Shown piece by piece: positions 1 through 64,000 of a stretch of DNA of 64,000 nucleotides. The notes under the pieces were generated by a model. It was not told the DNA's origin. It saw nothing but the letters and a program-made list of their open reading frames with translations, and did not search any database. Position 1 is the stretch's first letter. Every line of letters begins with the position of its first letter. Source of the DNA: Runella slithyformis DSM 19594 (GTDB taxonomy: Bacteria; Bacteroidota; Bacteroidia; Cytophagales; Spirosomataceae). The stretch lies in contig NC_015703.1 in assembly GCF_000218895.1 (NCBI RefSeq), positions 4,911,001-4,975,000 on the forward strand. Reading direction: 5' to 3'. The translations under genes and the position numbers were made by a program.

Positions 1-970
1 CATGAAACAAAGCACCGAACTCTTTCGTAAACACAATCGACGTACCTACGGGCTGGTGCGCGCTTCCAACGCGGGCGGTGTGTCGTTGCCGTACGTGATC
101 TACAATGACAATTACAGTCACGAAGATTTTATCACGGGACTCATCAACAGCGGCTTTTCGGGTACTTTATGGACCCCCGAAGTCCGCGCTTCCAAAACGG
201 GCGAGGAGTGGCTGCGACGCTTTCAGTCGGTGTGTTTTTCGCCCATGGCCATGATCAATGCGTGGGCAAGCAGCACCAAGCCCTGGACCTTTCCGGAAGT
301 GGCCGACCAAATCAAAGAAGTGGCGCAGCTGCGGATGCGGATGATGCCGTATTGGTATTCCGAATTTGCCAAATACCATTTTGAAGGTACGCCGCCCTTT
401 CATGCGGTCAACCTCGTGGCGGATTTCAAAACGGAGGTCAAAAAAGAGGTTGTAAACGCCAATCTGGAAGAAAACCCCTATGTACTGGCCGTCAGCAAAG
501 AGATCAAAGATCAGTACATGGCGGGTGAATATCTGTTGGTCGCACCCATGTTTACGGGTCAAACCTCGCGGAAAGTGGTATTGCCCAAAGGAAAGTGGTA
601 CGATTTCTACACCGGGCAATTGGCGGGAGAAGGAGAGGTTATCACCGTTACGCCGGGACTGGACAAAATCCCCGTGTTTGTCAAAGACGGCGGCATTATT
701 CCGATGATGCCGGTCCTGCTGCATGCGCCCCAACCCAACCAAAAAGTAGACCTTGAAATTCGCCATTACGGCCAAAAAAATGCTCAATACCGCCTCTACG
801 ACGACGACGGCGAAACCTTTGCGTACGAAAAAGGGCAATTCAGCTGGCGTACCCTCACCGCCGAGCGCGGGGCCGACGGCCGGTGGAAAGGAAGTATTTC
901 CGAACCCGAAAACGGCAAGCCCAATACGGTGGGGAAGGTGAGTTGGAAGTTTATGACGATTTTGGAATGA
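1..970 (+). CDS. GH31 family glycosidase, C-terminal part
   Basis: Only the last ~320 residues are in the window, and the frame is open at base 1. The ATG at base 2 is very unlikely to be the true start, because family members are much longer. What is visible is the end of the catalytic barrel of glycoside hydrolase family 31 (RTYGLVRAS, GFSGTLWTPEVR, RMRMMPYWYSEFAKY), followed by the beta-sandwich domain with the usual YLLVAPMF and PKGKWYDFYTG signatures. Family members are retaining alpha-glycosidases acting on alpha-glucosides or alpha-xylosides, usually periplasmic in Bacteroidota. The substrate cannot be told from this fragment. The catalytic nucleophile region lies upstream of the window. 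A rho-independent terminator stands about 320 bases downstream. Confidence 0.85.
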   Translation, partial: MKQSTELFRKHNRRTYGLVRASNAGGVSLPYVIYNDNYSHEDFITGLINSGFSGTLWTPEVRASKTGEEWLRRFQSVCFSPMAMINAWASSTKPWTFPEVADQIKEVAQLRMRMMPYWYSEFAKYHFEGTPPFHAVNLVADFKTEVKKEVVNANLEENPYVLAVSKEIKDQYMAGEYLLVAPMFTGQTSRKVVLPKGKWYDFYTGQLAGEGEVITVTPGLDKIPVFVKDGGIIPMMPVLLHAPQPNQKVDLEIRHYGQKNAQYRLYDDDGETFAYEKGQFSWRTLTAERGADGRWKGSISEPENGKPNTVGKVSWKFMTILE

Positions 971-1166
971 CGAATGAGCGAATGACGAAGTACGAATGAC
1001 GAATGAGCGAATGACGAAGTACGAATGACGAATGAGCGAATGACGAAGTACGAATGACGAATGAGCGAATGACGAAGTACGAATGACGAATGAGCGAATG
1101 ACGAAGTACGAATGACGAATGAGCGAATGACGAAGTACGAATGACGAATGAGCGAATGACGAAGTA
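965..1166. repeat. 29-bp tandem repeat built of heptamers, ~7 copies
   Basis: Directly after the glycosidase stop, a 29-base unit (cgaatga cgaatgag cgaatga cgaagta) is repeated seven times without spacers, the first copy lacking one base. Each unit is made of four heptamer-like blocks. A block of the opposite orientation (attcgtc-type heptamers) stands at 1440-1525, so the two face each other across the spacer. There are no unique spacers, so this is not a CRISPR array. Confidence 0.9.
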
Positions 1167-1286
1167 CGAATATTCAACTGATTCGTCATTCGAATAATTC
1201 GTACTTTGTCATTTACTCTATCTTCCAACTTTTTGATAATCAGATGCGTCATAGCACTGTAAATACATAACGTTGAGTACAGTTTA

Positions 1287-1317
1287 AACCCGCAGAGCCC
1301 TGTTTTGCGGGTTTTTT
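1287..1317 (+). terminator. Rho-independent terminator after the GH31 gene
   Basis: The sequence aacccgca, an 11-base loop, tgcgggtt and then a T-run form an 8-bp stem. The run of T on the + strand points to termination of rightward transcription from the glycosidase gene. Confidence 0.7.
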
Positions 1318-1439
1318 TGTTGACCAAGGGGGTAAATGCGAATTTGAAGTAAGAGATTGGGAGACGGAATAAAGGAGAACGGAAATAAAGGAAGCTAACA
1401 ACTTCATTCATGCCCCTATACACAGCCCCGCGCGGCGAA

Positions 1440-1525
1440 TGATATTCGTCATTCTACATTCGTACCTCGTCATTCATACATTCGTCAATCGTCATTCGTA
1501 CATTCGTCATTCTCCTCATTTTGTC
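1440..1525. repeat. Heptamer repeat block, attcgtc type
   Basis: Degenerate heptamers (attcgtc, attctac, attcgta, cctcgtc) occupy the spacer before the 3' end of the DUF5916 gene. They are the reverse complement of the units at 965-1166, forming an inverted pair. The rest of 1167-1562 holds only the terminator and no gene that I can support. Confidence 0.7.
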
Positions 1526-1562
1526 AGTTCCTACTTCCTGCATCTGACTTCCGGCTCCTCCC

Positions 1563-3770
1563 TCAAAATTGTTTTAAATAACTGATCTTCGCGATGACGT
1601 GGTCTTCGGTTTGGGTTTTGAGTTGGAGATTTTGGAAGCCCCGGTGGTTGAGAACTACGTAAATATACGAGAGCGGCCGGTACTCCCACGAGAGGCGAAT
1701 GTTATAGTTTTGCGATTGATTTTCTGAATTGCGTTGATAAAACCCGATCAGTTGAAGTCGGGGATTCAGGGCAAACCGACCTTCGATGGCGTACAGATCC
1801 ACGGTGGTATGGGTTTTAGCTTCTCCCACTCCCATAAAGCGGTTTCGATTAAAACGCCCCGACAATGAAAAATGGGGAATCGGGGCAAATTGCAGCGTCC
1901 AGTCGCCCGAGTTGAGTTTACCGCCAAAATACGTTCCCCAGTTATAGATGGTCTGAAGGTTCAGCATCCGCGAAGGGTCGGTACTGGCGTAGATCTGATG
2001 GCGGACGTAATCGTATTTGCCGGTTTGGATCTTTACTCCCAAGGGTTCAAATACATCCGTCAGACGCTGATAGGTAGGCGTAATGCTGTACCCAAAATAC
2101 GCCCCGCTCTGGAGATTAAGCCAGATGGGGTAGATCGTCCAGGTTCGTTCAATGAGTTTGCCCGTCGATACCTGATGGTAAAACTCCGGAAAAACGCTGG
2201 GTTCCCACGCCCTGAGCCATTTTTTAAAGGGCAGGTGTTTGCCGCGGTACCACCAGAAGATTCCCGGGGTGGTGCCGATCACGTCGTTGCGCGATACAAA
2301 GCCCACTTCAGGGTCGTAATCTTTGGTCACGATGGATTGTGTCCACCATATCTTGTACTGATTGCTCACGTAAAAATATTGAGCGTACGCCGATAAGCCC
2401 TGTTTGCCCGTTTTGGAAGAGGTAGAGTGCGAAACGAGCGTATTGAGCGAGTGCGATTCGGCCAGCCGAAAAAAGCCGTCAAGGGTGCTGACCACATTGG
2501 AACCGTCGGGCCGATTTTTAACCGTCAAAAGTCCCCCGATGTGGTGTTGTTTTCCAAAATTTTCTGAAAACCGTCCCACAAAAAAATTGGTGGCCGGGGT
2601 ATCTCCCACGCCCCGTTGACGCATCAAAATGGCCCCGATGTTTCGTTTGGCCGAACGGTACACAAATCGGCCGCCCAGGTCGATCGGAATCGGGTTGCCT
2701 GAGTCGTCCAGGCCGATACGCCGGCTGAAAAAGGGCTGAATGCGCATATTTCCCCCCGATTCGTCGGGGTTGCGGCTGATGCCCACCCCAAACAGAGAGG
2801 CGTTTTCCAGAAAGAACTGCCGTCTTTCGGGAAAAAATACCGAAAACCGCGTTACGTTATTGACCTGACGGTCGGCATCAGCTTGGGCAAAGTCCGTATT
2901 GGCGGTCAGGTCCAGAACGGCATTGGGGTTGATGGCCCATTTGAGTTCACCCCCCAATTTTACGTAGGTATCTTCGGGTTTGGTGGAGGCATCAAACCCT
3001 TTGTAGCGATCAAAGGACGTCAGAAAATACGGCTGCACCCGCACATTGGGCTTAGGCGGGGGCGGTTGCAGATTTTTCAAAACACCCGCATAATCCATTC
3101 GTAAGGAGGTAAAAGAGCGCGGGAAAGGCGAAAAGGCCGATATTTCGTTGGATAAACGGCGGTTTCGATAAATATTGAAGCCCCAATGTTGAACGGTTTC
3201 GGTGGTTTTGGGATAACGCAGCGTCTGCCACGGAATCGCTATTTCAGCTACCCACCCCGAATCGGTACGCATGGTTCGCACCCGCCAGAGTCCGTCCCAG
3301 TCGAGGTCGTAATACACATCATCAAACGACAGCAGATCGCGCTGCACCCCGTACGGATTGGTCGCAAACGCCATGGCGTTGCGCCGGTCATTGAAACCAT
3401 CAAACGACAGCGTGACCAGATCGTGTTGCAGAAAATTAAAATCCCGCTTGAAGTCGGTGGCCCGGATGGCCTTTTTGCCCAACGAATCGCGGGAAAAAAT
3501 ACCGAAGTACAGGAATTGACGGTTGTACAATACCCGTACGTCAGTTTCATGGTTGGGCGCTTTTCCCTGATAAGGTTCGATCTGAACAAAGCGCGGCGAA
3601 GGCTTGGTTTTCTTCCATTCGGCCTCGTTGAGCAAACCTTCAATTTTGAGCGACGTGCTGATCTGCACCGCTTCTATTTCTCGTTTGACCGAATCGGGCC
3701 GGAACACTTCAGCATCTTGAGCCAAAGCCCCAAAAGGGAAAACGACTAACAGGATAAAAAATTTATTCAT
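1563..3770 (-). CDS. DUF5916 family outer-membrane protein
   Basis: The product is 735 residues from the ATG at 3770; a TTG two codons upstream is a weaker alternative. It begins with a cleavable signal peptide (MNKFFILLVVFPFGALAQ). Next comes a carbohydrate-binding-module-9-like domain (~residues 35-220: KIEGLLNEAEWKK, YFGIFSRDS, WVAEIAIPWQTLRYP). A long beta-rich region with alternating aromatic residues fills the remainder and ends in an aromatic-rich strand (VIAKISYLKQF), as in outer-membrane beta-barrels. This is the layout of the DUF5916 family, common in Bacteroidota. Its role is not established; the CBM9-like part suggests contact with sugar or peptidoglycan ligands. It is a single gene, separated from the S9 peptidase upstream by a 320-base repeat-rich spacer. 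Confidence 0.85.
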   Translation of the reverse strand: MNKFFILLVVFPFGALAQDAEVFRPDSVKREIEAVQISTSLKIEGLLNEAEWKKTKPSPRFVQIEPYQGKAPNHETDVRVLYNRQFLYFGIFSRDSLGKKAIRATDFKRDFNFLQHDLVTLSFDGFNDRRNAMAFATNPYGVQRDLLSFDDVYYDLDWDGLWRVRTMRTDSGWVAEIAIPWQTLRYPKTTETVQHWGFNIYRNRRLSNEISAFSPFPRSFTSLRMDYAGVLKNLQPPPPKPNVRVQPYFLTSFDRYKGFDASTKPEDTYVKLGGELKWAINPNAVLDLTANTDFAQADADRQVNNVTRFSVFFPERRQFFLENASLFGVGISRNPDESGGNMRIQPFFSRRIGLDDSGNPIPIDLGGRFVYRSAKRNIGAILMRQRGVGDTPATNFFVGRFSENFGKQHHIGGLLTVKNRPDGSNVVSTLDGFFRLAESHSLNTLVSHSTSSKTGKQGLSAYAQYFYVSNQYKIWWTQSIVTKDYDPEVGFVSRNDVIGTTPGIFWWYRGKHLPFKKWLRAWEPSVFPEFYHQVSTGKLIERTWTIYPIWLNLQSGAYFGYSITPTYQRLTDVFEPLGVKIQTGKYDYVRHQIYASTDPSRMLNLQTIYNWGTYFGGKLNSGDWTLQFAPIPHFSLSGRFNRNRFMGVGEAKTHTTVDLYAIEGRFALNPRLQLIGFYQRNSENQSQNYNIRLSWEYRPLSYIYVVLNHRGFQNLQLKTQTEDHVIAKISYLKQF

Positions 3771-3805
3771 TAACAATCAATCGACAAATGAGAAAAAAAC
3801 TATAG

Positions 3806-3889
3806 TGGACTGTGGACGATGGACTGTGGACGATGGACTGTGGATGGTGGACTCTGGATGGTGGACTCTGGACGATGGATGGTGGATGG
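3806..3889. repeat. Heptanucleotide tandem array (tggactg/tggacga), 12 units
   Basis: Twelve consecutive 7-base units of the form tggaNNN (tggactg, tggacga, tggatgg, tggactc) run without interruption upstream of the DUF5916 start. The array is the inverted counterpart of the block at 3939-4092, since tggacgt on the opposite strand reads acgtcca. Confidence 0.85.
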
Positions 3890-3938
3890 TCGCTTTCCTA
3901 CGTCCGGCTTCGAATTGTCGATAGTCGATTTCGGATTT

Positions 3939-4092
3939 CCAACGTCCAACGTCCAACGTCTAACGTCCAACGTCCATTGTCCAACGTCTAATCTCCAACG
4001 TCCAACGTCCATTGTCCAACGTCTAATCTCCAACGTCTAACGTCCATTGTCCAACGTCTAATCTCCAACGTCCATTGTCCAACGTCCCACTC
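3939..4092. repeat. Heptanucleotide tandem array (ccaacgt), 22 units
   Basis: Twenty-two perfect-length 7-base units (ccaacgt with variants ctaacgt, ccattgt, ctaatct) run up to the stop codon of the S9 peptidase gene. The variants follow a higher-order pattern, with ctaatct usually followed by ccaacgt. Together with 3806-3889 this gives a long imperfect inverted repeat around a 49-base centre, which could fold in RNA or single-stranded DNA. Confidence 0.85.
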
Positions 4093-4093
4093 C

Positions 4094-6073
4094 TCACTTC
4101 AAGTACCTATTAAACCACTTGATGTAGCGCTCAAAGCGGTCTATTTGAAAGGCGGGATTGGTGATGCCGTGGAATTGCCCCGGATAGATGATCAGTTCGG
4201 TAGGAGTCCCCAATGAGCGCAACGCCTGATACATTTGCTCGCTGCCCACCGACGGAACATTAAAGTCGCTTTCGCCCACCATAAACTGCGTCGGGGTTTT
4301 GATGCGGTCGGCCTTCAGGAAGGGGTAGGAGAGGGCCACGTACTTATCGAAATTCTTCCACGGTGAGCCCAACTCGTTTTCGTACTGCATGATGTACTGA
4401 TCCACCCCGTAGAGGGAAGAGATCATCGCCACACCCGCCCCGCTGGAGGCCGCTTTAAAGCGCGTATCCGTGGCAATGGTGTAGTTGGTCAGGATGCCGC
4501 CGTAGCTCCACCCGCCGATGCCCAGTTTCTCAGGGTCGGCAATGCCGTTTTGGACGAGGTAATCGGTTGCGCCTAAAATATCCAGCACCTCTTTGTTGCC
4601 CCAATCGGCCGAAATGACCTTGCTGTAAGCCAATCCGCGCCCGTTGGAGCCCCGATAATTGACGCCCGCGACCGCATACCCGGCCGCCGACAGCATTTGG
4701 CGACTCAGGTCAAAACTGAACTCATCCTGTGCCACCGGACCGCCGTGAATGAACAGAATGGTCGGCAATTTGGCCCCCGGCACGGCATTGGCCGGACGGT
4801 ACAGCAGGTTGGAAACCGTGGCTCCGTCTTTGCTTTTGGACGTAAAGCCTTCCACCGTAGCCAATGCCAGCGGGGCCAAAAAGGCTTCCTGGTGTTTGGT
4901 CAGCCGACGCAGACCGCCTGCCTCCGCTGCGTATAGCTCGGCGGGCGTTTGCGGGTTGCTCATCACGGCCAGCAGGCTGCCCGAAGGGTGTCGTTCGAGG
5001 GTAGCGATGCTCTGATTGCCGGTCAGGGTTTTGGTCATTTTGCCGTCAGCTACCGTAAATTGGGCCACGTAGCGGGTGCGATCATCTGATACCAGGGCGT
5101 GGAGTGCCTTGCCGTCGTTGGTCCAGAGGGGCGAGCTGACGGGCCGATCTAAGGCCAGGCTCAACAGTTTGGGTTCGCCGCCGTCTTTTGCTACCACGCA
5201 CAGGACGGATTGGTCGTACATGAAATAATTTTCGGAAGAGGTAGAGCGAACGTACGCGAGCTGCTTCCCGTCCGGACTCCACTCGGGCCCCGAATCGCGG
5301 CCCGTCCAGGTGGTGATCTGCTTCATGACGGCGTTGGGTTTGGCGTCGATTACCCAAATGTCTGTATTGCCGTTGCGGTCGGGGTCGGCGGTGCGGTTGC
5401 TTACAAACGCGATCTGCGTCCCATCCGGCGACCATTTCGGCGACGATTCATTGTATTTTCCTTTGGTCAGCGTATCCAGTTTCTTCGAGGCCACATCATA
5501 CAGGTACAGGTGAGTGGTTTTTTGGGTGAGGTAGCCTTCCACATCCTGCTTAAATCTAAAACGGTCGATGACGATCGGCTTGGGGGTTTTGGACTTAGAC
5601 GTATCCGGCAGGCTGCTGATGACCAACGCAATCTTTTTGCCATCCGGCGACCATTCATAGTCCGACAGGTCGCCTTTTTTCAGGTCTGTTAAGACGCGTG
5701 CTTCGCCGCCGCGCCGGTCCATGAGCCATATCTGACTGCCCGTCAGCCCGTTGCGGGAAGAGGTAAACGACAGGTATTTGCCGTCCGGACTCCAGCGGGG
5801 CTGTGATTCGCCGTCGGGACTAAAGGTCAGCTGAATGGATTCTTTGCCGTCCCACGATTGCATCCACAGGTCGGTGTTGCGTTTGTTTTTGGCCGAATCG
5901 ACCGACGAAAGTGTATAGGCGACCCATTTGCCATCCGGCGAAATGTGCGGATCGCCCAGGGTTTGGAGGCGGTACACATCGGAGGGTTTTAAAGGCCTTT
6001 TTGGGGTGGATTGGGCCGTAAGGCCGCCGCAGACCATTAACAGGGCCGCAAAAAGCAGTAGAGAATTTTTCAT
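4094..6073 (-). CDS. S9 family peptidase (prolyl oligopeptidase type)
   Basis: The product is 659 residues from the ATG at 6073, chosen because it opens directly into a signal peptide (MKNSLLLFAALLMVCGG) and the upstream ATG adds ten non-hydrophobic residues. The N-terminal half is a TolB-like beta-propeller with repeated SPDGKWVAY / WSPDGK blades. The C-terminal half is the alpha/beta hydrolase: the nucleophile Ser lies in GGWSYGG (around residue 520), the acid is probably Asp in GESDFNVP, and the His lies in PGQFHGIT. Enzymes of this family cleave short peptides in the periplasm, often after proline or as acylaminoacyl peptidases; specificity cannot be read here. The gene stands alone, with heptamer repeats immediately downstream. 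Confidence 0.9.
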   Translation of the reverse strand: MKNSLLLFAALLMVCGGLTAQSTPKRPLKPSDVYRLQTLGDPHISPDGKWVAYTLSSVDSAKNKRNTDLWMQSWDGKESIQLTFSPDGESQPRWSPDGKYLSFTSSRNGLTGSQIWLMDRRGGEARVLTDLKKGDLSDYEWSPDGKKIALVISSLPDTSKSKTPKPIVIDRFRFKQDVEGYLTQKTTHLYLYDVASKKLDTLTKGKYNESSPKWSPDGTQIAFVSNRTADPDRNGNTDIWVIDAKPNAVMKQITTWTGRDSGPEWSPDGKQLAYVRSTSSENYFMYDQSVLCVVAKDGGEPKLLSLALDRPVSSPLWTNDGKALHALVSDDRTRYVAQFTVADGKMTKTLTGNQSIATLERHPSGSLLAVMSNPQTPAELYAAEAGGLRRLTKHQEAFLAPLALATVEGFTSKSKDGATVSNLLYRPANAVPGAKLPTILFIHGGPVAQDEFSFDLSRQMLSAAGYAVAGVNYRGSNGRGLAYSKVISADWGNKEVLDILGATDYLVQNGIADPEKLGIGGWSYGGILTNYTIATDTRFKAASSGAGVAMISSLYGVDQYIMQYENELGSPWKNFDKYVALSYPFLKADRIKTPTQFMVGESDFNVPSVGSEQMYQALRSLGTPTELIIYPGQFHGITNPAFQIDRFERYIKWFNRYLK

Positions 6074-6382
6074 TTTAGAAACAATAAAAGGTTTGTTGAG
6101 CATCTATGCCGGAGGCGGCATCCGTTGCAGCGGCAAATTATGGAATAAAATGACGAATAACGAATGACAAAGTACGAATAACGAATGCGGAGAGTTGCCG
6201 TTGGCGGTAGCCGTCCGTTTAAATCGTAAGACAGAAAAGGCTGTCAGGTGTAGAATAGCTACCTCATTGTGAAAAATAAACTACATAAAGTACCGGTTTT
6301 ATTGCCCGAAACGGGCCGGTATGTAATTTTTGCTGCCATCAGAAAAAAGCGTTTCTCGGTAACCTTCCTCCGTAATTGAACC

Positions 6383-6562
6383 ATGAAAGCCTCTTCAGAA
6401 AAAGACGACCGTCAACGTTCGTCTGCGCAACGTTCAGGCCAAGCCGGTCGAAAGCAAAAGGTGTTGCCGCCTAACGCCCGATTAGCCTCGGGCATGGGCA
6501 AAAACACAATTTTTTTTCGGTGCGTTTATACCAAATCGTTACTGCCTGTTAACAGCCAATAA
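6383..6562 (+). CDS. Possible 59-residue basic protein
   Basis: This short frame from ATG 6383 to TAA 6562 is rich in Arg, Lys, Ser and Gln (start MKASSEKDDRQRSSAQ). It lies upstream of cphA in the 500-base spacer between the divergent S9 peptidase and cphA. I recognise no family and no ribosome-binding site. The same spacer holds a few degenerate cgaatga heptamers (6150-6185) and presumably the promoters of both flanking genes. It may well be non-coding. Confidence 0.2.
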   Translation: MKASSEKDDRQRSSAQRSGQAGRKQKVLPPNARLASGMGKNTIFFRCVYTKSLLPVNSQ

Positions 6563-6605
6563 GTATGTTTCTATTTTACTGATCAGCGTATTCCAATCAT
6601 CATCC

Positions 6606-9242
6606 ATGAAAATTGTAAGTGTAAAAGTCCTGCGCGGGCCCAATTATTGGTCGGCTCGCCGCACCCAACTGATCGTTATGAAGTTGGACCTGGAGGAAGC
6701 GGAAGAGCTTCCTACCAATAAGATCCCGGGATTTGCCGAACGTCTTGAAGCAGCCTTGCCGTCCCTGTATGAGCATCGCTGCTCGGAAGGCCGTCCCGGC
6801 GGTTTTTTTGAGCGGGTCAAAGACGGCACCTGGCTGGGCCACGTGATTGAGCATGTGGCGCTCGAACTCCAAACCCTCGCCGGTATGTTTTGCGGCTACG
6901 GACGCACCCGCTCGGCCGATACGCCCGGCGTGTACCATGTGGTGTTTGCGTATCAGTTGGAAAAAGCGGGTTTGTATGCGGCCGAAGCCGCCGTGTGCCT
7001 GGTAGAGGCCCTGAAAAACAATGTGCCTTACGATCTCCGAAAGGACGTGCAGCTATTGGCCGAAATTCATCGTACGGAAGGCATGGGCCCCAGCACCCGA
7101 TCTATCATAGAGGCCGCCGAGCGACGACAGATTCCGTACAAACGGCTTAACAGTGACTCGCTGATCCTGCTGGGTCAGGGAGTACATCAAAAATTGCTGC
7201 AGGCCGGTATGACCGGCAACACCGGCAGCATTGCCGTTGAATTGGCCTCCGATAAGGAAGCTACCCGACAAATACTCGACGACGGCTTTGTTCCGGTTCC
7301 CAAAGGAGAAACGGTCAGTTCTGTCGAGGAATTGCGCAAGACCGTTGCGGCTCTTGGCTTTCCGGTGGTGCTTAAACCGCTGAATGCCAATCAGGGAAAA
7401 GGGGTCACGACCAACATCCAAACCATGGCAAAGGCGGTGGAGGCATTTGAAAAAGCCCATACCTATGGCGGCCGGGTGATCGTGGAACGCTTTATTGCCG
7501 GGTTTGATTTTCGTTTTCTGGTGATCAATTATTCGCTGGTGGCGGTTGCCAAACGAACCCCCGCACTGGTGGAAGGAAACGGCAAAGAAAGCATCGGCCA
7601 ACTCATCGATCAAGTCAACCAACAGCCCGACCGGGGAGAAGACCACGAAAAAAATCTCACCAAAATCAAAGTGGACGCCATGACGCTGGCCATTCTGGAA
7701 GAGAAAGGTTTAACCCTTGCATCTGTTTTGCCCTTTGGGGAACTTCTCTTGCTCAAAGACACCGCCAACCTCAGTACCGGCGGTACGGCCGTGGATGTCA
7801 CCGACAGCGTACACCCTTCCAATGTCTTTCTGGCGGAGCGGGTGGCGCGCCTGATGAACCTCGATATCTGCGGCATCGACATCGTAGCGGAAGATATCAG
7901 TCAACCGATCACCGAAGAAAACGGTGCCGTCATTGAAGTTAATGCCTGCCCGGGCTTTCGGATGCACCTTTCGCCATCCGCCGGGCCGGGCCGGGATGTG
8001 GGAGGAGAGGTGATCAAAATGCTGTACCCGTCTCATGCCCCCACCCGCATTCCGGTCGTGGCCGTAACGGGGACCAACGGTAAAACCACCACGACCCGTT
8101 TAGTGGCGCACTTTGCCAAAAATGCGGGGCATTCCGTAGGTTATACCACCACCGACGGAATCTATATTCAGGACCAACTCATCTATGAAGGCGATTGCAG
8201 CGGCCCGCAAAGTGCCGAAGCCATCCTGCGCGACCCTTCGGTCAATTTTGCGGTGCTGGAATGCGCACGCGGCGGCATTCTGCGCTCAGGTCTTGGGTTT
8301 GATAAATGCAACATCAGCATCATCACCAACATCACCGAAGACCATTTGGGCCTTGATGACATCCATACCCTGGAAGAATTGGCGCGGGTGAAATCTGTTG
8401 TAGCGCGCAGCACGTTCAGCAACGGGTATGCCATTCTCAACGCCGACGATGATACCGTCTACGGGCTCCGGGAAGAATTAGACTGTACTGTTGCTTTGTT
8501 CAGCGTTCATGAAAACAACGAACGCGTGTTGGCCCACTGTCGGGCGGGCGGCATGGCGGCCATTATCCGGCAGGGCTACTTTACCCTATGCCGGGGCAAA
8601 TGGACAGAGCGCATTGCAAACGTTAATGACGTGCCGCTTACCTTTGAAGGACGCGCCACCTGCATGATCAAAAATATTCTGCCGTCCATTTTGGCCGCCG
8701 CTCTCTGCGATTTTGATACCAAAACCATTCGCCGTTCGCTGCAATCGTTTGTGCCGGGGCCTGAATTTACGCCCGGAAGGATGAACGTATTTAAGGTAAG
8801 GGACTCTCAGGTCATGATCGACTATGTACACAATACCGATGGCTTTCAGGAACTTGCCGAGTTTATGAAGCGGGTGGATGCCGAGGTAAAAGTGGGCATC
8901 ATCGGCTGTGCCGGCGACCGCCGAGACGAAGATATCATCAAAATGGGCGTATGTGTGGCTCAGATGTTCGATAAAATCATCATTCGTCACGATAAAGACG
9001 GACGCGGCCGAACGGAGCAGGAGCTGACACGTTTGCTGCTGGAAGGCATCCATTGCGTAAATCAGGAAGCCGAAATTACGGTTATTTCGGATGAGGTCGA
9101 GGCGCTGGAGTATGCCATTGACCACTTTGGGAAAGGAGCCTTTATTGTGAACAGCAGCGAAGAGATCAAGAAAAGCATCGATTTTGTGCGAATGAAGCAA
9201 CAGGCGGCTTCTCACTCTTTTGCTTTTGAATACGCCGCCTGA
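6606..9242 (+). CDS. cphA: Cyanophycin synthetase
   Basis: The protein has 878 residues, the usual family length. It polymerises aspartate and arginine into cyanophycin (multi-L-arginyl-poly-L-aspartate), using ATP. Three parts are visible: an N-terminal domain (~1-160), an ATP-grasp domain (~165-470: DKEATRQILDDGFVPVPKG, VVLKPLNANQGKGV, DICGIDIVAEDI, VIEVNACPGFRMH), and a C-terminal Mur-ligase-like domain with P-loop VTGTNGKTTTTR near residue 489 and FAVLECARGGILRSG further on. The ATG at 6606 gives the standard N-terminus (MKIVSVKVLRGPNYWS). It heads a three-gene operon with the matching degradation enzymes, so storage and mobilisation of the polymer are encoded together. Confidence 0.97.
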   Translation: MKIVSVKVLRGPNYWSARRTQLIVMKLDLEEAEELPTNKIPGFAERLEAALPSLYEHRCSEGRPGGFFERVKDGTWLGHVIEHVALELQTLAGMFCGYGRTRSADTPGVYHVVFAYQLEKAGLYAAEAAVCLVEALKNNVPYDLRKDVQLLAEIHRTEGMGPSTRSIIEAAERRQIPYKRLNSDSLILLGQGVHQKLLQAGMTGNTGSIAVELASDKEATRQILDDGFVPVPKGETVSSVEELRKTVAALGFPVVLKPLNANQGKGVTTNIQTMAKAVEAFEKAHTYGGRVIVERFIAGFDFRFLVINYSLVAVAKRTPALVEGNGKESIGQLIDQVNQQPDRGEDHEKNLTKIKVDAMTLAILEEKGLTLASVLPFGELLLLKDTANLSTGGTAVDVTDSVHPSNVFLAERVARLMNLDICGIDIVAEDISQPITEENGAVIEVNACPGFRMHLSPSAGPGRDVGGEVIKMLYPSHAPTRIPVVAVTGTNGKTTTTRLVAHFAKNAGHSVGYTTTDGIYIQDQLIYEGDCSGPQSAEAILRDPSVNFAVLECARGGILRSGLGFDKCNISIITNITEDHLGLDDIHTLEELARVKSVVARSTFSNGYAILNADDDTVYGLREELDCTVALFSVHENNERVLAHCRAGGMAAIIRQGYFTLCRGKWTERIANVNDVPLTFEGRATCMIKNILPSILAAALCDFDTKTIRRSLQSFVPGPEFTPGRMNVFKVRDSQVMIDYVHNTDGFQELAEFMKRVDAEVKVGIIGCAGDRRDEDIIKMGVCVAQMFDKIIIRHDKDGRGRTEQELTRLLLEGIHCVNQEAEITVISDEVEALEYAIDHFGKGAFIVNSSEEIKKSIDFVRMKQQAASHSFAFEYAA

Positions 9243-9284
9243 GCCATAAATGAGCCTGTATACCGCTATAATCAACGTTTAGCT

Positions 9285-10154
9285 ATGATACCCAAAGGAA
9301 CAATACTCATCATCGGAGGGGCCGAAGATCGGGGTGACGGAGAAAAAGACATTCAGCGTCAAAACAAAAACTTTGAGCATTTCGAAATTCTTAAAGAATT
9401 GCTTCCCTCCAAACACACCAAGGGAAGAATCGAACTCATCACCACGGCTTCGAGTGTTCCGGAAGAAATGAAAAAAATGTATATGGAGGCCTACAAAAAG
9501 ATCGGCTTCAGTGATATTGGCTTTATTGACATAAAAGATAAAAAAGAAGCCAGAAGCCCGGAGTACCGTGAGCGCATCCATAACGCCCATGCGGTGTTTT
9601 TCAGCGGCGGCGACCAATTTGCCCTCACGGGTATTTTGGGTGGCACCGAAGTGGTAGACGCCATCAGAGATAAGTACATGCACGACCGGGAATTTGTGGT
9701 AGCGGGTACCAGTGCCGGGGCCATGGCCCTCCCCAAAATGATGATCCTGGAGGGTGGGGTCAATGAGGCCATCATCAAAGGTGACCTCAGGGTGACGTCG
9801 GGCCTGGGCGTTTTTGATACCTGTATCATTGATACCCACTTTATCAAACGAGGGCGATTCGGGCGGTTGGCCAATGCCATCGTCATGAATCCCGAATCGC
9901 TGGGGATCGGACTCGGCGAAGACACGGTATTCATTATCAAAAAAGGCTGCGAAGCGGAATGTCGCGGCTCAGGCATGATCGTGATCATCGACGGTAATGC
10001 AATCGAACAGACCAATATCACGGAGATCGAGGAGGGGATGCCCATCTTTGTCGAAAACCTCAAAGTGCATTTGCTGGCCAAAGGCAGCCGGTTTTCCATC
10101 AAAGAACGAAAAATGGTGTACCAAACTAAGAAAGAAAAAGAGCAGCAGACATGA
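9285..10154 (+). CDS. cphB: Cyanophycinase
   Basis: The protein has 289 residues and belongs to the S51 serine peptidase family, which cuts cyanophycin to beta-Asp-Arg dipeptides. The start MIPKGTILIIGGAEDRGDGEK is typical in wording and position. The nucleophile Ser lies in AGTSAGAMA (about residue 142), and FFSGGDQFALTG and DTHFIKRGRFGRL are conserved family blocks. I see no signal peptide, which agrees with a cytoplasmic enzyme acting on intracellular granules. It lies 42 bases after cphA, and its stop overlaps the next start by four bases (ATGA). Confidence 0.96.
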   Translation: MIPKGTILIIGGAEDRGDGEKDIQRQNKNFEHFEILKELLPSKHTKGRIELITTASSVPEEMKKMYMEAYKKIGFSDIGFIDIKDKKEARSPEYRERIHNAHAVFFSGGDQFALTGILGGTEVVDAIRDKYMHDREFVVAGTSAGAMALPKMMILEGGVNEAIIKGDLRVTSGLGVFDTCIIDTHFIKRGRFGRLANAIVMNPESLGIGLGEDTVFIIKKGCEAECRGSGMIVIIDGNAIEQTNITEIEEGMPIFVENLKVHLLAKGSRFSIKERKMVYQTKKEKEQQT

Positions 10155-11083
10155 GCCCCAAAAAAGCAACCATCGCTATGGCCGTACACGGCGGTGCCGG
10201 GCCTGATTCGGACTTTATCAAACAGCACAAAGCCGAGCATGAGGAGGGATTGAAAAAAGCCCTGACGGCCGGCTACGGCGTCCTTGAAAAAGGCGGAACG
10301 GCGCTCGATGCCGTGGAAGCGGCCGTGTGCAGTCTGGAAGACAATGAATTTTTCAATGCCGGTCGGGGCAGTGCCATCAATCACAAAGGAGAAGTGGAAA
10401 TGGATGCCTCCATCATGGACGGCAAAACCAAAAAAGCGGGGGCCGTGTCGATGGTGAAAAATGTGAAAAATCCCATTACGCTGGCAAAGTTCATCATGAA
10501 CAATACCCACCACGTGCTGCTGTCGGGCAATGGAGCCTTGGAGTTTGCCAAGGCGGAAGATATAGCACTCGAAACCGACGCGTATTTTATCTCGTCGCAT
10601 CAGTACGATCTTTTTTTGGAGGAGCGCGACACCCAATCAATACAGGAATTGCTCAAACAGCGCGTTCACGGTACGGTAGGGGCCGTGGCGGTCGATACAA
10701 AAGGAAATGTGGCCGCGGCTACCTCGACCGGCGGCACCACCAACTCGTTAGATGGCCGCATCGGCGACAGTTGTATCATCGGAGCGGGCTGCTTTGCCGA
10801 CAATGCCACCTGTGCCGTTTCGGGTACCGGCGACGGCGAATATCTCATCACGGGCGTAGTGGCACATGCCATTTCGGAAGCACTCCGCTACACCCAATGC
10901 AGCCTGCAGGAAGCCTGCGACCTCGTCATTCAGGAATACCATAAAGCAACCAAAGGAAATATGGGCGTCATAAGCGTCAATGCCCGCGGGGAAATCGGGA
11001 TCAGTTTCAACAGCCAACGTATGCACCGGGCCTGGCAAAGCGAAACACACCCCCTGCAGGTCCGGATCTATGACCGGGAGTAG
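10151..11083 (+). CDS. iaaA: Isoaspartyl peptidase / plant-type L-asparaginase
   Basis: The protein has 310 residues and is an Ntn-hydrolase made as a precursor that cleaves itself before the catalytic Thr, here in HGTVGAVAVD (Thr about residue 174). Other family blocks are VHGGAGPDS, ALDAVEAAVCSLEDN, FNAGRGSA and TSTGGTTNSLDGRIGD. It hydrolyses beta-aspartyl dipeptides. Its place behind cphA-cphB with an ATGA overlap makes beta-Asp-Arg from cyanophycin the likely substrate, releasing aspartate and arginine; that assignment is inferred from context. Confidence 0.95.
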   Translation: MSPKKATIAMAVHGGAGPDSDFIKQHKAEHEEGLKKALTAGYGVLEKGGTALDAVEAAVCSLEDNEFFNAGRGSAINHKGEVEMDASIMDGKTKKAGAVSMVKNVKNPITLAKFIMNNTHHVLLSGNGALEFAKAEDIALETDAYFISSHQYDLFLEERDTQSIQELLKQRVHGTVGAVAVDTKGNVAAATSTGGTTNSLDGRIGDSCIIGAGCFADNATCAVSGTGDGEYLITGVVAHAISEALRYTQCSLQEACDLVIQEYHKATKGNMGVISVNARGEIGISFNSQRMHRAWQSETHPLQVRIYDRE

Positions 11084-11140
11084 CTAAAAAAAGCACTCAG
11101 CGGCTGAAGGGTTTGTCTCTTTTGGTCTGCCAATCCCCAA

Positions 11141-11290
11141 ACAAAAAAGCCTCAGATTTTTCTGAGGCTTTTGCTGTTTGGCGGTGCGACGCTTCGCCGG
11201 GACTGAAAGTTAGTGCTGATTATCAATTAGTTAAGGCTGTTTTTGGGTTTGGGTATCATACTGGGTATCAAAAGGTGAATAATTAAGGCA
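11141..11290. repeat. att-like segment, copy A, at the left edge of the island
   Basis: This segment consists of the terminator above, a tRNA-3'-end-like stretch (gcggtgcgacgcttcgccgg then gact, 11181-11204, read on the - strand), and then a tail (gtgctgattatcaattagtt ... gggtatcatactgggtatca). It aligns over its whole length with 30997-31130. The match ends near 11275. The junction between the conserved operon and the defence genes lies exactly here. No integrase is near, so att function is inference. Bases 11291-11397 hold nothing I recognise. Confidence 0.6.
11143..11172. terminator. Bidirectional rho-independent terminator
   Basis: The arms gcctcaga / tctgaggc form an 8-bp stem with a tttt loop, flanked by six A on the left and four T on the right. 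It would end cyanophycin-operon transcripts and, on the other strand, anything leaving the BREX operon. A near-identical hairpin is at 31001-31030. Confidence 0.8.
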
Positions 11291-11397
11291 CCTTTACCAT
11301 TTAGGTAACAAAAGAACCTTAGCAAAAAAAGTATTGGTCTCTATAAATCACCCCTGTTTCAGTGTGTCTTTATGCTTCTGATTTGGTAGGTATTGAC

Positions 11398-13425
11398 TCA
11401 CCCCAACCCCATCGCTTTAAAGCCGGCATCAATGGGATCTGAATAAATAAGTAAGCTGAATTTTGAAATCAAGTCGGTAGGAACTTTGCCTAACTGTATT
11501 ACATCGACTGCCGGAATCAGCACTTTTTTGGCTCCGCTGTCGGCGGAGACTTGCAAATATTCGGCCAGATTATCGGAGCCAATGATTGCCCCGCCAATAC
11601 TCATAGAGCCCAAAACCGCCAATTGTGGCAGCAGGGGTCTTTCTACAATGGAGGAGACAATTGACAGAAAAATCGCCAATTCCAATCCTTTGGTGTTTCC
11701 AATACCGTTGAGGTCAGTCGCTTTCAGGTGAAATTCAAAATCGTTGAATTTAGCCGTTTGGGTGATTCGATTCAGGTTGGAACGTACGTAGTTGACGGCT
11801 TCTTTCAACTCTTCTTTGATGGCAGTGCCGCCCCCAAACCCCGTATCGCTGATTTTTCCGTTCCCGGGCATTCGCTGAATGTCCAATCGAAAGAGTCCTT
11901 TATGACCCGAGGCTGCATTTTTGCCGATGGTATAAACGGTTCCTGCGGGTAAATCGCCTTCCGGGATGAGCGATTTGCCGCCACTTTCCGGCACACTCAC
12001 AAAATGTTCTTCGTTCTGCTCCAAATCCACGTAGCTGAAATGCACATCATAGAACTCCATTCCACCAATTTTCTTCAACTGTTCTTTTACGCGTCTTCTA
12101 CCCACCAACGCATATTCCAGGCATTTGCGGAGGTCTTCTTTGGTGTATTTTCCGTCCGGAAACAGAAGCTTTATCAAACCGCTTACGGTACGTTTGACTG
12201 CAATGGAATCCCGTTGGTTCAGGTCTTTTCCTAATCGGAAGTAGTGGCTGATGGCATCGGAAAAATTATGTTTGCGCAGTTCGCGTAAACATTCAGCGTA
12301 ATAATCCGAAATGAATCCGTAGGCGTTGGTAAAAAACTCCGGGCGCATTTTGGGGATTTCCCAACCCGGTAAATAGTGATGGAAGCGGTCAAAAAAGGCC
12401 GTATCTATCATGTCGGCGGGAAAGGGGGCCAGCAAATGACTCGTTTTTACCAGATTTTCAACGGAACCGTTGATGTTTCCGACAAATACCATCGAAGCAT
12501 CGGCATTGATACTTTCTTTTCCCCGACTGAACGAACCGTTGGCCATGAAACCCTTCATGATTTGAATGCCGTCTTTGTCTTTCATATTGATGCCTGCCAC
12601 TTCATCAAAGGCCACTACATCCCACATACCCACCAAACCCACGGTGCGGGTGCTCATGTTATAAAACAGATTGGCTACCGTTGATTGTCCGCCGGAGATG
12701 AGGATGGAGTAAGGTGATATTTCGTCGTAAACGTACGATTTGCCCGTTCCTCTTGGGCCTAATTCGCAGATATTGAAATTTTTCTCGACAAAGGGAATCA
12801 TCCGGGCCACTAAATGCCACTTGGCTTTTTCGTCCAGATTGACGGGTTCCATCCCAACGCTGCGGCAAATGACGTTTATCCATTCGTCGAGTGTAAAATC
12901 CTGACGATGCCTGATGAAATCTGAAATGTCGGTTTCGGGCATTTGGATGGGCTTGAGCTCCACCATTTTGAAGGGGGAATCCTTTGAGTTTTCATCAAAC
13001 CAATATTCCAGCGTCAGGATGCACCAGATACCTCCTGACAGCAGTTTTTCGTATTTGCGGATATAAGTATCATCAATGATGACGTTGCGGAGATTGATAT
13101 TGGATAGTAACCCTTCGTAACGGTCGGCCTTTTCGTTGAGCTTTACCGAGACTTTATCAATGATCTTAAACCGCCCTTTCTCTTTTATCTTGGCTTTTAC
13201 TTTTTCCGACTCATCGGGGCGGACGTAGTTTTCGGACAATATCTGCTTTACTTTTTGAATACCCTCTTTGATCGTGGCCTCATCGTCGGTGGCGCAGTAC
13301 ATTCCCAATAAGTATTCCAATACATAGACCGGAACGTTTGCCCCTTCCTTGATTTGTTTGGTGAGGTCTTTGCGTACCACTTTACCCGCAAAGGATTGAT
13401 TGAGTTTGCTGTCTAAGAGGTCCAT
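11398..13425 (-). CDS. brxL: BREX protein BrxL (AAA+ ATPase with Lon-like domain)
   Basis: The protein has 675 residues, with the characteristic BrxL start (DLLDSKLNQSFAGKVVRKDL). The AAA+ core has Walker A GPRGTGKS at about residues 223-230 and Walker B VVAFDEVAG about 45 residues later. The C-terminal domain resembles the Lon protease fold (GNTKGLELAIFLS, VLGSMSIGGAI, GAKKVLIPA). By eye, the Ser of the Lon consensus PSAG and the Lys of the dyad are not in their expected places, so proteolysis looks unlikely. BrxL is a ring-forming, DNA-binding ATPase needed for phage restriction in type I BREX. It is the last gene of the operon, 9 bases after pglZ. Confidence 0.95.
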   Translation of the reverse strand: MDLLDSKLNQSFAGKVVRKDLTKQIKEGANVPVYVLEYLLGMYCATDDEATIKEGIQKVKQILSENYVRPDESEKVKAKIKEKGRFKIIDKVSVKLNEKADRYEGLLSNINLRNVIIDDTYIRKYEKLLSGGIWCILTLEYWFDENSKDSPFKMVELKPIQMPETDISDFIRHRQDFTLDEWINVICRSVGMEPVNLDEKAKWHLVARMIPFVEKNFNICELGPRGTGKSYVYDEISPYSILISGGQSTVANLFYNMSTRTVGLVGMWDVVAFDEVAGINMKDKDGIQIMKGFMANGSFSRGKESINADASMVFVGNINGSVENLVKTSHLLAPFPADMIDTAFFDRFHHYLPGWEIPKMRPEFFTNAYGFISDYYAECLRELRKHNFSDAISHYFRLGKDLNQRDSIAVKRTVSGLIKLLFPDGKYTKEDLRKCLEYALVGRRRVKEQLKKIGGMEFYDVHFSYVDLEQNEEHFVSVPESGGKSLIPEGDLPAGTVYTIGKNAASGHKGLFRLDIQRMPGNGKISDTGFGGGTAIKEELKEAVNYVRSNLNRITQTAKFNDFEFHLKATDLNGIGNTKGLELAIFLSIVSSIVERPLLPQLAVLGSMSIGGAIIGSDNLAEYLQVSADSGAKKVLIPAVDVIQLGKVPTDLISKFSLLIYSDPIDAGFKAMGLG

Positions 13426-13434
13426 GGCCGTCGA

Positions 13435-15948
13435 TTAAAATTCGTCAAACTCGCTGCTGAAGGCAATGAGCATTCGATAGGTGATGCTTTTGTACATTCT
13501 GAATTGATTGGTACCGTCTATTTGCTCTTCCAATTTGAGGTACACATCCTGTCCGTTGTGCTTGGAAGCAGCCGACGTAAATAAGAAACTTTGTCTTTTT
13601 TCCCGGGCGGCAGCGTCCGTTTCGGGGCTGTTGAACAGCAACGTGATCATATCCGAAATGACTTGGCCTGCTTCCGTATAAAAACCTGCCTTTAGCTGTC
13701 TTGGCTGTACCTTGCCCGTAACGGGTTGCTTTTGGTAAAAACTTACGGCAAAGGTATTGCTTGTAATGTTGGAAGAGCCGCTGATGATGTCAATTTCTAC
13801 CTGTTCAATGTCGCTTTTACGGGCTTTGTTGATTTCCAGTACCGGCACCACAATTTCCTGCAAACTTGACCCACCGTGTACAAATCGGCTTCCGGCCCCC
13901 TGGATGCGTAGGCGGTTGATAGATTTGGGAATCAACACTTCCGTTTGGTCGCCCAAACCCAACGCCTCACCTTTCCATTTTTGAACGGAAGCATTGGGTA
14001 CCAGATTTTTGCCCAATACAAACCTTCGACTGCTTTTGTACACGTTGCCAATGGGCGTAAAATCACTAAAATCGGTCGCATCCAACCGATTGTGTTGATA
14101 CAGATACCCATGATCGGCGGTAACAATTACGTTGGAGCCGTTCATGTTGCTGATGTGCTTGATGATTCTCAGCAGGTAATCAAATTCCAATTTTGTAGCT
14201 TCAAATACTTTGTTTTCCGACGTTGTATCATCGCCTGTTTTATCAATTTGATTACTGTAAATGTACAGCACATGGTAAGGCTTGATAAACTCCCGGCCTT
14301 CGGTGCTTGCTTTCATTCTCAAAAACTCTTCGGCGGTGATGGCGATACTGCCCGCGTAGCTCTTTTGCAGGACTTTGGTCCGGTTGGGCGTGCCTTTTGT
14401 ACTGACACCATCGGCAAAAACAGTATCCGATTCTTCTTCAAAGGTCAGTTGGGTGTGAGGCAATAAAGAAGCCATGCCTAATTGGGTATAAGAAGGCAAC
14501 GAGCCCAAAACGGCATTGAGCGTGGCCGTATAGCGGTCTTCCTGCACCACAAGGTCTCTCAGCTCGGCGGCAGATTCGTAACGCAGGGCGTCGGAAATAA
14601 TCACAAATACCCGATTCTCTTTCCTGATGTACGGCATCACCCATTGTGGGTAGAATTGCTTTTGGCCGGTGACCCGTTCCAAACTCCAGCGCGACATTCC
14701 TTCAAGAGCGGCCTGCCAGTTATCGCCCAGTTGGAGCAAAAATGAGTTGCCGTACGCCTTTTCAATCCGGGCGCTGAGTTCTTTGAGGATGCCTTGGTGT
14801 TCGGCCTGTTCACTTTCAAAAATGTACTTACGATAAAGGTAATCGAGCTTGTACCACTGTTTTTCGTACTTCACAAACCCTTCTTCGGGGCTTTGCATGG
14901 TCAGGTCCATTTTCCTGATCTCATCCAGAAACGCGGCGGCAAAACTGAGAGCATCGTAGAGATGGGCATAATCACCGAAAAAGAATTTGACCCTTCTTTT
15001 GTCAATCCATTCCTGTAGGGTATGGGTGGGTAAGGTATGGTGAAGAATGCGGTCACGAAGGTCAACAATGATTTTTTTGTCGATGACCGAATAGGTATCG
15101 GCTTCCAGCAAATGCTCAATGGGCCGGTTTTGTACAAAGGCTTCTATGCTGAGGTCTTTTTCCAGCGTTAGGCTCCAATCATAAAATACCTGCCGGGCTT
15201 TGCTGTTTTCTTTCCAACGATTGACAAAAAGATAGGCTTCCTTGTTCAGAATGGGTTTGCCGATGGGCGTATTGCGCTCAAAATTATCCTGTATGAGCCG
15301 CAGCAGCACATCTTTAATGCTGGGTTTGGGGGATTTATAGCCGTATTTTTTTTCGACGGTTTCCCATAAAAAACGGCTCAATCCAAAGTTTTCAATGGCT
15401 TTGTACTGAGTGTCTTTGGCTTTGGCGGCTTCAGCAAACAGGGCGTAGAGTATCTTGTCCCATTCGGGCTCGGTGGCACAAACCACCGACAGCATTTTGA
15501 GGCGAATCAAACTTTCCCGGTCGTCGGGTTCGAGCAGGGATTTTAAATCGCCGATGCGTTTTTGGTGGGTAAAAAATCCTTCGTGTTCCTGAATCAACGT
15601 TTTAAATTCCTGCGGCAATTCCAGTTCCTGAAGGTACAGCGAAGCGGGCTCGGTACGAAACTCGTAGTGCGACAGCAACAAATCAAGCAGCCAGTTTTCG
15701 TAATCGACAGGCTTTTCTTTGGGTTGATACAGCAAAAAACGTTGATGGGGCTGCTCTATCAATAGTCTGTATTTTAGGGTAAACTCGTTGTTGGCAATGA
15801 TGACTTTCTCTACCTCCGGGAGTTGGAGGTTTTCAAAGAGGTCGGTCATTTCGGCATGGTCATCGTACCAAAATACCAGCCGATGCTGTTGGAATAGTTT
15901 TTCCAAGGCGGCCTGTACTTTGTCGTTGATAGTGATTATATCGGGCAT
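13435..15948 (-). CDS. pglZ: BREX phosphatase-like protein PglZ
   Basis: The protein has 837 residues. The PglZ core belongs to the alkaline-phosphatase superfamily; the metal-binding and active-site blocks are visible as VFVIISDALRYESAAE (around residue 450) and NVIVTADHGYLYQHN (around 620). Upstream is a long helical N-terminal region, and the C-terminus is beta-rich. PglZ is a hallmark of all BREX types; it contacts the PglX methylase and is required for methylation and defence, though its enzymatic role is unsettled. It starts 3 bases after the stop of the AlbA_2 gene and ends 9 bases before brxL, so the three are transcribed together. Confidence 0.95.
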   Translation of the reverse strand: MPDIITINDKVQAALEKLFQQHRLVFWYDDHAEMTDLFENLQLPEVEKVIIANNEFTLKYRLLIEQPHQRFLLYQPKEKPVDYENWLLDLLLSHYEFRTEPASLYLQELELPQEFKTLIQEHEGFFTHQKRIGDLKSLLEPDDRESLIRLKMLSVVCATEPEWDKILYALFAEAAKAKDTQYKAIENFGLSRFLWETVEKKYGYKSPKPSIKDVLLRLIQDNFERNTPIGKPILNKEAYLFVNRWKENSKARQVFYDWSLTLEKDLSIEAFVQNRPIEHLLEADTYSVIDKKIIVDLRDRILHHTLPTHTLQEWIDKRRVKFFFGDYAHLYDALSFAAAFLDEIRKMDLTMQSPEEGFVKYEKQWYKLDYLYRKYIFESEQAEHQGILKELSARIEKAYGNSFLLQLGDNWQAALEGMSRWSLERVTGQKQFYPQWVMPYIRKENRVFVIISDALRYESAAELRDLVVQEDRYTATLNAVLGSLPSYTQLGMASLLPHTQLTFEEESDTVFADGVSTKGTPNRTKVLQKSYAGSIAITAEEFLRMKASTEGREFIKPYHVLYIYSNQIDKTGDDTTSENKVFEATKLEFDYLLRIIKHISNMNGSNVIVTADHGYLYQHNRLDATDFSDFTPIGNVYKSSRRFVLGKNLVPNASVQKWKGEALGLGDQTEVLIPKSINRLRIQGAGSRFVHGGSSLQEIVVPVLEINKARKSDIEQVEIDIISGSSNITSNTFAVSFYQKQPVTGKVQPRQLKAGFYTEAGQVISDMITLLFNSPETDAAAREKRQSFLFTSAASKHNGQDVYLKLEEQIDGTNQFRMYKSITYRMLIAFSSEFDEF

Positions 15949-15951
15949 AAT

Positions 15952-17316
15952 TTAGTTTTTAGGAGTTAGTTGCCAATAACCTCCTTTAGTTGAGCCTATT
16001 CGTTCTATTTTACCTGAATCTTTTAACTTATTCAGTTGATATTCCACTCCCCTTCTTGTAAGGCCGGTCGCTTTTATCATCTCTTTGGCCGTTACTTTGG
16101 GGTTAGTCATTATCAGCGATATTATTATTTCTTCCACAGTTTCTTCCACAGTTTCTTCCACAGTGCCCTCTAACTTTTGTGTGGGGCGCTTGAACGTGAC
16201 CGTAAACATACCCTCTGTTTGAAAAGTGGGTTCGGGTAGATGAGCTTCGCGCATGGCCTCGCGCATACGGGGTATCCCGGAGGCAATACGCTCTACTAAG
16301 TGCATACGCGTAAACAATCCAAACACAAGCGGATTTCGAGACATGCTGCGGTGACCGAAGTCTTTTACAACACCCCACAATAATCCGCCGGGATTAGATA
16401 CCTCCACTCGGTCATCAAACATTTCAATGGTGATAACGGCACCCTGCTCGTAGTAATCGCGGTGCGAAAGGGCATTGATGATAGCTTCTTTAAATACGGT
16501 GAGCGGAATTTCCCAAACCTCTTTGCGCGGCCCGGTGCCTTCAATCAGGTAGGCCACCTGAAGTTTGCTCTCCAACCACGCCATTGCCTGTTGATATTGC
16601 CGATAGAGCGGCCCGCCGAAGGTTTTGTCGTCAATGATATGCACCTTGGTAATGCCTTTGAATAATACACAACGAACCACGGCCTGAAAAAAACGTTCTT
16701 CGGGTACTTTGGCAAAAAACAAAATTCCGCCTCCTTTTATCGCCTCGTTTTCGTCAAACAGTTGCAGATTGTGGAGAATCTGTGGCGTAGGTATGGAAGA
16801 ATGTAAACGGGCTTCGGTGCGAAACTCTTGGAAATTATCTTCATCCAAGGCCGAATACAAATCATAGGCAGGATGGGGGATGGTATCAAAATAAATACGG
16901 TCAGCCTGCTGAAAGAAATCCCGCATTTCTTCGGCTGTGGTTAATTTTTGGCTATTGGGACCCATACGAACATAAATAGCTCCCGAAAGTACGTAGGGCT
17001 TTTTAGGCCCGGAAGGTACTTCAATCACGCCAACGCTTTTTCCTTCTACTTCAACGACGGAAAGAGTACAATGCAGCGACGGGCTGATGTCGCCGATGCT
17101 GTTTTGAATGGCGGAGCGTTTGGCGTTATCAATGTGTACGCCTTTGATTTGGTTAGTATCATCCACTCCAATCAATAACACCCCGCCTGCGGCATTGGCA
17201 AAGGCGCATATTTCTTCGGTGAGCTCCCTGATTTTGGAAGGAATACTCACTTTGAACTCGGTATGGTAGTCTTCACCATTACTCACGAGCAGTTGTATGT
17301 CTTCGGCGGTCATCAT
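15952..17316 (-). CDS. AlbA_2 / GHKL-type ATP-binding regulator nested in BREX
   Basis: The protein has 454 residues. The N-terminus is an AlbA_2 (Schlafen-like) domain (TEFKVSIPS, EICAFANAAGGVLLIGVDD). A C-terminal half of the HATPase_c_4 type follows (EAIINALSHRDYYEQGAV, ASGIPRMREAMREA), and a winged-helix end comes last (VTAKEMIKATGLTRRGVEYQ). A linker near residue 385 is a tandem VEETVEET repeat encoded by identical 12-base units (16133-16165), a likely length-variable stretch. Such proteins are often found as transcriptional regulators or defence accessories. Start 17316 overlaps the hip kinase stop (AATGATGA), and pglZ follows 3 bases after its stop. It is not a canonical BREX component. 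Confidence 0.85.
   Translation of the reverse strand: MMTAEDIQLLVSNGEDYHTEFKVSIPSKIRELTEEICAFANAAGGVLLIGVDDTNQIKGVHIDNAKRSAIQNSIGDISPSLHCTLSVVEVEGKSVGVIEVPSGPKKPYVLSGAIYVRMGPNSQKLTTAEEMRDFFQQADRIYFDTIPHPAYDLYSALDEDNFQEFRTEARLHSSIPTPQILHNLQLFDENEAIKGGGILFFAKVPEERFFQAVVRCVLFKGITKVHIIDDKTFGGPLYRQYQQAMAWLESKLQVAYLIEGTGPRKEVWEIPLTVFKEAIINALSHRDYYEQGAVITIEMFDDRVEVSNPGGLLWGVVKDFGHRSMSRNPLVFGLFTRMHLVERIASGIPRMREAMREAHLPEPTFQTEGMFTVTFKRPTQKLEGTVEETVEETVEEIIISLIMTNPKVTAKEMIKATGLTRRGVEYQLNKLKDSGKIERIGSTKGGYWQLTPKN
16133..16165. repeat. 12-base coding tandem repeat
   Basis: The unit acagtttcttcc is repeated about three times inside the AlbA_2 gene and encodes Glu-Glu-Thr-Val repeats. The period is a multiple of three, so copy-number change would alter linker length without a frameshift. 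Confidence 0.75.
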
Positions 17317-18260
17317 TGGCGGGTCAGTCGGGAAAATCGTTGGTGGATGAGTTGTTTATAGGCTTCCTGCAAATCGGGACTCAGAAAACTCATTGAGATG
17401 TATTGAAGCCATGGCTCTTTGGCTTTTTCCATTTTTTTGAAAATATTCTCCTGTTGTTTCGGGTCGAGTTTTAAGGTGGTAAAAGCGGCCGTAAAATCGC
17501 CTCGCTTCAGCTTTTTCTTTTTGCCGTTGAGGGTCAGCGCCATGTCTTCGTCGTCGGCCGGATTGACCAGAACGGTAGCTACCATGTCGTAGGCCGGCGA
17601 AAGCACGGGGCCTTCTTCAGGGCGGGTAATCAACGAAAAGTTTTTCAGGTGCATGTCGGCGTTGCCGGTAAGAAATGAGAACAGCACCTGCTCAAAGAAA
17701 TTGACGACGTCCAATCCCGGATTGACGGAATACTTCAAAATTGCCTTGGCGATCTGCTCATACGAACCGTGGTATTTGTCTTCGGTCAGGCGCTCCGTGA
17801 GTTGACACATGTCTTCCATGGCCCACTTTTTTTTCTTTACGCGGTCTATGCGTTTGGTGATGTAGGCCAAACTGCCCGATTGCAATCGAATCAGGCTATG
17901 GGGCACGGTGCTGATCTTGGCGATTTCGGCCAGGTGCATGGTCAAATCTTCCACTTCGGGCAATTGCGGATAGTGCGGCGTAGGAGGTTTTAGAATATAC
18001 CCTCCCCACAATCCCACAATGGTAAATCGCCTGGCCTCATGGCCTGCCTCTCCGGAAACAATATCCAGCGACAATTTGGGTTGAACTCCCGTAACGGTCA
18101 TTTGACGGCGGATCACCTGCGTGGCCAATTCCTCCATTTGTTGTTCGGTATAGGGCAATGCGGGGGGCGTAGGTTGCCCGAAGATTTTTCGGCTGCAACT
18201 TGCGTGAAAATCCTCTTCCTGCGGTGCCAACGGCGTATAACAGTACAAACATCTTTTCAT
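17313..18260 (-). CDS. hipA: HipA-family Ser/Thr kinase toxin (HipT-like)
   Basis: The protein has 315 residues from the ATG at 18260, which overlaps the upstream gene by ATGA; an upstream in-frame start would enter that gene and is rejected. It starts with a small cysteine motif (MKRCLYCYTPL...DFHASCSRK), then the HipA kinase core. The catalytic Asp is in GNADMHLKNFSL and the metal-binding Asp in SPAYDMVAT, with substrate-loop region GVQPKLSLD near the N-terminus. The HipA N-terminal subdomain is encoded by a separate gene, as in the three-gene HipBST systems where the kinase is HipT. HipA and HipT phosphorylate aminoacyl-tRNA synthetases and stop growth; the target here is unknown. Confidence 0.88.
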   Translation of the reverse strand: MKRCLYCYTPLAPQEEDFHASCSRKIFGQPTPPALPYTEQQMEELATQVIRRQMTVTGVQPKLSLDIVSGEAGHEARRFTIVGLWGGYILKPPTPHYPQLPEVEDLTMHLAEIAKISTVPHSLIRLQSGSLAYITKRIDRVKKKKWAMEDMCQLTERLTEDKYHGSYEQIAKAILKYSVNPGLDVVNFFEQVLFSFLTGNADMHLKNFSLITRPEEGPVLSPAYDMVATVLVNPADDEDMALTLNGKKKKLKRGDFTAAFTTLKLDPKQQENIFKKMEKAKEPWLQYISMSFLSPDLQEAYKQLIHQRFSRLTRQ

Positions 18261-18592
18261 GGGGTTGCCTCCTCTTCTGCTACGGGATAGATACTTGCCG
18301 CCCCTATGCAATCTTTGCAGCAGGCCAACAACAAGCCCATGCGGTCGCGGGGGTTGAGTTTCCAGTTCTTTTGGGCAATGTCCAACAGCCAACCTTCGGG
18401 AATCAGTCCATCGAAAAAGGGAAAAAGCACCTTATTGGTGAAAGGGGCTTCTTGCAGGGGCAAAGTAAGACTGACCGGTGCGGGTTTGTCGGTTTTTAAA
18501 TAGGCCGAATCGTACGCAAAATGATAGCCATTTTCATCTTGGGAGAGCCAACCGGCGGTGAGCGCGTGCAGTTTTACTTCAGCTTTTCTCAT
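18257..18592 (-). CDS. HipA N-terminal domain protein (HipS-like)
   Basis: The protein has 111 residues and matches the N-subdomain 1 of HipA (VSLTLPLQEAPF, LFPFFDGLIPEGWLLDIA, DRMGLLLACCKDCIGA). In HipBST loci this separate small protein is the antitoxin that inhibits the kinase. Its start at 18592 overlaps hipB by 14 bases, and its stop overlaps the kinase start by 4, a tightly coupled three-gene order identical to hipBST. That it works as the antitoxin is inference from that order. Confidence 0.85.
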   Translation of the reverse strand: MRKAEVKLHALTAGWLSQDENGYHFAYDSAYLKTDKPAPVSLTLPLQEAPFTNKVLFPFFDGLIPEGWLLDIAQKNWKLNPRDRMGLLLACCKDCIGAASIYPVAEEEATP

Positions 18593-18800
18593 CGGTTAGG
18601 ATTTGGCGGTTGATGGGCACGGCACCGGTCTCATACCCAAAGAGTTGCAATACTTGGTTGACCTTGTCCAGTTTCAGGGTTTGTTTGCCCTGCTCCAGTT
18701 CACGCACAAAGCGCAGCCCCACGCCGGCTTTCTCGGCCAACTCCGGTTGCGTAAGCTTAGCGGCGTTACGTTTCTCTTTTACAAATACCCCTATTTGCAT
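18579..18800 (-). CDS. hipB: XRE-family antitoxin/regulator HipB
   Basis: The protein has 73 residues from the ATG at 18800 (MQIGVFVKEKRNAAKLTQ). It is a single Cro/C1-type HTH: LTQPELAEKAGVGLRFVRELEQGK is the canonical helix-turn-helix wording of HipB proteins. Fifteen extra residues from an upstream start would run through the first operator, so the shorter start is preferred. It should repress its own operon through the two palindromes just upstream. The unit has its own control region although it is embedded inside the BREX operon. Confidence 0.88.
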   Translation of the reverse strand: MQIGVFVKEKRNAAKLTQPELAEKAGVGLRFVRELEQGKQTLKLDKVNQVLQLFGYETGAVPINRQILTDEKS

Positions 18801-18804
18801 ATTT

Positions 18805-18822
18805 TGTACCCTTTCGGGTGTA
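18805..18822. promoter_or_regulatory. HipB operator, proximal
   Basis: The imperfect palindrome tgtaccctttcgggtgta lies 5 bases upstream of the hipB start. It shares 15 of 18 positions with the site at 18846, 41 bases away (four helical turns), as expected for cooperative binding of a HipB dimer pair. Confidence 0.75.
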
Positions 18823-18845
18823 AATATAAAATAAAACTTCAACAA

Positions 18846-18863
18846 TATACCCTTTCAGGTATA
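18846..18863. promoter_or_regulatory. HipB operator, distal
   Basis: The palindrome tataccctttcaggtata is the second copy of the hipB-proximal site. The AT-rich 23 bases between the two sites are the likely hip promoter. Confidence 0.75.
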
Positions 18864-18870
18864 AATTTCG

Positions 18871-18925
18871 CCCCATTCGTCACTCGTCATTCGAGTCATT
18901 CGTCATTCGAGTCACTCGTCACTCT
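18871..18925. repeat. attcgtc-type heptamer block at the 3' end of pglX
   Basis: Degenerate heptamers (cattcgt, cactcgt, cattcga) run into the last codons of pglX and encode its final Glu-Ser-Asp-Glu. They are the same repeat type as at 965-1525, here without an obvious inverted partner. Confidence 0.6.
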
Positions 18926-21900
18926 CCAACCCCTTAATAGGCACCAAAACCTCTTTAAACTTCTGATAATTGACCTTGACGCCGTCGTCTAAATCCATGT
19001 TTATTTTTTGGGTAGCAATTAAGAAGAGCGTGCGCTCGTAGTCGCGGCAGTCTTTGAGCATGAGCTCCAGTTTGTCAATTTCTTTGTTGGCCGCTATTTT
19101 TTCGCGGGCCGAAATATCCTCGCGTACGCTGAGCATGGTTTGGGTGTGCTTGGCGGCTTCGAGCTTGCTGATGAAGGCTTGCAGGTAGTCGTTGAGCAGC
19201 TTGCTGCACAGGTCGGGTTGGTAGCGGTGCAGGTACATGAGGGCTTTGAAATGCCCCTTGGGACTGCTGAACATCCAGTAAATAGGACGCTTTTTGTAGC
19301 GCTTGATGTGGTCGTTGTAAAAGTCTTTGACAAAGTACTTACGGATGTCTTTGCCGAGGGTATCTTCGATGAAGCGGAGGTTTTGGTCAAAATGCTCCTC
19401 GCCAAAAGCCGCTTTTAGAAAGGCCCTGAACCGCCCCACGATGTCATCGTTGAACCACTCGCCTTCCAATACGGGGATGATGTTGTCTTCATCGGGCAGG
19501 AAGGTGGGGTTGGGGATTTGTTGGAGAAAATCTTGCAGGGTTTCGCCTTGGTTGGCCAGAATTAACCCTTCTTTATCCAAGCTGTAGCGACCGAACAGAC
19601 AGCCGACGGTGTAGCTGAGGAGTTGGAGTAACACCGGCACCGGCTCAATGGACAACGCCCCGTTGACGATTTTGGCTTCCTCCTGCAAAATAGTGATTTC
19701 TTCGAGTGGAACCTCGGGCGTTAGCTCCTCCTGCAAGCCGTAGATTTCAATAAACTGCCGATTGAGTTCTTCTTCGTTGCCGTGGAGTTCGTAGAATTTT
19801 TCAGACCAATAGCTTTGATAGGATTCCAATGCCTCACTTACCGCGCCTTTTTGCTGTTTAATGAGTTCGTTTTGTTGAAAATCCCATGACAATGATTCCT
19901 TTAAATTCCAATCTTTTTTACTTATTTCAATATTTTTTAAAACAATTTTCGAAATATTATTTGATTTCAAACTTGTTAAAATCGGAATCTTGTTAATATC
20001 GCCTACTTGAAAAGCTAATGTTGGATTTATTATTTCTAAGAATTTCTTAGAGAGTTTAGAAGCTAATAAACCTAACAAATAATATTTATCAACGTGAACA
20101 TTAGTCGTAAACATTGACATTCCATTAACGTCAAACACAGAGCCAATTTCTAATGAACGAACACCAAAATAAGATGAACTTAACAAAGTCCATGTTATGC
20201 CGTCTTTAAAATAATAATTACGATTTCTTACGATAGTATTTTTGTTTTTGAATAGTACATTTTGATGGTCGAACCAAAAAAGCACATCTACAATGTTTCC
20301 AAACCATTTCCTGTATTCTCCACCTTTATTATAGGGAACCCATTTTGTCCCGACATCCAACTTTTGAGAAATATCATTAATGTTTACATTGAGATTTTTG
20401 TTACTAATCTCAAACCATTTTCTTAAAAATCTATCATTGTTTCCTGTTGTCATTCCATTCCTGGAAACAGTAATATCTTCAATACTACCACCCTCCTCAA
20501 AACATTTTATTAAATGAGGTGAAGCCCAATATCCAATCGGGCTCCCAGGTATTTTCTCAAAATCTTTTTGATTGGCGGTGTAAAACCAACCGCAATGAGG
20601 GTTTTGAATGGCTTCTAATGTTTTCGGGCCTTGGTTTTCAGAACCTTTGAAATCACTAAGACGAACATAACTTCCTTTGGCATCTTGAATGTTTTTGTTA
20701 CGTAAAGTAAATGTGCAAATCGGTACAGTTGCTCCATCAAAGCCCGAGTACTCTAATTGAATTAAGTTATTAATGAGGTGATTATCAATGAGGTTGTTTC
20801 TTAGCTTTTGGTAAGTTGATATAAACATCCATACAAAAGGTGTCATGTAACCCGTTAAGCCCTCTTCATTGCACAGTTCCAAACATCGAACAATGAAAGT
20901 AGCAAACAAATCAGCTTTGGTATCGGGGTAGTTTACTTCTACATATTGTTTTACAGAGCCTTCCATTCGCGAGGAAGAAATGTAGGGTGGATTGGTGACC
21001 ACACAATCATAACGTTGACCTAAAAATGTGTATAGCTTCTTTAGTTTTTCCTGTCTTTCGGTAAATAAAGAACCTCCTTCTACTTTCAACGTGTCAATTT
21101 CATTGGGCTCAACTTTCACCAAGGAGCCTAATGCTTTAACGTTATTGAACTTGGGGTCATTTTCAAAATTCTGATAAAAAGTAATGTTGGGCTCGATTTG
21201 CTTTCGGAAGAAACGGCTATGTTTTCTTCGTCCTTTCATCATCATCACAAAAGAAGCTATTTGTGCCGCCCTTTCGTCAATATCTACACCAAACAAATTA
21301 TGTTTTAGAATAAGCTCAGGTATTTCGGAGGAATTATAACCCTGTTCTTCATACATCAGATAAAACACATCAAAGGCATAAGAAAGAATGTGAGCAGAGC
21401 CAACACAAGGTTCAAAGAATTTGATGTCTTCTAAGCGTTTCTTTGAGCGTGTTGATAATTGGTTTTTGTAGGATGGCTCAATATAGAATTCCAGCTTATC
21501 AAGAATTGTAGTATTGGGATTCATTTCTGCCCAAACTTGTCCAAGCGTATTATCCACCAAATATTTTACAATCCATTTAGGAGTAAATAGTTGCGATGCA
21601 GGGGCTAATTCATGCTTTTGATAAATACTTTTCGACTTTATGAGCCTTTCGTTTTCATCGGAGATGTAAAACTGATACAGCCACCCAAGTAGTTCTTCCT
21701 GTTGGCAATCTTCATCGCTCATGCCGTTGCGGATATCGGCCACGATGCCAAAATCACTCAGGAGGTCGTCGGGCAGGAGCAGCTCGGTATAGTCGCTGAT
21801 GCGCTCAAACATAAACGGCATGGCCTTGCTCCACTGGTTGCAGGCCGCCACGAGCAGCAGCTTGTAGGCGTCGGTGCGGGCATCGGCGGCGGCGGTGCGG

Positions 21901-22271
21901 CCGTCCAAGAGGTCGTTGAGGCGTTGGCGGTCGAGGGTCAGGTCGGGGTCGAGCGTACCGCCGAGGGCGTTTTGCAGGATCTCGGGGTTGGTCATGCCCG
22001 GCAGGGGCGTCAGCACCTTGGGGAGCGTATAGCCGTTGGCGTCCATAAACCGCAGCGCCACCAATCGGTTAAACCACGTATAGGCTACCATTTCGATGAC
22101 CTGGGCTTGGCCGAGGTCCCTGATCTTTTGGCGGAGTTGGGAGAGTTCCTTGGTTTTGCCGCGCAGCTCGGCGGTATCCTGCGTGAGCACAAACTCCAGT
22201 TTACGGGCTACCTGACTGAGTAATTTTAAGCGGGCTTCTTTGGCAAAGCGTTTGAGGGCGTTGGTATTCAT
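18912..22271 (-). CDS. pglX: BREX adenine-specific DNA methyltransferase PglX
   Basis: The protein has 1119 residues, normal for type I PglX. The N-terminus (MNTNALKRFAKEARLKLL) is the usual one. The amino-methylase motifs are FFEPCVGSAHILSYAFD (SAM-binding motif I) and DCVVTNPPYISSS (catalytic NPPY, about residue 425), followed by a target-recognition region and helical C-terminus. It methylates one strand of a 6-7-base site to mark self DNA and is needed for defence. The base composition is a mosaic: bases ~19880-21690 (roughly residues 195-800) are very AT-rich while both ends are GC-rich. A 158-base spacer separates it from brxC. Confidence 0.96.
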   Translation of the reverse strand: MNTNALKRFAKEARLKLLSQVARKLEFVLTQDTAELRGKTKELSQLRQKIRDLGQAQVIEMVAYTWFNRLVALRFMDANGYTLPKVLTPLPGMTNPEILQNALGGTLDPDLTLDRQRLNDLLDGRTAAADARTDAYKLLLVAACNQWSKAMPFMFERISDYTELLLPDDLLSDFGIVADIRNGMSDEDCQQEELLGWLYQFYISDENERLIKSKSIYQKHELAPASQLFTPKWIVKYLVDNTLGQVWAEMNPNTTILDKLEFYIEPSYKNQLSTRSKKRLEDIKFFEPCVGSAHILSYAFDVFYLMYEEQGYNSSEIPELILKHNLFGVDIDERAAQIASFVMMMKGRRKHSRFFRKQIEPNITFYQNFENDPKFNNVKALGSLVKVEPNEIDTLKVEGGSLFTERQEKLKKLYTFLGQRYDCVVTNPPYISSSRMEGSVKQYVEVNYPDTKADLFATFIVRCLELCNEEGLTGYMTPFVWMFISTYQKLRNNLIDNHLINNLIQLEYSGFDGATVPICTFTLRNKNIQDAKGSYVRLSDFKGSENQGPKTLEAIQNPHCGWFYTANQKDFEKIPGSPIGYWASPHLIKCFEEGGSIEDITVSRNGMTTGNNDRFLRKWFEISNKNLNVNINDISQKLDVGTKWVPYNKGGEYRKWFGNIVDVLFWFDHQNVLFKNKNTIVRNRNYYFKDGITWTLLSSSYFGVRSLEIGSVFDVNGMSMFTTNVHVDKYYLLGLLASKLSKKFLEIINPTLAFQVGDINKIPILTSLKSNNISKIVLKNIEISKKDWNLKESLSWDFQQNELIKQQKGAVSEALESYQSYWSEKFYELHGNEEELNRQFIEIYGLQEELTPEVPLEEITILQEEAKIVNGALSIEPVPVLLQLLSYTVGCLFGRYSLDKEGLILANQGETLQDFLQQIPNPTFLPDEDNIIPVLEGEWFNDDIVGRFRAFLKAAFGEEHFDQNLRFIEDTLGKDIRKYFVKDFYNDHIKRYKKRPIYWMFSSPKGHFKALMYLHRYQPDLCSKLLNDYLQAFISKLEAAKHTQTMLSVREDISAREKIAANKEIDKLELMLKDCRDYERTLFLIATQKINMDLDDGVKVNYQKFKEVLVPIKGLESDE

Positions 22272-22364
22272 GGGGTTGATTTACGAATTTTGTTCTGTTT
22301 TTCCATTTCATCTATCATTTCCTGTATCGTACGGGAATATTCTGTAAAATGAAGCAGTTTTTCT

Positions 22365-22419
22365 ACTTGGTGCCAACTTAGTGCCGACTTGGTGCTGACT
22401 TAGTGCCGACTTAGTGCTC
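22365..22419. repeat. 11-bp tandem repeat, 5 copies, between brxC and pglX
   Basis: The unit acttRgtgcYg occurs five times in exact succession (acttggtgcca, acttagtgccg, acttggtgctg, acttagtgccg, acttagtgctc). It lies in the only sizeable spacer of the BREX operon before the hip genes, just upstream of pglX. At about one helical turn per unit, it could bind a protein along one DNA face. Confidence 0.85.
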
Positions 22420-22429
22420 TGATTGCGTT

Positions 22430-25400
22430 TTACAACGATATTCTTTTTTCTTCTTTAAGGATTCTCAGGTATTGCTCTCTTAAAGCCGAAAGGTAATCTT
22501 CCACGTCCTGTTGGTTTTCCAAGGCAGGCTTGGCAAAGTTAATCCGTATGCTGTCCTTTCTCACAAATACGATTTTTGGTTTGGGAGGCTCAGGAGTGCC
22601 GGGCACTGCGGGTTGGGGCGGATTGGCCAGCCGCATCATCAACTCCAACTGCTTCTGATACAGCTCGGTAGCGGTGTGGTTGGCCTTGGTTCGGATGTTA
22701 CCGATGAATCGCTCGTGTTCAAGCTCTTTGACGGCTTTTTCAAACGGAGCCATGATTTGTTCCTGCTGTTTGGCATCAAGCAGGATAAAATCAGCAAACG
22801 AACTGAGTTTCTCCATACTCTGACGGATGTGCTCGACGGCGTTTTCGCGCTCGGTTTTTTGTTGGGCCGTTACCTCCGTTTTTATCACCTCCAGCACCGC
22901 CTTGGCTTCCTGCATGATATTGCCTTTGTAGGGTGCAGGGCTTTCGGCCACGATACTCAGTTTTTCGATACTGCTTTTGTCAATGTAGTCAAAATTGGCC
23001 CGATTACCTTCCAGGTACGTCTGTACATTTTCAAAAATAGTCCGCTGATTCCCGTCCATAAACTTCCGAACGGCGTCCAGTACATTTTCTTTGTCGTCCA
23101 GCAGTTCGTCTTCGTAGTGGTTCAACGCATTGAAAAAGTAAGGGTGCTCTTTCTGAGCCAGTGCCTTCAACCGGTTGAGCGGTTCGCCCATCGCCTCCAA
23201 AAACTTAAACCGACCGCGCAGGATGTACATTTCCGTGAGGTCTTTTACTTCTTTTTCCAACCGCTGTTTGAAAAGGCGGGAAATTTCCTTGGGCTCAGTG
23301 CCGAGGTTGGGCTCGCTGAAATACTCCTGGTAGAAACTTTTGAGTTTCTGTATTTGGGCGTTTTGAATTTCTTCTTCGGGCTCAATGAGCGTATTGGCGT
23401 ACTGATTGTTTTTTTGCAATGCCTCCAGCACCCGTCGGTCGTCGAGCGCAGTGCCGTCCTGTTTCAGGCCGATTTTATTTCGTTTAAACAGTTTGGCAAT
23501 GATACAGAGCACGGCGGTTTGGTACCAGCCATAAGGGCGGGCCGCAAACGTATCGAGCAGGGCTTTGGTGGTAGTGCGCTCGTAGTTGGCCTTGTTGCGT
23601 TGAATACGATTCAGTACCTCAATTTCCACTTCATGCAGCGTAAGGGGGAATAAAAGCGGATCTTTCCCCTGTACAATGTTGACCAAATGCGTTTCGGTAA
23701 AATCAACCGTGAGCATTTTGAGGTTGGTATAAATTGTCCGGATGAGTTGCTGCACTCCCTGCGTGATTTTTGTTTTTGGGTCTTTGGTCCCAATATCGGT
23801 CAGTTCGGAGCCGTTCAGGTACATTTTAGCCTCGCCGATTCCTTCTTTCAGCAGATTCACCACCGCTCTTTTCCGATCCTGATTTTGTTGGGCTTTTTCG
23901 CCCAAGATTCGCTGCTTGGTGGCATCCAGCGCGGGAGAATTGGTGGTCTGAATGTATTTTTCGGTTTTTTTAAAGAGCCGCAGTTCATCAAAAAGGCGTT
24001 TCTCTTCGGGCAGAAAAATAATCAAATCGTTGGGCCGTCCGATAGAGAACATACTCACGTTGGAACGCGTGACCGAATTGGCATTGAGCGGCGTAATAAA
24101 ATTGACGTAAAAATCCTTCTCCCGTCCGATGACGTTATCGTCCAGTTTGCGCCCAAACTCATACGGCTGATTGTTGGTCTCTAATTTGACTTTTGAATCG
24201 CGCAGGATGTCGTCAAAAAGATAGCTTGCCAACAGCTCGCCGGGGGCAGTAGGGTCAATTTCGGTTTGCTTGATCTCGTTTTCAACGTCTTTTTCCTGAT
24301 TGGTCAGGTACTCGTACAGATCTCCCGCCGTGCGTTGAATGTAGGTTTGGTTTTCCAACAGATTCAGCGCTTCCTGCAACTGACGGTGGAAGGCCGAGAG
24401 GTCAATTTCAAATTTGGGCAGCAGCAAAATGGCAATATTGTTGATACTTGCCTGAAAACCCTTGACGTATTTGACCAGAAAAAGGGCTTTCAATACCTCT
24501 TTGGCCAGCTCGGAACCGATGCTTTTTTCGGCTTGCAGAATATCACTTTGAATGTTGCTTTGCAGTACATCCTTGATTCCTTCGTACATCTGCGCAAACG
24601 AAACCAAATGCTCCACTTCCTGAACGGCGTAGGTTTTGGCTACCTGCTGAAACACGCCCAGCATAGAGCGCTCTCCTACCGATTGTTGACTGCCGATGAA
24701 AGCATTGTGGTCAGACAACGCCTTGATGGATGCCTGAAACAGGTCAAATTGATAGGGTAGGAAAGGGTAGGTATTGATAAAGTGTTCGGTATCCCGATAG
24801 GTTTGGTACTGACGGGAATTGTCATTGAATTTCAGAAGTGTTCTGACGTTGTTCTGCTCTTTTTCGTAAATACTGGCCAATAATTGATGGGCCGGGTCAT
24901 TTTTAACCAAGAGCCGTTTTTGGATAACCTCATCGGCATTGGCACTCGTCAACGGAATTTTGATGGCAAACCGCCCCTGAATGCGCGAAAAATCGTGTTT
25001 GCGTTGAGCGTTCAACTCACCGAGGGTGGCGTCAATATCGTTTTGGGAGGTCACGATCATAAACGCCTGTCCCTGCGTTTTAAAAGAAAGGGTTTCGGCA
25101 ATGGTTTGCAGGCTGAGCATGAGCCTGACGTTTTCGGCAATAAATTGGCCGACTTCGTCCACGCAAAAAACCAATCGAAACCCGGCTGATTGCGTTTTAA
25201 CGTATTTGGAAACCAATTCGCCAAAACCTTCAATGTCCAACTTATAATTGTTGATGAGGTTATCAATAAAACGGTTGGCTTCGTCGGCACTGATGGATTT
25301 TATCTCGGCATATATTTCCGCCAGTTCATGTTGGTTTAAGAAAATGGCTTCTCTACCTTTTTCCCAACTTTTATGGAAGCGTTTTTGGTATTCTGATTTG

Positions 25401-25951
25401 AAGTAGTCGTATTGGCCGATGCTTTCCAGGTGCCTTTCCACCTCCGCGATTTCGGGGTTGAGAGGATCATAGCCGAGCAATTCATTGAATACTTTGAGAA
25501 AAATACTCAATACGGGGTCGGTCGCTGAACCCATCGCCGTAATCCCATCCGACTTAGCCGCGATGTTAAAAAGGATGGATTTAGTAGTAATGGAAGCCGC
25601 TTTTTTAATGTTTCTCTCCAGTTCAAAATCGGCTGCTGCTTTCGAGGCAAAAATATCCGCACATTTGGCTCCGTTGATTTCCCTATTCTCCAGCACTAAC
25701 GAAAGCATTTTCAGTAAGTGAGATTTACCGGACCCAAAATGCCCTGAAATCCAGATGCTGCTGTTAAATTTACTTTTGACCAACTCTTCAAACAGCCCGG
25801 GAAGCATCCGGTTTCGATTGGAGATACCCAAAAGCTCGTTGGTCAATACATATTCTTCCAATTCCTGCCGAACGTGCCGTTCATCATTGGCTTTTATCAC
25901 TCCCTCAATCGTACGAAAAATATCATTTAAGTATAACTCTCTTTGTATCAT
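22430..25951 (-). CDS. brxC: BREX P-loop ATPase BrxC
   Basis: The protein has 1173 residues from the ATG at 25951 (MIQRELYLNDIFRTIEGV), the conserved BrxC start, 4 bases after the brxB stop. Walker A is GHFGSGKSHLLKML near residue 80, and VFCVDEVGQFIAEN is the Walker B region. The rest is long and helical, with a C-terminal coiled-coil-like part. BrxC (DUF499/PglY-related) is an ATPase required for both methylation and defence in type I BREX, probably assembling with BrxB and PglZ. The DUF499 protein at 40748-44032 is a distant relative. Confidence 0.95.
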   Translation of the reverse strand: MIQRELYLNDIFRTIEGVIKANDERHVRQELEEYVLTNELLGISNRNRMLPGLFEELVKSKFNSSIWISGHFGSGKSHLLKMLSLVLENREINGAKCADIFASKAAADFELERNIKKAASITTKSILFNIAAKSDGITAMGSATDPVLSIFLKVFNELLGYDPLNPEIAEVERHLESIGQYDYFKSEYQKRFHKSWEKGREAIFLNQHELAEIYAEIKSISADEANRFIDNLINNYKLDIEGFGELVSKYVKTQSAGFRLVFCVDEVGQFIAENVRLMLSLQTIAETLSFKTQGQAFMIVTSQNDIDATLGELNAQRKHDFSRIQGRFAIKIPLTSANADEVIQKRLLVKNDPAHQLLASIYEKEQNNVRTLLKFNDNSRQYQTYRDTEHFINTYPFLPYQFDLFQASIKALSDHNAFIGSQQSVGERSMLGVFQQVAKTYAVQEVEHLVSFAQMYEGIKDVLQSNIQSDILQAEKSIGSELAKEVLKALFLVKYVKGFQASINNIAILLLPKFEIDLSAFHRQLQEALNLLENQTYIQRTAGDLYEYLTNQEKDVENEIKQTEIDPTAPGELLASYLFDDILRDSKVKLETNNQPYEFGRKLDDNVIGREKDFYVNFITPLNANSVTRSNVSMFSIGRPNDLIIFLPEEKRLFDELRLFKKTEKYIQTTNSPALDATKQRILGEKAQQNQDRKRAVVNLLKEGIGEAKMYLNGSELTDIGTKDPKTKITQGVQQLIRTIYTNLKMLTVDFTETHLVNIVQGKDPLLFPLTLHEVEIEVLNRIQRNKANYERTTTKALLDTFAARPYGWYQTAVLCIIAKLFKRNKIGLKQDGTALDDRRVLEALQKNNQYANTLIEPEEEIQNAQIQKLKSFYQEYFSEPNLGTEPKEISRLFKQRLEKEVKDLTEMYILRGRFKFLEAMGEPLNRLKALAQKEHPYFFNALNHYEDELLDDKENVLDAVRKFMDGNQRTIFENVQTYLEGNRANFDYIDKSSIEKLSIVAESPAPYKGNIMQEAKAVLEVIKTEVTAQQKTERENAVEHIRQSMEKLSSFADFILLDAKQQEQIMAPFEKAVKELEHERFIGNIRTKANHTATELYQKQLELMMRLANPPQPAVPGTPEPPKPKIVFVRKDSIRINFAKPALENQQDVEDYLSALREQYLRILKEEKRISL

Positions 25952-25955
25952 AACA

Positions 25956-26549
25956 TTATAATTTATAGTCATTAAGGTTGTGGGCGCGATAGTAGTTATC
26001 ATCTTTCAGTTGGTCAAACAGCGTAAGCGAGTGGTTGTTGTAGGTGCCGGGAAAAAACATCACCAAGGGCAAATCACCCACGAGCGTTTGCAGGTTATTA
26101 AGAATTGTATGGGAGCGAATGACAGGGTACACGGCGCCAATGCCGGTGAGAAAGACAATTTTGGCGGATTGTTTTTCCAATCGTTGATGAATCTCGGGTA
26201 TTACTGAAGTATCAATATTGAGCGGGCCACTCAATACTCTCAGTAAACGTTGCTTAGGTAAAGCGGTCTCTCGGTTAAGAATTTGCTCAAACAGATTTTC
26301 CCGTTTCAGAATATCAATGCATACGCTATACAAATTAATTTCTACCACTTCAATGCCATTCATTTGTAGCCGTCTGAGCAGCGAATGAATGCCTGTTTCC
26401 ACTTCGGGTTGTTTTGCTACCGGAAATGAATGAATGAAAAAAGGCAATTCCCCTCCCAAACCTTCTTTATTCAGAAACCGAGCGTTGGAAAAGATGTTGA
26501 ACAAATTATCAAAATGGTGCGCTGTGCTGTAGTGTTGAGGCTGGAGCAT
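25956..26549 (-). CDS. brxB: BREX protein BrxB (DUF1788)
   Basis: The protein has 197 residues, matching the DUF1788 family by length, context and blocks such as VFLTGIGAVYPVIRSH and LVMFFPGTYNNHSLTLFD. BrxB is a small core component of type I BREX of unclear biochemical role. It starts 2 bases after the brxA stop and ends 4 bases before brxC. Confidence 0.93.
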   Translation of the reverse strand: MLQPQHYSTAHHFDNLFNIFSNARFLNKEGLGGELPFFIHSFPVAKQPEVETGIHSLLRRLQMNGIEVVEINLYSVCIDILKRENLFEQILNRETALPKQRLLRVLSGPLNIDTSVIPEIHQRLEKQSAKIVFLTGIGAVYPVIRSHTILNNLQTLVGDLPLVMFFPGTYNNHSLTLFDQLKDDNYYRAHNLNDYKL

Positions 26550-26551
26550 AT

Positions 26552-27169
26552 TTATTTCATGTAATACGCCTTTATCTCTTCATTAGAAAAAAGAAAGGCG
26601 GTGAGGAACGATGGATTGTCGGTAATGATTACGTCCAATGCATTTGTACTTAATATGGGTCGGATGATGGTGCCGTTTTTTGCATTCGTAATCAATCCTA
26701 CCTGTTCCAATAGTTTATAGACTACCTGTTTTACTTTTTTTGCGGTGCTTTCCGTGATTTTATTCAGTTCATCGTGCGAAAAACTTTTAGCATTAAAGAA
26801 CCGGATATAATCTGATTCGGTCAATGATCGGTCAAACACGAGGTGCTTACTTAAAAGGACTTCCGTGATAAAATCTTTTATAAGAGGATAGGCTTTTACG
26901 AGCGAAAGCAAAATCATGGCTTTGGCATCATCCAAGCTTCCATGCACCATTAGCGCCAATTGCGGAGCTGTAAGGAGCGACAGTCTTTTTTTGATTTCGG
27001 AAAACTCACGTTTGAAGGTAACTTCTTTCACCTTGTTCAACAGGTTACTTTCCATTAAAGATTTCTGTACCTCCTTCCAATCCTGTAATCGTTCGAATTC
27101 TTCCGCAATCACCAGTGTTTCGGCTATCAAAGCAGATGCTCCCGTAAAAGAAAATGTATATTTCTTCAT
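26552..27169 (-). CDS. brxA: BREX protein BrxA (DUF1819)
   Basis: The protein has 205 residues of the DUF1819 family (start MKKYTFSFTGASALIAETL, then DYIRFFNAKSFSHDELNKIT). BrxA is a DNA-binding protein with a NusB-like fold and is the usual first gene of type I BREX. The operon promoter should lie in 27170-27290, which contains an inverted motif (ttgccgataaattggcga, - strand) but no box I can assign with confidence. No brxR-type regulator gene is present upstream. Confidence 0.93.
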   Translation of the reverse strand: MKKYTFSFTGASALIAETLVIAEEFERLQDWKEVQKSLMESNLLNKVKEVTFKREFSEIKKRLSLLTAPQLALMVHGSLDDAKAMILLSLVKAYPLIKDFITEVLLSKHLVFDRSLTESDYIRFFNAKSFSHDELNKITESTAKKVKQVVYKLLEQVGLITNAKNGTIIRPILSTNALDVIITDNPSFLTAFLFSNEEIKAYYMK

Positions 27170-27289
27170 ATCTATCCCCCGATTAATGCCTTTTCAGTCA
27201 GTTTCTGTGCCGGTTTGTACTATATAGGACTATCGCCAATTTATCGGCAATATTACGGAGAAAGCAAACAGGTTGGAAGATGAGAGTGT

Positions 27290-27757
27290 AAATTATGATA
27301 AAAGGGCATATTTAGTATATGCCGATACACTTTACAATCAAAAAAGTTAATGCAGATCACTCGTATAGACTTGATTATTAATGCTTTAGATTAGAATATG
27401 AGATTGGAGATAAAAAATATCTTTAAGGCTTTAGCAGTGTTCGGAGGGGAGAAGTTTAGCCAATTTTAATGGGGTGCTAACTGATTGATTATTAGGGCGA
27501 AATACCGTTTGATAACTTTTTGGTTACACTAAGTAAAAAGTTGGTTTTAACATGAATAGACTCGGTGCTGTCAATATCGCTCACTCCTGTTTTTTGTCTT
27601 AAAAGCTGCTTTTTACCTGCTTGAGGTAACTACAACTACATCAATTTTACTCATGTGGAATTTCGGGGCTATGATCTAAAGGTTTCGTATCACATTTGTA
27701 TGTACATGGTGTATATACAAATGTATTTGGAGGTGATAAGATATGATACTAAAACCA
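27290..27757. repeat. ~470-base segment shared with 53573-54038
   Basis: This non-coding segment upstream of the BREX operon aligns nearly end to end with the segment upstream of the second defence operon (by eye well over 80% identical). Shared landmarks are atgctttagattagaatatg, gtttgataactttttggtta, tgaatagac, and tgtacatggtgtatataca near the end. Frames in it are broken by stops in both copies, so it is not a gene now. It ends at IS4 copy 1 here and at a hairpin repeat in the other copy. Confidence 0.85.
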
Positions 27758-27759
27758 GA

Positions 27760-29199
27760 CATGAGTCATCCCGAAGTTTGGCAAGCGCAACAAGCAGTGT
27801 AAAGCACGTGGGAGATGGCGAGTCTTAATCTGTAAATCGGTATCGAAGCGTTTCGGTACCGATTTCCTGTTCTATGGCACCAATGTCTGAGAAAAAGCGG
27901 AATCCAATGGCTCCAATTTCTCAATAACATCAGCAGAAAATCATAGACTAATGCTACAATAGCAAGTAATTTGAGTCTATTTTCCCAGAACCAAAGCCTG
28001 GGTGACTCCATACCCAATTCGGCTTTACTACATCTAAAGGTTTGCTCTATATTCCAGCGATGCATATAAGAATGACACATCTCCCAAGCCAATCGAGTAT
28101 TGGTAATGGCAATGGAGGTTAGCAGATACATAGGGGGCTGTAAACTTTTTTTGTCACGTACGATAATGAGCCATAGGGATTTATCTTTGAAATCAGCGTG
28201 AGTGACCTGTGTGTAAGCGATAGTGACATACTTACTGATTTTGCGTTGGTTATCACGAGGCATTTTACGCCCCACTGCTTTGAAAGAGCGAGCTAATAAA
28301 TGAGTCTGTTTGGTTCCTTTTTCAGAATGGCATAATAGATGTGTTTTCTTCCAACGAACTAAAAAGTCCTGTTTAAACTCATTCATCCATTCAATCGTCC
28401 AGGCATTGGCATAACCTCGGTCTAACACATGCAGAACGCTGCTTCCAATGGTTTTATGGAGCTTTTTGAGCATCCGAAAGATAATGTTGGTCCCTACTTC
28501 CTGATATTTACCCCTTGATGTCCACCAACTCATCTGACATACACTTGGAGTTTGTCCCAAAGCTGACAAAAGGGTAGCTGTCCAATGAAAGCCGGGCACA
28601 CAAATGCGTTGAGTAGGTGGCTTATAAAAGCCTTTTCTTATTTTGGTCAATCGTTTGCCTTTACTGCTTTCCACACTGCATAAGCCTTCCAAAAACCATG
28701 ATTCACTCTTTTCAATCTTACTCTCATCCCACAGCAGTAAAGGACGTTGACCATTGGATTGTAAGGACTTAATTCGCTCACGGCTACGTTCAAAGAAAAA
28801 GTCATCAATCAATGTGGAAGACCATTTTTTACATCGAAGTAAATTGCTGATACGCTTCGTACCCGCCGGGGCGTGCGATAATCCACAAATATACCCGCCT
28901 AACTCGCTCAATAACAGCCCCATCCTGTTGTGACGAAACACCAATATCGCCATAAATAAGTCATAGAATGTACTCACCAAACGAGTATCAATCAGGGCAT
29001 CTAAGCGAAGTTGAAGTGGGTGAAGATACCGATGCCCCCGTTCTAAAATGAAGTCTGAAGCTCTTGACTTTGAAGCGTTTTTATCCTTGTTTTGCAGTAT
29101 TGTTCTGAACATAAAAAGACCTCCCTGTTTTTGAGTTTGTAGTGACTCTCAAAATTACAAGGAGGTTCTTTTTTACCCTAAACTTCGGGATGACTCATG
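27760..29199. mobile_element. IS4-type insertion sequence, copy 1
   Basis: The element is 1440 bases, bounded by perfect inverted ends catgagtcatcccgaagttt / aaacttcgggatgactcatg, with one transposase gene. Copies of identical length are at 44549-45988 and, with one base missing, at 55675-57113. No target-site duplication is visible: the left flank ends ...aaaaccaga and the right begins tttaagg. The flanks match the two outer halves of the hairpin repeat seen at 54038-54071, with the hairpin itself missing. Confidence 0.9.
27766..29112 (-). CDS. IS4-family DDE transposase, copy 1
   Basis: The protein has 448 residues. The RNase-H-fold active-site residues are visible as LLLWDESKIEKSE (first Asp), HVLDRGYANAW (second Asp), and the IS4-type Y-(2)-R-(3)-E-(6)-K signature in YMHRWNIEQTFRCSK. 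It is identical to copy 2 except for about two substitutions at base level; the visible one turns KMLRD in copies 2 and 3 into KMPRD here. It fills the element, ending 6 bases from one terminus, so the stop lies inside the inverted repeat. Confidence 0.93.
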   Translation of the reverse strand: MFRTILQNKDKNASKSRASDFILERGHRYLHPLQLRLDALIDTRLVSTFYDLFMAILVFRHNRMGLLLSELGGYICGLSHAPAGTKRISNLLRCKKWSSTLIDDFFFERSRERIKSLQSNGQRPLLLWDESKIEKSESWFLEGLCSVESSKGKRLTKIRKGFYKPPTQRICVPGFHWTATLLSALGQTPSVCQMSWWTSRGKYQEVGTNIIFRMLKKLHKTIGSSVLHVLDRGYANAWTIEWMNEFKQDFLVRWKKTHLLCHSEKGTKQTHLLARSFKAVGRKMPRDNQRKISKYVTIAYTQVTHADFKDKSLWLIIVRDKKSLQPPMYLLTSIAITNTRLAWEMCHSYMHRWNIEQTFRCSKAELGMESPRLWFWENRLKLLAIVALVYDFLLMLLRNWSHWIPLFLRHWCHRTGNRYRNASIPIYRLRLAISHVLYTACCACQTSG

Positions 29200-29345
29200 T
29201 TTAAGGACAAGAACATATACCTCAGTAGCTTACCTGCGATAATGAATTGTACATACACTTGTAAATACAATCAGGTAAAAAGCAAGGGTTGATAGGGGGT
29301 TCGGATGATAGAGATTGTATTTGCACAATAAATTGCCTGCTAACG
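29200..29345. repeat. Right half of dispersed repeat R1 and flank shared with 57114-57264
   Basis: The segment starts tttaaggacaagaacatata, contains tgtacatacacttgtaaata and continues to the stop of the truncated AlbA_2 gene. It is almost identical to 57114-57264. It is the right arm of the ~170-base dispersed repeat; the left arm stands on the other side of the IS. Confidence 0.75.
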
Positions 29346-29350
29346 GTTGA

Positions 29351-29773
29351 TTAACGGGAGCCCATTAATTTCAAAAATAATGCACCTATTTGTGTCAATT
29401 TAAGACTTTGATCAGGGTGATTAGGTTTATCGGGCATGGTTCTTACCAGTAACTTATCATTTAAAAGTACCTTAATAACTTTACTTAATTGGCCTGATAT
29501 TTCTTTTTGACCCAGAGCTTCTAATATTGCTTTAGTAGTTAATGTTTTTTCTCCTATTGTCTTTAAAACCAAACTGTATAACGTATTCTGCTGCAACTCC
29601 TGCTGTAACTTCTGCTGCAACTCCTGCTGTGGCAGTAGTATAAAGCCTCTTTTACTAAACTGTACCTGAAATTGCAGCCCTTTTTCAGACCACCTTAATT
29701 CAATGTCGGGATATGCTTTCATCTCATCAGCAATGAGCTTCAAGCCGTTTCCCCATTGGTCGATAATTCCCAT
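29351..29773 (-). pseudogene. Truncated AlbA_2 regulator (C-terminal 140 residues)
   Basis: The sequence is nearly identical to the C-terminal end of the intact gene at 57265-58725, from MGIIDQWGNGLKLIADEMK onward; everything before that Met is gone. The repeat-coded linker is one 12-base unit shorter than in the intact copy (QQEL/QQKL repeats). The break falls at ...cccatgatgtttaagg, where sequence that elsewhere borders the right end of the IS4 element follows directly. An IS-linked deletion is therefore likely. It could still be translated from an upstream ATG, but it lacks the AlbA_2 and most of the ATPase domain. Confidence 0.85.
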
Positions 29774-29775
29774 GA

Positions 29776-29870
29776 TGTTTAAGGAAAAGAACATATATCT
29801 CTACACGTCTGGGCATGTACATACAATTGTGTAGACAATCAGCCAAAAAGCTGCTTTTCTACATTATTAA
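29776..29870. repeat. Dispersed repeat R2, right half only
   Basis: The stretch begins tttaaggaaaagaacatata and carries tgtacatacaattgtgtaga, matching the right arm of R3 and R6. The hairpin and left arm are absent. Bases 29871-30205 after it hold no gene I can support; the only structure is a few short direct repeats (ttttcaccc near 30103-30143, tgaacttttc near 29947-29970). Confidence 0.7.
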
Positions 29871-30229
29871 AGGGGACTTAGCAGTACGTGGGGCTATTTT
29901 GGCCATGGTTACTTCCGGTTGTTGATTCATTAATTCAACTATTTTCAGTGAACTTTTCGGTGAACTTTTCAGGGTACTTTCTTCTCCAAACATTTTAACG
30001 TTAATGACTGCCCTATGCTAATGTTGAATAATCACAATGTACAAGAGCATTAATCCTTGGTTGAGATGGGCCTATACTTGTGTTATCAGCTCCATCATTT
30101 CTACTAAGTTTTCACCCCAATTTTCACCCTAGTTTTCACCCTAAAAAAGATAATTTAAAAGTGGCCTGACTCACTTTGCCAAGAAATCTATACCCGTAAT
30201 CGTATTTAGATCTTGATAAGTCTTTTTTT

Positions 30230-30415
30230 GATGCACTTGTACATACACTTGTAAATACATTTGTATATACATCGCTTTTTTAACCCGGATATATACTTCT
30301 CTGACAACCAAACCCACGTTACAAGCCTGTAACGTGGGTTTTTAAGAAAATAACATATATCTCTACACGCCAGGACATGTACACACATTAGTGTATACAA
30401 TCAGGCTGCCAGCAG
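30230..30415. repeat. Dispersed repeat R3, complete
   Basis: The left arm holds two palindromic stretches (tgtacatacacttgtaaata, tttgtatatacat). The centre is a perfect 13-bp hairpin: aaacccacgttac (30310-30322), a 6-base loop, and gtaacgtgggttt (30329-30341). The right arm is ttaagaaaataacatatatc followed by tgtacacacattagtgtata and atcagg. R6 (58850-59025) is its closest match. The hairpin with its T-run could also act as a bidirectional terminator. Confidence 0.85.
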
Positions 30416-30760
30416 GGTTTCTTCTGATTTTGAAGGAGAATATTGGATGATTTTTGGCCGCATTTTCATGATCGAGGTCCATCTCCAGAAGACAAAGGCT
30501 GCCAGTGCTAACCCTAGCCAATTTCGTTTTAAGAAATTCATTACGTGTTGGCGGGTAATGGGCTCTTCAACGGTTTCTGGCGTTACATGGGCTTGAAATA
30601 CAAGGGAAGATTGAGACCGTAGATTCTTCTGTTTCCGAAGTTGCTTCCACTATTTCCACCGCAGCACTCTTGGCCAGTAATTCAATCAGATCGGATTTGC
30701 AGGTGATTTTTTTACCCTCAATGGTATGACCCTTCGTTTCCTGAAAGAGGGCATTGCTGT
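30416..30760 (-). pseudogene. Truncated and frameshifted copy of the RHH/membrane-anchor gene
   Basis: The sequence matches the 3' part of the intact gene at 59015-59632 (C-terminal region including the membrane segment and ...KSDLIELLAKSAA). It carries small indels and an in-frame stop (gaccgtagattc), and loses homology near 30745, so the N-terminal ribbon-helix-helix is missing. It follows R3 exactly as the intact gene follows R6. Confidence 0.8.
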
Positions 30761-30884
30761 TAATGTATAGATTTTTTTAAAAGAGCCCTGGAAGCGTCAG
30801 AAAGGGCATAAAATAAAAAAAGCTCAAATTTCTCTGAACGGTCCGGCGCTCTGGCTTCCAAACAGTCCGTTGGACCGGCACACC

Positions 30885-31050
30885 GACGGTGCGACGTTTC
30901 GGCGGGACTCGAATGGCAACGTCGGACCACCGCTGTGGCCAACCGGCGAGTCGCCGCCCCCCCCTGCGTGACAGGCAGGTATTCTAACCGGCCATAAAAC
31001 AAAAAAGCCTCAGATTTCTCTGAGGCTTTTGCGGTCCGGACGGGACTGAA
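30885..31050 (-). other. tRNA-derived fragments (tRNA-Asp-like), no intact tRNA
   Basis: Three pieces are visible. On the - strand, 31047-31031 reads agtcccgtccggaccgc, the 3' acceptor/T-arm side of a tRNA-Asp. Bases 30993-30964 read ggttagaatacctgcctgtc then acgcagg, the D-arm end and anticodon arm with anticodon GTC. Bases 30916-30890 give a T-loop-like attcgagtcccgccgaaacg. The order (3' end upstream of anticodon arm) and the missing parts exclude a functional gene. Such debris is typical of repeated integration at tRNA 3' ends. Confidence 0.6.
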
Positions 31051-31130
31051 AATTTGTGCTGATTATCAGTTAGTTAACTCTGTTTTTGAGATTGGGTATC
31101 ATACATGGTATCAAAAGTTAAATATGAGAT
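30997..31130. repeat. att-like segment, copy B
   Basis: This is the direct repeat of 11141-11275: it has the same gcctcaga/tctgaggc terminator, a tRNA 3'-end fragment, and the tail gtgctgattatcagttagtt ... gggtatcatacatggtatca. The two copies bracket ~19.8 kb containing the whole BREX operon. The ISAs1 element inserted about 10 bases past the end of the match. Confidence 0.65.
31001..31030. terminator. Bidirectional rho-independent terminator, copy B
   Basis: An 8-bp stem gcctcaga/tctgaggc with a 4-base loop is flanked by A6 and T4. It is nearly identical to 11143-11172 and, read on the - strand, directly follows the tRNA 3'-end fragment. Confidence 0.75.
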
Positions 31131-31141
31131 ACCTGTTTTAC

Positions 31142-32406
31142 CAGGGCTTTCTTATAAAACCAGTTGTTGAGTCATAAACTGAATTAAGGTCTGGAATTTA
31201 TCGGCAAAGTTATCAATCTGTGCCGCCATATTTCCAGACTTTGTCCGCTTTAACAAGTTGATAGTCAGTGTCCTTAAACTACTCATCAAGCGGCTAACAG
31301 AAGCATTACCCGTTCTGAGGGCATCTTCCGACAATATAACGTCTCGCTGATACTGCATTACTTCGATGCGCCAATGTTGGCGGAGGGCATCAAAATTGCT
31401 GATAAAATAACTAACCTCTTCTGTGAGTTGAGTACCATCAAGGTTTTGGCGGATGCGTTTTACACAAATAAAGGTAGCCATGCCCGAATCCTTCCAGCGC
31501 AGGTCTAAAGCCAGTGGATTAATGCTGAAACAGGAATAGGTGCGTTCTTCTAGTCGACCATGCCCCCGCTGGATGGCATCCGTTCGTTCATAAAGAGGCT
31601 TCTTGACCAAACTCTTACAAAGACAATAGCGGTAGAGATGTTTCTGATTTGATTTTAGGCCCACAACATAAACCCCCTTGGCAAGATGTATAGCATTGAT
31701 TGTCAATGGTGTAAGCGGGGTGGCCCGTGCCATGAAGCGCGTCCAGTGTTAGCTGCTGATTGTATAGCCCTGTATCGTTCAGAAGTTGCCGCACTGTTGG
31801 TCGTTCACTCTCTTTAGCACCATTGTAATAAGCTTGGTTAAGAATCTCTTGGGAGTCGTGAGCGAGTGCTGATACACAGGCTTCACCTCGTGTATGACCA
31901 ACTTCTATACTGCCCCGTAGGTCTTTTCCATCCAAGGCAAACCGCTCGGGCGGCCCCGCAACGCTTTGCCTCTGTATCAAGGCGTAATCCAAACCACTCA
32001 AAAAGTAGTTCAGCGAATAAAACACCGTTGATTTTAGCCAGCAAGAGGGGGAGTTGAGCGCGTGAAATGGCCGTTTGGTCAGTCATGTGTGTGGCTTGAC
32101 AAAGTGCGTCAAACGGGGCAGCCCGCGCTGTGGTTGACAATATGCCGATGGAGTCCCGATAGCTTACCATCTCGTCCGCAGCACAGAGCCAGTACTAATC
32201 CTGTAAGAACTAGTGCGATAGAGTGCTTTTTGCCCCGATTGTCGCGCCCGTCTAGGCCGGGAGTTTGTTCAAGTAATTGGTAAAATCCGGGCGGCCGGTG
32301 CCGTTGTAGTTTTAGCCAAGCAAGGGGTAGTAGTCATGATTTTGTAGCCTAAGGAACCACAAAGGTATGTCTAAACGCACCTTGCCGTTTTTATAAGAAA
32401 GCCCTG
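31142..32406. mobile_element. ISAs1-family insertion sequence, 1265 bp
   Basis: The element has perfect 18-bp terminal inverted repeats (cagggctttcttataaaa) and a perfect 10-base target duplication cctgttttac (31132-31141 and 32407-32416). These boundaries are exact and point to a recent simple insertion, although the transposase inside is broken. Bases 32417-32622 beyond it hold nothing I recognise. Confidence 0.9.
31152..32337 (-). pseudogene. ISAs1-family transposase, frameshifted
   Basis: Family blocks appear in order but in different frames: GRDNRGKKHSIALVLTGLV (N-terminal region), then TDQTAISRAQLPLLLAKIN, then RFALDGKDLRGS with LTLDALHGT (catalytic Asp region), then VYVVGLKSNQKHLYRYC to the end. 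At least three frame breaks separate them, near 32110, 32000 and 31733. The terminal repeats are still perfect, so a cluster of reading errors is an alternative explanation to decay. Confidence 0.8.
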
Positions 32407-32713
32407 CCTGTTTTACTAAAAAAAGATAGTGGTTAAGCAGCGAATAGAAAGTAAAACAAACAAGTAAGCATTTATTTTATCCTAGGTAACTGGAAAAAAA
32501 AGCCAAATATTTTACACACATTGAACCGATTTAGAAAGTTTGGAACACTATTACTAAATCGAGCCTTCAATGAAGGAATCAATCAAGTACTGTACTGATA
32601 ACGTTCCAGACAAAGGGTCATTGGATTCCAGGGAGTGTAATTTAAACTCTGTCTTTTCTTCAAATTTGATTCAAATTTAATTTTTCCTTTCGATTTCAAA
32701 TGCTTTTTTGATT

Positions 32714-32782
32714 TGTTATTTGATTTGTCAAGGGCGGCTGAGGTACGAGGCCGTTTATATACCCTTGACAAATCAAATAACA
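32714..32782. repeat. 21-bp perfect inverted repeat inside the IS256-type element
   Basis: Bases 32714-32734 (ending tgatttgtcaaggg) and 32762-32782 (starting cccttgacaaatca) are perfectly complementary over 21 bases with a 27-base loop. They lie between the transposase stop and the IS end. A transcript would fold into a strong hairpin; the purpose is unknown, with transcript termination or protection as the simple guess. Confidence 0.8.
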
Positions 32783-32815
32783 GGCTATTTTTGCGTTTTA
32801 CAATTGAAAGGAAAA

Positions 32816-34027
32816 CTACAGGTCCATTCGCATTCTATCGCCAAACTTAATGTGTAATTGTTGGGCGGTAAGTGCCCAATTTTGCAACGGAGAAGTCCAT
32901 TTTCGACTTATATTCTCAACGGCCAGATAAATCAATTTAAGCAACGCCATATCATTGGGAAAAGCCCCCTTTGTCTTGGTAATTTTACGAACTTGTCTAT
33001 GAAACCCTTCCACCGCATTAGTGGTGTAGATAAGTCTTCTAATCTGCTCATCATAAGCGAAATATGTGGACAGTTTGTGCCAATTGTTCTGCCATGATTT
33101 GATCACTACCGGATATTTGACTCCCCACTTATCATTGAGTTTATCCAGTTCCAATTCTGCTTTATCTTTTGTAGGGGCCTGGTAGACCGTTTTTAAGTCC
33201 TGCATGAAAGTCTTCTGGTCCTTGGAAGCCACATATTTAAGCGAGTTCCGTATTTGGTGAATGACGCAGGTCTGAATCTCTGAGTGAGGGAAAGAAGCCA
33301 GGATTGCCTCCGAGAAGCCAATAAGGTTATCCGTACAGGCAATCAAAATATCTTTCACCCCTCTGGATTTCAAATCTGTAAGCACCGATAACCAAAAATT
33401 GGCACCTTCGCTTTCTGAGACATACATACCAATTAAGTCTTTGTAGCCATGTCGATTTACCCCCAGTACATTATAAACAGCTCGCGTAACAACACGTCCA
33501 CCGTCTCTTACCTTGTAGTGCATAGCGTCCAACCAAACAATGGTATAAAGACTCTCCAAAGGTCTGCTTTGCCATTCTTTGACTTGGGGAATTACACGTT
33601 CAGTGATTTCAGACAGGGTAGCATGGGATATTTCCACATCATACATTTGTTGGATGTGATCCGATATGTCTCTGAAACTCATGCCCTTGCTGTAAAGCCC
33701 GATGATTTGCGGGGCAAGGTTGTCGGCCAGAACAGTTTCGCGCTTCTTAACGATTTGGGGGAAAAATGTGCTTTTTCGGTCTTCAGGAGTCGTTAAAACA
33801 ATTTCGCCTGATGCGGTTTTTAAGCGTTTACTGCCCTTGCCATTACGCTTGTTACCGGATTCTCGCTCCTGCTCATTCAGATGAGCGTTCATTTCTGATT
33901 CCAGAGCACTTTCTAAAAATTGTTGAAGTAAGGGAGCGAAAACCCCATTCTTGCCGGTTAATGATTGTCCCTTCATTAACTGCTCCAGCGCTTTGTCGCG
34001 CATCTGTTCAAATTCTGTCTTTTCCAT
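32816..34027 (-). CDS. IS256-family (mutator-type) transposase
   Basis: The protein has 403 residues, full length for the family, and starts MEKTEFEQMRDKALEQLM. The DDE residues fall in IVWLDAMHYKVRDGG, LIACTDNLIGFSEAI and TTNAVEGFHRQVRKI. The reading frame is complete, so the element is potentially active. Confidence 0.95.
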   Translation of the reverse strand: MEKTEFEQMRDKALEQLMKGQSLTGKNGVFAPLLQQFLESALESEMNAHLNEQERESGNKRNGKGSKRLKTASGEIVLTTPEDRKSTFFPQIVKKRETVLADNLAPQIIGLYSKGMSFRDISDHIQQMYDVEISHATLSEITERVIPQVKEWQSRPLESLYTIVWLDAMHYKVRDGGRVVTRAVYNVLGVNRHGYKDLIGMYVSESEGANFWLSVLTDLKSRGVKDILIACTDNLIGFSEAILASFPHSEIQTCVIHQIRNSLKYVASKDQKTFMQDLKTVYQAPTKDKAELELDKLNDKWGVKYPVVIKSWQNNWHKLSTYFAYDEQIRRLIYTTNAVEGFHRQVRKITKTKGAFPNDMALLKLIYLAVENISRKWTSPLQNWALTAQQLHIKFGDRMRMDL

Positions 34028-34136
34028 TCTTCTGTCTTAAAGTTAAAACCTTTAGACAGAGTTCATTTTACAGTCTCGGATTCCATGAACAGTAATTTCT
34101 CTGAAACTACCCAAATGGTTATTGCCAGTCAACATT

Positions 34137-35852
34137 CTAAACATTCTTTACTTTTAAAAAGAAATTTTCAATTTCACTATTAATTTTACAAAAATACTTT
34201 ATTTCTTTACTGGTAATCAATAGTGTACAAAGTCTTGCTCTGGAAGTTGCGACGTTAAATCTATTGACTTGTAATGCAAACGGTATACTTTCGGTTGGAA
34301 TGAAGAAAATACAGAAGTCTGTTGTCAAGCCTTGTATTCTGTCTATCGTTTCAACCAATACATCTTCTGTATTTGAACACTTTGAGAATATCTCTTTTTG
34401 CAGAAAACGGATTGTATCCCGGTTGAATGCCAATACAGCGATTTCAGATTTTGCATTAAACTGTTTTAATGTGTTCACCAATTCTACTATAAATTTAGAG
34501 CACTCACCTGAAGGTATTCGACCATCTGGCAATTCGACCATCTTTAAAGAAGTACCGCCATTATCTTGAAATGTATTTTTTAACAATGGAAATTGACTGA
34601 ATTTCAATGGAAGTTGAGCTTCTGATTTGCTCTTTAACATTCCGGAATAAAACGAGTTAGTTGCATCAACACTGTTTTGTGTTAGCCGGTATGAATCAGT
34701 AAGTATGTATTGCTTTGTATTTGGCAAATAGTAACTTATCGCCTTTAGGCCGCAGACCATCAAGTGGTAATTGTTAATGTCTTCTGGTGCATATTCCTTA
34801 TGGAATATAGGTTCAAGCTGTTTTATGTCGCCTATAATTATGCATTTTTTACCCAGCTTTTTCGCTAATGCAATAGTTGATAAAAATGCCTGACTTGCTT
34901 CTTCAATAATAATGTAATCAAAATGATCATCCACAATTGCCTTTGAAGCAATCTGAGACATGATGTAGTAGGTTGACAACAACATTTGAGGTTTCTGCTG
35001 ACTAAGGCTTTTAAAAGCCCTTATACCTCTTAATTTCTTGTTCTTGGATTCATCGGCAGTCAGAGCTGATTTAAATATCTTACCTTCTGCAAATCCAGTT
35101 TTCAAATGCTCTTTTTCTGCCAATTCAACTAAAGCCCTGTTGGTTAATGCAGTTACTAATATCCTATAATCTGTTTTTAGAAAGGCACTACATAGTTGTG
35201 CCATTAGATATGTTTTACCTGTACCGGGTGGACCTTGTATGATGATTGTTTCATTGTGAATTAAATCAGTTTGTATGTTTGTTACAATATCTTCATCGAC
35301 AACTAGTGGTTTAGGGTTCCATTTTACTTTAGTAATATCTAAGGACAATATCTCATTTGAATTTGCAGGTGTTTCCTTTAAGAAATTCAAAAGATTTAAT
35401 AGATAATTTAATGGGGGGTCAGTTGGTGCTAAAAATACCAATGCATCCTTTTGATATTTTTCGACATCTTCAACTTTTACACCGGACAAGCCAACAATGG
35501 AGTGATCTTTTTCATAAGTGAAGAAAACTGTTCTTGATTCAAATTGTGCAGTAACTTTTGTTCTTAAATCTTTGTAAGTTAAACCGCCCCAATTTCTCAC
35601 CGCATCACTCTGCATCTCGGAAACAAAACACTGAAAGTGTTCGTTTTTCCTTGGAGGTAAACATATCTTATGATCAAACTTAACAATCAGATTTCCCCTT
35701 GCTTCGTCAAACCCCTGGTAACGGCATAAGTACAGTTGACCGTCAACAAACATTTTAGCAGCTTGCTTTCTGAGTAACTTTTCAAACTCATTTGTTTGAT
35801 AGGTTAATTCATCCTGAATAAGATTTATGTGTTTGCTATTATTGATAGTCAT
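34137..35852 (-). CDS. Superfamily 1 helicase paired with the sacsin-like ATPase
   Basis: The protein has 571 residues. After a ~190-residue N-terminal region of unknown kind come the SF1 (Dna2/NAM7/UPF1-like) motifs in order: I IIQGPPGTGKTY (~205-215), Ia TALTNRALVELAEK, II YIIIEEASQAFLS, III GDIKQLEPIF, IV LTDSYRLT, V ETIDRIQGLTTDFC, VI FNVATSRARLCTLL. Motif II has EE where DE is usual, as in many UPF1-type enzymes. The start overlaps the stop of the upstream ATPase gene by 14 bases, so the two are translationally coupled. It is strongly AT-rich like its partner. The IS256-type element follows directly. A nucleic-acid-unwinding effector of a defence pair is the likely role (inference). Confidence 0.85.
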   Translation of the reverse strand: MTINNSKHINLIQDELTYQTNEFEKLLRKQAAKMFVDGQLYLCRYQGFDEARGNLIVKFDHKICLPPRKNEHFQCFVSEMQSDAVRNWGGLTYKDLRTKVTAQFESRTVFFTYEKDHSIVGLSGVKVEDVEKYQKDALVFLAPTDPPLNYLLNLLNFLKETPANSNEILSLDITKVKWNPKPLVVDEDIVTNIQTDLIHNETIIIQGPPGTGKTYLMAQLCSAFLKTDYRILVTALTNRALVELAEKEHLKTGFAEGKIFKSALTADESKNKKLRGIRAFKSLSQQKPQMLLSTYYIMSQIASKAIVDDHFDYIIIEEASQAFLSTIALAKKLGKKCIIIGDIKQLEPIFHKEYAPEDINNYHLMVCGLKAISYYLPNTKQYILTDSYRLTQNSVDATNSFYSGMLKSKSEAQLPLKFSQFPLLKNTFQDNGGTSLKMVELPDGRIPSGECSKFIVELVNTLKQFNAKSEIAVLAFNRDTIRFLQKEIFSKCSNTEDVLVETIDRIQGLTTDFCIFFIPTESIPFALQVNRFNVATSRARLCTLLITSKEIKYFCKINSEIENFFLKVKNV

Positions 35853-38800
35853 CTTCAGGGTTTAGTAGTTTGAAAATATCTTTTGACTTATCTCTTGAAT
35901 TTTCTCTATCGATAATCAGCAAATGCTTGTTTGCATCACGATTGGCATTACAGAATGTAAATAGTTCATCGAATGTTTTTTCATATTGATAAGCGAGTAA
36001 ATGACTTGTATTAAGGCTCAATATATCCTCAGCTGTATTATATATTTTTATCCGATTCTTAGAGCCAAAATCTAATGCCATTTTGTATCCCTCATCCCTC
36101 ATACGCAATATTTCATTTGGATGAATATAAGCAAATGAACCTCTTGCACTATGGACAAAATATTTTTCATCGCCATTTGATAAATGGTTGAAATCCTTTT
36201 CTGCTTTATCAAAATGAATCGATGTGTCTTTAGCTAATTTCAGTTTAGCGATAAGATTGTATAATTTCTGTTTTTCTTTCGGGTGGCTTTTTGAAAGCTC
36301 AAGAATATTTTTCAATTCAGGGATATACTCATTCCATTCGGTATTTTCCAGTTCTATTTGGATAAATTCCTCCACTTCTTTTATCCAGGAACTTTTCCAA
36401 TCATCAGGCAAACTGTCAAAGTTTTTTTCCAGTTCTTCAATTATACTTTTCTCTGAATCGTCAAAAATATATCTATTAAAAACCTTTTCCTTTATTGCAC
36501 CAAACTTAGATACAAGTTCATACAGATATTTTCTTATTGCACTCCTTTTTGCACCAATATCTTCAATGTAATAAATTGTATTGCTAACTGCTTTTATATT
36601 TAACTCCCATTTCCAAACCAACCCTCCATGACTTATAGTATTTGATATGTCATCACACTTAACAAATGATAAGTTGTTTACTAAAGTTAAAATTTGTTTT
36701 GAAAGAGTTAGGTACTCCGTAGTGCCATTCTTAATATTAAAAGCCAAGTATTCAGCTCGATTTTTAAAAAGAGTTTTGATTTCTAAATCATCTGTAGAAT
36801 TAATATCCTTCTCAAAATGAAATTCACTATCATTTGCAGATATGCTTCTTACCCCTAATTGCGATGATAATGATACAAATTCAGCATGAAGCAAGCGATT
36901 TGGTTGTTTGCCAATTATTTCTGTATCTGTTGATGTATAGAGTTCCCCAATTGGAAACCATTCATAGCTCCCATTAGGTAACTTTAAGCCATTCAGGTTT
37001 TCGGGGGAGTATTTATATCGTTTCATAATATTAACGATATTCAAACTGTTGACCTGTTGTTGTGTTGGTGGAGTTGCTCTTCTAAGCAATGCCAGACACT
37101 GCCCTATACTCAATTCTTGGTTAATTCCAATTAGCACCTCTAATGTTGAATTATTGTAAGTAAACTTGGAGAAGTCGATCAAAGGGATAAGACTTTTATC
37201 ATCAATATATTGCCCTAAGCCATTTGAAAATAGCTCTGTGGGCTTCTTGAAAATAACACCTGCCACTTCTATTGTACTATTGCTTTTAACAATATTCAAT
37301 GCATTACTTGCCGCAAATAATTTTATATTATTATCTGAGGCTATAATGTAATTCCAAATGTTGGGAAGATATTTTGAATTTGTAAGAACTTGCGATGGAT
37401 AGAATTGGTAGAGATTTGGGCTAATCAATTTGAAGTTATAATCGCTATGTACGCCCAACATTTTTAAAAACTCAACGCTAATAGTATTTTCAAAATAACC
37501 TTTTGACAAGAACTTAAACTGTGACTGTAATTCTGCATCTATTTCTATATTTAATTCCGGTTGAAACTCATCTGGTAAATGAATGTCAGAAGGTAAATGC
37601 CAAGTGTTATCTGATGAAGTTTGTAATTTCAGTTTTCCAAGCTTATTAATAAAATCAAAAGTTACAGGGACAGCCTCCTTTTTATTAGCCTGGTAGTATT
37701 GATCAAGATCTTTTAAAATTGCAAAATGTATTCCTCTAAGGTTATCCTGGCTCGTAGTTAAAGTATCTATTTTTTCATTAAATATCTTCTGTTCACTATT
37801 TAGATCTTTACATCCCAGCAATACAAAAAATGCTTTCCAATCTGATACATAGGTTTGTTTCGGCTGATATTCCGAACTAATTTGGTTGGGTAATTCAATT
37901 GAGGTGAGTATTTGATTAATTCGCTTGTCTGCTGTATAGTATTCAGGAATAATACATTCTTTCGCAACATGAAAGCCCGAACTTGTTTTAAGTTTTATTG
38001 ATTGTTGGATTAATGTTATTTGGGCAAGAGTTATTTGAGAATCGGGCTTCTCTCTATTTAATTGCCAATATTTACATATTTCAATGCCTGCTTTAAAATG
38101 TAAGGAATCCTCAAGCTCTTTCAACTGTGATATTAGTTCACTAATAACATCTCTTAAACCAATTTTTGCTTTTGCCGTTCTAAATATTTCGTTCCAAAGT
38201 TGTTTATCATTAGGTCTTTTGGCAAAATCAAAGTTGGGGAGAATGAAGTATTTTCCCTTCAATTTCAAATTTGAAATAATGGTCTCTACCTCATCATCTT
38301 TGGCCAATTCCTTTGGAAGGTAGACTGATGATATTGCTTTAATATTAAGAATACCTTCCTCGACCTGTTTACAAACTATTGATAACTGGGGTAATGATTT
38401 TTTAATCTCATCATCTGCTTTGAAAAGCGACCAGTTATCATAAATGAAGTTCCAAGTATTGATAATATTTTTCTCATTATTCAATAAAGCTATTAACCCC
38501 TTTAGATTTGTCTTGTAAAAATCAATTGCACTGAAAGGTTTAAGATTAAGCTGTATTTGTTCATTATCAAGCAAACTTTTTAAAGCAGGATTTATTTTAT
38601 CAACGCCAATGAAGGATACCTCTTCAGGCTCTTCATTAAATAGATCGGATGCAAGGCAAAGAGTATTTTTAGCAGACAAGGCAATACTTTCTGTTGTCAA
38701 CAGAAGTTTTAAAGAAGGGTCAGTAGAGGTATAAAAGTGTTTTATTAATTTATAATTGTTTACTGGATTTTTTAGCCATATTTGAAAAGCCTCTTTCTTT

Positions 38801-40584
38801 AAATCCGCTTTTAAATCGTCAACCAAATAAAGTTTGCCCACAGTTGAGTATGCCTTAATCAAGCCTTCCACTTTAGACAAACCTTCTCCTGAATCTGAGC
38901 TGATAAGTTTTTGTGATAACCCAGTCAAACCTTTAAAATCATCTGGCAGTAATACTGCAATTCCAGTTTTGTCAATCAAAATATTATTAAGTGGTTCCAA
39001 CTGGCCTGATTGAGCTGGAATGAATGCAATTGGAGCCACTTCAACGGTGCCCAATAAGCCAGTTTCAAAACCCTTCTTAAAAGATAATAACAGATGCTTG
39101 TTTCTTTCATCAATTATCTGGTTTTCTATTATTGTAAAATCCGGTATGATTGATAAGTAATTTCTGTTAAACTTGAAATTACCTGCATTTCGCTCATCCT
39201 TTTTCAAGCCTATTGACCTTACCCATTTGAGAAACAAAAATCCTGATTGCTCAATCAAGAAATCATTCCACTTAATGTTGTGAAAAAACTCTCTTGTGCC
39301 ATCTGGAATAAAATCACCATTGATCAGGAAATCAAAGCCCAAGTTTACTTTTGTAGGCAAGTAGTTATACAAAACTGCATTAGTAGTTTTTAAAATATGA
39401 TCTGATGAACGACTGGTTGCAAATTGAATTATCGAACTCTGAATATCATAATACTTTTCTGGAACTACTGATTCATTGTCGTCTATTTCTTTGTTAATCC
39501 ATTCTCTGACATTGTCTGGAATGACTACCTGTTCTTTTCCCATCCAATAGTCAAGTAAGTTCTTTTTTGATTCCTTAAACCCAGTTGGGGTAATAATCTT
39601 AGCATTTTCAATATTGGGTAAAAAAAGCAGTATTCTATCATCCGTAAAAAGACGATTTAATATAACATGATATTCTTCGAGTTTTTCCCGCCTTCTGGGC
39701 TTTAGTGCAATTGAGACGGTTGAATTTTTGAAAATTGTAGTCTCTACTATTTCTGAATCCATTTCCGATGGCTCGGACCATATGGGGATTATTTGATAAG
39801 GCTTCTCAGTTACGAATTTGCTGCTATCAAATCTGAAAGAGTAACCACCACTTTTGATATAAGCGAAATTACAATCTTTAAATACTGACTTAAACCCTAT
39901 TCCCTTAAAGCCAATCTTGTCAATTGAATCGGATTTGTCACTTTCATTTACTGAGCATATCGAATGAACATTATTCACTTTAAAGACAGCACCCGAATGA
40001 CAAAAAAGTAAATAATTATCAGAAATTTTAAAGGAAACGTAGACTTTGTTTTCCCTTGCTCTGTCAGGGTAATCACTTGCATTTTGCAACAATTCAAAAA
40101 TGAATGTTTCGGGTGATTTATTAATTTCTCGTTGAATCGAATTTAATGCTTTCGCTAATTGTTGATTGTTTGCAAAATGGGTGTTCTCAGCGATTGAAAA
40201 TCGTCTATTAATAAACTCCTTAGGATCGGGATTGTATTCTATTGGTCTATATGTTTCATCCATCTGAAGAGCAAATGGATTTTCATGCCTCTCTCTTATA
40301 GCCTTAGACGATAACTTCGCTTTAAATTGATAGAATACACCTGGTCTAAGTTCTGAAAGCTCATTATGAATATGAACCCAAAGCTTCTTACCCTTTAATT
40401 TTGTGTTTAATTCATCATTGCCTAAAAAGTTAAGGGAGAAGTAATCGGTAGTTTTAACATTTACAAACCGAAATGTTCCTTGATAATTATAATACTGACC
40501 AATAAAAATCATATCAGTACTATCATACTCTTTTTGCAAGTACGTTAAGATCTCATTAGCCGATTTATCAAACCAAATAGACAT
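35839..40584 (-). CDS. Giant sacsin-like GHKL (HSP90-type) ATPase, 1581 residues
   Basis: The N-terminal ~130 residues have no recognisable domain. A GHKL ATP-binding fold of the sacsin/HSP90 type follows: the N-box is FIFELLQNASDYPDR (~162-176) and the glycine box is KIGFKGIGFKSVFK (~213-226), with FDFLINGDFIPDG-like wording (LGFDFLINGDFIPDGTREFF) further on, as in sacsin repeats. The remaining ~1100 residues are unassigned and mixed helical/strand, with no second Walker motif seen. Such proteins occur in bacterial defence islands and in chaperone-like roles. It is coupled to the SF1 helicase by a 14-base overlap and lies 163 bases after the DUF499 gene. The 163-base spacer (40585-40747) shows nothing but AT-rich sequence. 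Confidence 0.8.
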   Translation of the reverse strand: MSIWFDKSANEILTYLQKEYDSTDMIFIGQYYNYQGTFRFVNVKTTDYFSLNFLGNDELNTKLKGKKLWVHIHNELSELRPGVFYQFKAKLSSKAIRERHENPFALQMDETYRPIEYNPDPKEFINRRFSIAENTHFANNQQLAKALNSIQREINKSPETFIFELLQNASDYPDRARENKVYVSFKISDNYLLFCHSGAVFKVNNVHSICSVNESDKSDSIDKIGFKGIGFKSVFKDCNFAYIKSGGYSFRFDSSKFVTEKPYQIIPIWSEPSEMDSEIVETTIFKNSTVSIALKPRRREKLEEYHVILNRLFTDDRILLFLPNIENAKIITPTGFKESKKNLLDYWMGKEQVVIPDNVREWINKEIDDNESVVPEKYYDIQSSIIQFATSRSSDHILKTTNAVLYNYLPTKVNLGFDFLINGDFIPDGTREFFHNIKWNDFLIEQSGFLFLKWVRSIGLKKDERNAGNFKFNRNYLSIIPDFTIIENQIIDERNKHLLLSFKKGFETGLLGTVEVAPIAFIPAQSGQLEPLNNILIDKTGIAVLLPDDFKGLTGLSQKLISSDSGEGLSKVEGLIKAYSTVGKLYLVDDLKADLKKEAFQIWLKNPVNNYKLIKHFYTSTDPSLKLLLTTESIALSAKNTLCLASDLFNEEPEEVSFIGVDKINPALKSLLDNEQIQLNLKPFSAIDFYKTNLKGLIALLNNEKNIINTWNFIYDNWSLFKADDEIKKSLPQLSIVCKQVEEGILNIKAISSVYLPKELAKDDEVETIISNLKLKGKYFILPNFDFAKRPNDKQLWNEIFRTAKAKIGLRDVISELISQLKELEDSLHFKAGIEICKYWQLNREKPDSQITLAQITLIQQSIKLKTSSGFHVAKECIIPEYYTADKRINQILTSIELPNQISSEYQPKQTYVSDWKAFFVLLGCKDLNSEQKIFNEKIDTLTTSQDNLRGIHFAILKDLDQYYQANKKEAVPVTFDFINKLGKLKLQTSSDNTWHLPSDIHLPDEFQPELNIEIDAELQSQFKFLSKGYFENTISVEFLKMLGVHSDYNFKLISPNLYQFYPSQVLTNSKYLPNIWNYIIASDNNIKLFAASNALNIVKSNSTIEVAGVIFKKPTELFSNGLGQYIDDKSLIPLIDFSKFTYNNSTLEVLIGINQELSIGQCLALLRRATPPTQQQVNSLNIVNIMKRYKYSPENLNGLKLPNGSYEWFPIGELYTSTDTEIIGKQPNRLLHAEFVSLSSQLGVRSISANDSEFHFEKDINSTDDLEIKTLFKNRAEYLAFNIKNGTTEYLTLSKQILTLVNNLSFVKCDDISNTISHGGLVWKWELNIKAVSNTIYYIEDIGAKRSAIRKYLYELVSKFGAIKEKVFNRYIFDDSEKSIIEELEKNFDSLPDDWKSSWIKEVEEFIQIELENTEWNEYIPELKNILELSKSHPKEKQKLYNLIAKLKLAKDTSIHFDKAEKDFNHLSNGDEKYFVHSARGSFAYIHPNEILRMRDEGYKMALDFGSKNRIKIYNTAEDILSLNTSHLLAYQYEKTFDELFTFCNANRDANKHLLIIDRENSRDKSKDIFKLLNPEDDYQ

Positions 40585-40747
40585 ACATTTATAAATGTTT
40601 TATTAGTTAAACTAAATATTTTGTTTCTAAATATAAATTAGGTGTTCACAATAGAATTGATGAAGGTTAGGCTGGCCTTTCGCAGTAGTCGGTTCTGCCA
40701 GCCTATAATTCCCTAAACCATTCTACATAATATTTCATGCTTGCTTC

Positions 40748-43700
40748 TCACTCCTCCTCAAAATTCAACCCCAACTGCTTTGCCGCTTCTTTAGCCGATT
40801 TGTACTGAGGCTTACTTTCGTCAATGGGGTTACTCTCAGAGGATTTGATTTTGAATTTTACTTCTATTTCAATCCTGTTGCCATTCATTGCAAACGGAGT
40901 GATGAAGTAATTAAACAACTCAGTATAGCGCTCCAGCGGAACTTTGCCGGAAATGATGATTGATTTGAGCTGTTTTACAATGTCCGGGTCCCCAACTGCC
41001 TGAGGAGAAACAAAAGGCTCATTGACAATGGATATAGGCGTTGTAACATTCCCTGAATCAGGGATGCTGACAGGCACCGGAGCTTGTGGCTGTGGCTTTA
41101 GACTCTTATCAACTAACCAATAGGTAACATCATCGACATCAAAAAACGGAATACTTTCCTGAAAAAAGTATCGGGTAAAACTGGACCCATCGCCCGTAGC
41201 TATGCAGTATTCTCCGTTAGTACAGTATTTCTGAATACTTCTTGATACCGCATCTTTACCCGTAACCATGGGCTTGTCGTCAAATCGAATGAAGGCTTCA
41301 TAAATGTCTTTGACTTTAACCGCATGGTCCGGCGTTGGCAGTAATTGATTCGTTCGCAGGGTTCCTAACCCGACCGATTCCAAAAGCCATTCCTGCTCTT
41401 TTAATTCAGCAATGATCGTTTGATTGATTTGACTGTCAAGGCTTTCTTTGAATTGCTTAATGACAATTTTATCAATGCCGCTCTTCACTGCGTATTTCAC
41501 CACAATCGAATACGCCACTACCAATGCCGTTTCAGTTTGTTTGGACGCCTCTTCCATTCGTCTTCGGAGGTCATCTTTTTGGTCGCGTTCCAGCTGGTTT
41601 TGGTATTCCTGGTTTATTTTTTGACACGCTAAATATTCCCTGACACAGGAATGCAATTTGCCGATTCCCGCTTCTGAGCACAACAAAAACAGCATCGTAT
41701 TTCGGTAAATCCGCTCGCTGTTACCTTTTTTAGTCGCAATTCGCTCAATCAATGGTTTGGTTTGACCATTGACTTGGGTTGGATTTGCTACGTGGTGAGG
41801 CCCCAAAATAATCAGCGTTGGTCTGGTTTGTTCAGGTATGTCCTCAGGCGGATTGACCAGCACATTGAAAAACTGGACATTCTTCCTTTTATCGTCGATA
41901 CGTTTCAGGATTTCAGCCGTTACATCGTGGTCCTTTATATCTCCCTTGGCTTGATTGATCAGAATGTTAATGTTGGGTTTGGTGTGGAACCAATACCGCT
42001 TACCTGCACCGCCGGTTTGGGCATAGTATAAATAATGGGCTACGCCTTCCAATTCGTTTAAAGCTCCGTTGATATTGTTATGATTGAATCCATCAGGGTT
42101 CAATAAATGCAGTTTCAGCTCGGCCACCGAAACACCTTTATTGGCTCCATCGCTGCCAAAAGAGGACATCAATATGACCGACGAAATAGATTGTGTTAAA
42201 TCCCATTGACCGTACTCCCGCTTGGTACTGTCTATTTTAAATGCATTGGAAGCGGCACCGGCTACATCGGCCGTGATTACGGCATCGTACCCGTTTCCGT
42301 AGAGCTTTTTGAGTTGTCCACTCATGGAATCCAAGGTGGCAAAGTTGACTACGCCTGAATGGATAAGTCGGTTGGCACCCGCTAACGAATGCTGGCGTTG
42401 CCATAAATCGCTGACAATGGAGGCCAAAAGGCGCAGCACCCCTCTGGTACGCTGAAAATCATGGTGGCTTGCCCATCGTACCCTGAAAATATCAATCAAC
42501 TCCGGATGAAACGGATAGGCTTTCAGCATCCGTTGTTTGTATTCTGATTTGGCAGCGTGTGAAGGAAGCTCGGTCCAATATTGCTGGTACAAACCTAAGT
42601 AATTGGATACAACGGCTTCAATGGTGCGGGGATCTCCTATATTTTCAAATAATCGGCGTCGGATTACTTCAAAAATCTCATCATCTGCTACGGGCTGCGT
42701 ATCGGCACCTACCCGACTTACCCGTTTTTGTAAACTGTTCAATATCGCTTGAGCTTCGGGGGTATTGCCTACTTCCTGCGGACTTGCCGGCAGCGTAATG
42801 ACCGCTACACAGTGATTGGTACCGGCCACGGCTTCCGTAAGCTCCTGCATAAAGCTGATGGTTTGATCGGCCAGACTGCTGCTGCCTGCTTTGCGGGCGG
42901 AGGCTTTCACGCAATAATCGGCTAACTCATCCACTAAAATCAGCGCCGGCATACATTTACCCAAGACTGATTTAAAAAGTCCGGCGGGCGCAATGAGTTG
43001 TTCGTCATTTTTTCGGACAATCTCGTAGGCTTCTTTTCCGCCTAATTGATAGGCTAATTCACCCCAAATGGTTTGAATATGAACTCCATCGGCCGTTTTC
43101 CGACCGTTGGCGGCGTCGTTGGTAGTGTTGGTAAAAACCGCAATATTGGCCGAGTCAAATTCAGGTATCCCGGTATAGCGAAGAAGTTCTTCAGTATTGG
43201 GAGATTCAATGACTGATTTGCCACCTTTGCACAAATGAAATAACGAAATGAGCGTGTGGGTTTTACCGCCACCAAATCCGGTTTGGAGTGATATTACTCT
43301 ATTTTCGGCGTCTTCTTTGCCATTTAGCCCTTTCAGTACGGTTTTTGCTATGTTCTTGAGGCCCGCTGTAAAGTAGGTTTTTGAGAAGAAAGTGGACGCA
43401 TCTTTATATACCTCACGGCCATTACCGAGTGCTACTTCAGCTAAATTAGCCGCGAAAACTGACTCGTCCAAACGACCCAAACGGATGTCAAAGTGCGGCT
43501 GTACTACCCTGAACCATGCTTGGGAGCCGGAGGGAAGGGCTTCAGTCACTTTTGGTTCATGTTTGGATTCTGAACCTGAACTTTCTTCCAGCTTTTTTAG
43601 CTCCTCTTCCAGTTCGGTCATTTTCAGGATTCGGGCGATGGTTCGCATGTGAATCCACGTTTTAGTGGCTTCATCAGTTTCGATTTGCTCATTGTAATGG

Positions 43701-44032
43701 GCGATTCGATTGCGGGTTTCATAGATTTCCCCCAGCCAGTTGGGTAAATCACCCGTTTTTTTCTCGAAATCCTGACGGATTAAATTTTTGTATTTAATGG
43801 CAAAATGCTTGAAATGAGGATAATCCAATAAGCCCATGGCCGTGCTTCCGCTGCGCAGGCCTTCGTTCCATTTGGCTCGTTGATCAGGAAGCAATACCGT
43901 ATTGGCGTATTCGGCGGGCCAGGTTTCGCCGTATTCATTGAGGAGTACTGATACAATATAGGGACGGAAAGCCTCAATAAAGACCACTAAGGCTTTGGTT
44001 AAGTTTTCTCGTTGGAGTTGTGTACTATTCAT
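40748..44032 (-). CDS. HEPN-DUF499 P-loop ATPase
   Basis: The protein has 1094 residues. The N-terminal ~140 residues look like a Swt1-type HEPN domain with an R-x4-H motif, RNRIAH, at residues 107-112. Next comes the DUF499 ATPase, related to PglY/BrxC: Walker A QTGFGGGKTHTLI (~251-262), Walker B ALILVDELADYCVKA, then helical and C-terminal domains. DUF499 proteins occur with DUF1156 methylases and large helicases in anti-phage loci. It starts 14 bases after the methylase stop. The HEPN motif suggests a possible RNase activity that the family as a whole is not known for; that is inference. Confidence 0.85.
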   Translation of the reverse strand: MNSTQLQRENLTKALVVFIEAFRPYIVSVLLNEYGETWPAEYANTVLLPDQRAKWNEGLRSGSTAMGLLDYPHFKHFAIKYKNLIRQDFEKKTGDLPNWLGEIYETRNRIAHYNEQIETDEATKTWIHMRTIARILKMTELEEELKKLEESSGSESKHEPKVTEALPSGSQAWFRVVQPHFDIRLGRLDESVFAANLAEVALGNGREVYKDASTFFSKTYFTAGLKNIAKTVLKGLNGKEDAENRVISLQTGFGGGKTHTLISLFHLCKGGKSVIESPNTEELLRYTGIPEFDSANIAVFTNTTNDAANGRKTADGVHIQTIWGELAYQLGGKEAYEIVRKNDEQLIAPAGLFKSVLGKCMPALILVDELADYCVKASARKAGSSSLADQTISFMQELTEAVAGTNHCVAVITLPASPQEVGNTPEAQAILNSLQKRVSRVGADTQPVADDEIFEVIRRRLFENIGDPRTIEAVVSNYLGLYQQYWTELPSHAAKSEYKQRMLKAYPFHPELIDIFRVRWASHHDFQRTRGVLRLLASIVSDLWQRQHSLAGANRLIHSGVVNFATLDSMSGQLKKLYGNGYDAVITADVAGAASNAFKIDSTKREYGQWDLTQSISSVILMSSFGSDGANKGVSVAELKLHLLNPDGFNHNNINGALNELEGVAHYLYYAQTGGAGKRYWFHTKPNINILINQAKGDIKDHDVTAEILKRIDDKRKNVQFFNVLVNPPEDIPEQTRPTLIILGPHHVANPTQVNGQTKPLIERIATKKGNSERIYRNTMLFLLCSEAGIGKLHSCVREYLACQKINQEYQNQLERDQKDDLRRRMEEASKQTETALVVAYSIVVKYAVKSGIDKIVIKQFKESLDSQINQTIIAELKEQEWLLESVGLGTLRTNQLLPTPDHAVKVKDIYEAFIRFDDKPMVTGKDAVSRSIQKYCTNGEYCIATGDGSSFTRYFFQESIPFFDVDDVTYWLVDKSLKPQPQAPVPVSIPDSGNVTTPISIVNEPFVSPQAVGDPDIVKQLKSIIISGKVPLERYTELFNYFITPFAMNGNRIEIEVKFKIKSSESNPIDESKPQYKSAKEAAKQLGLNFEEE

Positions 44033-44548
44033 AATCGTTGAATCGGTTATTCAAATGAAAGTGTGCCCTGTATTACCTTCGATAGTTCTGCCTGTTTGCT
44101 TTCTCGAATGAGACTGTCGCGGTTGCTCAGTAAGCCCGTAGCCTGTTTGTGGTCATTGCAACCGGCGGGCAGTAATTCCAATAGGGAAGTGACAACGCGC
44201 CAAAAAGCCGATTCGGGGCTGTCGGCTACGGCGGAAATATGGGCCAATAAAGGACTGCGGTTGGCCCCGGCATAGAGGTGCATGGCGCGGTGTACCTGGT
44301 CAATGAGGGTATCCGTTTTATTTTCCCCCAGGCGTTTGTTGATGGCAATCCTTTCCTGATAATTGCCCAAGGTTTGTTTATTGCCCTTTTTCAGAAGCAA
44401 ATGCTCGGTAAAAAGCTCATTGACATTGATCGCCAGGCCGACTCGGCTGAATTTGGCTGCATCGTCAAAATCACTTTCAGTAAAACCATATAGTTGAAGC
44501 CAGCCAATGTAGAACTTTGTAAAATCATCCCCATCAAAACCTTTTAAA

Positions 44549-45988
44549 CATGAGTCATCCCGAAGTTTAGGGTAAAAAAGAACCTCCTTGTAATTTTGAG
44601 AGTCACTACAAACTCAAAAACAGGGAGGTCTTTTTATGTTCAGAACAATACTGCAAAACAAGGATAAAAACGCTTCAAAGTCAAGAGCTTCAGACTTCAT
44701 TTTAGAACGGGGGCATCGGTATCTTCACCCACTTCAACTTCGCTTAGATGCCCTGATTGATACTCGTTTGGTGAGTACATTCTATGACTTATTTATGGCG
44801 ATATTGGTGTTTCGTCACAACAGGATGGGGCTGTTATTGAGCGAGTTAGGCGGGTATATTTGTGGATTATCGCACGCCCCGGCGGGTACGAAGCGTATCA
44901 GCAATTTACTTCGATGTAAAAAATGGTCTTCCACATTGATTGATGACTTTTTCTTTGAACGTAGCCGTGAGCGAATTAAGTCCTTACAATCCAATGGTCA
45001 ACGTCCTTTACTGCTGTGGGATGAGAGTAAGATTGAAAAGAGTGAATCATGGTTTTTGGAAGGCTTATGCAGTGTGGAAAGCAGTAAAGGCAAAAGATTG
45101 ACCAAAATAAGAAAAGGCTTTTATAAGCCACCTACTCAACGCATTTGTGTGCCCGGCTTTCATTGGACAGCTACCCTTTTGTCAGCTTTGGGACAAACTC
45201 CAAGTGTATGTCAGATGAGTTGGTGGACATCAAGGGGTAAATATCAGGAAGTAGGGACCAACATTATCTTTCGGATGCTCAAAAAGCTCCATAAAACCAT
45301 TGGAAGCAGCGTTCTGCATGTGTTAGACCGAGGTTATGCCAATGCCTGGACGATTGAATGGATGAATGAGTTTAAACAGGACTTTTTAGTTCGTTGGAAG
45401 AAAACACATCTATTATGCCATTCTGAAAAAGGAACCAAACAGACTCATTTATTAGCTCGCTCTTTCAAAGCAGTGGGGCGTAAAATGCTTCGTGATAACC
45501 AACGCAAAATCAGTAAGTATGTCACGATCGCTTACACACAGGTCACTCACGCTGATTTCAAAGATAAATCCCTATGGCTCATTATCGTACGTGACAAAAA
45601 AAGTTTACAGCCCCCTATGTATCTGCTAACCTCCATTGCCATTACCAATACTCGATTGGCTTGGGAGATGTGTCATTCTTATATGCATCGCTGGAATATA
45701 GAGCAAACCTTTAGATGTAGTAAAGCCGAATTGGGTATGGAGTCACCCAGGCTTTGGTTCTGGGAAAATAGACTCAAATTACTTGCTATTGTAGCATTAG
45801 TCTATGATTTTCTGCTGATGTTATTGAGAAATTGGAGCCATTGGATTCCGCTTTTTCTCAGACATTGGTGCCATAGAACAGGAAATCGGTACCGAAACGC
45901 TTCGATACCGATTTACAGATTAAGACTCGCCATCTCCCACGTGCTTTACACTGCTTGTTGCGCTTGCCAAACTTCGGGATGACTCATG
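44549..45988. mobile_element. IS4-type insertion sequence, copy 2, in the methyltransferase gene
   Basis: The element is 1440 bases with the same perfect 20-base ends as copies 1 and 3, in the opposite orientation (transposase on +). Flanks are ...ccttttaaa and ttcacggg..., with no duplication. It splits the DUF1156 gene after codon 856. Confidence 0.93.
44636..45982 (+). CDS. IS4-family DDE transposase, copy 2
   Basis: The protein is full length at 448 residues with all active-site motifs (WDESKIEKSE, LDRGYANAW, YMHRWNIEQTFRCSK). At the few positions where the copies differ it agrees with copy 3 (KMLRDNQ; gcgatcgtgac-type sequence) rather than copy 1. Confidence 0.94.
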   Translation: MFRTILQNKDKNASKSRASDFILERGHRYLHPLQLRLDALIDTRLVSTFYDLFMAILVFRHNRMGLLLSELGGYICGLSHAPAGTKRISNLLRCKKWSSTLIDDFFFERSRERIKSLQSNGQRPLLLWDESKIEKSESWFLEGLCSVESSKGKRLTKIRKGFYKPPTQRICVPGFHWTATLLSALGQTPSVCQMSWWTSRGKYQEVGTNIIFRMLKKLHKTIGSSVLHVLDRGYANAWTIEWMNEFKQDFLVRWKKTHLLCHSEKGTKQTHLLARSFKAVGRKMLRDNQRKISKYVTIAYTQVTHADFKDKSLWLIIVRDKKSLQPPMYLLTSIAITNTRLAWEMCHSYMHRWNIEQTFRCSKAELGMESPRLWFWENRLKLLAIVALVYDFLLMLLRNWSHWIPLFLRHWCHRTGNRYRNASIPIYRLRLAISHVLYTACCACQTSG

Positions 45989-48600
45989 TTCACGGGCTAA
46001 CTCTAATAATTCGGCTACGGTTACTTCGGTACCATCGGCTTTTTCTACTTTTTTGTATTGACCAAACTCACTGACTGCTTGACCAAAACAGGCAGTGAGT
46101 AAATCAGCACCTCTAAAACCCAATTTGTATAATTCAGCAACTTCTTTAGCTACAGTCTTTTCTACTGCTTTTTTTACCTCTTTGTAATTTCCGTAGCCTC
46201 TGCTTTCAGCAGGTTTACAGGATACTGTTACAGAAGAGGCTAAAACTGCATTTGATAAACCTAAACTTCGGTTTGCCATTTCAGTATCCACTGCCCAGCT
46301 CCCGGTAATATTCATTCGGGCATCTAATACGGAATTACATAATGTTGTCCAGGCCTCAGTACTTTGGTGGGCAAACATAACACTTACAATATCAGCCGTT
46401 TGATGCTCAATAGCATCGAAGATTTGGGTCAATTTATTTTCAAAGTGTTCCTTTGCTTCCTGTTTGCTATCATTATGATGATGCTTTAGAGCCGTACATT
46501 CTTCACTTTTGGGGGTTTGTGGGGTAGCAAAGTTTAAAGGGTAGACATCACCTAAAGTACGTTTTAACCATACGTAGAAAAAATCAGATAAATCTGCGTA
46601 AGGAATGGCATCATAATAGGGGGGATCAGTAATAACTGCCGTTAAATATTTGTCAGAAAACTGTGATTTATCGCCACTGCTGGCATTTTTTAGTTCAACC
46701 GAAAAAGAGTAATCGTTCTCTGATTCAATATATCTGATAAGCCATTCCAATTGATTTAGGGCACTACCTGTAGAATTACAAAACATATTTGATTCAGGGT
46801 AGTCAAACATCATAGCAATAGCTTGTTTTGAAAATGGATGTTCAAGTGTTTCTCGCCCATTGTGCCATCTGCCAAAAGAAGTATTTACAAGTGAAATTCT
46901 GTCCAATAAAATTCCCAAGTAAGTAACAATAGCTTTTCCATAATCCTCGTTGTTGGACAATAAATCCTGTTTAAGAAGATTAAGTTTGTTTACCAAATTT
47001 TGAAGGGCATATAATTGGCGGTTAGAAAATAAATCACCCCATAATTTAAAACCCCATGGTGTTGGAAATTTACCAGTATGCTCTATCGGTAACTCTTCAG
47101 AAGGTTTTTCATAACTTATGTCTATATCGTTAATTACTTGTAGGGCTTTTTCACTGGGCAAAGTATATTCTTTGCCATTTTTGCCGTCCCAGATAACTGC
47201 TAAAAGCCGTTCTTTAGCTTTATCTTGAATAAATTGTTGTCTCAAATTTTTAACATCAGTCACACTTCCACAACATGGACAGGTCAGGTTTGCACTTTTT
47301 AACCAGCCCGGTATATTACTTTCTTCGTACCCTCCATGTTCTATTTGAAAGCTAATCTCATTATCACTTACAAGTGGCCTTAAATAAACTTGTTTGGCTT
47401 TTGTATTAGCTAAGTAAAATTGTCTTAGTAGAGGCACCTCTGCTTTGCAGGTAGGGTTGCTGCAAATGGCAACCCGAGTCCAATAATAAGCAATGGGCTT
47501 ATTGCCTTTTTCATCAGCAGGGTAAAGGTGGCCTATCTCCTTTTCAGTATTGTTTATTAATTTCTTTGCATAAAACTCTACATCAAAGCTTAAACGGTTA
47601 GGTATTTCTATTTTTAAGTTCTCAGTGTCAGGGTGTTTGCCGTTTTCTTTGCACCATTTTTTTAATTCATCTCTCCCATATAAATTTTCAAATTCACTTT
47701 TACTGTAAGTGATTGGTTTACCGTATTTCTGAGGGAATTCCAAACTGCCTTTCTGAATAATGTGAGCTACCGGATTAATGTCGTTGCCGTATGTTCGGCA
47801 GCCCAATCGAGCCGCTTCTAGCGGTATGGCTCCCCCACCCGCAAAAGGATCAAAAACCTTGGGCATCCGGTCGAGAAAGGATTCAATGGCTTGATTGACG
47901 GCTACCGTTAATTGTTTGGCAGTTTCGGTTTCAAGGTGTCGGTCAGGCAGGCTGTAAAGTTTTGTTTCGGCATTTTTAATGGCGCTGTATAACTCGTCAA
48001 ACTCTTTCAGTAATTCATCGGCGCTTTTTGGGTTACTGCCGGCAGATGACTGTAAGCTGTTATGTGCCACAAAAATGAGTTTTCGGGCTTTGTTGATGAT
48101 AGCTTCGTTTTTTTTATTATCCCATTTAATGAGGCTGGCGTCGCTGAGTTGTTTCCCTGCCGCAGGTGAGGGTCGACTATGAAGAAGCGCCTGCTGCATA
48201 TCCTCCGTAAATTTCCCGATAAACATTTGCAGGCGATTGCGAAGGCTATCTTCCATGGGGTCAAAAACGGCCGTCCACGGAATGTCTTTGTAAGGAGTGT
48301 ACGGGTCGCCCGGATTGTTTTCTTTTCCAAGAAGTATTTCTACCGCATCACGGAACGCCTGCGGGCAATTAGGATCGAGAGGGTCAGGTACTAAACTGGC
48401 AAATACTACCGCCCGGCACACCGGCAGCGGTCGGCGCGCCCACCACAGGTGCAGCGTACTGATATGCCCATGCCGAATTGATTTATCTCTTACACTTTCC
48501 GCCGATATTTCTTTGATCGGCATCGCTACTTCTATGAGTTTTTTAGGGGCAGTCATTGGTATATTTTTCTCTCAATAGGATGTGTTTATGTTTTTTGGTT

Positions 48601-48618
48601 GTTTACGTTTTCGTAAAC
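48601..48618. promoter_or_regulatory. Short inverted repeat upstream of the methyltransferase gene
   Basis: gtttacg-tttt-cgtaaac lies in the 100-base gap between the nuclease stop and the methylase start, with a further gtaaac copy at 48631. It may be an operator for methylase control; no regulator is identified. Confidence 0.35.
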
Positions 48619-48656
48619 GGTACTATTTTGTAAACAGGATTATTGCAGGCAAATTT

Positions 48657-49685
48657 TCACTGATTCAAATAGTCGAATTCACCCCAATTATGATTGTTGA
48701 GTTTTTGAGCCAACTCTTGAGCGGTATCCGCTTTTAACACGGCGGCAATCTCCCTGAAATACTTTTTCGATTGCAGCATTCCCCCGCTCGTTTGTTTATA
48801 AAAATACGTTTCAAAGCCTTCTGACAGAAGAAATACCTGCAAATCATATGCGTTTATCTCCTCTATTCTATTCGACCATTGGTTTATCTTATTGAGTGTT
48901 TCCAGCTTCAATAGTTCTTCGCTTTCTCCACTGTTATTCCAAGAAATACTAACACTTTTTAAACCCTTTTCGACCACTAAGACAGCTCTGATCTCATGGA
49001 TTGTGCGTACGGCTTTGTCGGAATAGGCACCAAAATATTTAGCACGTTGATGGGTATAGGCACCTCCTGAATTTGGACACATATACACACCGTCGTTTAC
49101 TTCGTGTAACGTGCCCGATGAGCTTACTACGTCCAATAGATATTTCCACTTTGGCAGGTAGTTGTTTCGATCAAGAAATTCCCGAAACTCCTCCACAAGA
49201 TAGGAAAGTGAAGTATTTTGGTAGGAATTTTCGAGGGCATCAACGAAATTTTCAAGGGAAAGAGGTTGAAGGACAACACCATCTTCTTTCGCTTTCTGGA
49301 CACTTTCCTTGACTTGCTCAGAGATATTATCTTCCTCAAAATTGCATAACAGAAATAGAATTTTTGTCTGAATAGACTTATTAAAGCCCTTGATGTGGTT
49401 GATTAATTGCTCATCATAAAACCAATTTGTTCTTTTTACTTCAAAAAAGACAGAAAAGGAGTTCTGAACAATCGTCAGGTCCGGAATACTGTTTTTACCT
49501 TTACTTTGCTGGTTAAACACCGGTCCCACGACCAAATCGGTGCCTGATCCTGCGATAGTGACCAAAAATTCCTGAAAACGTTTGGGACTTTCTTCATAAA
49601 GCAGTTTCATCACCAAGCCACAGTGATTGGTCAGTATGTTTTCGGGCTGGTGATAATCGGCAAATAAGGATATAGGTTTGCTCAT
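48657..49685 (-). CDS. Probable PD-(D/E)XK-type nuclease
   Basis: The protein has 342 residues from the ATG at 49685, which overlaps the helicase stop (ATGA) and is preferred over a start 13 codons upstream inside the helicase gene. The signature is SIPDLTIVQNSFSVFFEVKR: Asp, then Glu-x-Lys about 14 residues later on the next strand, preceded by a helical region. This fits the PD-(D/E)XK nuclease core. The rest has no motif I know. Its place between an SNF2 helicase and a methylase gives a restriction-like layout. Cleavage activity is inferred, not shown. Confidence 0.65.
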   Translation of the reverse strand: MSKPISLFADYHQPENILTNHCGLVMKLLYEESPKRFQEFLVTIAGSGTDLVVGPVFNQQSKGKNSIPDLTIVQNSFSVFFEVKRTNWFYDEQLINHIKGFNKSIQTKILFLLCNFEEDNISEQVKESVQKAKEDGVVLQPLSLENFVDALENSYQNTSLSYLVEEFREFLDRNNYLPKWKYLLDVVSSSGTLHEVNDGVYMCPNSGGAYTHQRAKYFGAYSDKAVRTIHEIRAVLVVEKGLKSVSISWNNSGESEELLKLETLNKINQWSNRIEEINAYDLQVFLLSEGFETYFYKQTSGGMLQSKKYFREIAAVLKADTAQELAQKLNNHNWGEFDYLNQ

Positions 49686-52600
49686 ACAATGGTTGAGGTA
49701 TAAGAGTGTAACTTCGATTTCCACTCGTTCATGGGCAAAAAGTACTGTACACCCTTGGATTTTAGTTCAAAGGTCAACGCCTTGGCAGGATTCTGAATGC
49801 GGTATAGTTTGGGTTCGCTTTTACAATTCATCACGATATACAGCCAAGCCGCATCACCGAGTTGGGCCAACCGGTTCATTTCATTTTCTGAAAGCATCAC
49901 ACTGCCATCCGAGCCACTTCGCCCTTTTACTTCGATGTAGCGTTTAAGTTCTTCGGAGCTGATGCTTTTTATGTCGTAGCCTTCGTTGTTGGCACTCACA
50001 TCCACCGGTTTCCAGCCTACGCTGCTTTCGTAGTCCATAGCCGTTTTCATCGCAATGGCCTCGGCTTCATCATCCCGGCTCATCCCGTAATGGCCCTTGT
50101 ACTCCAGTTGGGTAAGCGGTACTACGTACGCACAGCCCAATACTTCCGGGGCCTTAGGGCTGAGTTGGGCCATCAGTTCCAGACTTGCCAAACGACTTTC
50201 CTTCTTATGGATAAGTTCGTTAATACGTTCCTGTTTTTTCAAAATCTTTTCCTGCACTTTGGTATCACCCAACAATACCTTCGTTTGCAGTTCCTGTATG
50301 GCAATCTGCAAGTCCATGATGACTCTTGTAAAAGCCGATTCGAGGTATTTTTTACGGTCCGCTGCGTCTTTCAAAACATGGTCTTTGGTATCGTCAAATT
50401 GTGGGACCGTAATTTTTTCAAAACTCCATTGAATCACTTCATCCGTACTGATGACAGTGGGTGGCTCAATGGGTTTGGTAAAATCGGTCGGTGCGTGTAA
50501 ATCAAGAAATTTTGCCGGCGAAGTGATCTGAAATTCACCATTATTGGCTTGGTGTACCATAACCAAACGTTCATCGGCAATACTGTCTTCCTGATACCCG
50601 GGCCGATTATCCACAATTTGGCTTTTTACAAAAAAAGCAAAGTAACCTTCTTTATCATCGGGAGAAACAAGGATGGTGCCTTTGATCATATCTTCCCGGT
50701 ACAGATTACGAACTGCTTTGACCAAACTGTCAAAAACAGGGTTGCCGGGGTTTATATAATGGACCTTTCCCAAATCGCCAAGATTCTGATAATCAAGAAA
50801 TACCTGTTTATCGAAGCAAAATTGAATGGATTTAAGCGCATCAAAGTGAATTTTATGCCTGTCCCGCAGTTCAGTAACGACGGCATCCGGCATTTTGTCA
50901 ATCCGGTAAATGGACGGTCTCAATTCCGTAAAAGCTCCGCCCAGGCTTTTGAAGGCTTTTTCAAAAAACAGGCGAATGTAAATGGGCTGGAGACGCTTTT
51001 CGTCTGAATTTTCTTTCAAAATTCGGGCATCTTTAAAGTCAATGGTGCTGTGGGCCAACTTGGCTTTTTGTTCCTTTATTTTTTCAGTAAACCTGATTTT
51101 CAACACTTCATCTTCCTGAGCCAAAAACCTATCCAAGTCGGTTTCTTTGCCGTTGAAAACGGAGTTGATAATATCATCCAAGCCAACGCCTTCCAGTACA
51201 TCCTGAATGACGTCATACACGCGGTCGTCACCGATACCTTCCCGAATAATGTCCAATTTGGTTAACAGGCGTTCCAGTACTTTTCCTTCTTTGGTATTGC
51301 TTGCCACCATGTTAAAAACCAGTACATCCTGTTTTTGGCCATAGCGATGAATTCTACCCATGCGCTGCTCCAATCGGTTGGGGTTCCACGGAATGTCCCA
51401 ATTGATCAGCAAACGGCAGAATTGCAGGTTGATCCCTTCACCGGCGGCATCGGTCGCGATCAGAATTTGGGTATCAGGCTTAGCAAAGCTCCACTGAGCT
51501 TCCCGGCGTTCGTCCACCATTTTACCTCCGTGAATGGTAACGACTTTATAGCCACCGCTTTTGGTGAGACGTTCTTCCAGATACAGCAACGTATCTTTGT
51601 GTTCGGTGAAGATGACCAGCTTTTCTCCTTTATCCAGTACACCGTTGGATTTAAGCAGCTCCTGTAATTCCTGAAATTTCTTCTCTTCCTGCTTTCGATG
51701 ATAAAGAGTTTGAGCCATCTCAAACAACTTTTTAACTTCGATAGCTTCCAGTTGTATCTCTCCCAAGCTTTTGGCAGTGGTGAACAGCTTAAATTTACGG
51801 GGGTCGGAGAGGATATTTTCCAAGGCGTCTCTTTCATCGTCCTCCAATTCTTCAAATTCTTCAATATCGCCCACATCAAAGCCTTCCAGCTTGTGGCGTT
51901 GATTCCAAAGATTGGGGTTTTTATTGACCTCATCTACAATGCCCTGTAGGGCTTTCCACCTTCTTTCCAGCGTATTTTTAATGGCGTAGATAGAACTTAC
52001 CAATCGGCGCTGCATCACTGTTAAAGCCAAAGAAACGTGAATATTTTTCGTCTCAGTAGCCTCTTCTTTTTTCTTGCTTAGGTATCGGGTTACGGCTTCG
52101 TAGAGATCTTTTTCTTCGGGAGTAAGTTGGTAGGCAACCGTTTTTGTATAACGACTCTTGAACAGAGGATTACCCTGCCAATCCTTCATATCCTCTTTTA
52201 ATCGACGAATGAAGAACTTGTTTATCCCGTTGTGCTCCAGTTCTTTGATTCGGGTAGAAGCTATTTCATCCGTAGCAAAAATATCTTCATCCAAAAGTTG
52301 CAAAAGCTTTTTAAAGGTATCCTTTCTGCCCCGGTGAGGTGTAGCGGTGAGCAGCAAAATGTGCTCACATTGCTGTGATAAAACCTGCGCTGCCTTATAG
52401 CGCTGTGACAGGTATATTTTGCTTCCGTAGTCGTAGGCAGAGAGTTTATGACACTCATCAAATACCACCAAATCCCAATGAGAGTTGCCGGCAACATTGA
52501 GGACATCTTCGCGACACATAAAATCAATGGAACTGACTACTCTCTGTGCCGTATGAAAAATAGTAGGGTCAGAAGAAAAAAGGCTTCTGTTGACCAGCGT

Positions 52601-53128
52601 AAAGGGAATATTGAACTTTACACCCATTTCATCTTCCTGCCATTGTTTGGTAAGACCACCCGGAGTAATGATTAAAATCCTCTCTGCCAACCCTCTCATC
52701 ATCAATTCTTTGATAAGAAGACCTGTCATGATCGTTTTCCCGGCACCGGTATCATCTGCCAACAGAAAACGAATTTTGGGCATAGGCAGGAGAAACTTAT
52801 AGACAGCTTCCACCTGATGCGGCAAAGGGTCTACAATACTGCAATTAACGGCAAATAGAGGGTCAAATTGATAAGCGGAATTAATCCGCTCTGCTTCTGC
52901 GAAGAGGGCAAACTTTGTGGGATCACCCTTAAAATTGAAGGTTCCTTCTTCCGCTAAAACCTCTAATGCTTCAAATTCCCCTTTTGAAATAACTTTGGTA
53001 TTGGCACGCTTGGAGTTGACACCGGTAAATTTCAGGGAAACCATTGACCCCAAAGGCTGTATTTGATTAATCGTAACTGCTTCGGAAGGAATCAGATTTT
53101 TAACAATTTGTCCCGGTTGTATAGGCAT
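49682..53128 (-). CDS. SNF2-type helicase with C-terminal DUF3883 domain
   Basis: The protein has 1148 residues. SF2/SNF2 motifs appear in order: Q-region DPLPHQVEAVYKFL, I LLADDTGAGKTIMTG (~122-136), II LVVFDECHKLSAYD, III LLLTATPHRGRKDT, V ILIATDAAGEGINLQF, VI QRMGRIHRYGQKQDV. The last ~120 residues are DUF3883 (EGYDIKSISSEELKRYIEVK), a restriction-endonuclease-like fold found in DrmD-type DISARM helicases. Without drmA, drmB or drmC genes nearby, this is not DISARM; with the DUF1156 methylase and DUF499 ATPase it fits the helicase-methylase-ATPase type of defence locus (as I recall, named Hma in PADLOC). It is the first large gene of its operon. Confidence 0.88.
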   Translation of the reverse strand: MPIQPGQIVKNLIPSEAVTINQIQPLGSMVSLKFTGVNSKRANTKVISKGEFEALEVLAEEGTFNFKGDPTKFALFAEAERINSAYQFDPLFAVNCSIVDPLPHQVEAVYKFLLPMPKIRFLLADDTGAGKTIMTGLLIKELMMRGLAERILIITPGGLTKQWQEDEMGVKFNIPFTLVNRSLFSSDPTIFHTAQRVVSSIDFMCREDVLNVAGNSHWDLVVFDECHKLSAYDYGSKIYLSQRYKAAQVLSQQCEHILLLTATPHRGRKDTFKKLLQLLDEDIFATDEIASTRIKELEHNGINKFFIRRLKEDMKDWQGNPLFKSRYTKTVAYQLTPEEKDLYEAVTRYLSKKKEEATETKNIHVSLALTVMQRRLVSSIYAIKNTLERRWKALQGIVDEVNKNPNLWNQRHKLEGFDVGDIEEFEELEDDERDALENILSDPRKFKLFTTAKSLGEIQLEAIEVKKLFEMAQTLYHRKQEEKKFQELQELLKSNGVLDKGEKLVIFTEHKDTLLYLEERLTKSGGYKVVTIHGGKMVDERREAQWSFAKPDTQILIATDAAGEGINLQFCRLLINWDIPWNPNRLEQRMGRIHRYGQKQDVLVFNMVASNTKEGKVLERLLTKLDIIREGIGDDRVYDVIQDVLEGVGLDDIINSVFNGKETDLDRFLAQEDEVLKIRFTEKIKEQKAKLAHSTIDFKDARILKENSDEKRLQPIYIRLFFEKAFKSLGGAFTELRPSIYRIDKMPDAVVTELRDRHKIHFDALKSIQFCFDKQVFLDYQNLGDLGKVHYINPGNPVFDSLVKAVRNLYREDMIKGTILVSPDDKEGYFAFFVKSQIVDNRPGYQEDSIADERLVMVHQANNGEFQITSPAKFLDLHAPTDFTKPIEPPTVISTDEVIQWSFEKITVPQFDDTKDHVLKDAADRKKYLESAFTRVIMDLQIAIQELQTKVLLGDTKVQEKILKKQERINELIHKKESRLASLELMAQLSPKAPEVLGCAYVVPLTQLEYKGHYGMSRDDEAEAIAMKTAMDYESSVGWKPVDVSANNEGYDIKSISSEELKRYIEVKGRSGSDGSVMLSENEMNRLAQLGDAAWLYIVMNCKSEPKLYRIQNPAKALTFELKSKGVQYFLPMNEWKSKLHSYTSTIV

Positions 53129-53217
53129 GGATTCGGAAGGAATAGCTAAGCGGTTAAATTCTTAGGTTTTTTGAAAAATGTGACGACGGGTGTTGATGAA
53201 TTAATCAGGCGTCAGTC

Positions 53218-53538
53218 TTATTCAACAAGAACCTTTACCATATCACCTTTATCGGTACCCGAGAATATTTCCACCATTTCGTACGTATAACCTAAGTCTC
53301 GGAATACTCCTGATTTCATGCGTCGGTAAAAAGTTGCGTAGCTTACAGATTCATTAAGCCCTTCCTGTTTACGTAACTCGTCATATAGGCCATGTAATAT
53401 TTTACAGTTAGTCACGCCCAACGCTGCGCCTGACCTGACATTGCGAACGATATACCGATGATGATTTCTCAAAGTGTAAAGGATTTTCTGTAAATATAGA
53501 GAATTACGTCTTCTCTTAAGATTTGACACTATTCTCAC
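53218..53538 (-). CDS. Small basic protein of unknown function upstream of the helicase
   Basis: The protein has 106 residues, with a basic N-terminus (MRIVSNLKRRRNSLYLQKIL) and an acidic C-terminus. ESVSYATFYRRMKSGVFRDLG reads like a short HTH region, so a DNA-binding regulator or operon opener is conceivable. It stands 89 bases before the helicase on the same strand and 37 bases after the end of the shared ~470-base segment. I do not recognise the family. Confidence 0.5.
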   Translation of the reverse strand: MRIVSNLKRRRNSLYLQKILYTLRNHHRYIVRNVRSGAALGVTNCKILHGLYDELRKQEGLNESVSYATFYRRMKSGVFRDLGYTYEMVEIFSGTDKGDMVKVLVE

Positions 53539-53572
53539 ATATTTTTCAAAATAACTGTATGTACAGTATACT

Positions 53573-54038
53573 TACGGTGATAATAAGGCATATTTCGTGT
53601 ATTTCGATACCCCCGACAATCTTAAAAGCTAATGCAGTTCACTCGTATGGTCTTGATTATAAATGCTTTAGATTAGAATATGAGATTGGAGATAAAAAAT
53701 ATCATTAAGGCTTTACCGGTGTCCGGAGGGGAGAAGTTTAGCCAATTTTAATCGGTGGCTAACTGATTGATTATTAGGGAAAAATACCGTTTGATAACTT
53801 TTTGGTTACACGAAGTAAAAAGTTGGTTTTACCATGAATAGACTTGGTGCTGTCAATATCGCTCATTCCTGTTTTTTGCCTAAAAGCTGCTTTTTACCTG
53901 CTTGAGTTAACTGCAACCGGATCAAGTTTACTCCTGCGGAATTACGGGCTGTGATCTTTAGGTTTTGTATCACATTTGCATGTACATGGTGTATATACAG
54001 TTGTATTTGGAGCTGATAAGATATGATACTAAAACCAA
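53573..54038. repeat. ~470-base segment shared with 27290-27757
   Basis: This is the second copy of the segment found upstream of BREX, in the same orientation relative to the defence operon it precedes. It ends where the hairpin of repeat R4 begins. Stops interrupt every long frame; a short rest of similarity to coding (frames reading RLEYEIGDKKY) may be a relic. Confidence 0.85.
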
Positions 54039-54150
54039 AAACCCACGTTACAGGCTTGTAACATGGGTTTTTAAGGAAAAGAACATATACCACTACATGC
54101 CGGAGCATGTATATACATTTGTAAATACAATCAGGTAGAAAGCGGCTTTT
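53965..54150. repeat. Dispersed repeat R4, complete
   Basis: The left arm is tgtacatggtgtatataca. The hairpin is aaaacccacgttac (54038-54051), a 6-base loop, and gtaacatgggtttt (54058-54071; one mismatch to a perfect stem). The right arm is ttaaggaaaagaacatatac, then tgtatatacatttgtaaata and atcagg. It separates the second defence operon from the AbiE-like pair. The left arm overlaps the shared 470-base segment. Confidence 0.8.
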
Positions 54151-54195
54151 AGGTATCGCTAACGGTTACTTCGACGGAGAAATTTTACTTTCGTT

Positions 54196-54426
54196 CTACA
54201 AAATTAAGTTCTGTTTTCTTCGCGAAATTTCAGACGTTAGTTCCGGTAAAATCGTCCATTTTATCGTTGTAAGTCGTTCGCTAATCATTTTCAGCGTGTT
54301 AAGCATGGCTTCGGCCGCCGGAAGCTTGCCATATACTAAGTTTATGTAGATGGCAGGAATGCGCAGTCTATCGGACAGCTGCTGAGCCAAATTCCTGAAA
54401 AATCTTTTGTTTTTGTGAAGATTCAT
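54196..54426 (-). pseudogene. Remnant of an AbiEii-type toxin
   Basis: From the ATG at 54426 the frame reads MNLHKNKRFFRNLAQQLSDR and LRIPAIYI, the characteristic first ~30 residues of AbiEii nucleotidyltransferase toxins. It then loses the family pattern (no GGTSL-type nucleotidyltransferase motif) and stops after 76 residues, whereas family members have ~250-300. The start overlaps the stop of the antitoxin-like gene (gaatgaat). The catalytic part has been deleted. Confidence 0.65.
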
Positions 54427-55169
54427 TCGATATTCCATTTTTCGGGGGTCGATAGTGCTTTTTTCGCTCCGGTCAATGGGTATTTGGTCAACGGATTCAA
54501 CGATTTATACAAAGGCTCGGCGAGGTTCGTCCATTGTAATTCATCCATCATAGCACCCAAAAGTGCCCGGGTAGCCGGAGGATATTTGAGGGCCAATCGA
54601 ATGATGGTCGTTGTGTCTTTTTCGGAGAGGGATTTAAGAATGGACAAAAACCGTCGACAAGACTGCTCTATGCGGGCATCAGGTATTTTTTTGATGTATC
54701 GAATCGCATCCAGAATTTGTAACAGCGGGATGTTGTCCTTAGTAATGATATTCTTTTGCGTTATAAATGATATTCTTTTGCGTGATAAAGGTTATGGTAT
54801 AACGCTCACGCTGAAAAGCGGCACGAGGGTGATTTTGACCTATTTGGATGGTGTTGCTCACTTGGGTGGTCAAACCCAGCTGATTGTAGATGCTGTAGCC
54901 TGTCAGGTACCCAATGAGCTTACCGTCTTCTTCCAACAGATCTTTCACTACCTGTTTTTGGGAGGGTTGTACCGGCCCAAAGGGAGTAGTCTCCGGCTTG
55001 AAGTATTTGCCTTTGGATAACTTGGCAATTTTGCCCTTTACCACCATCCGATTTAGGGATTTGATAACGGCTTCTTTTTTTTGACATCTACACCTAAATC
55101 CATATAGGTGAATACATACCATTTTGGAAGTCGGTCTATCACAAACGATATGTATTCAGATACTTTCAT
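54423..55169 (-). pseudogene. AbiEi-like (DUF6088-type) antitoxin, two frameshifts
   Basis: The intact frame would start at ATG 55169 (MKVSEYISFVIDRLPKWYVF), continue with KKEAVIKSLNRMVVKGKIAK and GYLTGYSIYNQLGLTTQVSN, and finish with TRALLGAMMDELQWTNLAEP to the stop at 54423. Two lesions break it. One A is missing from the A-tract at about 55077-55084. A 22-base tandem duplication (aatgatattcttttgcgt repeated, 54745-54784) sits at about codon 135. Removing one duplicate restores the frame TFITQKNIITKDNIPLLQIL. Family members bind their own promoter through a winged helix and neutralise AbiEii toxins. Confidence 0.8.
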
Positions 55170-55196
55170 TTGCTTTTTTGTTAACAAAGATAAAGG

Positions 55197-55230
55197 TTTG
55201 TCCAGTTTTTTATATAAAAAACTGGACAAA
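55197..55230. promoter_or_regulatory. 34-base perfect palindrome, probable AbiEi-type operator
   Basis: Half-site tttgtccagttttttat is followed immediately by its exact complement ataaaaaactggacaaa, 27 bases upstream of the antitoxin-like start. AbiEi antitoxins are known to repress their operons by binding inverted repeats at the promoter. The palindrome also contains the AT-rich core of a plausible promoter. Bases 55231-55379 hold nothing further. Confidence 0.75.
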
Positions 55231-55379
55231 GTTAGCCCAAGTTTTATTGCCGCTCATACTAAGTTTTGAATTCAATTCTAAAAAGCTACTTACCGGTTAG
55301 TTCCGTTGCCATTCCATTAATTTTTGCATTCTATGCCTTCTCATCAGCTACCGGTTGAAATGTACTGTCCAATAGCCCG

Positions 55380-55541
55380 CTATCTTCCCTTTAATGGAAT
55401 AGTGGTTTGGAGATTTTTCAATGCCTGATCTACAATCTGTATTTCTGTCACGTTTACATATATTTTTTGTTTATGAAAACGTAAACGCGGCCTTTTCGTA
55501 AACAATGGGGATGTATTCTCTTCCACTGTCATTGCATCCAT
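55380..55541 (-). CDS. Possible 53-residue ORF, doubtful
   Basis: This frame starts at MDAMTVEENTSPLFTKRPRL and ends at 55380; a longer version would run back into the palindromes of repeat R5. There is no family, and it could be the tail of a deleted gene. It is recorded only to describe the 55231-55600 spacer, which otherwise contains scattered cgtaaac/gtttacg motifs. Confidence 0.15.
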   Translation of the reverse strand: MDAMTVEENTSPLFTKRPRLRFHKQKIYVNVTEIQIVDQALKNLQTTIPLKGR

Positions 55542-55594
55542 CGGCAAAAAGTACGGTATCCTACTGTATACAGTTACAACCGCTTTCAATACAC

Positions 55595-55674
55595 ACCTTT
55601 GTACATACAATTGTCCATACATTTGTATATACATCGCTATTTTAATCAGGAAATATACTTCTCTGAAAATCAAA
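55595..55674. repeat. Dispersed repeat R5, left arm (split by IS4 copy 3)
   Basis: tgtacatacaattgtccata and tttgtatatacatcgct are followed by aaatatacttctctgaaaat, matching the left arm of R3. The right arm resumes at 57114. The hairpin that stands between the arms in R3, R4 and R6 is missing and the IS is in its place. Confidence 0.8.
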
Positions 55675-57113
55675 CATGAGTCATCCCGAAGTTTGGCAAG
55701 CGCAACAAGCAGTGTAAAGCACGTGGGAGATGGCGAGTCTTAATCTGTAAATCGGTATCGAAGCGTTTCGGTACCGATTTCCTGTTCTATGGCACCAATG
55801 TCTGAGAAAAAGCGGAATCCAATGGCTCCAATTTCTCAATAACATCAGCAGAAAATCATAGACTAATGCTACAATAGCAAGTAATTTGAGTCTATTTTCC
55901 CAGAACCAAAGCCTGGGTGACTCCATACCCAATTCGGCTTTACTACATCTAAAGGTTTGCTCTATATTCCAGCGATGCATATAAGAATGACACATCTCCC
56001 AAGCCAATCGAGTATTGGTAATGGCAATGGAGGTTAGCAGATACATAGGGGGCTGTAAACTTTTTTTGTCACGTACGATAATGAGCCATAGGGATTTATC
56101 TTTGAAATCAGCGTGAGTGACCTGTGTGTAAGCGATCGTGACATACTTACTGATTTTGCGTTGGTTATCACGAAGCATTTTACGCCCCACTGCTTTGAAA
56201 GAGCGAGCTAATAAATGAGTCTGTTTGGTTCCTTTTTCAGAATGGCATAATAGATGTGTTTTCTTCCAACGAACTAAAAAGTCCTGTTTAAACTCATTCA
56301 TCCATTCAATCGTCCAGGCATTGGCATAACCTCGGTCTAACACATGCAGAACGCTGCTTCCAATGGTTTTATGGAGCTTTTTGAGCATCCGAAAGATAAT
56401 GTTGGTCCCTACTTCCTGATATTTACCCCTTGATGTCCACCAACTCATCTGACATACACTTGGAGTTTGTCCCAAAGCTGACAAAAGGGTAGCTGTCCAA
56501 TGAAAGCCGGGCACACAAATGCGTTGAGTAGGTGGCTTATAAAAGCCTTTTCTTATTTTGGTCAATCGTTTGCCTTTACTGCTTTCCACACTGCATAAGC
56601 CTTCCAAAAACCATGATTCACTCTTTTCAATCTTACTCTCATCCCACAGCAGTAAAGGACGTTGACCATTGGATTGTAAGGACTTAATTCGCTCACGGCT
56701 ACGTTCAAAGAAAAAGTCATCAATCAATGTGGAAGACCATTTTTACATCGAAGTAAATTGCTGATACGCTTCGTACCCGCCGGGGCGTGCGATAATCCAC
56801 AAATATACCCGCCTAACTCGCTCAATAACAGCCCCATCCTGTTGTGACGAAACACCAATATCGCCATAAATAAGTCATAGAATGTACTCACCAAACGAGT
56901 ATCAATCAGGGCATCTAAGCGAAGTTGAAGTGGGTGAAGATACCGATGCCCCCGTTCTAAAATGAAGTCTGAAGCTCTTGACTTTGAAGCGTTTTTATCC
57001 TTGTTTTGCAGTATTGTTCTGAACATAAAAAGACCTCCCTGTTTTTGAGTTTGTAGTGACTCTCAAAATTACAAGGAGGTTCTTTTTTACCCTAAACTTC
57101 GGGATGACTCATG
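55675..57113. mobile_element. IS4-type insertion sequence, copy 3
   Basis: The element is 1439 bases with the same perfect ends catgagtcatcccgaagttt. It is one base shorter than copies 1 and 2 because a T-run at 56740 has five T instead of six. There is no target duplication. The right flank is nearly identical to that of copy 1 for ~150 bases and on into the AlbA_2 gene. Confidence 0.93.
55681..57026 (-). pseudogene. IS4-family transposase, copy 3, single frameshift
   Basis: The gene is identical in layout to copies 1 and 2, but the one-base loss in the T-run at about 56740 splits it after ~95 codons (5' part 57026-56724; 3' part open down to 55681). The DDE and YREK residues are all in the 3' part. 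It agrees with copy 2 at the diagnostic positions. A homopolymer reading error is possible. Confidence 0.88.
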
Positions 57114-57264
57114 TTTAAGGAAAAGAACATATACCTCAGTAGCTCACCTGCGATAAGGGGTTGTACATACACTTGTAAATACAATCAGGTAAAAAGCAAG
57201 GGTTGATAGGGGATTTGTATGATAGAGATTGTATTTGTACAATAAATTGCCTGCTAACGGTTGA
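57114..57264. repeat. Right arm of R5 and flank shared with 29200-29345
   Basis: The stretch starts tttaaggaaaagaacatata, then tgtacatacacttgtaaata and atcaggtaaaaagcaaggg, and runs to the AlbA_2 stop. It differs from 29200-29345 only at scattered positions. Confidence 0.75.
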
Positions 57265-58725
57265 TCAACGGGAGCCCATTAATTTCAAAAATAATGCACC
57301 TGTTTGTGTCAATTTAAGACTTTGATCAGGGTGATTAGGTTTATCGGGCATGGTTCTTACCAGTAACTTATCATTTAAAAGTACCTTAATAACTTTACTT
57401 AATTGGCCTGATATTTCTTTTTGACCCAGCGCTTCTGATATTGCTTTAGTAGTTAATGTTTTTTCTCCTATTGTCTTTAAAACCAAACTGTATAACGTAT
57501 TCTGCTGCAACTCCTGCTGTAACTTCTGCTGCAACTCCTGCTGCAACTCCTGCTGTGGCAGTAGTATAAAGTCTCTTTTACTGAACTGTACCTGAAATTG
57601 CAGCCCTTTTTCAGACCATCTGAATTCAATGTCGGGATATGCTTTCATCTCATCAGCAATAAGCTTCAAGCCGTTTCCCCATTGGTCAATAATTCCCATT
57701 TTCTTAAAAATAGGAGCAATGACTTTATTACGAATATCTGATTGGCGGGCTTCCAAATCGGAAAAATCAATTGAAGGCATCAATTTACCGGGGCTGGTTA
57801 TTTCGACCATATCATCATAAATAGCTACTTTGATGTCTTTTCCCGTTAAAGAATAGTCACGATGCACTACGGCATTTCTGATTGCTTCTCGGATAGCAAC
57901 TACCGGGTATTCCCAACGGCCTTGCGTATAAACTCCCTTCACCGTAGCCCCTTTGTTAATGTGCCGAAGGATAAATTCGTAAGCCGCTTCGGCCTGAATC
58001 GCAATTCCTTCATCCAATGTTTTTTGATCAATAAACTCCTCAGAGGTAGTCCCCTTAAAGCGAGCACATTCTATTTTGGCGTATGGAAAAAACTCTTTTC
58101 GGGAAGCATAGTCTGAGAAAAGTACAAAAGCGTTGGTTGGTAGCCATTTGCCATGATATTCTTTGAGTAATCCCAGTTTTTTTAGGGCTATTTCATCCAA
58201 GGTTTCGTTGGTCTTTTCTCTAAAAAAAGCCTTGAATGGTTCAATAGAAAAATCAGATGGAGTTAAATCATGAATTAACTCACTATCAAATGAAATATTT
58301 CTTTTTTGCCTTTCAAGTTCAGCGATAATTTCAGCATCAGCTTGTCGATTACTGGATCCTACCCTGATATATGTACCCTCTAATTTCCCTTTTATTTTGA
58401 GATAATAAGGAAAATTGCTTCCTCTGAAAACTTGTATGCGAATAAAATGAATACCTTCATCGCCATGAAAAGAAATATCAGGCACGATAACAGGGTAACA
58501 ATGATCGTGGATTAGGTTGCTGATTCTTTCTTCCACATTCATCAACTCCTCTTCGGGAATGCCTATCAATTCCCTTGGTTCGTTACGTATACCGATAAAT
58601 ATTTCACCACCGGCGTCGTTAGCAAAAGCCACAATAGTTTTAGCCAAATCGGAAACTGTAGGTAATACTTCTTTAAATTCCAATCTGCGACCTTCCGGCT
58701 GCTGTATGATTTCTTTAATTTTCAT
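57265..58725 (-). CDS. AlbA_2 / GHKL-type ATP-binding regulator, full length
   Basis: The protein has 486 residues. The AlbA_2 (Schlafen-like) domain is at the N-terminus (EGRRLEFKEVLP, IVAFANDAGGEIFIGIRNE). The HATPase_c_4 part follows (EAIRNAVVHRDYSLTGKD, IIDQWGNGLKLIADEMK). A Gln/Leu-rich linker of QQEL units encoded by 12-base repeats comes next, then a winged-helix C-terminus (TTKAISEALGQKEISGQLSK). It stands between repeats R5 and R6 with its own 125-base upstream spacer, so it looks like a self-contained module. It has the same architecture as the BREX-embedded gene at 15952-17316 but differs in sequence; the truncated gene at 29351-29773 is its close copy. Confidence 0.88.
   Translation of the reverse strand: MKIKEIIQQPEGRRLEFKEVLPTVSDLAKTIVAFANDAGGEIFIGIRNEPRELIGIPEEELMNVEERISNLIHDHCYPVIVPDISFHGDEGIHFIRIQVFRGSNFPYYLKIKGKLEGTYIRVGSSNRQADAEIIAELERQKRNISFDSELIHDLTPSDFSIEPFKAFFREKTNETLDEIALKKLGLLKEYHGKWLPTNAFVLFSDYASRKEFFPYAKIECARFKGTTSEEFIDQKTLDEGIAIQAEAAYEFILRHINKGATVKGVYTQGRWEYPVVAIREAIRNAVVHRDYSLTGKDIKVAIYDDMVEITSPGKLMPSIDFSDLEARQSDIRNKVIAPIFKKMGIIDQWGNGLKLIADEMKAYPDIEFRWSEKGLQFQVQFSKRDFILLPQQELQQELQQKLQQELQQNTLYSLVLKTIGEKTLTTKAISEALGQKEISGQLSKVIKVLLNDKLLVRTMPDKPNHPDQSLKLTQTGALFLKLMGSR
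57496..57556. repeat. 12-base coding tandem repeat (QQEL linker)
   Basis: Units of the type tgctgcaactcc / tgctgtaacttc encode Gln-Gln-Glu/Lys-Leu repeats. This copy has one more unit than the truncated paralogue (29583-29630), direct evidence that the number of units changes. Confidence 0.8.
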
Positions 58726-58849
58726 TTAATATTATATCTTCTTTCCGGGGTATTTCTAAGGTAGGTATTTTAGCAGGCGTTGCGCCATGTAATTCCTCTC
58801 GGGAATTGGCAAATATAGAATTAAATCTAATGCTTATATATAGGTTGTC

Positions 58850-59025
58850 ATGCGGGGAGATTGTCTATACACCTGTCTATACACGGCTATTTTAATCCGG
58901 AAATATACTTCTTTGAAAACCAAAAACCCACGTTACAAGCCTGTAACGCGGGTTTTTAAGAAAATAACATATATCTCTACACGTCAGGACATGTACACAC
59001 ATTTGTGTAGACAATCAGGCCGCCA
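58850..59025. repeat. Dispersed repeat R6, complete
   Basis: The left arm is ttgtctatacacctgtctat. The hairpin is aaaaacccacgttac (58922-58936), a 6-base loop, and gtaacgcgggttttt (58943-58957; one mismatch). The right arm is ttaagaaaataacatatatc, then tgtacacacatttgtgtaga and atcagg. The last bases overlap the 3' end of the RHH gene. It lies between that gene and the AlbA_2 gene. Confidence 0.85.
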
Positions 59026-59632
59026 ACAGGGTTTCTTCTGATTTTGAAGGGGAATATTGGATGATTTTTGGCCGCAACTTCATTGTTGTGGTCCATCTCC
59101 AGAAGACAAAGGCTGCAACTGCCAAACCCATTCCCACTAACCATAGCCAATTTCGTTTTAAGAAATCCATAATGTGTTGGCGGGTAATGGGCTCTTCAAC
59201 AGTTTCGGGCGTTACGTGCGCCTGTAATACAACGGGAGAGATTGAGACCGTTGCTTCTTCTGTTTCCGAAGTTGCTTCCACTATTTCTACCGCAGCACTC
59301 TTGGCCAGTAATTCAATCAGATCGGACTTAGAACAGATTTTTTTACCCTCAATAGTATGACCCTTGATGTTTTTGAAGAGTGTGGTAAAGGTTTCATTTT
59401 TTTCATACCCTTCCAGCAGGTAACGGAGTTGCTTTAGTTGTGCTTCCTGCTCCTGAATTATTTCCCTGTCCAGGGCAGCGGCCTGTACCTGACCGGTCAA
59501 CTCTTTAAAGCCGACAATGGCTTTGCGGATAAACTCGCTTTCCTTGAGGTGTAACTCCTGAGCGAGATCTTTAAGGAGTTGTTTAGTGGAATCATCCACT
59601 CGAAAATTGATAGTTTGATCTTTAGTATTCAT
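59015..59632 (-). CDS. Ribbon-helix-helix protein with C-terminal membrane anchor
   Basis: The protein has 205 residues. The N-terminus (INFRVDDSTKQLLKDLAQEL to RKAIVGFKEL) reads as a CopG/Arc-type ribbon-helix-helix. Next are a charged coiled-coil-like stretch (~55-100) and a Ser/Thr/Glu-rich region. A single hydrophobic segment, WLWLVGMGLAVAAFVFW (~165-181), follows, with a short basic tail. A DNA-binding domain tethered to the membrane would fit plasmid or element partition, or a membrane-sensing regulator; neither is established. A broken copy is at 30416-30760. It is preceded by a 480-base spacer containing the repeats listed next. Confidence 0.7.
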   Translation of the reverse strand: MNTKDQTINFRVDDSTKQLLKDLAQELHLKESEFIRKAIVGFKELTGQVQAAALDREIIQEQEAQLKQLRYLLEGYEKNETFTTLFKNIKGHTIEGKKICSKSDLIELLAKSAAVEIVEATSETEEATVSISPVVLQAHVTPETVEEPITRQHIMDFLKRNWLWLVGMGLAVAAFVFWRWTTTMKLRPKIIQYSPSKSEETLLAA

Positions 59633-59865
59633 GCTGTTAAATGGTTTAAGAATATATATGCAAAATTAATTAAATAATGCTAATGCAGGCTTTAATGCGT
59701 GGTTTATATGTCATTTTACCGTTTTAGGGTATTTTTTAAGGATGTTCCAAAGCCGATAGTTCAGTTACTTAAAAATGGCAGTGTTTTAGGGTTAAAAATT
59801 GTACATATTTCAGATGAGGTAAAAAGAAAATGACGATAAAAAAAAGTTGCGATAGGGCATAATTG

Positions 59866-60092
59866 GCTGTTGTATTACAACACAACAACACCGAGCTTAA
59901 AAATTTGATAATCAATTAGTTGTAAAATTATTTTTGTTGTAAATCTGTTGTAAATGCCTACAACAGTTACAACAGCATTCAAAACAAATTTTACAACACT
60001 ACAACAGATTTACAACAACTTTACAACAACAATATTTAATATAAAAAATTAATAATCAATTACTTATCTACTGTTGTTGTAATGTTGTAAGA
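59866..60092. repeat. TGTTGTAA / TTACAACA repeat cluster, origin-like
   Basis: At least ten copies of tgttgtaa or ttacaaca, in both orientations and embedded in very AT-rich sequence (for example ttttacaacactacaacaga, tttacaacaactttacaaca), lie just after the 3' end of the primase-helicase gene. The arrangement resembles iterons of a replication origin or a partition site. Bases 59640-59865 upstream hold nothing else that I recognise. Confidence 0.65.
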
Positions 60093-60113
60093 AAAATGGC
60101 CATTTTTTTTAAA

Positions 60114-62756
60114 TTAAAAATTTTTGGGTTGTCTGTTGATAAGATCTAAATCGTATTTTGATTTTATATATTCGTAAGTTATTGAAAGAGAATTTGTTAC
60201 TGCTTGTGTTGGTGCCTTGTTTTCGTTTTTTTCGGGTTGACGGAAACGAATTGTCTTTATGACCTCTTTTTCGGTTCTTGGAGCCTCCATTTGCAGAATT
60301 TCCTGAAAAATGCTGTCTCTATCGGGTGCTTCTTTGTAATAAATTCGACGATATTTCTCCATGAAAATTGTATAAATCAAAGGTGTACGAAGATAAAGAA
60401 GCGGGCCGTCAAACCTAAAATGAATCCCTTCATGAATTAGATGTTGGTCAAACATCACTTGCAGCGTACCAAAAAATTCAGAGAGCATTGAAGTGTCATT
60501 CTGAATGTTATGTTGGCGGCTTATGTATTTTCTTCCGATCTCGGTAAACTCGTCCAATATGTCTTCTCTATCAGTGTACTCACAAAGCGCTATATGCCCT
60601 TCGCAAGTCAAAACAAAAGCACAGGCCATCGTTAGAGCCATGTTGGCAAACAGACGTTCAGGCAGTCGTTCATTGATGAAACATGCTTTCAGTCGATTAT
60701 ACAGGGTTGTATACGCAGCGGAATAAGATTCTTTAATCAATGCCCTGTGTTTCAGTAATTCAACCGTGATCATTCCCAGACCATTTTCCTGAAGCTCAGA
60801 TAACCGGGTGAAAGCGATAATTTGATTTTTTGTTTTTTGTTGTGATTCGATGGGGATAAAAAGGCAGCGGGAAAAAAAGATGGGATTTTGAGGGAGGTAG
60901 TTGCTGGTCAGCATTAAAGCGGAATGAATATCAATACTCTCCGTATCTGTTTTATTACGGCTGTTTTCCGCCGTTTTATGGTAGCCTGTATTGTCATAGG
61001 CCGCCTGTAATAATCCTTCCTGAGGCAGGTTATTCACAAATTCATCCATCCACAGGCAGGTGTTGGACGATTGGCTCATGAGTTTTATCAGCGCTGCATC
61101 GGTATTTTTAGATTTAAGATTAATATCGTCCTGCTTAAAACCAAAAAGATACGTCAGGCTTCGGATGATGCTGCTCTTACCTGTACCGGCGGGGCCCTTC
61201 GCATAAAGTATAGGAGAGAAACCGTTTTGATACACTGCAATGTCCCTAAAGAGCGACATAATATAAAAACATGCCGGTAGAAATGCATTCTCCTTTAAGT
61301 GTGCGCCCAGGAAGAGATTAAACCAATCATTGAACTTAATCGGATGGTCCGACAGCGTAAAACGATGCCTTTTGTTAGTATTGGTGCGTGGAATTGAAAT
61401 ACACCAATCCTGATATGACACAATACCAAACTCGTCAGGACTGATGATCTGTCCCAGTGGCGTTACGGCATGGTTGGCAAACAAAAACAATTCTGATTCA
61501 GGATGAAGGCCAAACCGATTAATTTTAACGGCTTTGGAGAAGTCTTTTAAGGCGAAGAGATGGGCATGAATTTCTGATAAATGATCGTCATTGGCTTTAA
61601 AACTGAGCTGTTTTGCCGTAATCAGGTTTTTCATTCGTTTGGACGAGCAAAAATCGTCGTGCTCCACTTCCAAAAAAACGGTATCCCCATTTTTGGGGCG
61701 CAGCTCCAATACCCAAGTAATCAATTGATTTTCATCCTCAGTGCAGTATTTAATGAATAAGTGAAAATTGGCAACATTCTCCCAATTTTTCTTTCCTAAC
61801 ACCCAAATAGTTCCATCCTTTCGATAATCAACCGTACTGTATTGGTGTCGATTTGGTGTATAAATATCCGGCTTTGGCTTTCCCCGTGTTAATCGTGCCC
61901 CAGAGAGAATATCGGGCCGCAGTTTGTCACCAATAGCGTCGGCAATGTCATAACCGTCATTTTGTTCGGGAAACAGGTCAATGACCTCAAAATCAATTCC
62001 GTGTTTCTCTAAGTTTTTGATACTTGAAGCATCCTGTCTGCCGGCCTTATCAGCATCGCACAGCCATATTACTTTTCGCCCTTTTAATGGATTAATTTTG
62101 GTATCTGTCAAGCCGTTGGCGGAACCGCAGGCCACCCAATCAAATTGAGGGTAGAAAAACGATGCGATAACCTTGGTTTTTTCCGATTCTACCACAATGA
62201 CCGTCTTTTGCTTTTCGGGGTCTAATAAGTCTTCTCCATAGAGGCACATGCCATACTTTTTGCCATCGGGAGGTTGTTTTAATGAATGACTGGTAAAAGC
62301 CTTATCACGGTGTCCATCGGATTTGTAGAGTATCCATTTGGCATTTACTATTTCCTTTTTCTCGTTTTTAAGCAGGAAGACGGTCTTGCCTTTCTGATCG
62401 GTGCCTACACTGTGTTTTGATAGGTGCTTTTTGGTGATTCCCAGTGATTGACAGTAGACATGGAGTGCGCTTTCCTGATTCTCATTCCATGTCTTGTATT
62501 GCTCCTGTTTGTAAACATCAGGTAATAGTGTTGAGGAGTCTGAGCCGACATTTACCGATGAAATGGTAGTTGAAAACGACGGTAAATTAGGCTTAGCATG
62601 GTGCCCACAGCTATTGGCTCTTTCACACTTTCCGAATTCTTCACTGAGTCGGACACCGTCTTTTTCATAATAGCGAAAACTTTTAGGGTCACCGCAGGAA
62701 GGGCATTTGCCTTTCTTTTTAGGGTGTTTTTCAAATTGGTAGGGCATTGTTGACAT
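60114..62756 (-). CDS. Primase-helicase-like replication protein
   Basis: The protein has 880 residues; an alternative start lies three codons later (MPYQFEKHPKKKGKCPSCGD). The N-terminus is a primase-type zinc finger (CPSCGD ... CERANSCGHH). A Toprim-like domain follows at ~185-260 (KTVIVVESEKTKVIASFF, GRKVIWLCDADKAGRQDA). The C-terminal half has an ATPase/helicase P-loop, GPAGTGKSSIIRSL near residue 520, with NTCLWMDEFVNNLP as Walker B. Such fused proteins drive replication of integrative elements, phage satellites and plasmids in Bacteroidota. The HTH gene upstream and the repeat cluster downstream support this. Confidence 0.8.
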   Translation of the reverse strand: MSTMPYQFEKHPKKKGKCPSCGDPKSFRYYEKDGVRLSEEFGKCERANSCGHHAKPNLPSFSTTISSVNVGSDSSTLLPDVYKQEQYKTWNENQESALHVYCQSLGITKKHLSKHSVGTDQKGKTVFLLKNEKKEIVNAKWILYKSDGHRDKAFTSHSLKQPPDGKKYGMCLYGEDLLDPEKQKTVIVVESEKTKVIASFFYPQFDWVACGSANGLTDTKINPLKGRKVIWLCDADKAGRQDASSIKNLEKHGIDFEVIDLFPEQNDGYDIADAIGDKLRPDILSGARLTRGKPKPDIYTPNRHQYSTVDYRKDGTIWVLGKKNWENVANFHLFIKYCTEDENQLITWVLELRPKNGDTVFLEVEHDDFCSSKRMKNLITAKQLSFKANDDHLSEIHAHLFALKDFSKAVKINRFGLHPESELFLFANHAVTPLGQIISPDEFGIVSYQDWCISIPRTNTNKRHRFTLSDHPIKFNDWFNLFLGAHLKENAFLPACFYIMSLFRDIAVYQNGFSPILYAKGPAGTGKSSIIRSLTYLFGFKQDDINLKSKNTDAALIKLMSQSSNTCLWMDEFVNNLPQEGLLQAAYDNTGYHKTAENSRNKTDTESIDIHSALMLTSNYLPQNPIFFSRCLFIPIESQQKTKNQIIAFTRLSELQENGLGMITVELLKHRALIKESYSAAYTTLYNRLKACFINERLPERLFANMALTMACAFVLTCEGHIALCEYTDREDILDEFTEIGRKYISRQHNIQNDTSMLSEFFGTLQVMFDQHLIHEGIHFRFDGPLLYLRTPLIYTIFMEKYRRIYYKEAPDRDSIFQEILQMEAPRTEKEVIKTIRFRQPEKNENKAPTQAVTNSLSITYEYIKSKYDLDLINRQPKNF

Positions 62757-62877
62757 CGCTTTATGGGGTAAAATTTAGGCAATAGTGTAGCCACCGTAGG
62801 TTTTCTACAGATGTGCAATTGCTGGAAGAAGGGATGATTAATTGATAGGGAAGTAGTGCTCCCTGAGGTGAGGATGA

Positions 62878-63171
62878 TTAAAAAAAGTCTTCGGGAAATA
62901 GCTTATTTAGATCAGAAGCATACACGAATACCATTCCGCCGATCTTAACGGTTCTGAACATGCCGGCTCTTTTAAACTGCTCAAATTTGGACCTCGACCA
63001 ACCCATTCTTTTGCATACTTCTGCGGGTCGTAATTTTTCAGGTGCGACAGATGTTTCCTGTCGATTTTCGAGCAATCGGGTGATCCGATCAAAGTGTTGA
63101 GTCATTTCTAACATCAAGGTGGAGTAGTCTACAGCCTGAAGACCGGGGTCGAGTTTTGGATTTTGTTTCAT
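62878..63171 (-). CDS. Small helix-turn-helix (excisionase-like) protein
   Basis: The protein has 97 residues. The C-terminal half, LRPAEVCKRMGWSRSKFEQF then AGMFRTVKIGGMVFVYASDL, has the layout of MerR/Xis-type winged helices (HTH_17). In Bacteroidota mobile elements such a protein normally precedes the primase gene and controls excision or replication. It is 121 bases upstream of the primase-helicase on the same strand. Confidence 0.75.
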   Translation of the reverse strand: MKQNPKLDPGLQAVDYSTLMLEMTQHFDRITRLLENRQETSVAPEKLRPAEVCKRMGWSRSKFEQFKRAGMFRTVKIGGMVFVYASDLNKLFPEDFF

Positions 63172-63290
63172 GGTAATGCGTGTTGAAAAAATCTGTTATT
63201 ATTTACAATGCAATACTACAAAAAAATGTTGAAATCATTCAAACATAGCATCAAAAAAAGAGGGTTCCCTCTGAAATTTTATGAAAACGA

Positions 63291-64000
63291 TTAATTAAAA
63301 TTAAAGTTAGAGGGGTAGGGATGTTCATTCATTAACGTCTGAATATCGTCTATAATTTTGATATACAGTGAGTTGTGGGTTGGATTTGACTCAATGAAGG
63401 CTTTTTTGAAATCTCCATGTGTTAAATCAAACATTGAAGCTCCCAAGCGATTGTATTCTGCATTAGTATTCTTGAAGTTGACATAATGCACTTTCCAGGT
63501 CCAAATTTCGTCAGCATATTTTTCTTTAAATTTACTTAATGAAGGAATGGTTTTGGAATAATAGGTAAGCAACTCCAATGGGCTTACTTTGTGAATACCC
63601 TGAATGGCTTCGTCAAGCAGGGAGGTATCTTCATCAGGGAATTCCTTAGCCAAGTAGGTTTTCATACTTTGGTTTAAAAGTTTGTTTACTATAGTATCCA
63701 ACTCATAATCCTCATATTTAAATCCTTCCAACAGTTTATTGACATCAAATTCTTCCATAGTTGTCCAGGGCCTGTTTTCCTTCACAAAGCTTGTATAGGC
63801 ACGGCTTATATGATCCATCAGAAACATTCTCTCTCGATCAAGCAATTTTTGCAGGTCTTCGCTAAGCGTATTTAACTCATTGACAGTACACCATAAGTTA
63901 GTGGCACTTTTAATTTTAGCGGTCAGCCGGTTAAAGGTGATACGAACGTATAACGCATGTCGCCACAAATTTGGGTCTTTCTCTGTTTCATCATTGTCAA
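63291..64000 (-). CDS. Unknown protein, 5' end outside the window
   Basis: The frame is open from the window edge to the stop at 63291, giving at least ~236 residues; a TTG at 63968 is the only internal candidate near the edge and is not convincing. The protein is mostly helical and charged (DLQKLLDRERMFLMDHISRA, FKYEDYELDTIVNKLLNQSM), without motifs or membrane segments that I recognise. It has the same strand and AT-rich composition as the replication genes, so it probably belongs to the same element. Confidence 0.5.
   Translation of the reverse strand, partial: DNDETEKDPNLWRHALYVRITFNRLTAKIKSATNLWCTVNELNTLSEDLQKLLDRERMFLMDHISRAYTSFVKENRPWTTMEEFDVNKLLEGFKYEDYELDTIVNKLLNQSMKTYLAKEFPDEDTSLLDEAIQGIHKVSPLELLTYYSKTIPSLSKFKEKYADEIWTWKVHYVNFKNTNAEYNRLGASMFDLTHGDFKKAFIESNPTHNSLYIKIIDDIQTLMNEHPYPSNFNFN

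Follow-up and report, generated by a model that had tools for sequence, protein, structure and literature searches.

A sacsin-type ATPase of the Tiamat (TmtA) superfamily and its SF1 helicase: a probable two-gene defence variant with exchangeable modules

The window analysed here (the whole stretch of 64,000 nucleotides) contains a giant sacsin-type GHKL ATPase gene that overlaps a UPF1-like SF1 helicase gene. We consider it reasonably probable that the two belong together as a variant of the Tiamat (TmtA) superfamily that is coupled to a helicase. Its targets would very probably be phages, and a signal would pass from a sensor via an adaptor to the helicase. As far as the compared sequences go, the pairing, the gene order, the module boundaries, the absence of a NOV_C match in the paired ATPases and the exchange of the helicase end were all shown; the defence role is suggested by family and neighbourhood.

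The two genes and their families

The first-pass annotation described a 1581-residue ATPase overlapping a 571-residue helicase by 14 nt, and both open reading frames, together with the ELLQNASD and GFKGIGFK motifs, were confirmed. The features are as follows.

35839..40584, minus strand: ATPase ORF, 1581 aa, sacsin-type GHKL, Tiamat/TmtA superfamily (ORF list and profile matches)
40072-40095, minus strand: ATPase N-box ELLQNASD, residues 164-171
39889-39912, minus strand: ATPase GFKGIGFK, residues 225-232
39826..40107, minus strand: sacsin ATP-binding domain, residues 160-253 (Pfam SACS, NCBIfam P_loop_sacsin)
37435..38523, minus strand: probable repeats of the ATPase body, residues 688-1050 (profile self-comparison)
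35842..36384, minus strand: ATPase C-terminal domain (C-domain), residues ~1401-1581 (DNA-similarity break points, models, Foldseek, NOV_C absence)
35842..35877, minus strand: acidic C-terminal tail of the ATPase, IFKLLNPEDDYQ (comparison of paired and solo tails)
35839..35852, minus strand: 14-nt overlap between the end of the ATPase ORF and the beginning of the helicase ORF (ORF coordinates)
34137..35852, minus strand: helicase ORF, 571 aa, UPF1/IGHMBP2-like SF1 (ORF list, Pfam, structure-database search)
35214-35237, minus strand: helicase motif I
34890-34904, minus strand: helicase motif II, EEASQ
34236-34265, minus strand: helicase motif VI
32624..34085, minus strand: IS256-like element (ends set by eye from imperfect inverted repeats)
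32816-34027, minus strand: Mutator-family transposase ORF of the IS256-like element

The same 14-nt overlap occurs at loci L006 and L114, and to judge from it the two genes of the window are presumably translationally coupled. The ATPase scored 71.4 bits against NCBIfam P_loop_sacsin (cut-off 50) and 26.9 bits against Pfam SACS, under the cut-off of 32.8. Profile self-comparison matched residues 688-927 to 812-1047 with 96.9% probability, and residues 688-1050 probably consist of three tandem repeats, each of roughly 120 aa.

The two genes had been put forward as a candidate undescribed defence pair for which no named system was known. The conserved operon and defence-type neighbours reported below, and the fact that no description of the pairing was found in openly licensed PMC papers, agree with the first part of this claim, but the ATPase falls in the superfamily that PADLOC names TmtA (Tiamat), and the pair is therefore better regarded as a known kind of system in a two-gene form than as a wholly undescribed one. 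The window ATPase matched the TmtA model PDLC03972 with 320.4 bits in four stretches, a partial match of which the best stretch covers residues 135-816 and leaves the C-terminus outside. The solo relative L129 was matched to TmtA over residues 1-1323 (1428 bits), and the ATPases of L113 and L133 scored 1495 and 924 bits against PDLC03970. The TmtA models seem, from these scores, to take in solo and paired forms alike, which suggests that they tally two-gene systems as one-gene systems. Tiamat has reportedly been validated as a single-gene system. It shares the giant sacsin-type GHKL ATPase with the window, whereas the window has a second gene, lacks NOV_C and carries another C-terminal domain with an acidic tail. 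No mechanism of Tiamat was found in the available parts of the openly licensed PMC literature.

The window helicase has AAA_11 and AAA_12 matches over the Pfam cut-off, and the closest solved structures, in a search with a 12-row helicase alignment, are SMUBP-2, Sen1 and UPF1. In PADLOC it matches MkoA of Mokosh (MkoA/MkoB), which likewise has a UPF1-like SF1 helicase; this match (101 bits) comprises three partial stretches, and the SF1 core is common to both. Mokosh carries a PLD nuclease and is not known to have a GHKL ATPase; neither window protein gave a PLD match (for the helicase among the best 25 of 40 families).

Conservation, distribution and neighbourhood

The proposed partnership holds up as a conserved operon, the two genes being regularly adjacent. 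At 17 of the 18 loci of the helicase clade (lowest score within the clade 404 bits; most surveyed loci are from one phylum) the helicase gene is immediately preceded by a related ATPase ORF. It is intact at 14 loci and split or truncated at three (L016, L112 and L134), and L115 has a clade helicase without ATPase. The gap between the genes ranges from -14 to +13 nt (13 loci measured). The genome-contig scan, which is not a census, listed 80 loci with at least five from the clade, and none of the 75 non-clade helicase loci among the listed matches had an upstream ATPase.

The occurrence of the pair is sporadic: it was found in 7 of the 150 genomes sampled from the family and 5 of the 148 sampled from the order (own genome included; the samples overlap). 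Phylum-wide, the ATPase occurs in 4 of 395 genomes and the helicase in two of 395, its own and G194, the latter count coming from an insensitive scan with three candidates scored per genome. Among 72,556 plasmid records the ATPase matched nine, none spanning 80% of it, and the helicase matched none at E 1e-20. One pair, L133, lies on an IMG/VR contig; its helicase had no match in phage records at E 1e-15. Among the 39 other viral loci of the helicase scan, L143 showed a faint ATPase-profile match (14 bits), and no clade helicase was found beside the 13 ATPase matches of a second viral scan. Sacsin/HSP90 and UPF1 families do chaperone and RNA quality-control work in eukaryotes, and the pair could by analogy be a housekeeping chaperone and RNA helicase devoted to RNA quality control rather than to defence. 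We regard this as very improbable in view of the sporadic occurrence, the defence-type neighbours where scanned, the AT-rich composition and the pair on a viral contig.

The first-pass annotation also placed the pair in a locus with two other defence operons. The genes of both are indeed present: brxA, B, C, pglX, pglZ and brxL of BREX at ~11.4-27.2 kb, and hmaA, B and C of Hma at 40.7-53.1 kb. However, 71 nt of the hmaB ORF lie within an insertion sequence (44544-45990), and the Hma operon therefore looks broken. Since hmaC lies on the same strand as the pair, which starts 163 nt after it, and HmaA itself has NOV_C, the two genes might belong to the Hma (or BREX) operon as accessory genes and form no separate system. 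This seems quite improbable: ten neighbour proteins, chosen at six of the other 17 loci, matched mostly restriction or other defence genes, and none of these ten had a Hma or BREX protein as best match. The interruption of hmaB by the insertion sequence speaks against it as well, and the composition of the pair is also unlike that of Hma. Its GC content is 0.326 and 0.342 (the three Hma genes have 0.41-0.46 and the downstream transposase has 0.433) and its GC3 is 0.29-0.30, versus 0.35-0.48 for Hma, which bears out the earlier remark that the pair is AT-richer than the flanking genes. The IS256-like element, which begins ~50 nt past the helicase stop, is outside the ATPase-helicase system.

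Exchange of ATPase bodies and the paired C-domain

Between the window, L006 and L114, identities amount to 77-80% in the C-domain, 80-91% in the helicase and 23-28% in the ATPase bodies, and the DNA similarity of the window to L114 and L006 starts at nt 4237 and 4201, respectively, of the 4746-nt ATPase ORF. The helicase tree unites the three loci (support 100). On the ATPase-head tree L006 groups with solo proteins (100), L114 groups with L017 (98), and an AU test rejects a single clade of the three (p 1e-10); the solo protein L132 clusters with paired proteins on this tree (91). Across 13 loci, C-domain identity follows helicase identity with a Pearson coefficient of 0.95, driven by three close loci, and a Spearman coefficient of 0.51, compared with 0.12 and 0.25 for body identity; without the three close loci the Spearman values are 0.45 versus 0.25. 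On the evidence of these alignments and trees, C-domain and helicase have been shown to be exchanged together, as a single cassette, among dissimilar ATPase bodies. The match to TmtA models and the solo relatives known from the survey would also suit an ordinary Tiamat, with an ATPase that defends alone and a helicase that is a dispensable neighbour. We consider this improbable, given the adjacency throughout the helicase clade, in-frame cassette swaps that retain the C-domain with the helicase, the lack of NOV_C in paired proteins and the existence of proteins in which a TmtA-type GHKL part and an SF1 helicase are fused in a single chain.

The C-terminus of all seven solo relatives carries Pfam NOV_C, and none of the 14 paired ATPases, the window's among them, matches this profile. 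Two models of the paired C-domain (pLDDT 68 and 79.5) were compared with Foldseek, and of the 50 best PDB rows for each, 44 and 43 were, by their titles, PD-(D/E)XK nucleases; these rows are many entries from few proteins, and no match in the PDB was significant (best E 0.09 and 0.23). Paired and solo C-domain profiles match weakly (44%, E 2e-4, over 39 columns). The window strand FVHSARG (nt 36139-36159) was set by eye against solo F-I-D-V-K, a register without confirmation by a tool: it puts the solo (D/E)xK on H-S-A, and MAFFT puts it on N-G-D. A D-E-K lies near the (D/E)xK position in the window and L114 and is absent from L006. The modelled fold is perhaps a degenerate PD-(D/E)XK; we infer a degenerate-nuclease origin, and a worn-out nuclease end may have been turned into a part that holds the helicase. 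That the C-domain docks the helicase is proposed because the two are co-inherited. The tails of 15 paired ATPases are more acidic than those of seven solo ATPases (Mann-Whitney p 4e-4, uncorrected for relatedness), and among the solo tails that of L131 equals the least acidic paired tails in acidity.

The variable helicase end and a possible mechanism

Of the clade helicases, 17 have a complete end: seven of these carry a PIN domain, one HEPN and one a Cas4-like nuclease, and eight, the window's included, have none; no C-terminal nuclease domain was found in the window helicase. A parsimony count on a quick helicase tree gives seven changes of end type. The PIN part (last 170 aa of the L006 helicase) was found at E 1e-25 in one of 148 order genomes, at the L006 locus itself. 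The IS256-like element is unlikely to have truncated the window helicase: a search of the window for C-terminal parts of the helicases of L006, L016 and L020 found none, and four relatives (L114, L017, L018 and L019) are about as short.

The RNase ends, PIN in seven and HEPN in one of the 17, and the precedent of Hachiman, where available text describes a complex of helicase and nuclease whose nuclease is held in check, would fit an abortive-infection or toxin-antitoxin-like device in which the ATPase restrains a toxic helicase-RNase and releases it upon infection. We think this unlikely, although it deserves more weight than the other alternatives: eight of the 17 helicases have no detected nuclease end, and restraint alone leaves the differing C-domain unexplained.

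In the helicase-coupled variant that we favour, the ATPase body (GHKL head and repeats) would be the exchangeable sensor. The C-domain, probably an inactive nuclease of PD-(D/E)XK/NOV_C-like fold, would together with the acidic tail hold the partner helicase. The ATPase would bind a phage-made structure or protein, upon which an HSP90-like dimer would close in an ATP-dependent manner; closure, via the C-domain, would allow the helicase to move along RNA or DNA or to remodel it. Here we infer the dimer clamp, the sensing and the substrate alike. In many relatives an RNase (PIN or HEPN) or Cas4-like nuclease on the helicase end would couple translocation to nucleic-acid destruction; the window form has no such end, and its effector would therefore be either the helicase by itself or an enzyme supplied in trans.

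More tentatively, though quite possibly, the family consists of three exchangeable modules: the GHKL sensor body, the cassette of dead NOV-like domain and SF1 helicase, and the RNase or DNase end (PIN, HEPN, Cas4-like). One-gene Tiamat would have become two-gene by swapping a live for a dead nuclease end and handing the output to the helicase, and this more than once because L006 sits among solo ATPases. If true, a dead nuclease was converted to an adaptor. In the natural swaps the C-domain goes with the helicase, and sensor body and nuclease end are free; they are ready constructs for finding out what is sensed and by which route the signal travels.

Related arrangements are known. MORC/paraMORC GHKL ATPases occur in restriction-modification neighbourhoods beside a superfamily II helicase and a nuclease (Iyer 2008, PMC2292703), a likeness to the window pair; in the available text these are SF II helicases with MORC-like ATPases, whereas the window has an IGHMBP2/UPF1-like SF1 helicase and a sacsin-type GHKL, and the word "sacsin" occurs 0 times in that text. 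Hachiman HamAB is a two-gene helicase-nuclease complex with the helicase as sensor (PMC12278908) and serves as a working analogy; it differs in that its helicase senses, and no GHKL ATPase was seen in the available part of that paper. VcSduA, a Shedu protein, combines a GHKL domain and a DUF4263 nuclease domain in one chain and, as far as the accessible text goes, has no helicase; its GHKL clamp is proposed to control the C-terminal nuclease (PMC12137116).

The ATPase-helicase pair and its distribution

The pair under study consists of two open reading frames, for which both the positions and the 14-nt overlap reported by the first-pass annotation were confirmed:

34137..35852, reverse strand, SF1 helicase, 571 aa
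35839..40584, reverse strand, GHKL ATPase, 1581 aa

The sacsin-type nucleotide site of the ATPase is borne out by domain models and by the best PDB chains, sacsin domains 5v44-5v47, retrieved with an eight-row profile as query. The helicase is indeed UPF1-like: SF1 motifs I, II and VI, the three that were sought, are all present, and SMUBP-2, Sen1 and UPF1 are nearest. The pair also has the low GC content noted before, with GC and GC3 both lower than in the adjacent Hma genes. What has to be revised is the statement that no named system applies, since the ATPase is matched by PADLOC TmtA (Tiamat) models, at best with 320 bits, and is, on these matches, a member of the Tiamat superfamily. The helicase gave only partial PADLOC matches, to MkoA (Mokosh) and others. 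No description of the pair was recognised in searches of openly licensed PMC papers, a source that largely leaves out subscription papers and preprints, where an earlier description is possible.

The helicase belongs to a clade from which 18 loci were collected (the window and the related loci L006, L016-L025, L112-L115, L133 and L134). The first helicase profile was built from the window, L006 and L016-L020, so that these seven necessarily match it; scores of the eleven remaining clade loci range from 404 to 809 bits, and the 75 non-clade loci listed in the genome scan reach at most 124 bits, three of them without any match. The helicases of L113 and L133 possess motifs II and VI, and neither gave a match to the strict motif-I pattern. 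The surmise that the two genes belong together is upheld by a survey of adjacency: a Tiamat-type ATPase ORF lies directly upstream of the clade helicase in 17 of the 18 loci, with gaps of -14 to +13 nt (13 loci measured), and no ATPase or C-domain match was obtained for the 75 non-clade loci listed, several of which are short contigs. The upstream ATPase is one ORF in 14 of the 17 loci and two ORFs in L016 and L112 (the outer ORF of L016 ends at the contig end); L134, L133-like as recognised by eye, holds only the C-terminal part (847 aa). For L113 and L133 our own ATPase profile gave no match, and the assignment comes from PADLOC, where another TmtA model matched with 1495 and 924 bits, respectively. 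L115 (259-4994) has no ATPase beside the helicase; three apparently paralogous genes of 300-361 aa precede it in the ATPase's place and are a different partner set.

The pair is sporadic, occurring in 7/150 genomes of the family and 5/148 of the order, the own genome being counted in both. Hosts among the matches listed are Tannerella forsythia, one Chitinophaga MAG, MAGs of Porphyromonadaceae and Muribaculaceae, and one Kiritimatiellae MAG. A complete pair with a PIN end is carried by L133, taken from a 59.7-kb IMG/VR contig filed as viral, on which one nearby ORF looks Zot-like and another recombinase-like, both by eye.

The C-terminal domain of paired and solo ATPases

Searching the order with TmtA model PDLC03972 gave matches in 9/146 genomes, four with paired loci (the own genome, G407 with two, G465 and G194) and five with solo ATPases (L118, L129-L132). 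Together with L007 and L008 the latter form a set of seven, around which no clade helicase was found in the stretches examined (L118 is a 4.4-kb contig with its flanks unseen). All seven solo ATPases end in the Pfam domain NOV_C and share an invariant D followed by (D/E)xK, whereas NOV_C was found in none of the 14 paired C-domains scanned, a set outside which L021, L025 and L134 fall. Nor do the paired domains share a common (D/E)xK, which is absent from the last 130 residues in 6 of 15 and scattered in the rest. The register of the solo D-V-K on the window C-domain is unsure (N-G-D by MAFFT vs. H-S-A by eye); a D-E-K occurs near that site in the window and L114 and is absent in L006.

Profile comparison of paired with solo C-domains was weak (44% probability over 39 columns). 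AlphaFold models of the window (pLDDT 68, pTM 0.66) and L022 (pLDDT 79.5, pTM 0.78) domains predict three or four strands between two helices, followed by a last strand. With these models as queries no Foldseek match was significant (best E 0.09 and 0.23, respectively), and among the 50 top rows PD-(D/E)XK nucleases numbered 44 and 43, many of them the same protein. They included PvuII, Hjc, HincII, RecU and viral endonucleases, all of which we take to be of this class. These results suggest that the paired C-domain is likely a degenerate nuclease domain. The C-terminal tail is more acidic in paired than in solo ATPases and recalls, by analogy, the SSB tail, which recruits helicases and nucleases.

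Module combinations

The window, L006 and L114 have the C-domain and helicase in common and unlike ATPase bodies (GHKL head plus repeats).

Amino acid identity (%) of ATPase bodies, C-domains and helicases
Comparison; body; C-domain; helicase
Window-L006; 23; 80; 91
Window-L114; 28; 77; 81
L006-L114; 23; 79; 80
L114-L017; 44; 15; 35

DNA similarity to L006 (87%) and L114 (76%) runs from nt 4237 and 4201 of the window ATPase gene, respectively, through the helicase. The three loci group together with full support in the helicase tree; the ATPase-head tree (13 paired and 7 solo proteins; L016, L112, L133 and L134 left out) places L006 in the solo group with a support of 100, and groups the window and L114 with L022 (89) and L017 (98), respectively. 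An AU test on the heads rejected a single clade of the window, L006 and L114 (p about 1e-10), using quick trees and a group picked after the identities were seen. Because L132, a solo protein, is placed within the paired ones (91), solo and paired forms do not separate cleanly into two clades. The solo or paired label has to change three times on this tree, and the starred branches force two of these changes.

The C-terminal end of the helicase is a further module. It is PIN_4 in L006, L020-L024 and L133, HEPN_Swt1 in L025 (27.7 bits, cut-off 27.5) and Cas4-like, just under the cut-off, in L016 (22.4, cut-off 22.7). None was found in eight helicases: those of the window, L018, L112 and L114 by Pfam, and those of L017, L019, L113 and L115 by their length (565-595 aa) and absent PIN motif; the L134 helicase is cut by the contig end. 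For six PIN-bearing loci the PIN parts are 57-85% identical, compared with 25-67% for the helicase cores.

Sacsin-type GHKL parts and SF1 helicases also occur in one chain, in proteins of 1589-1718 aa on three IMG/VR contigs (L185, L186 and L187), two of which (L185 and L186) were scanned with PADLOC and matched TmtA and MkoA. With scores of about 52 bits against the clade profile, their helicases lie outside the clade, and the link between GHKL proteins and SF1 helicases exists more than once.

Proposed function and genomic surroundings

Judging from its superfamily, sporadic spread and neighbours, the pair is very likely a defence system. The GHKL head and repeats would sense and clamp, the C-domain would relay the ATPase state to the helicase, and the optional RNase or nuclease ends would destroy nucleic acid; the short helicase of the window would act without such an end.

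A scan of ten chosen neighbouring proteins at six other loci revealed a mad3/LmuB-like protein, type I R, PDC-S02 and pAgo (L006), type IIG (L018), type I R (L019), type III Res and PDC-S11 (L022), an AbiP2-type reverse transcriptase (L023) and weak matches only (L025). In L006 (8935-19012) the PDC-S02 PD-(D/E)XK and pAgo genes lie immediately upstream of the chimeric pair, with which they could form one operon.

The window itself holds further genes and repeats:

15952-17316 and 57265-58725, SLFN_AlbA_2 plus HATPase_c_4 genes, of which one lies within BREX, next to a HipA_C gene
27759-29204, 44544-45990 and 55673-57118, three copies, 99.8% alike, of an insertion sequence with a DDE_Tnp_1 transposase
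49682-53128, HmaA, with a C-terminal NOV_C, the same Pfam domain as in solo Tiamat-type ATPases, and a PADLOC TmtA match at that place
953-1171, self-similarity at 29-nt steps

The hmaB ORF runs at its end into one of the insertion-sequence copies (44544-45990), and the window Hma, which differs from the pair in composition, is therefore probably interrupted. The self-similar stretch probably represents tandem repeats.
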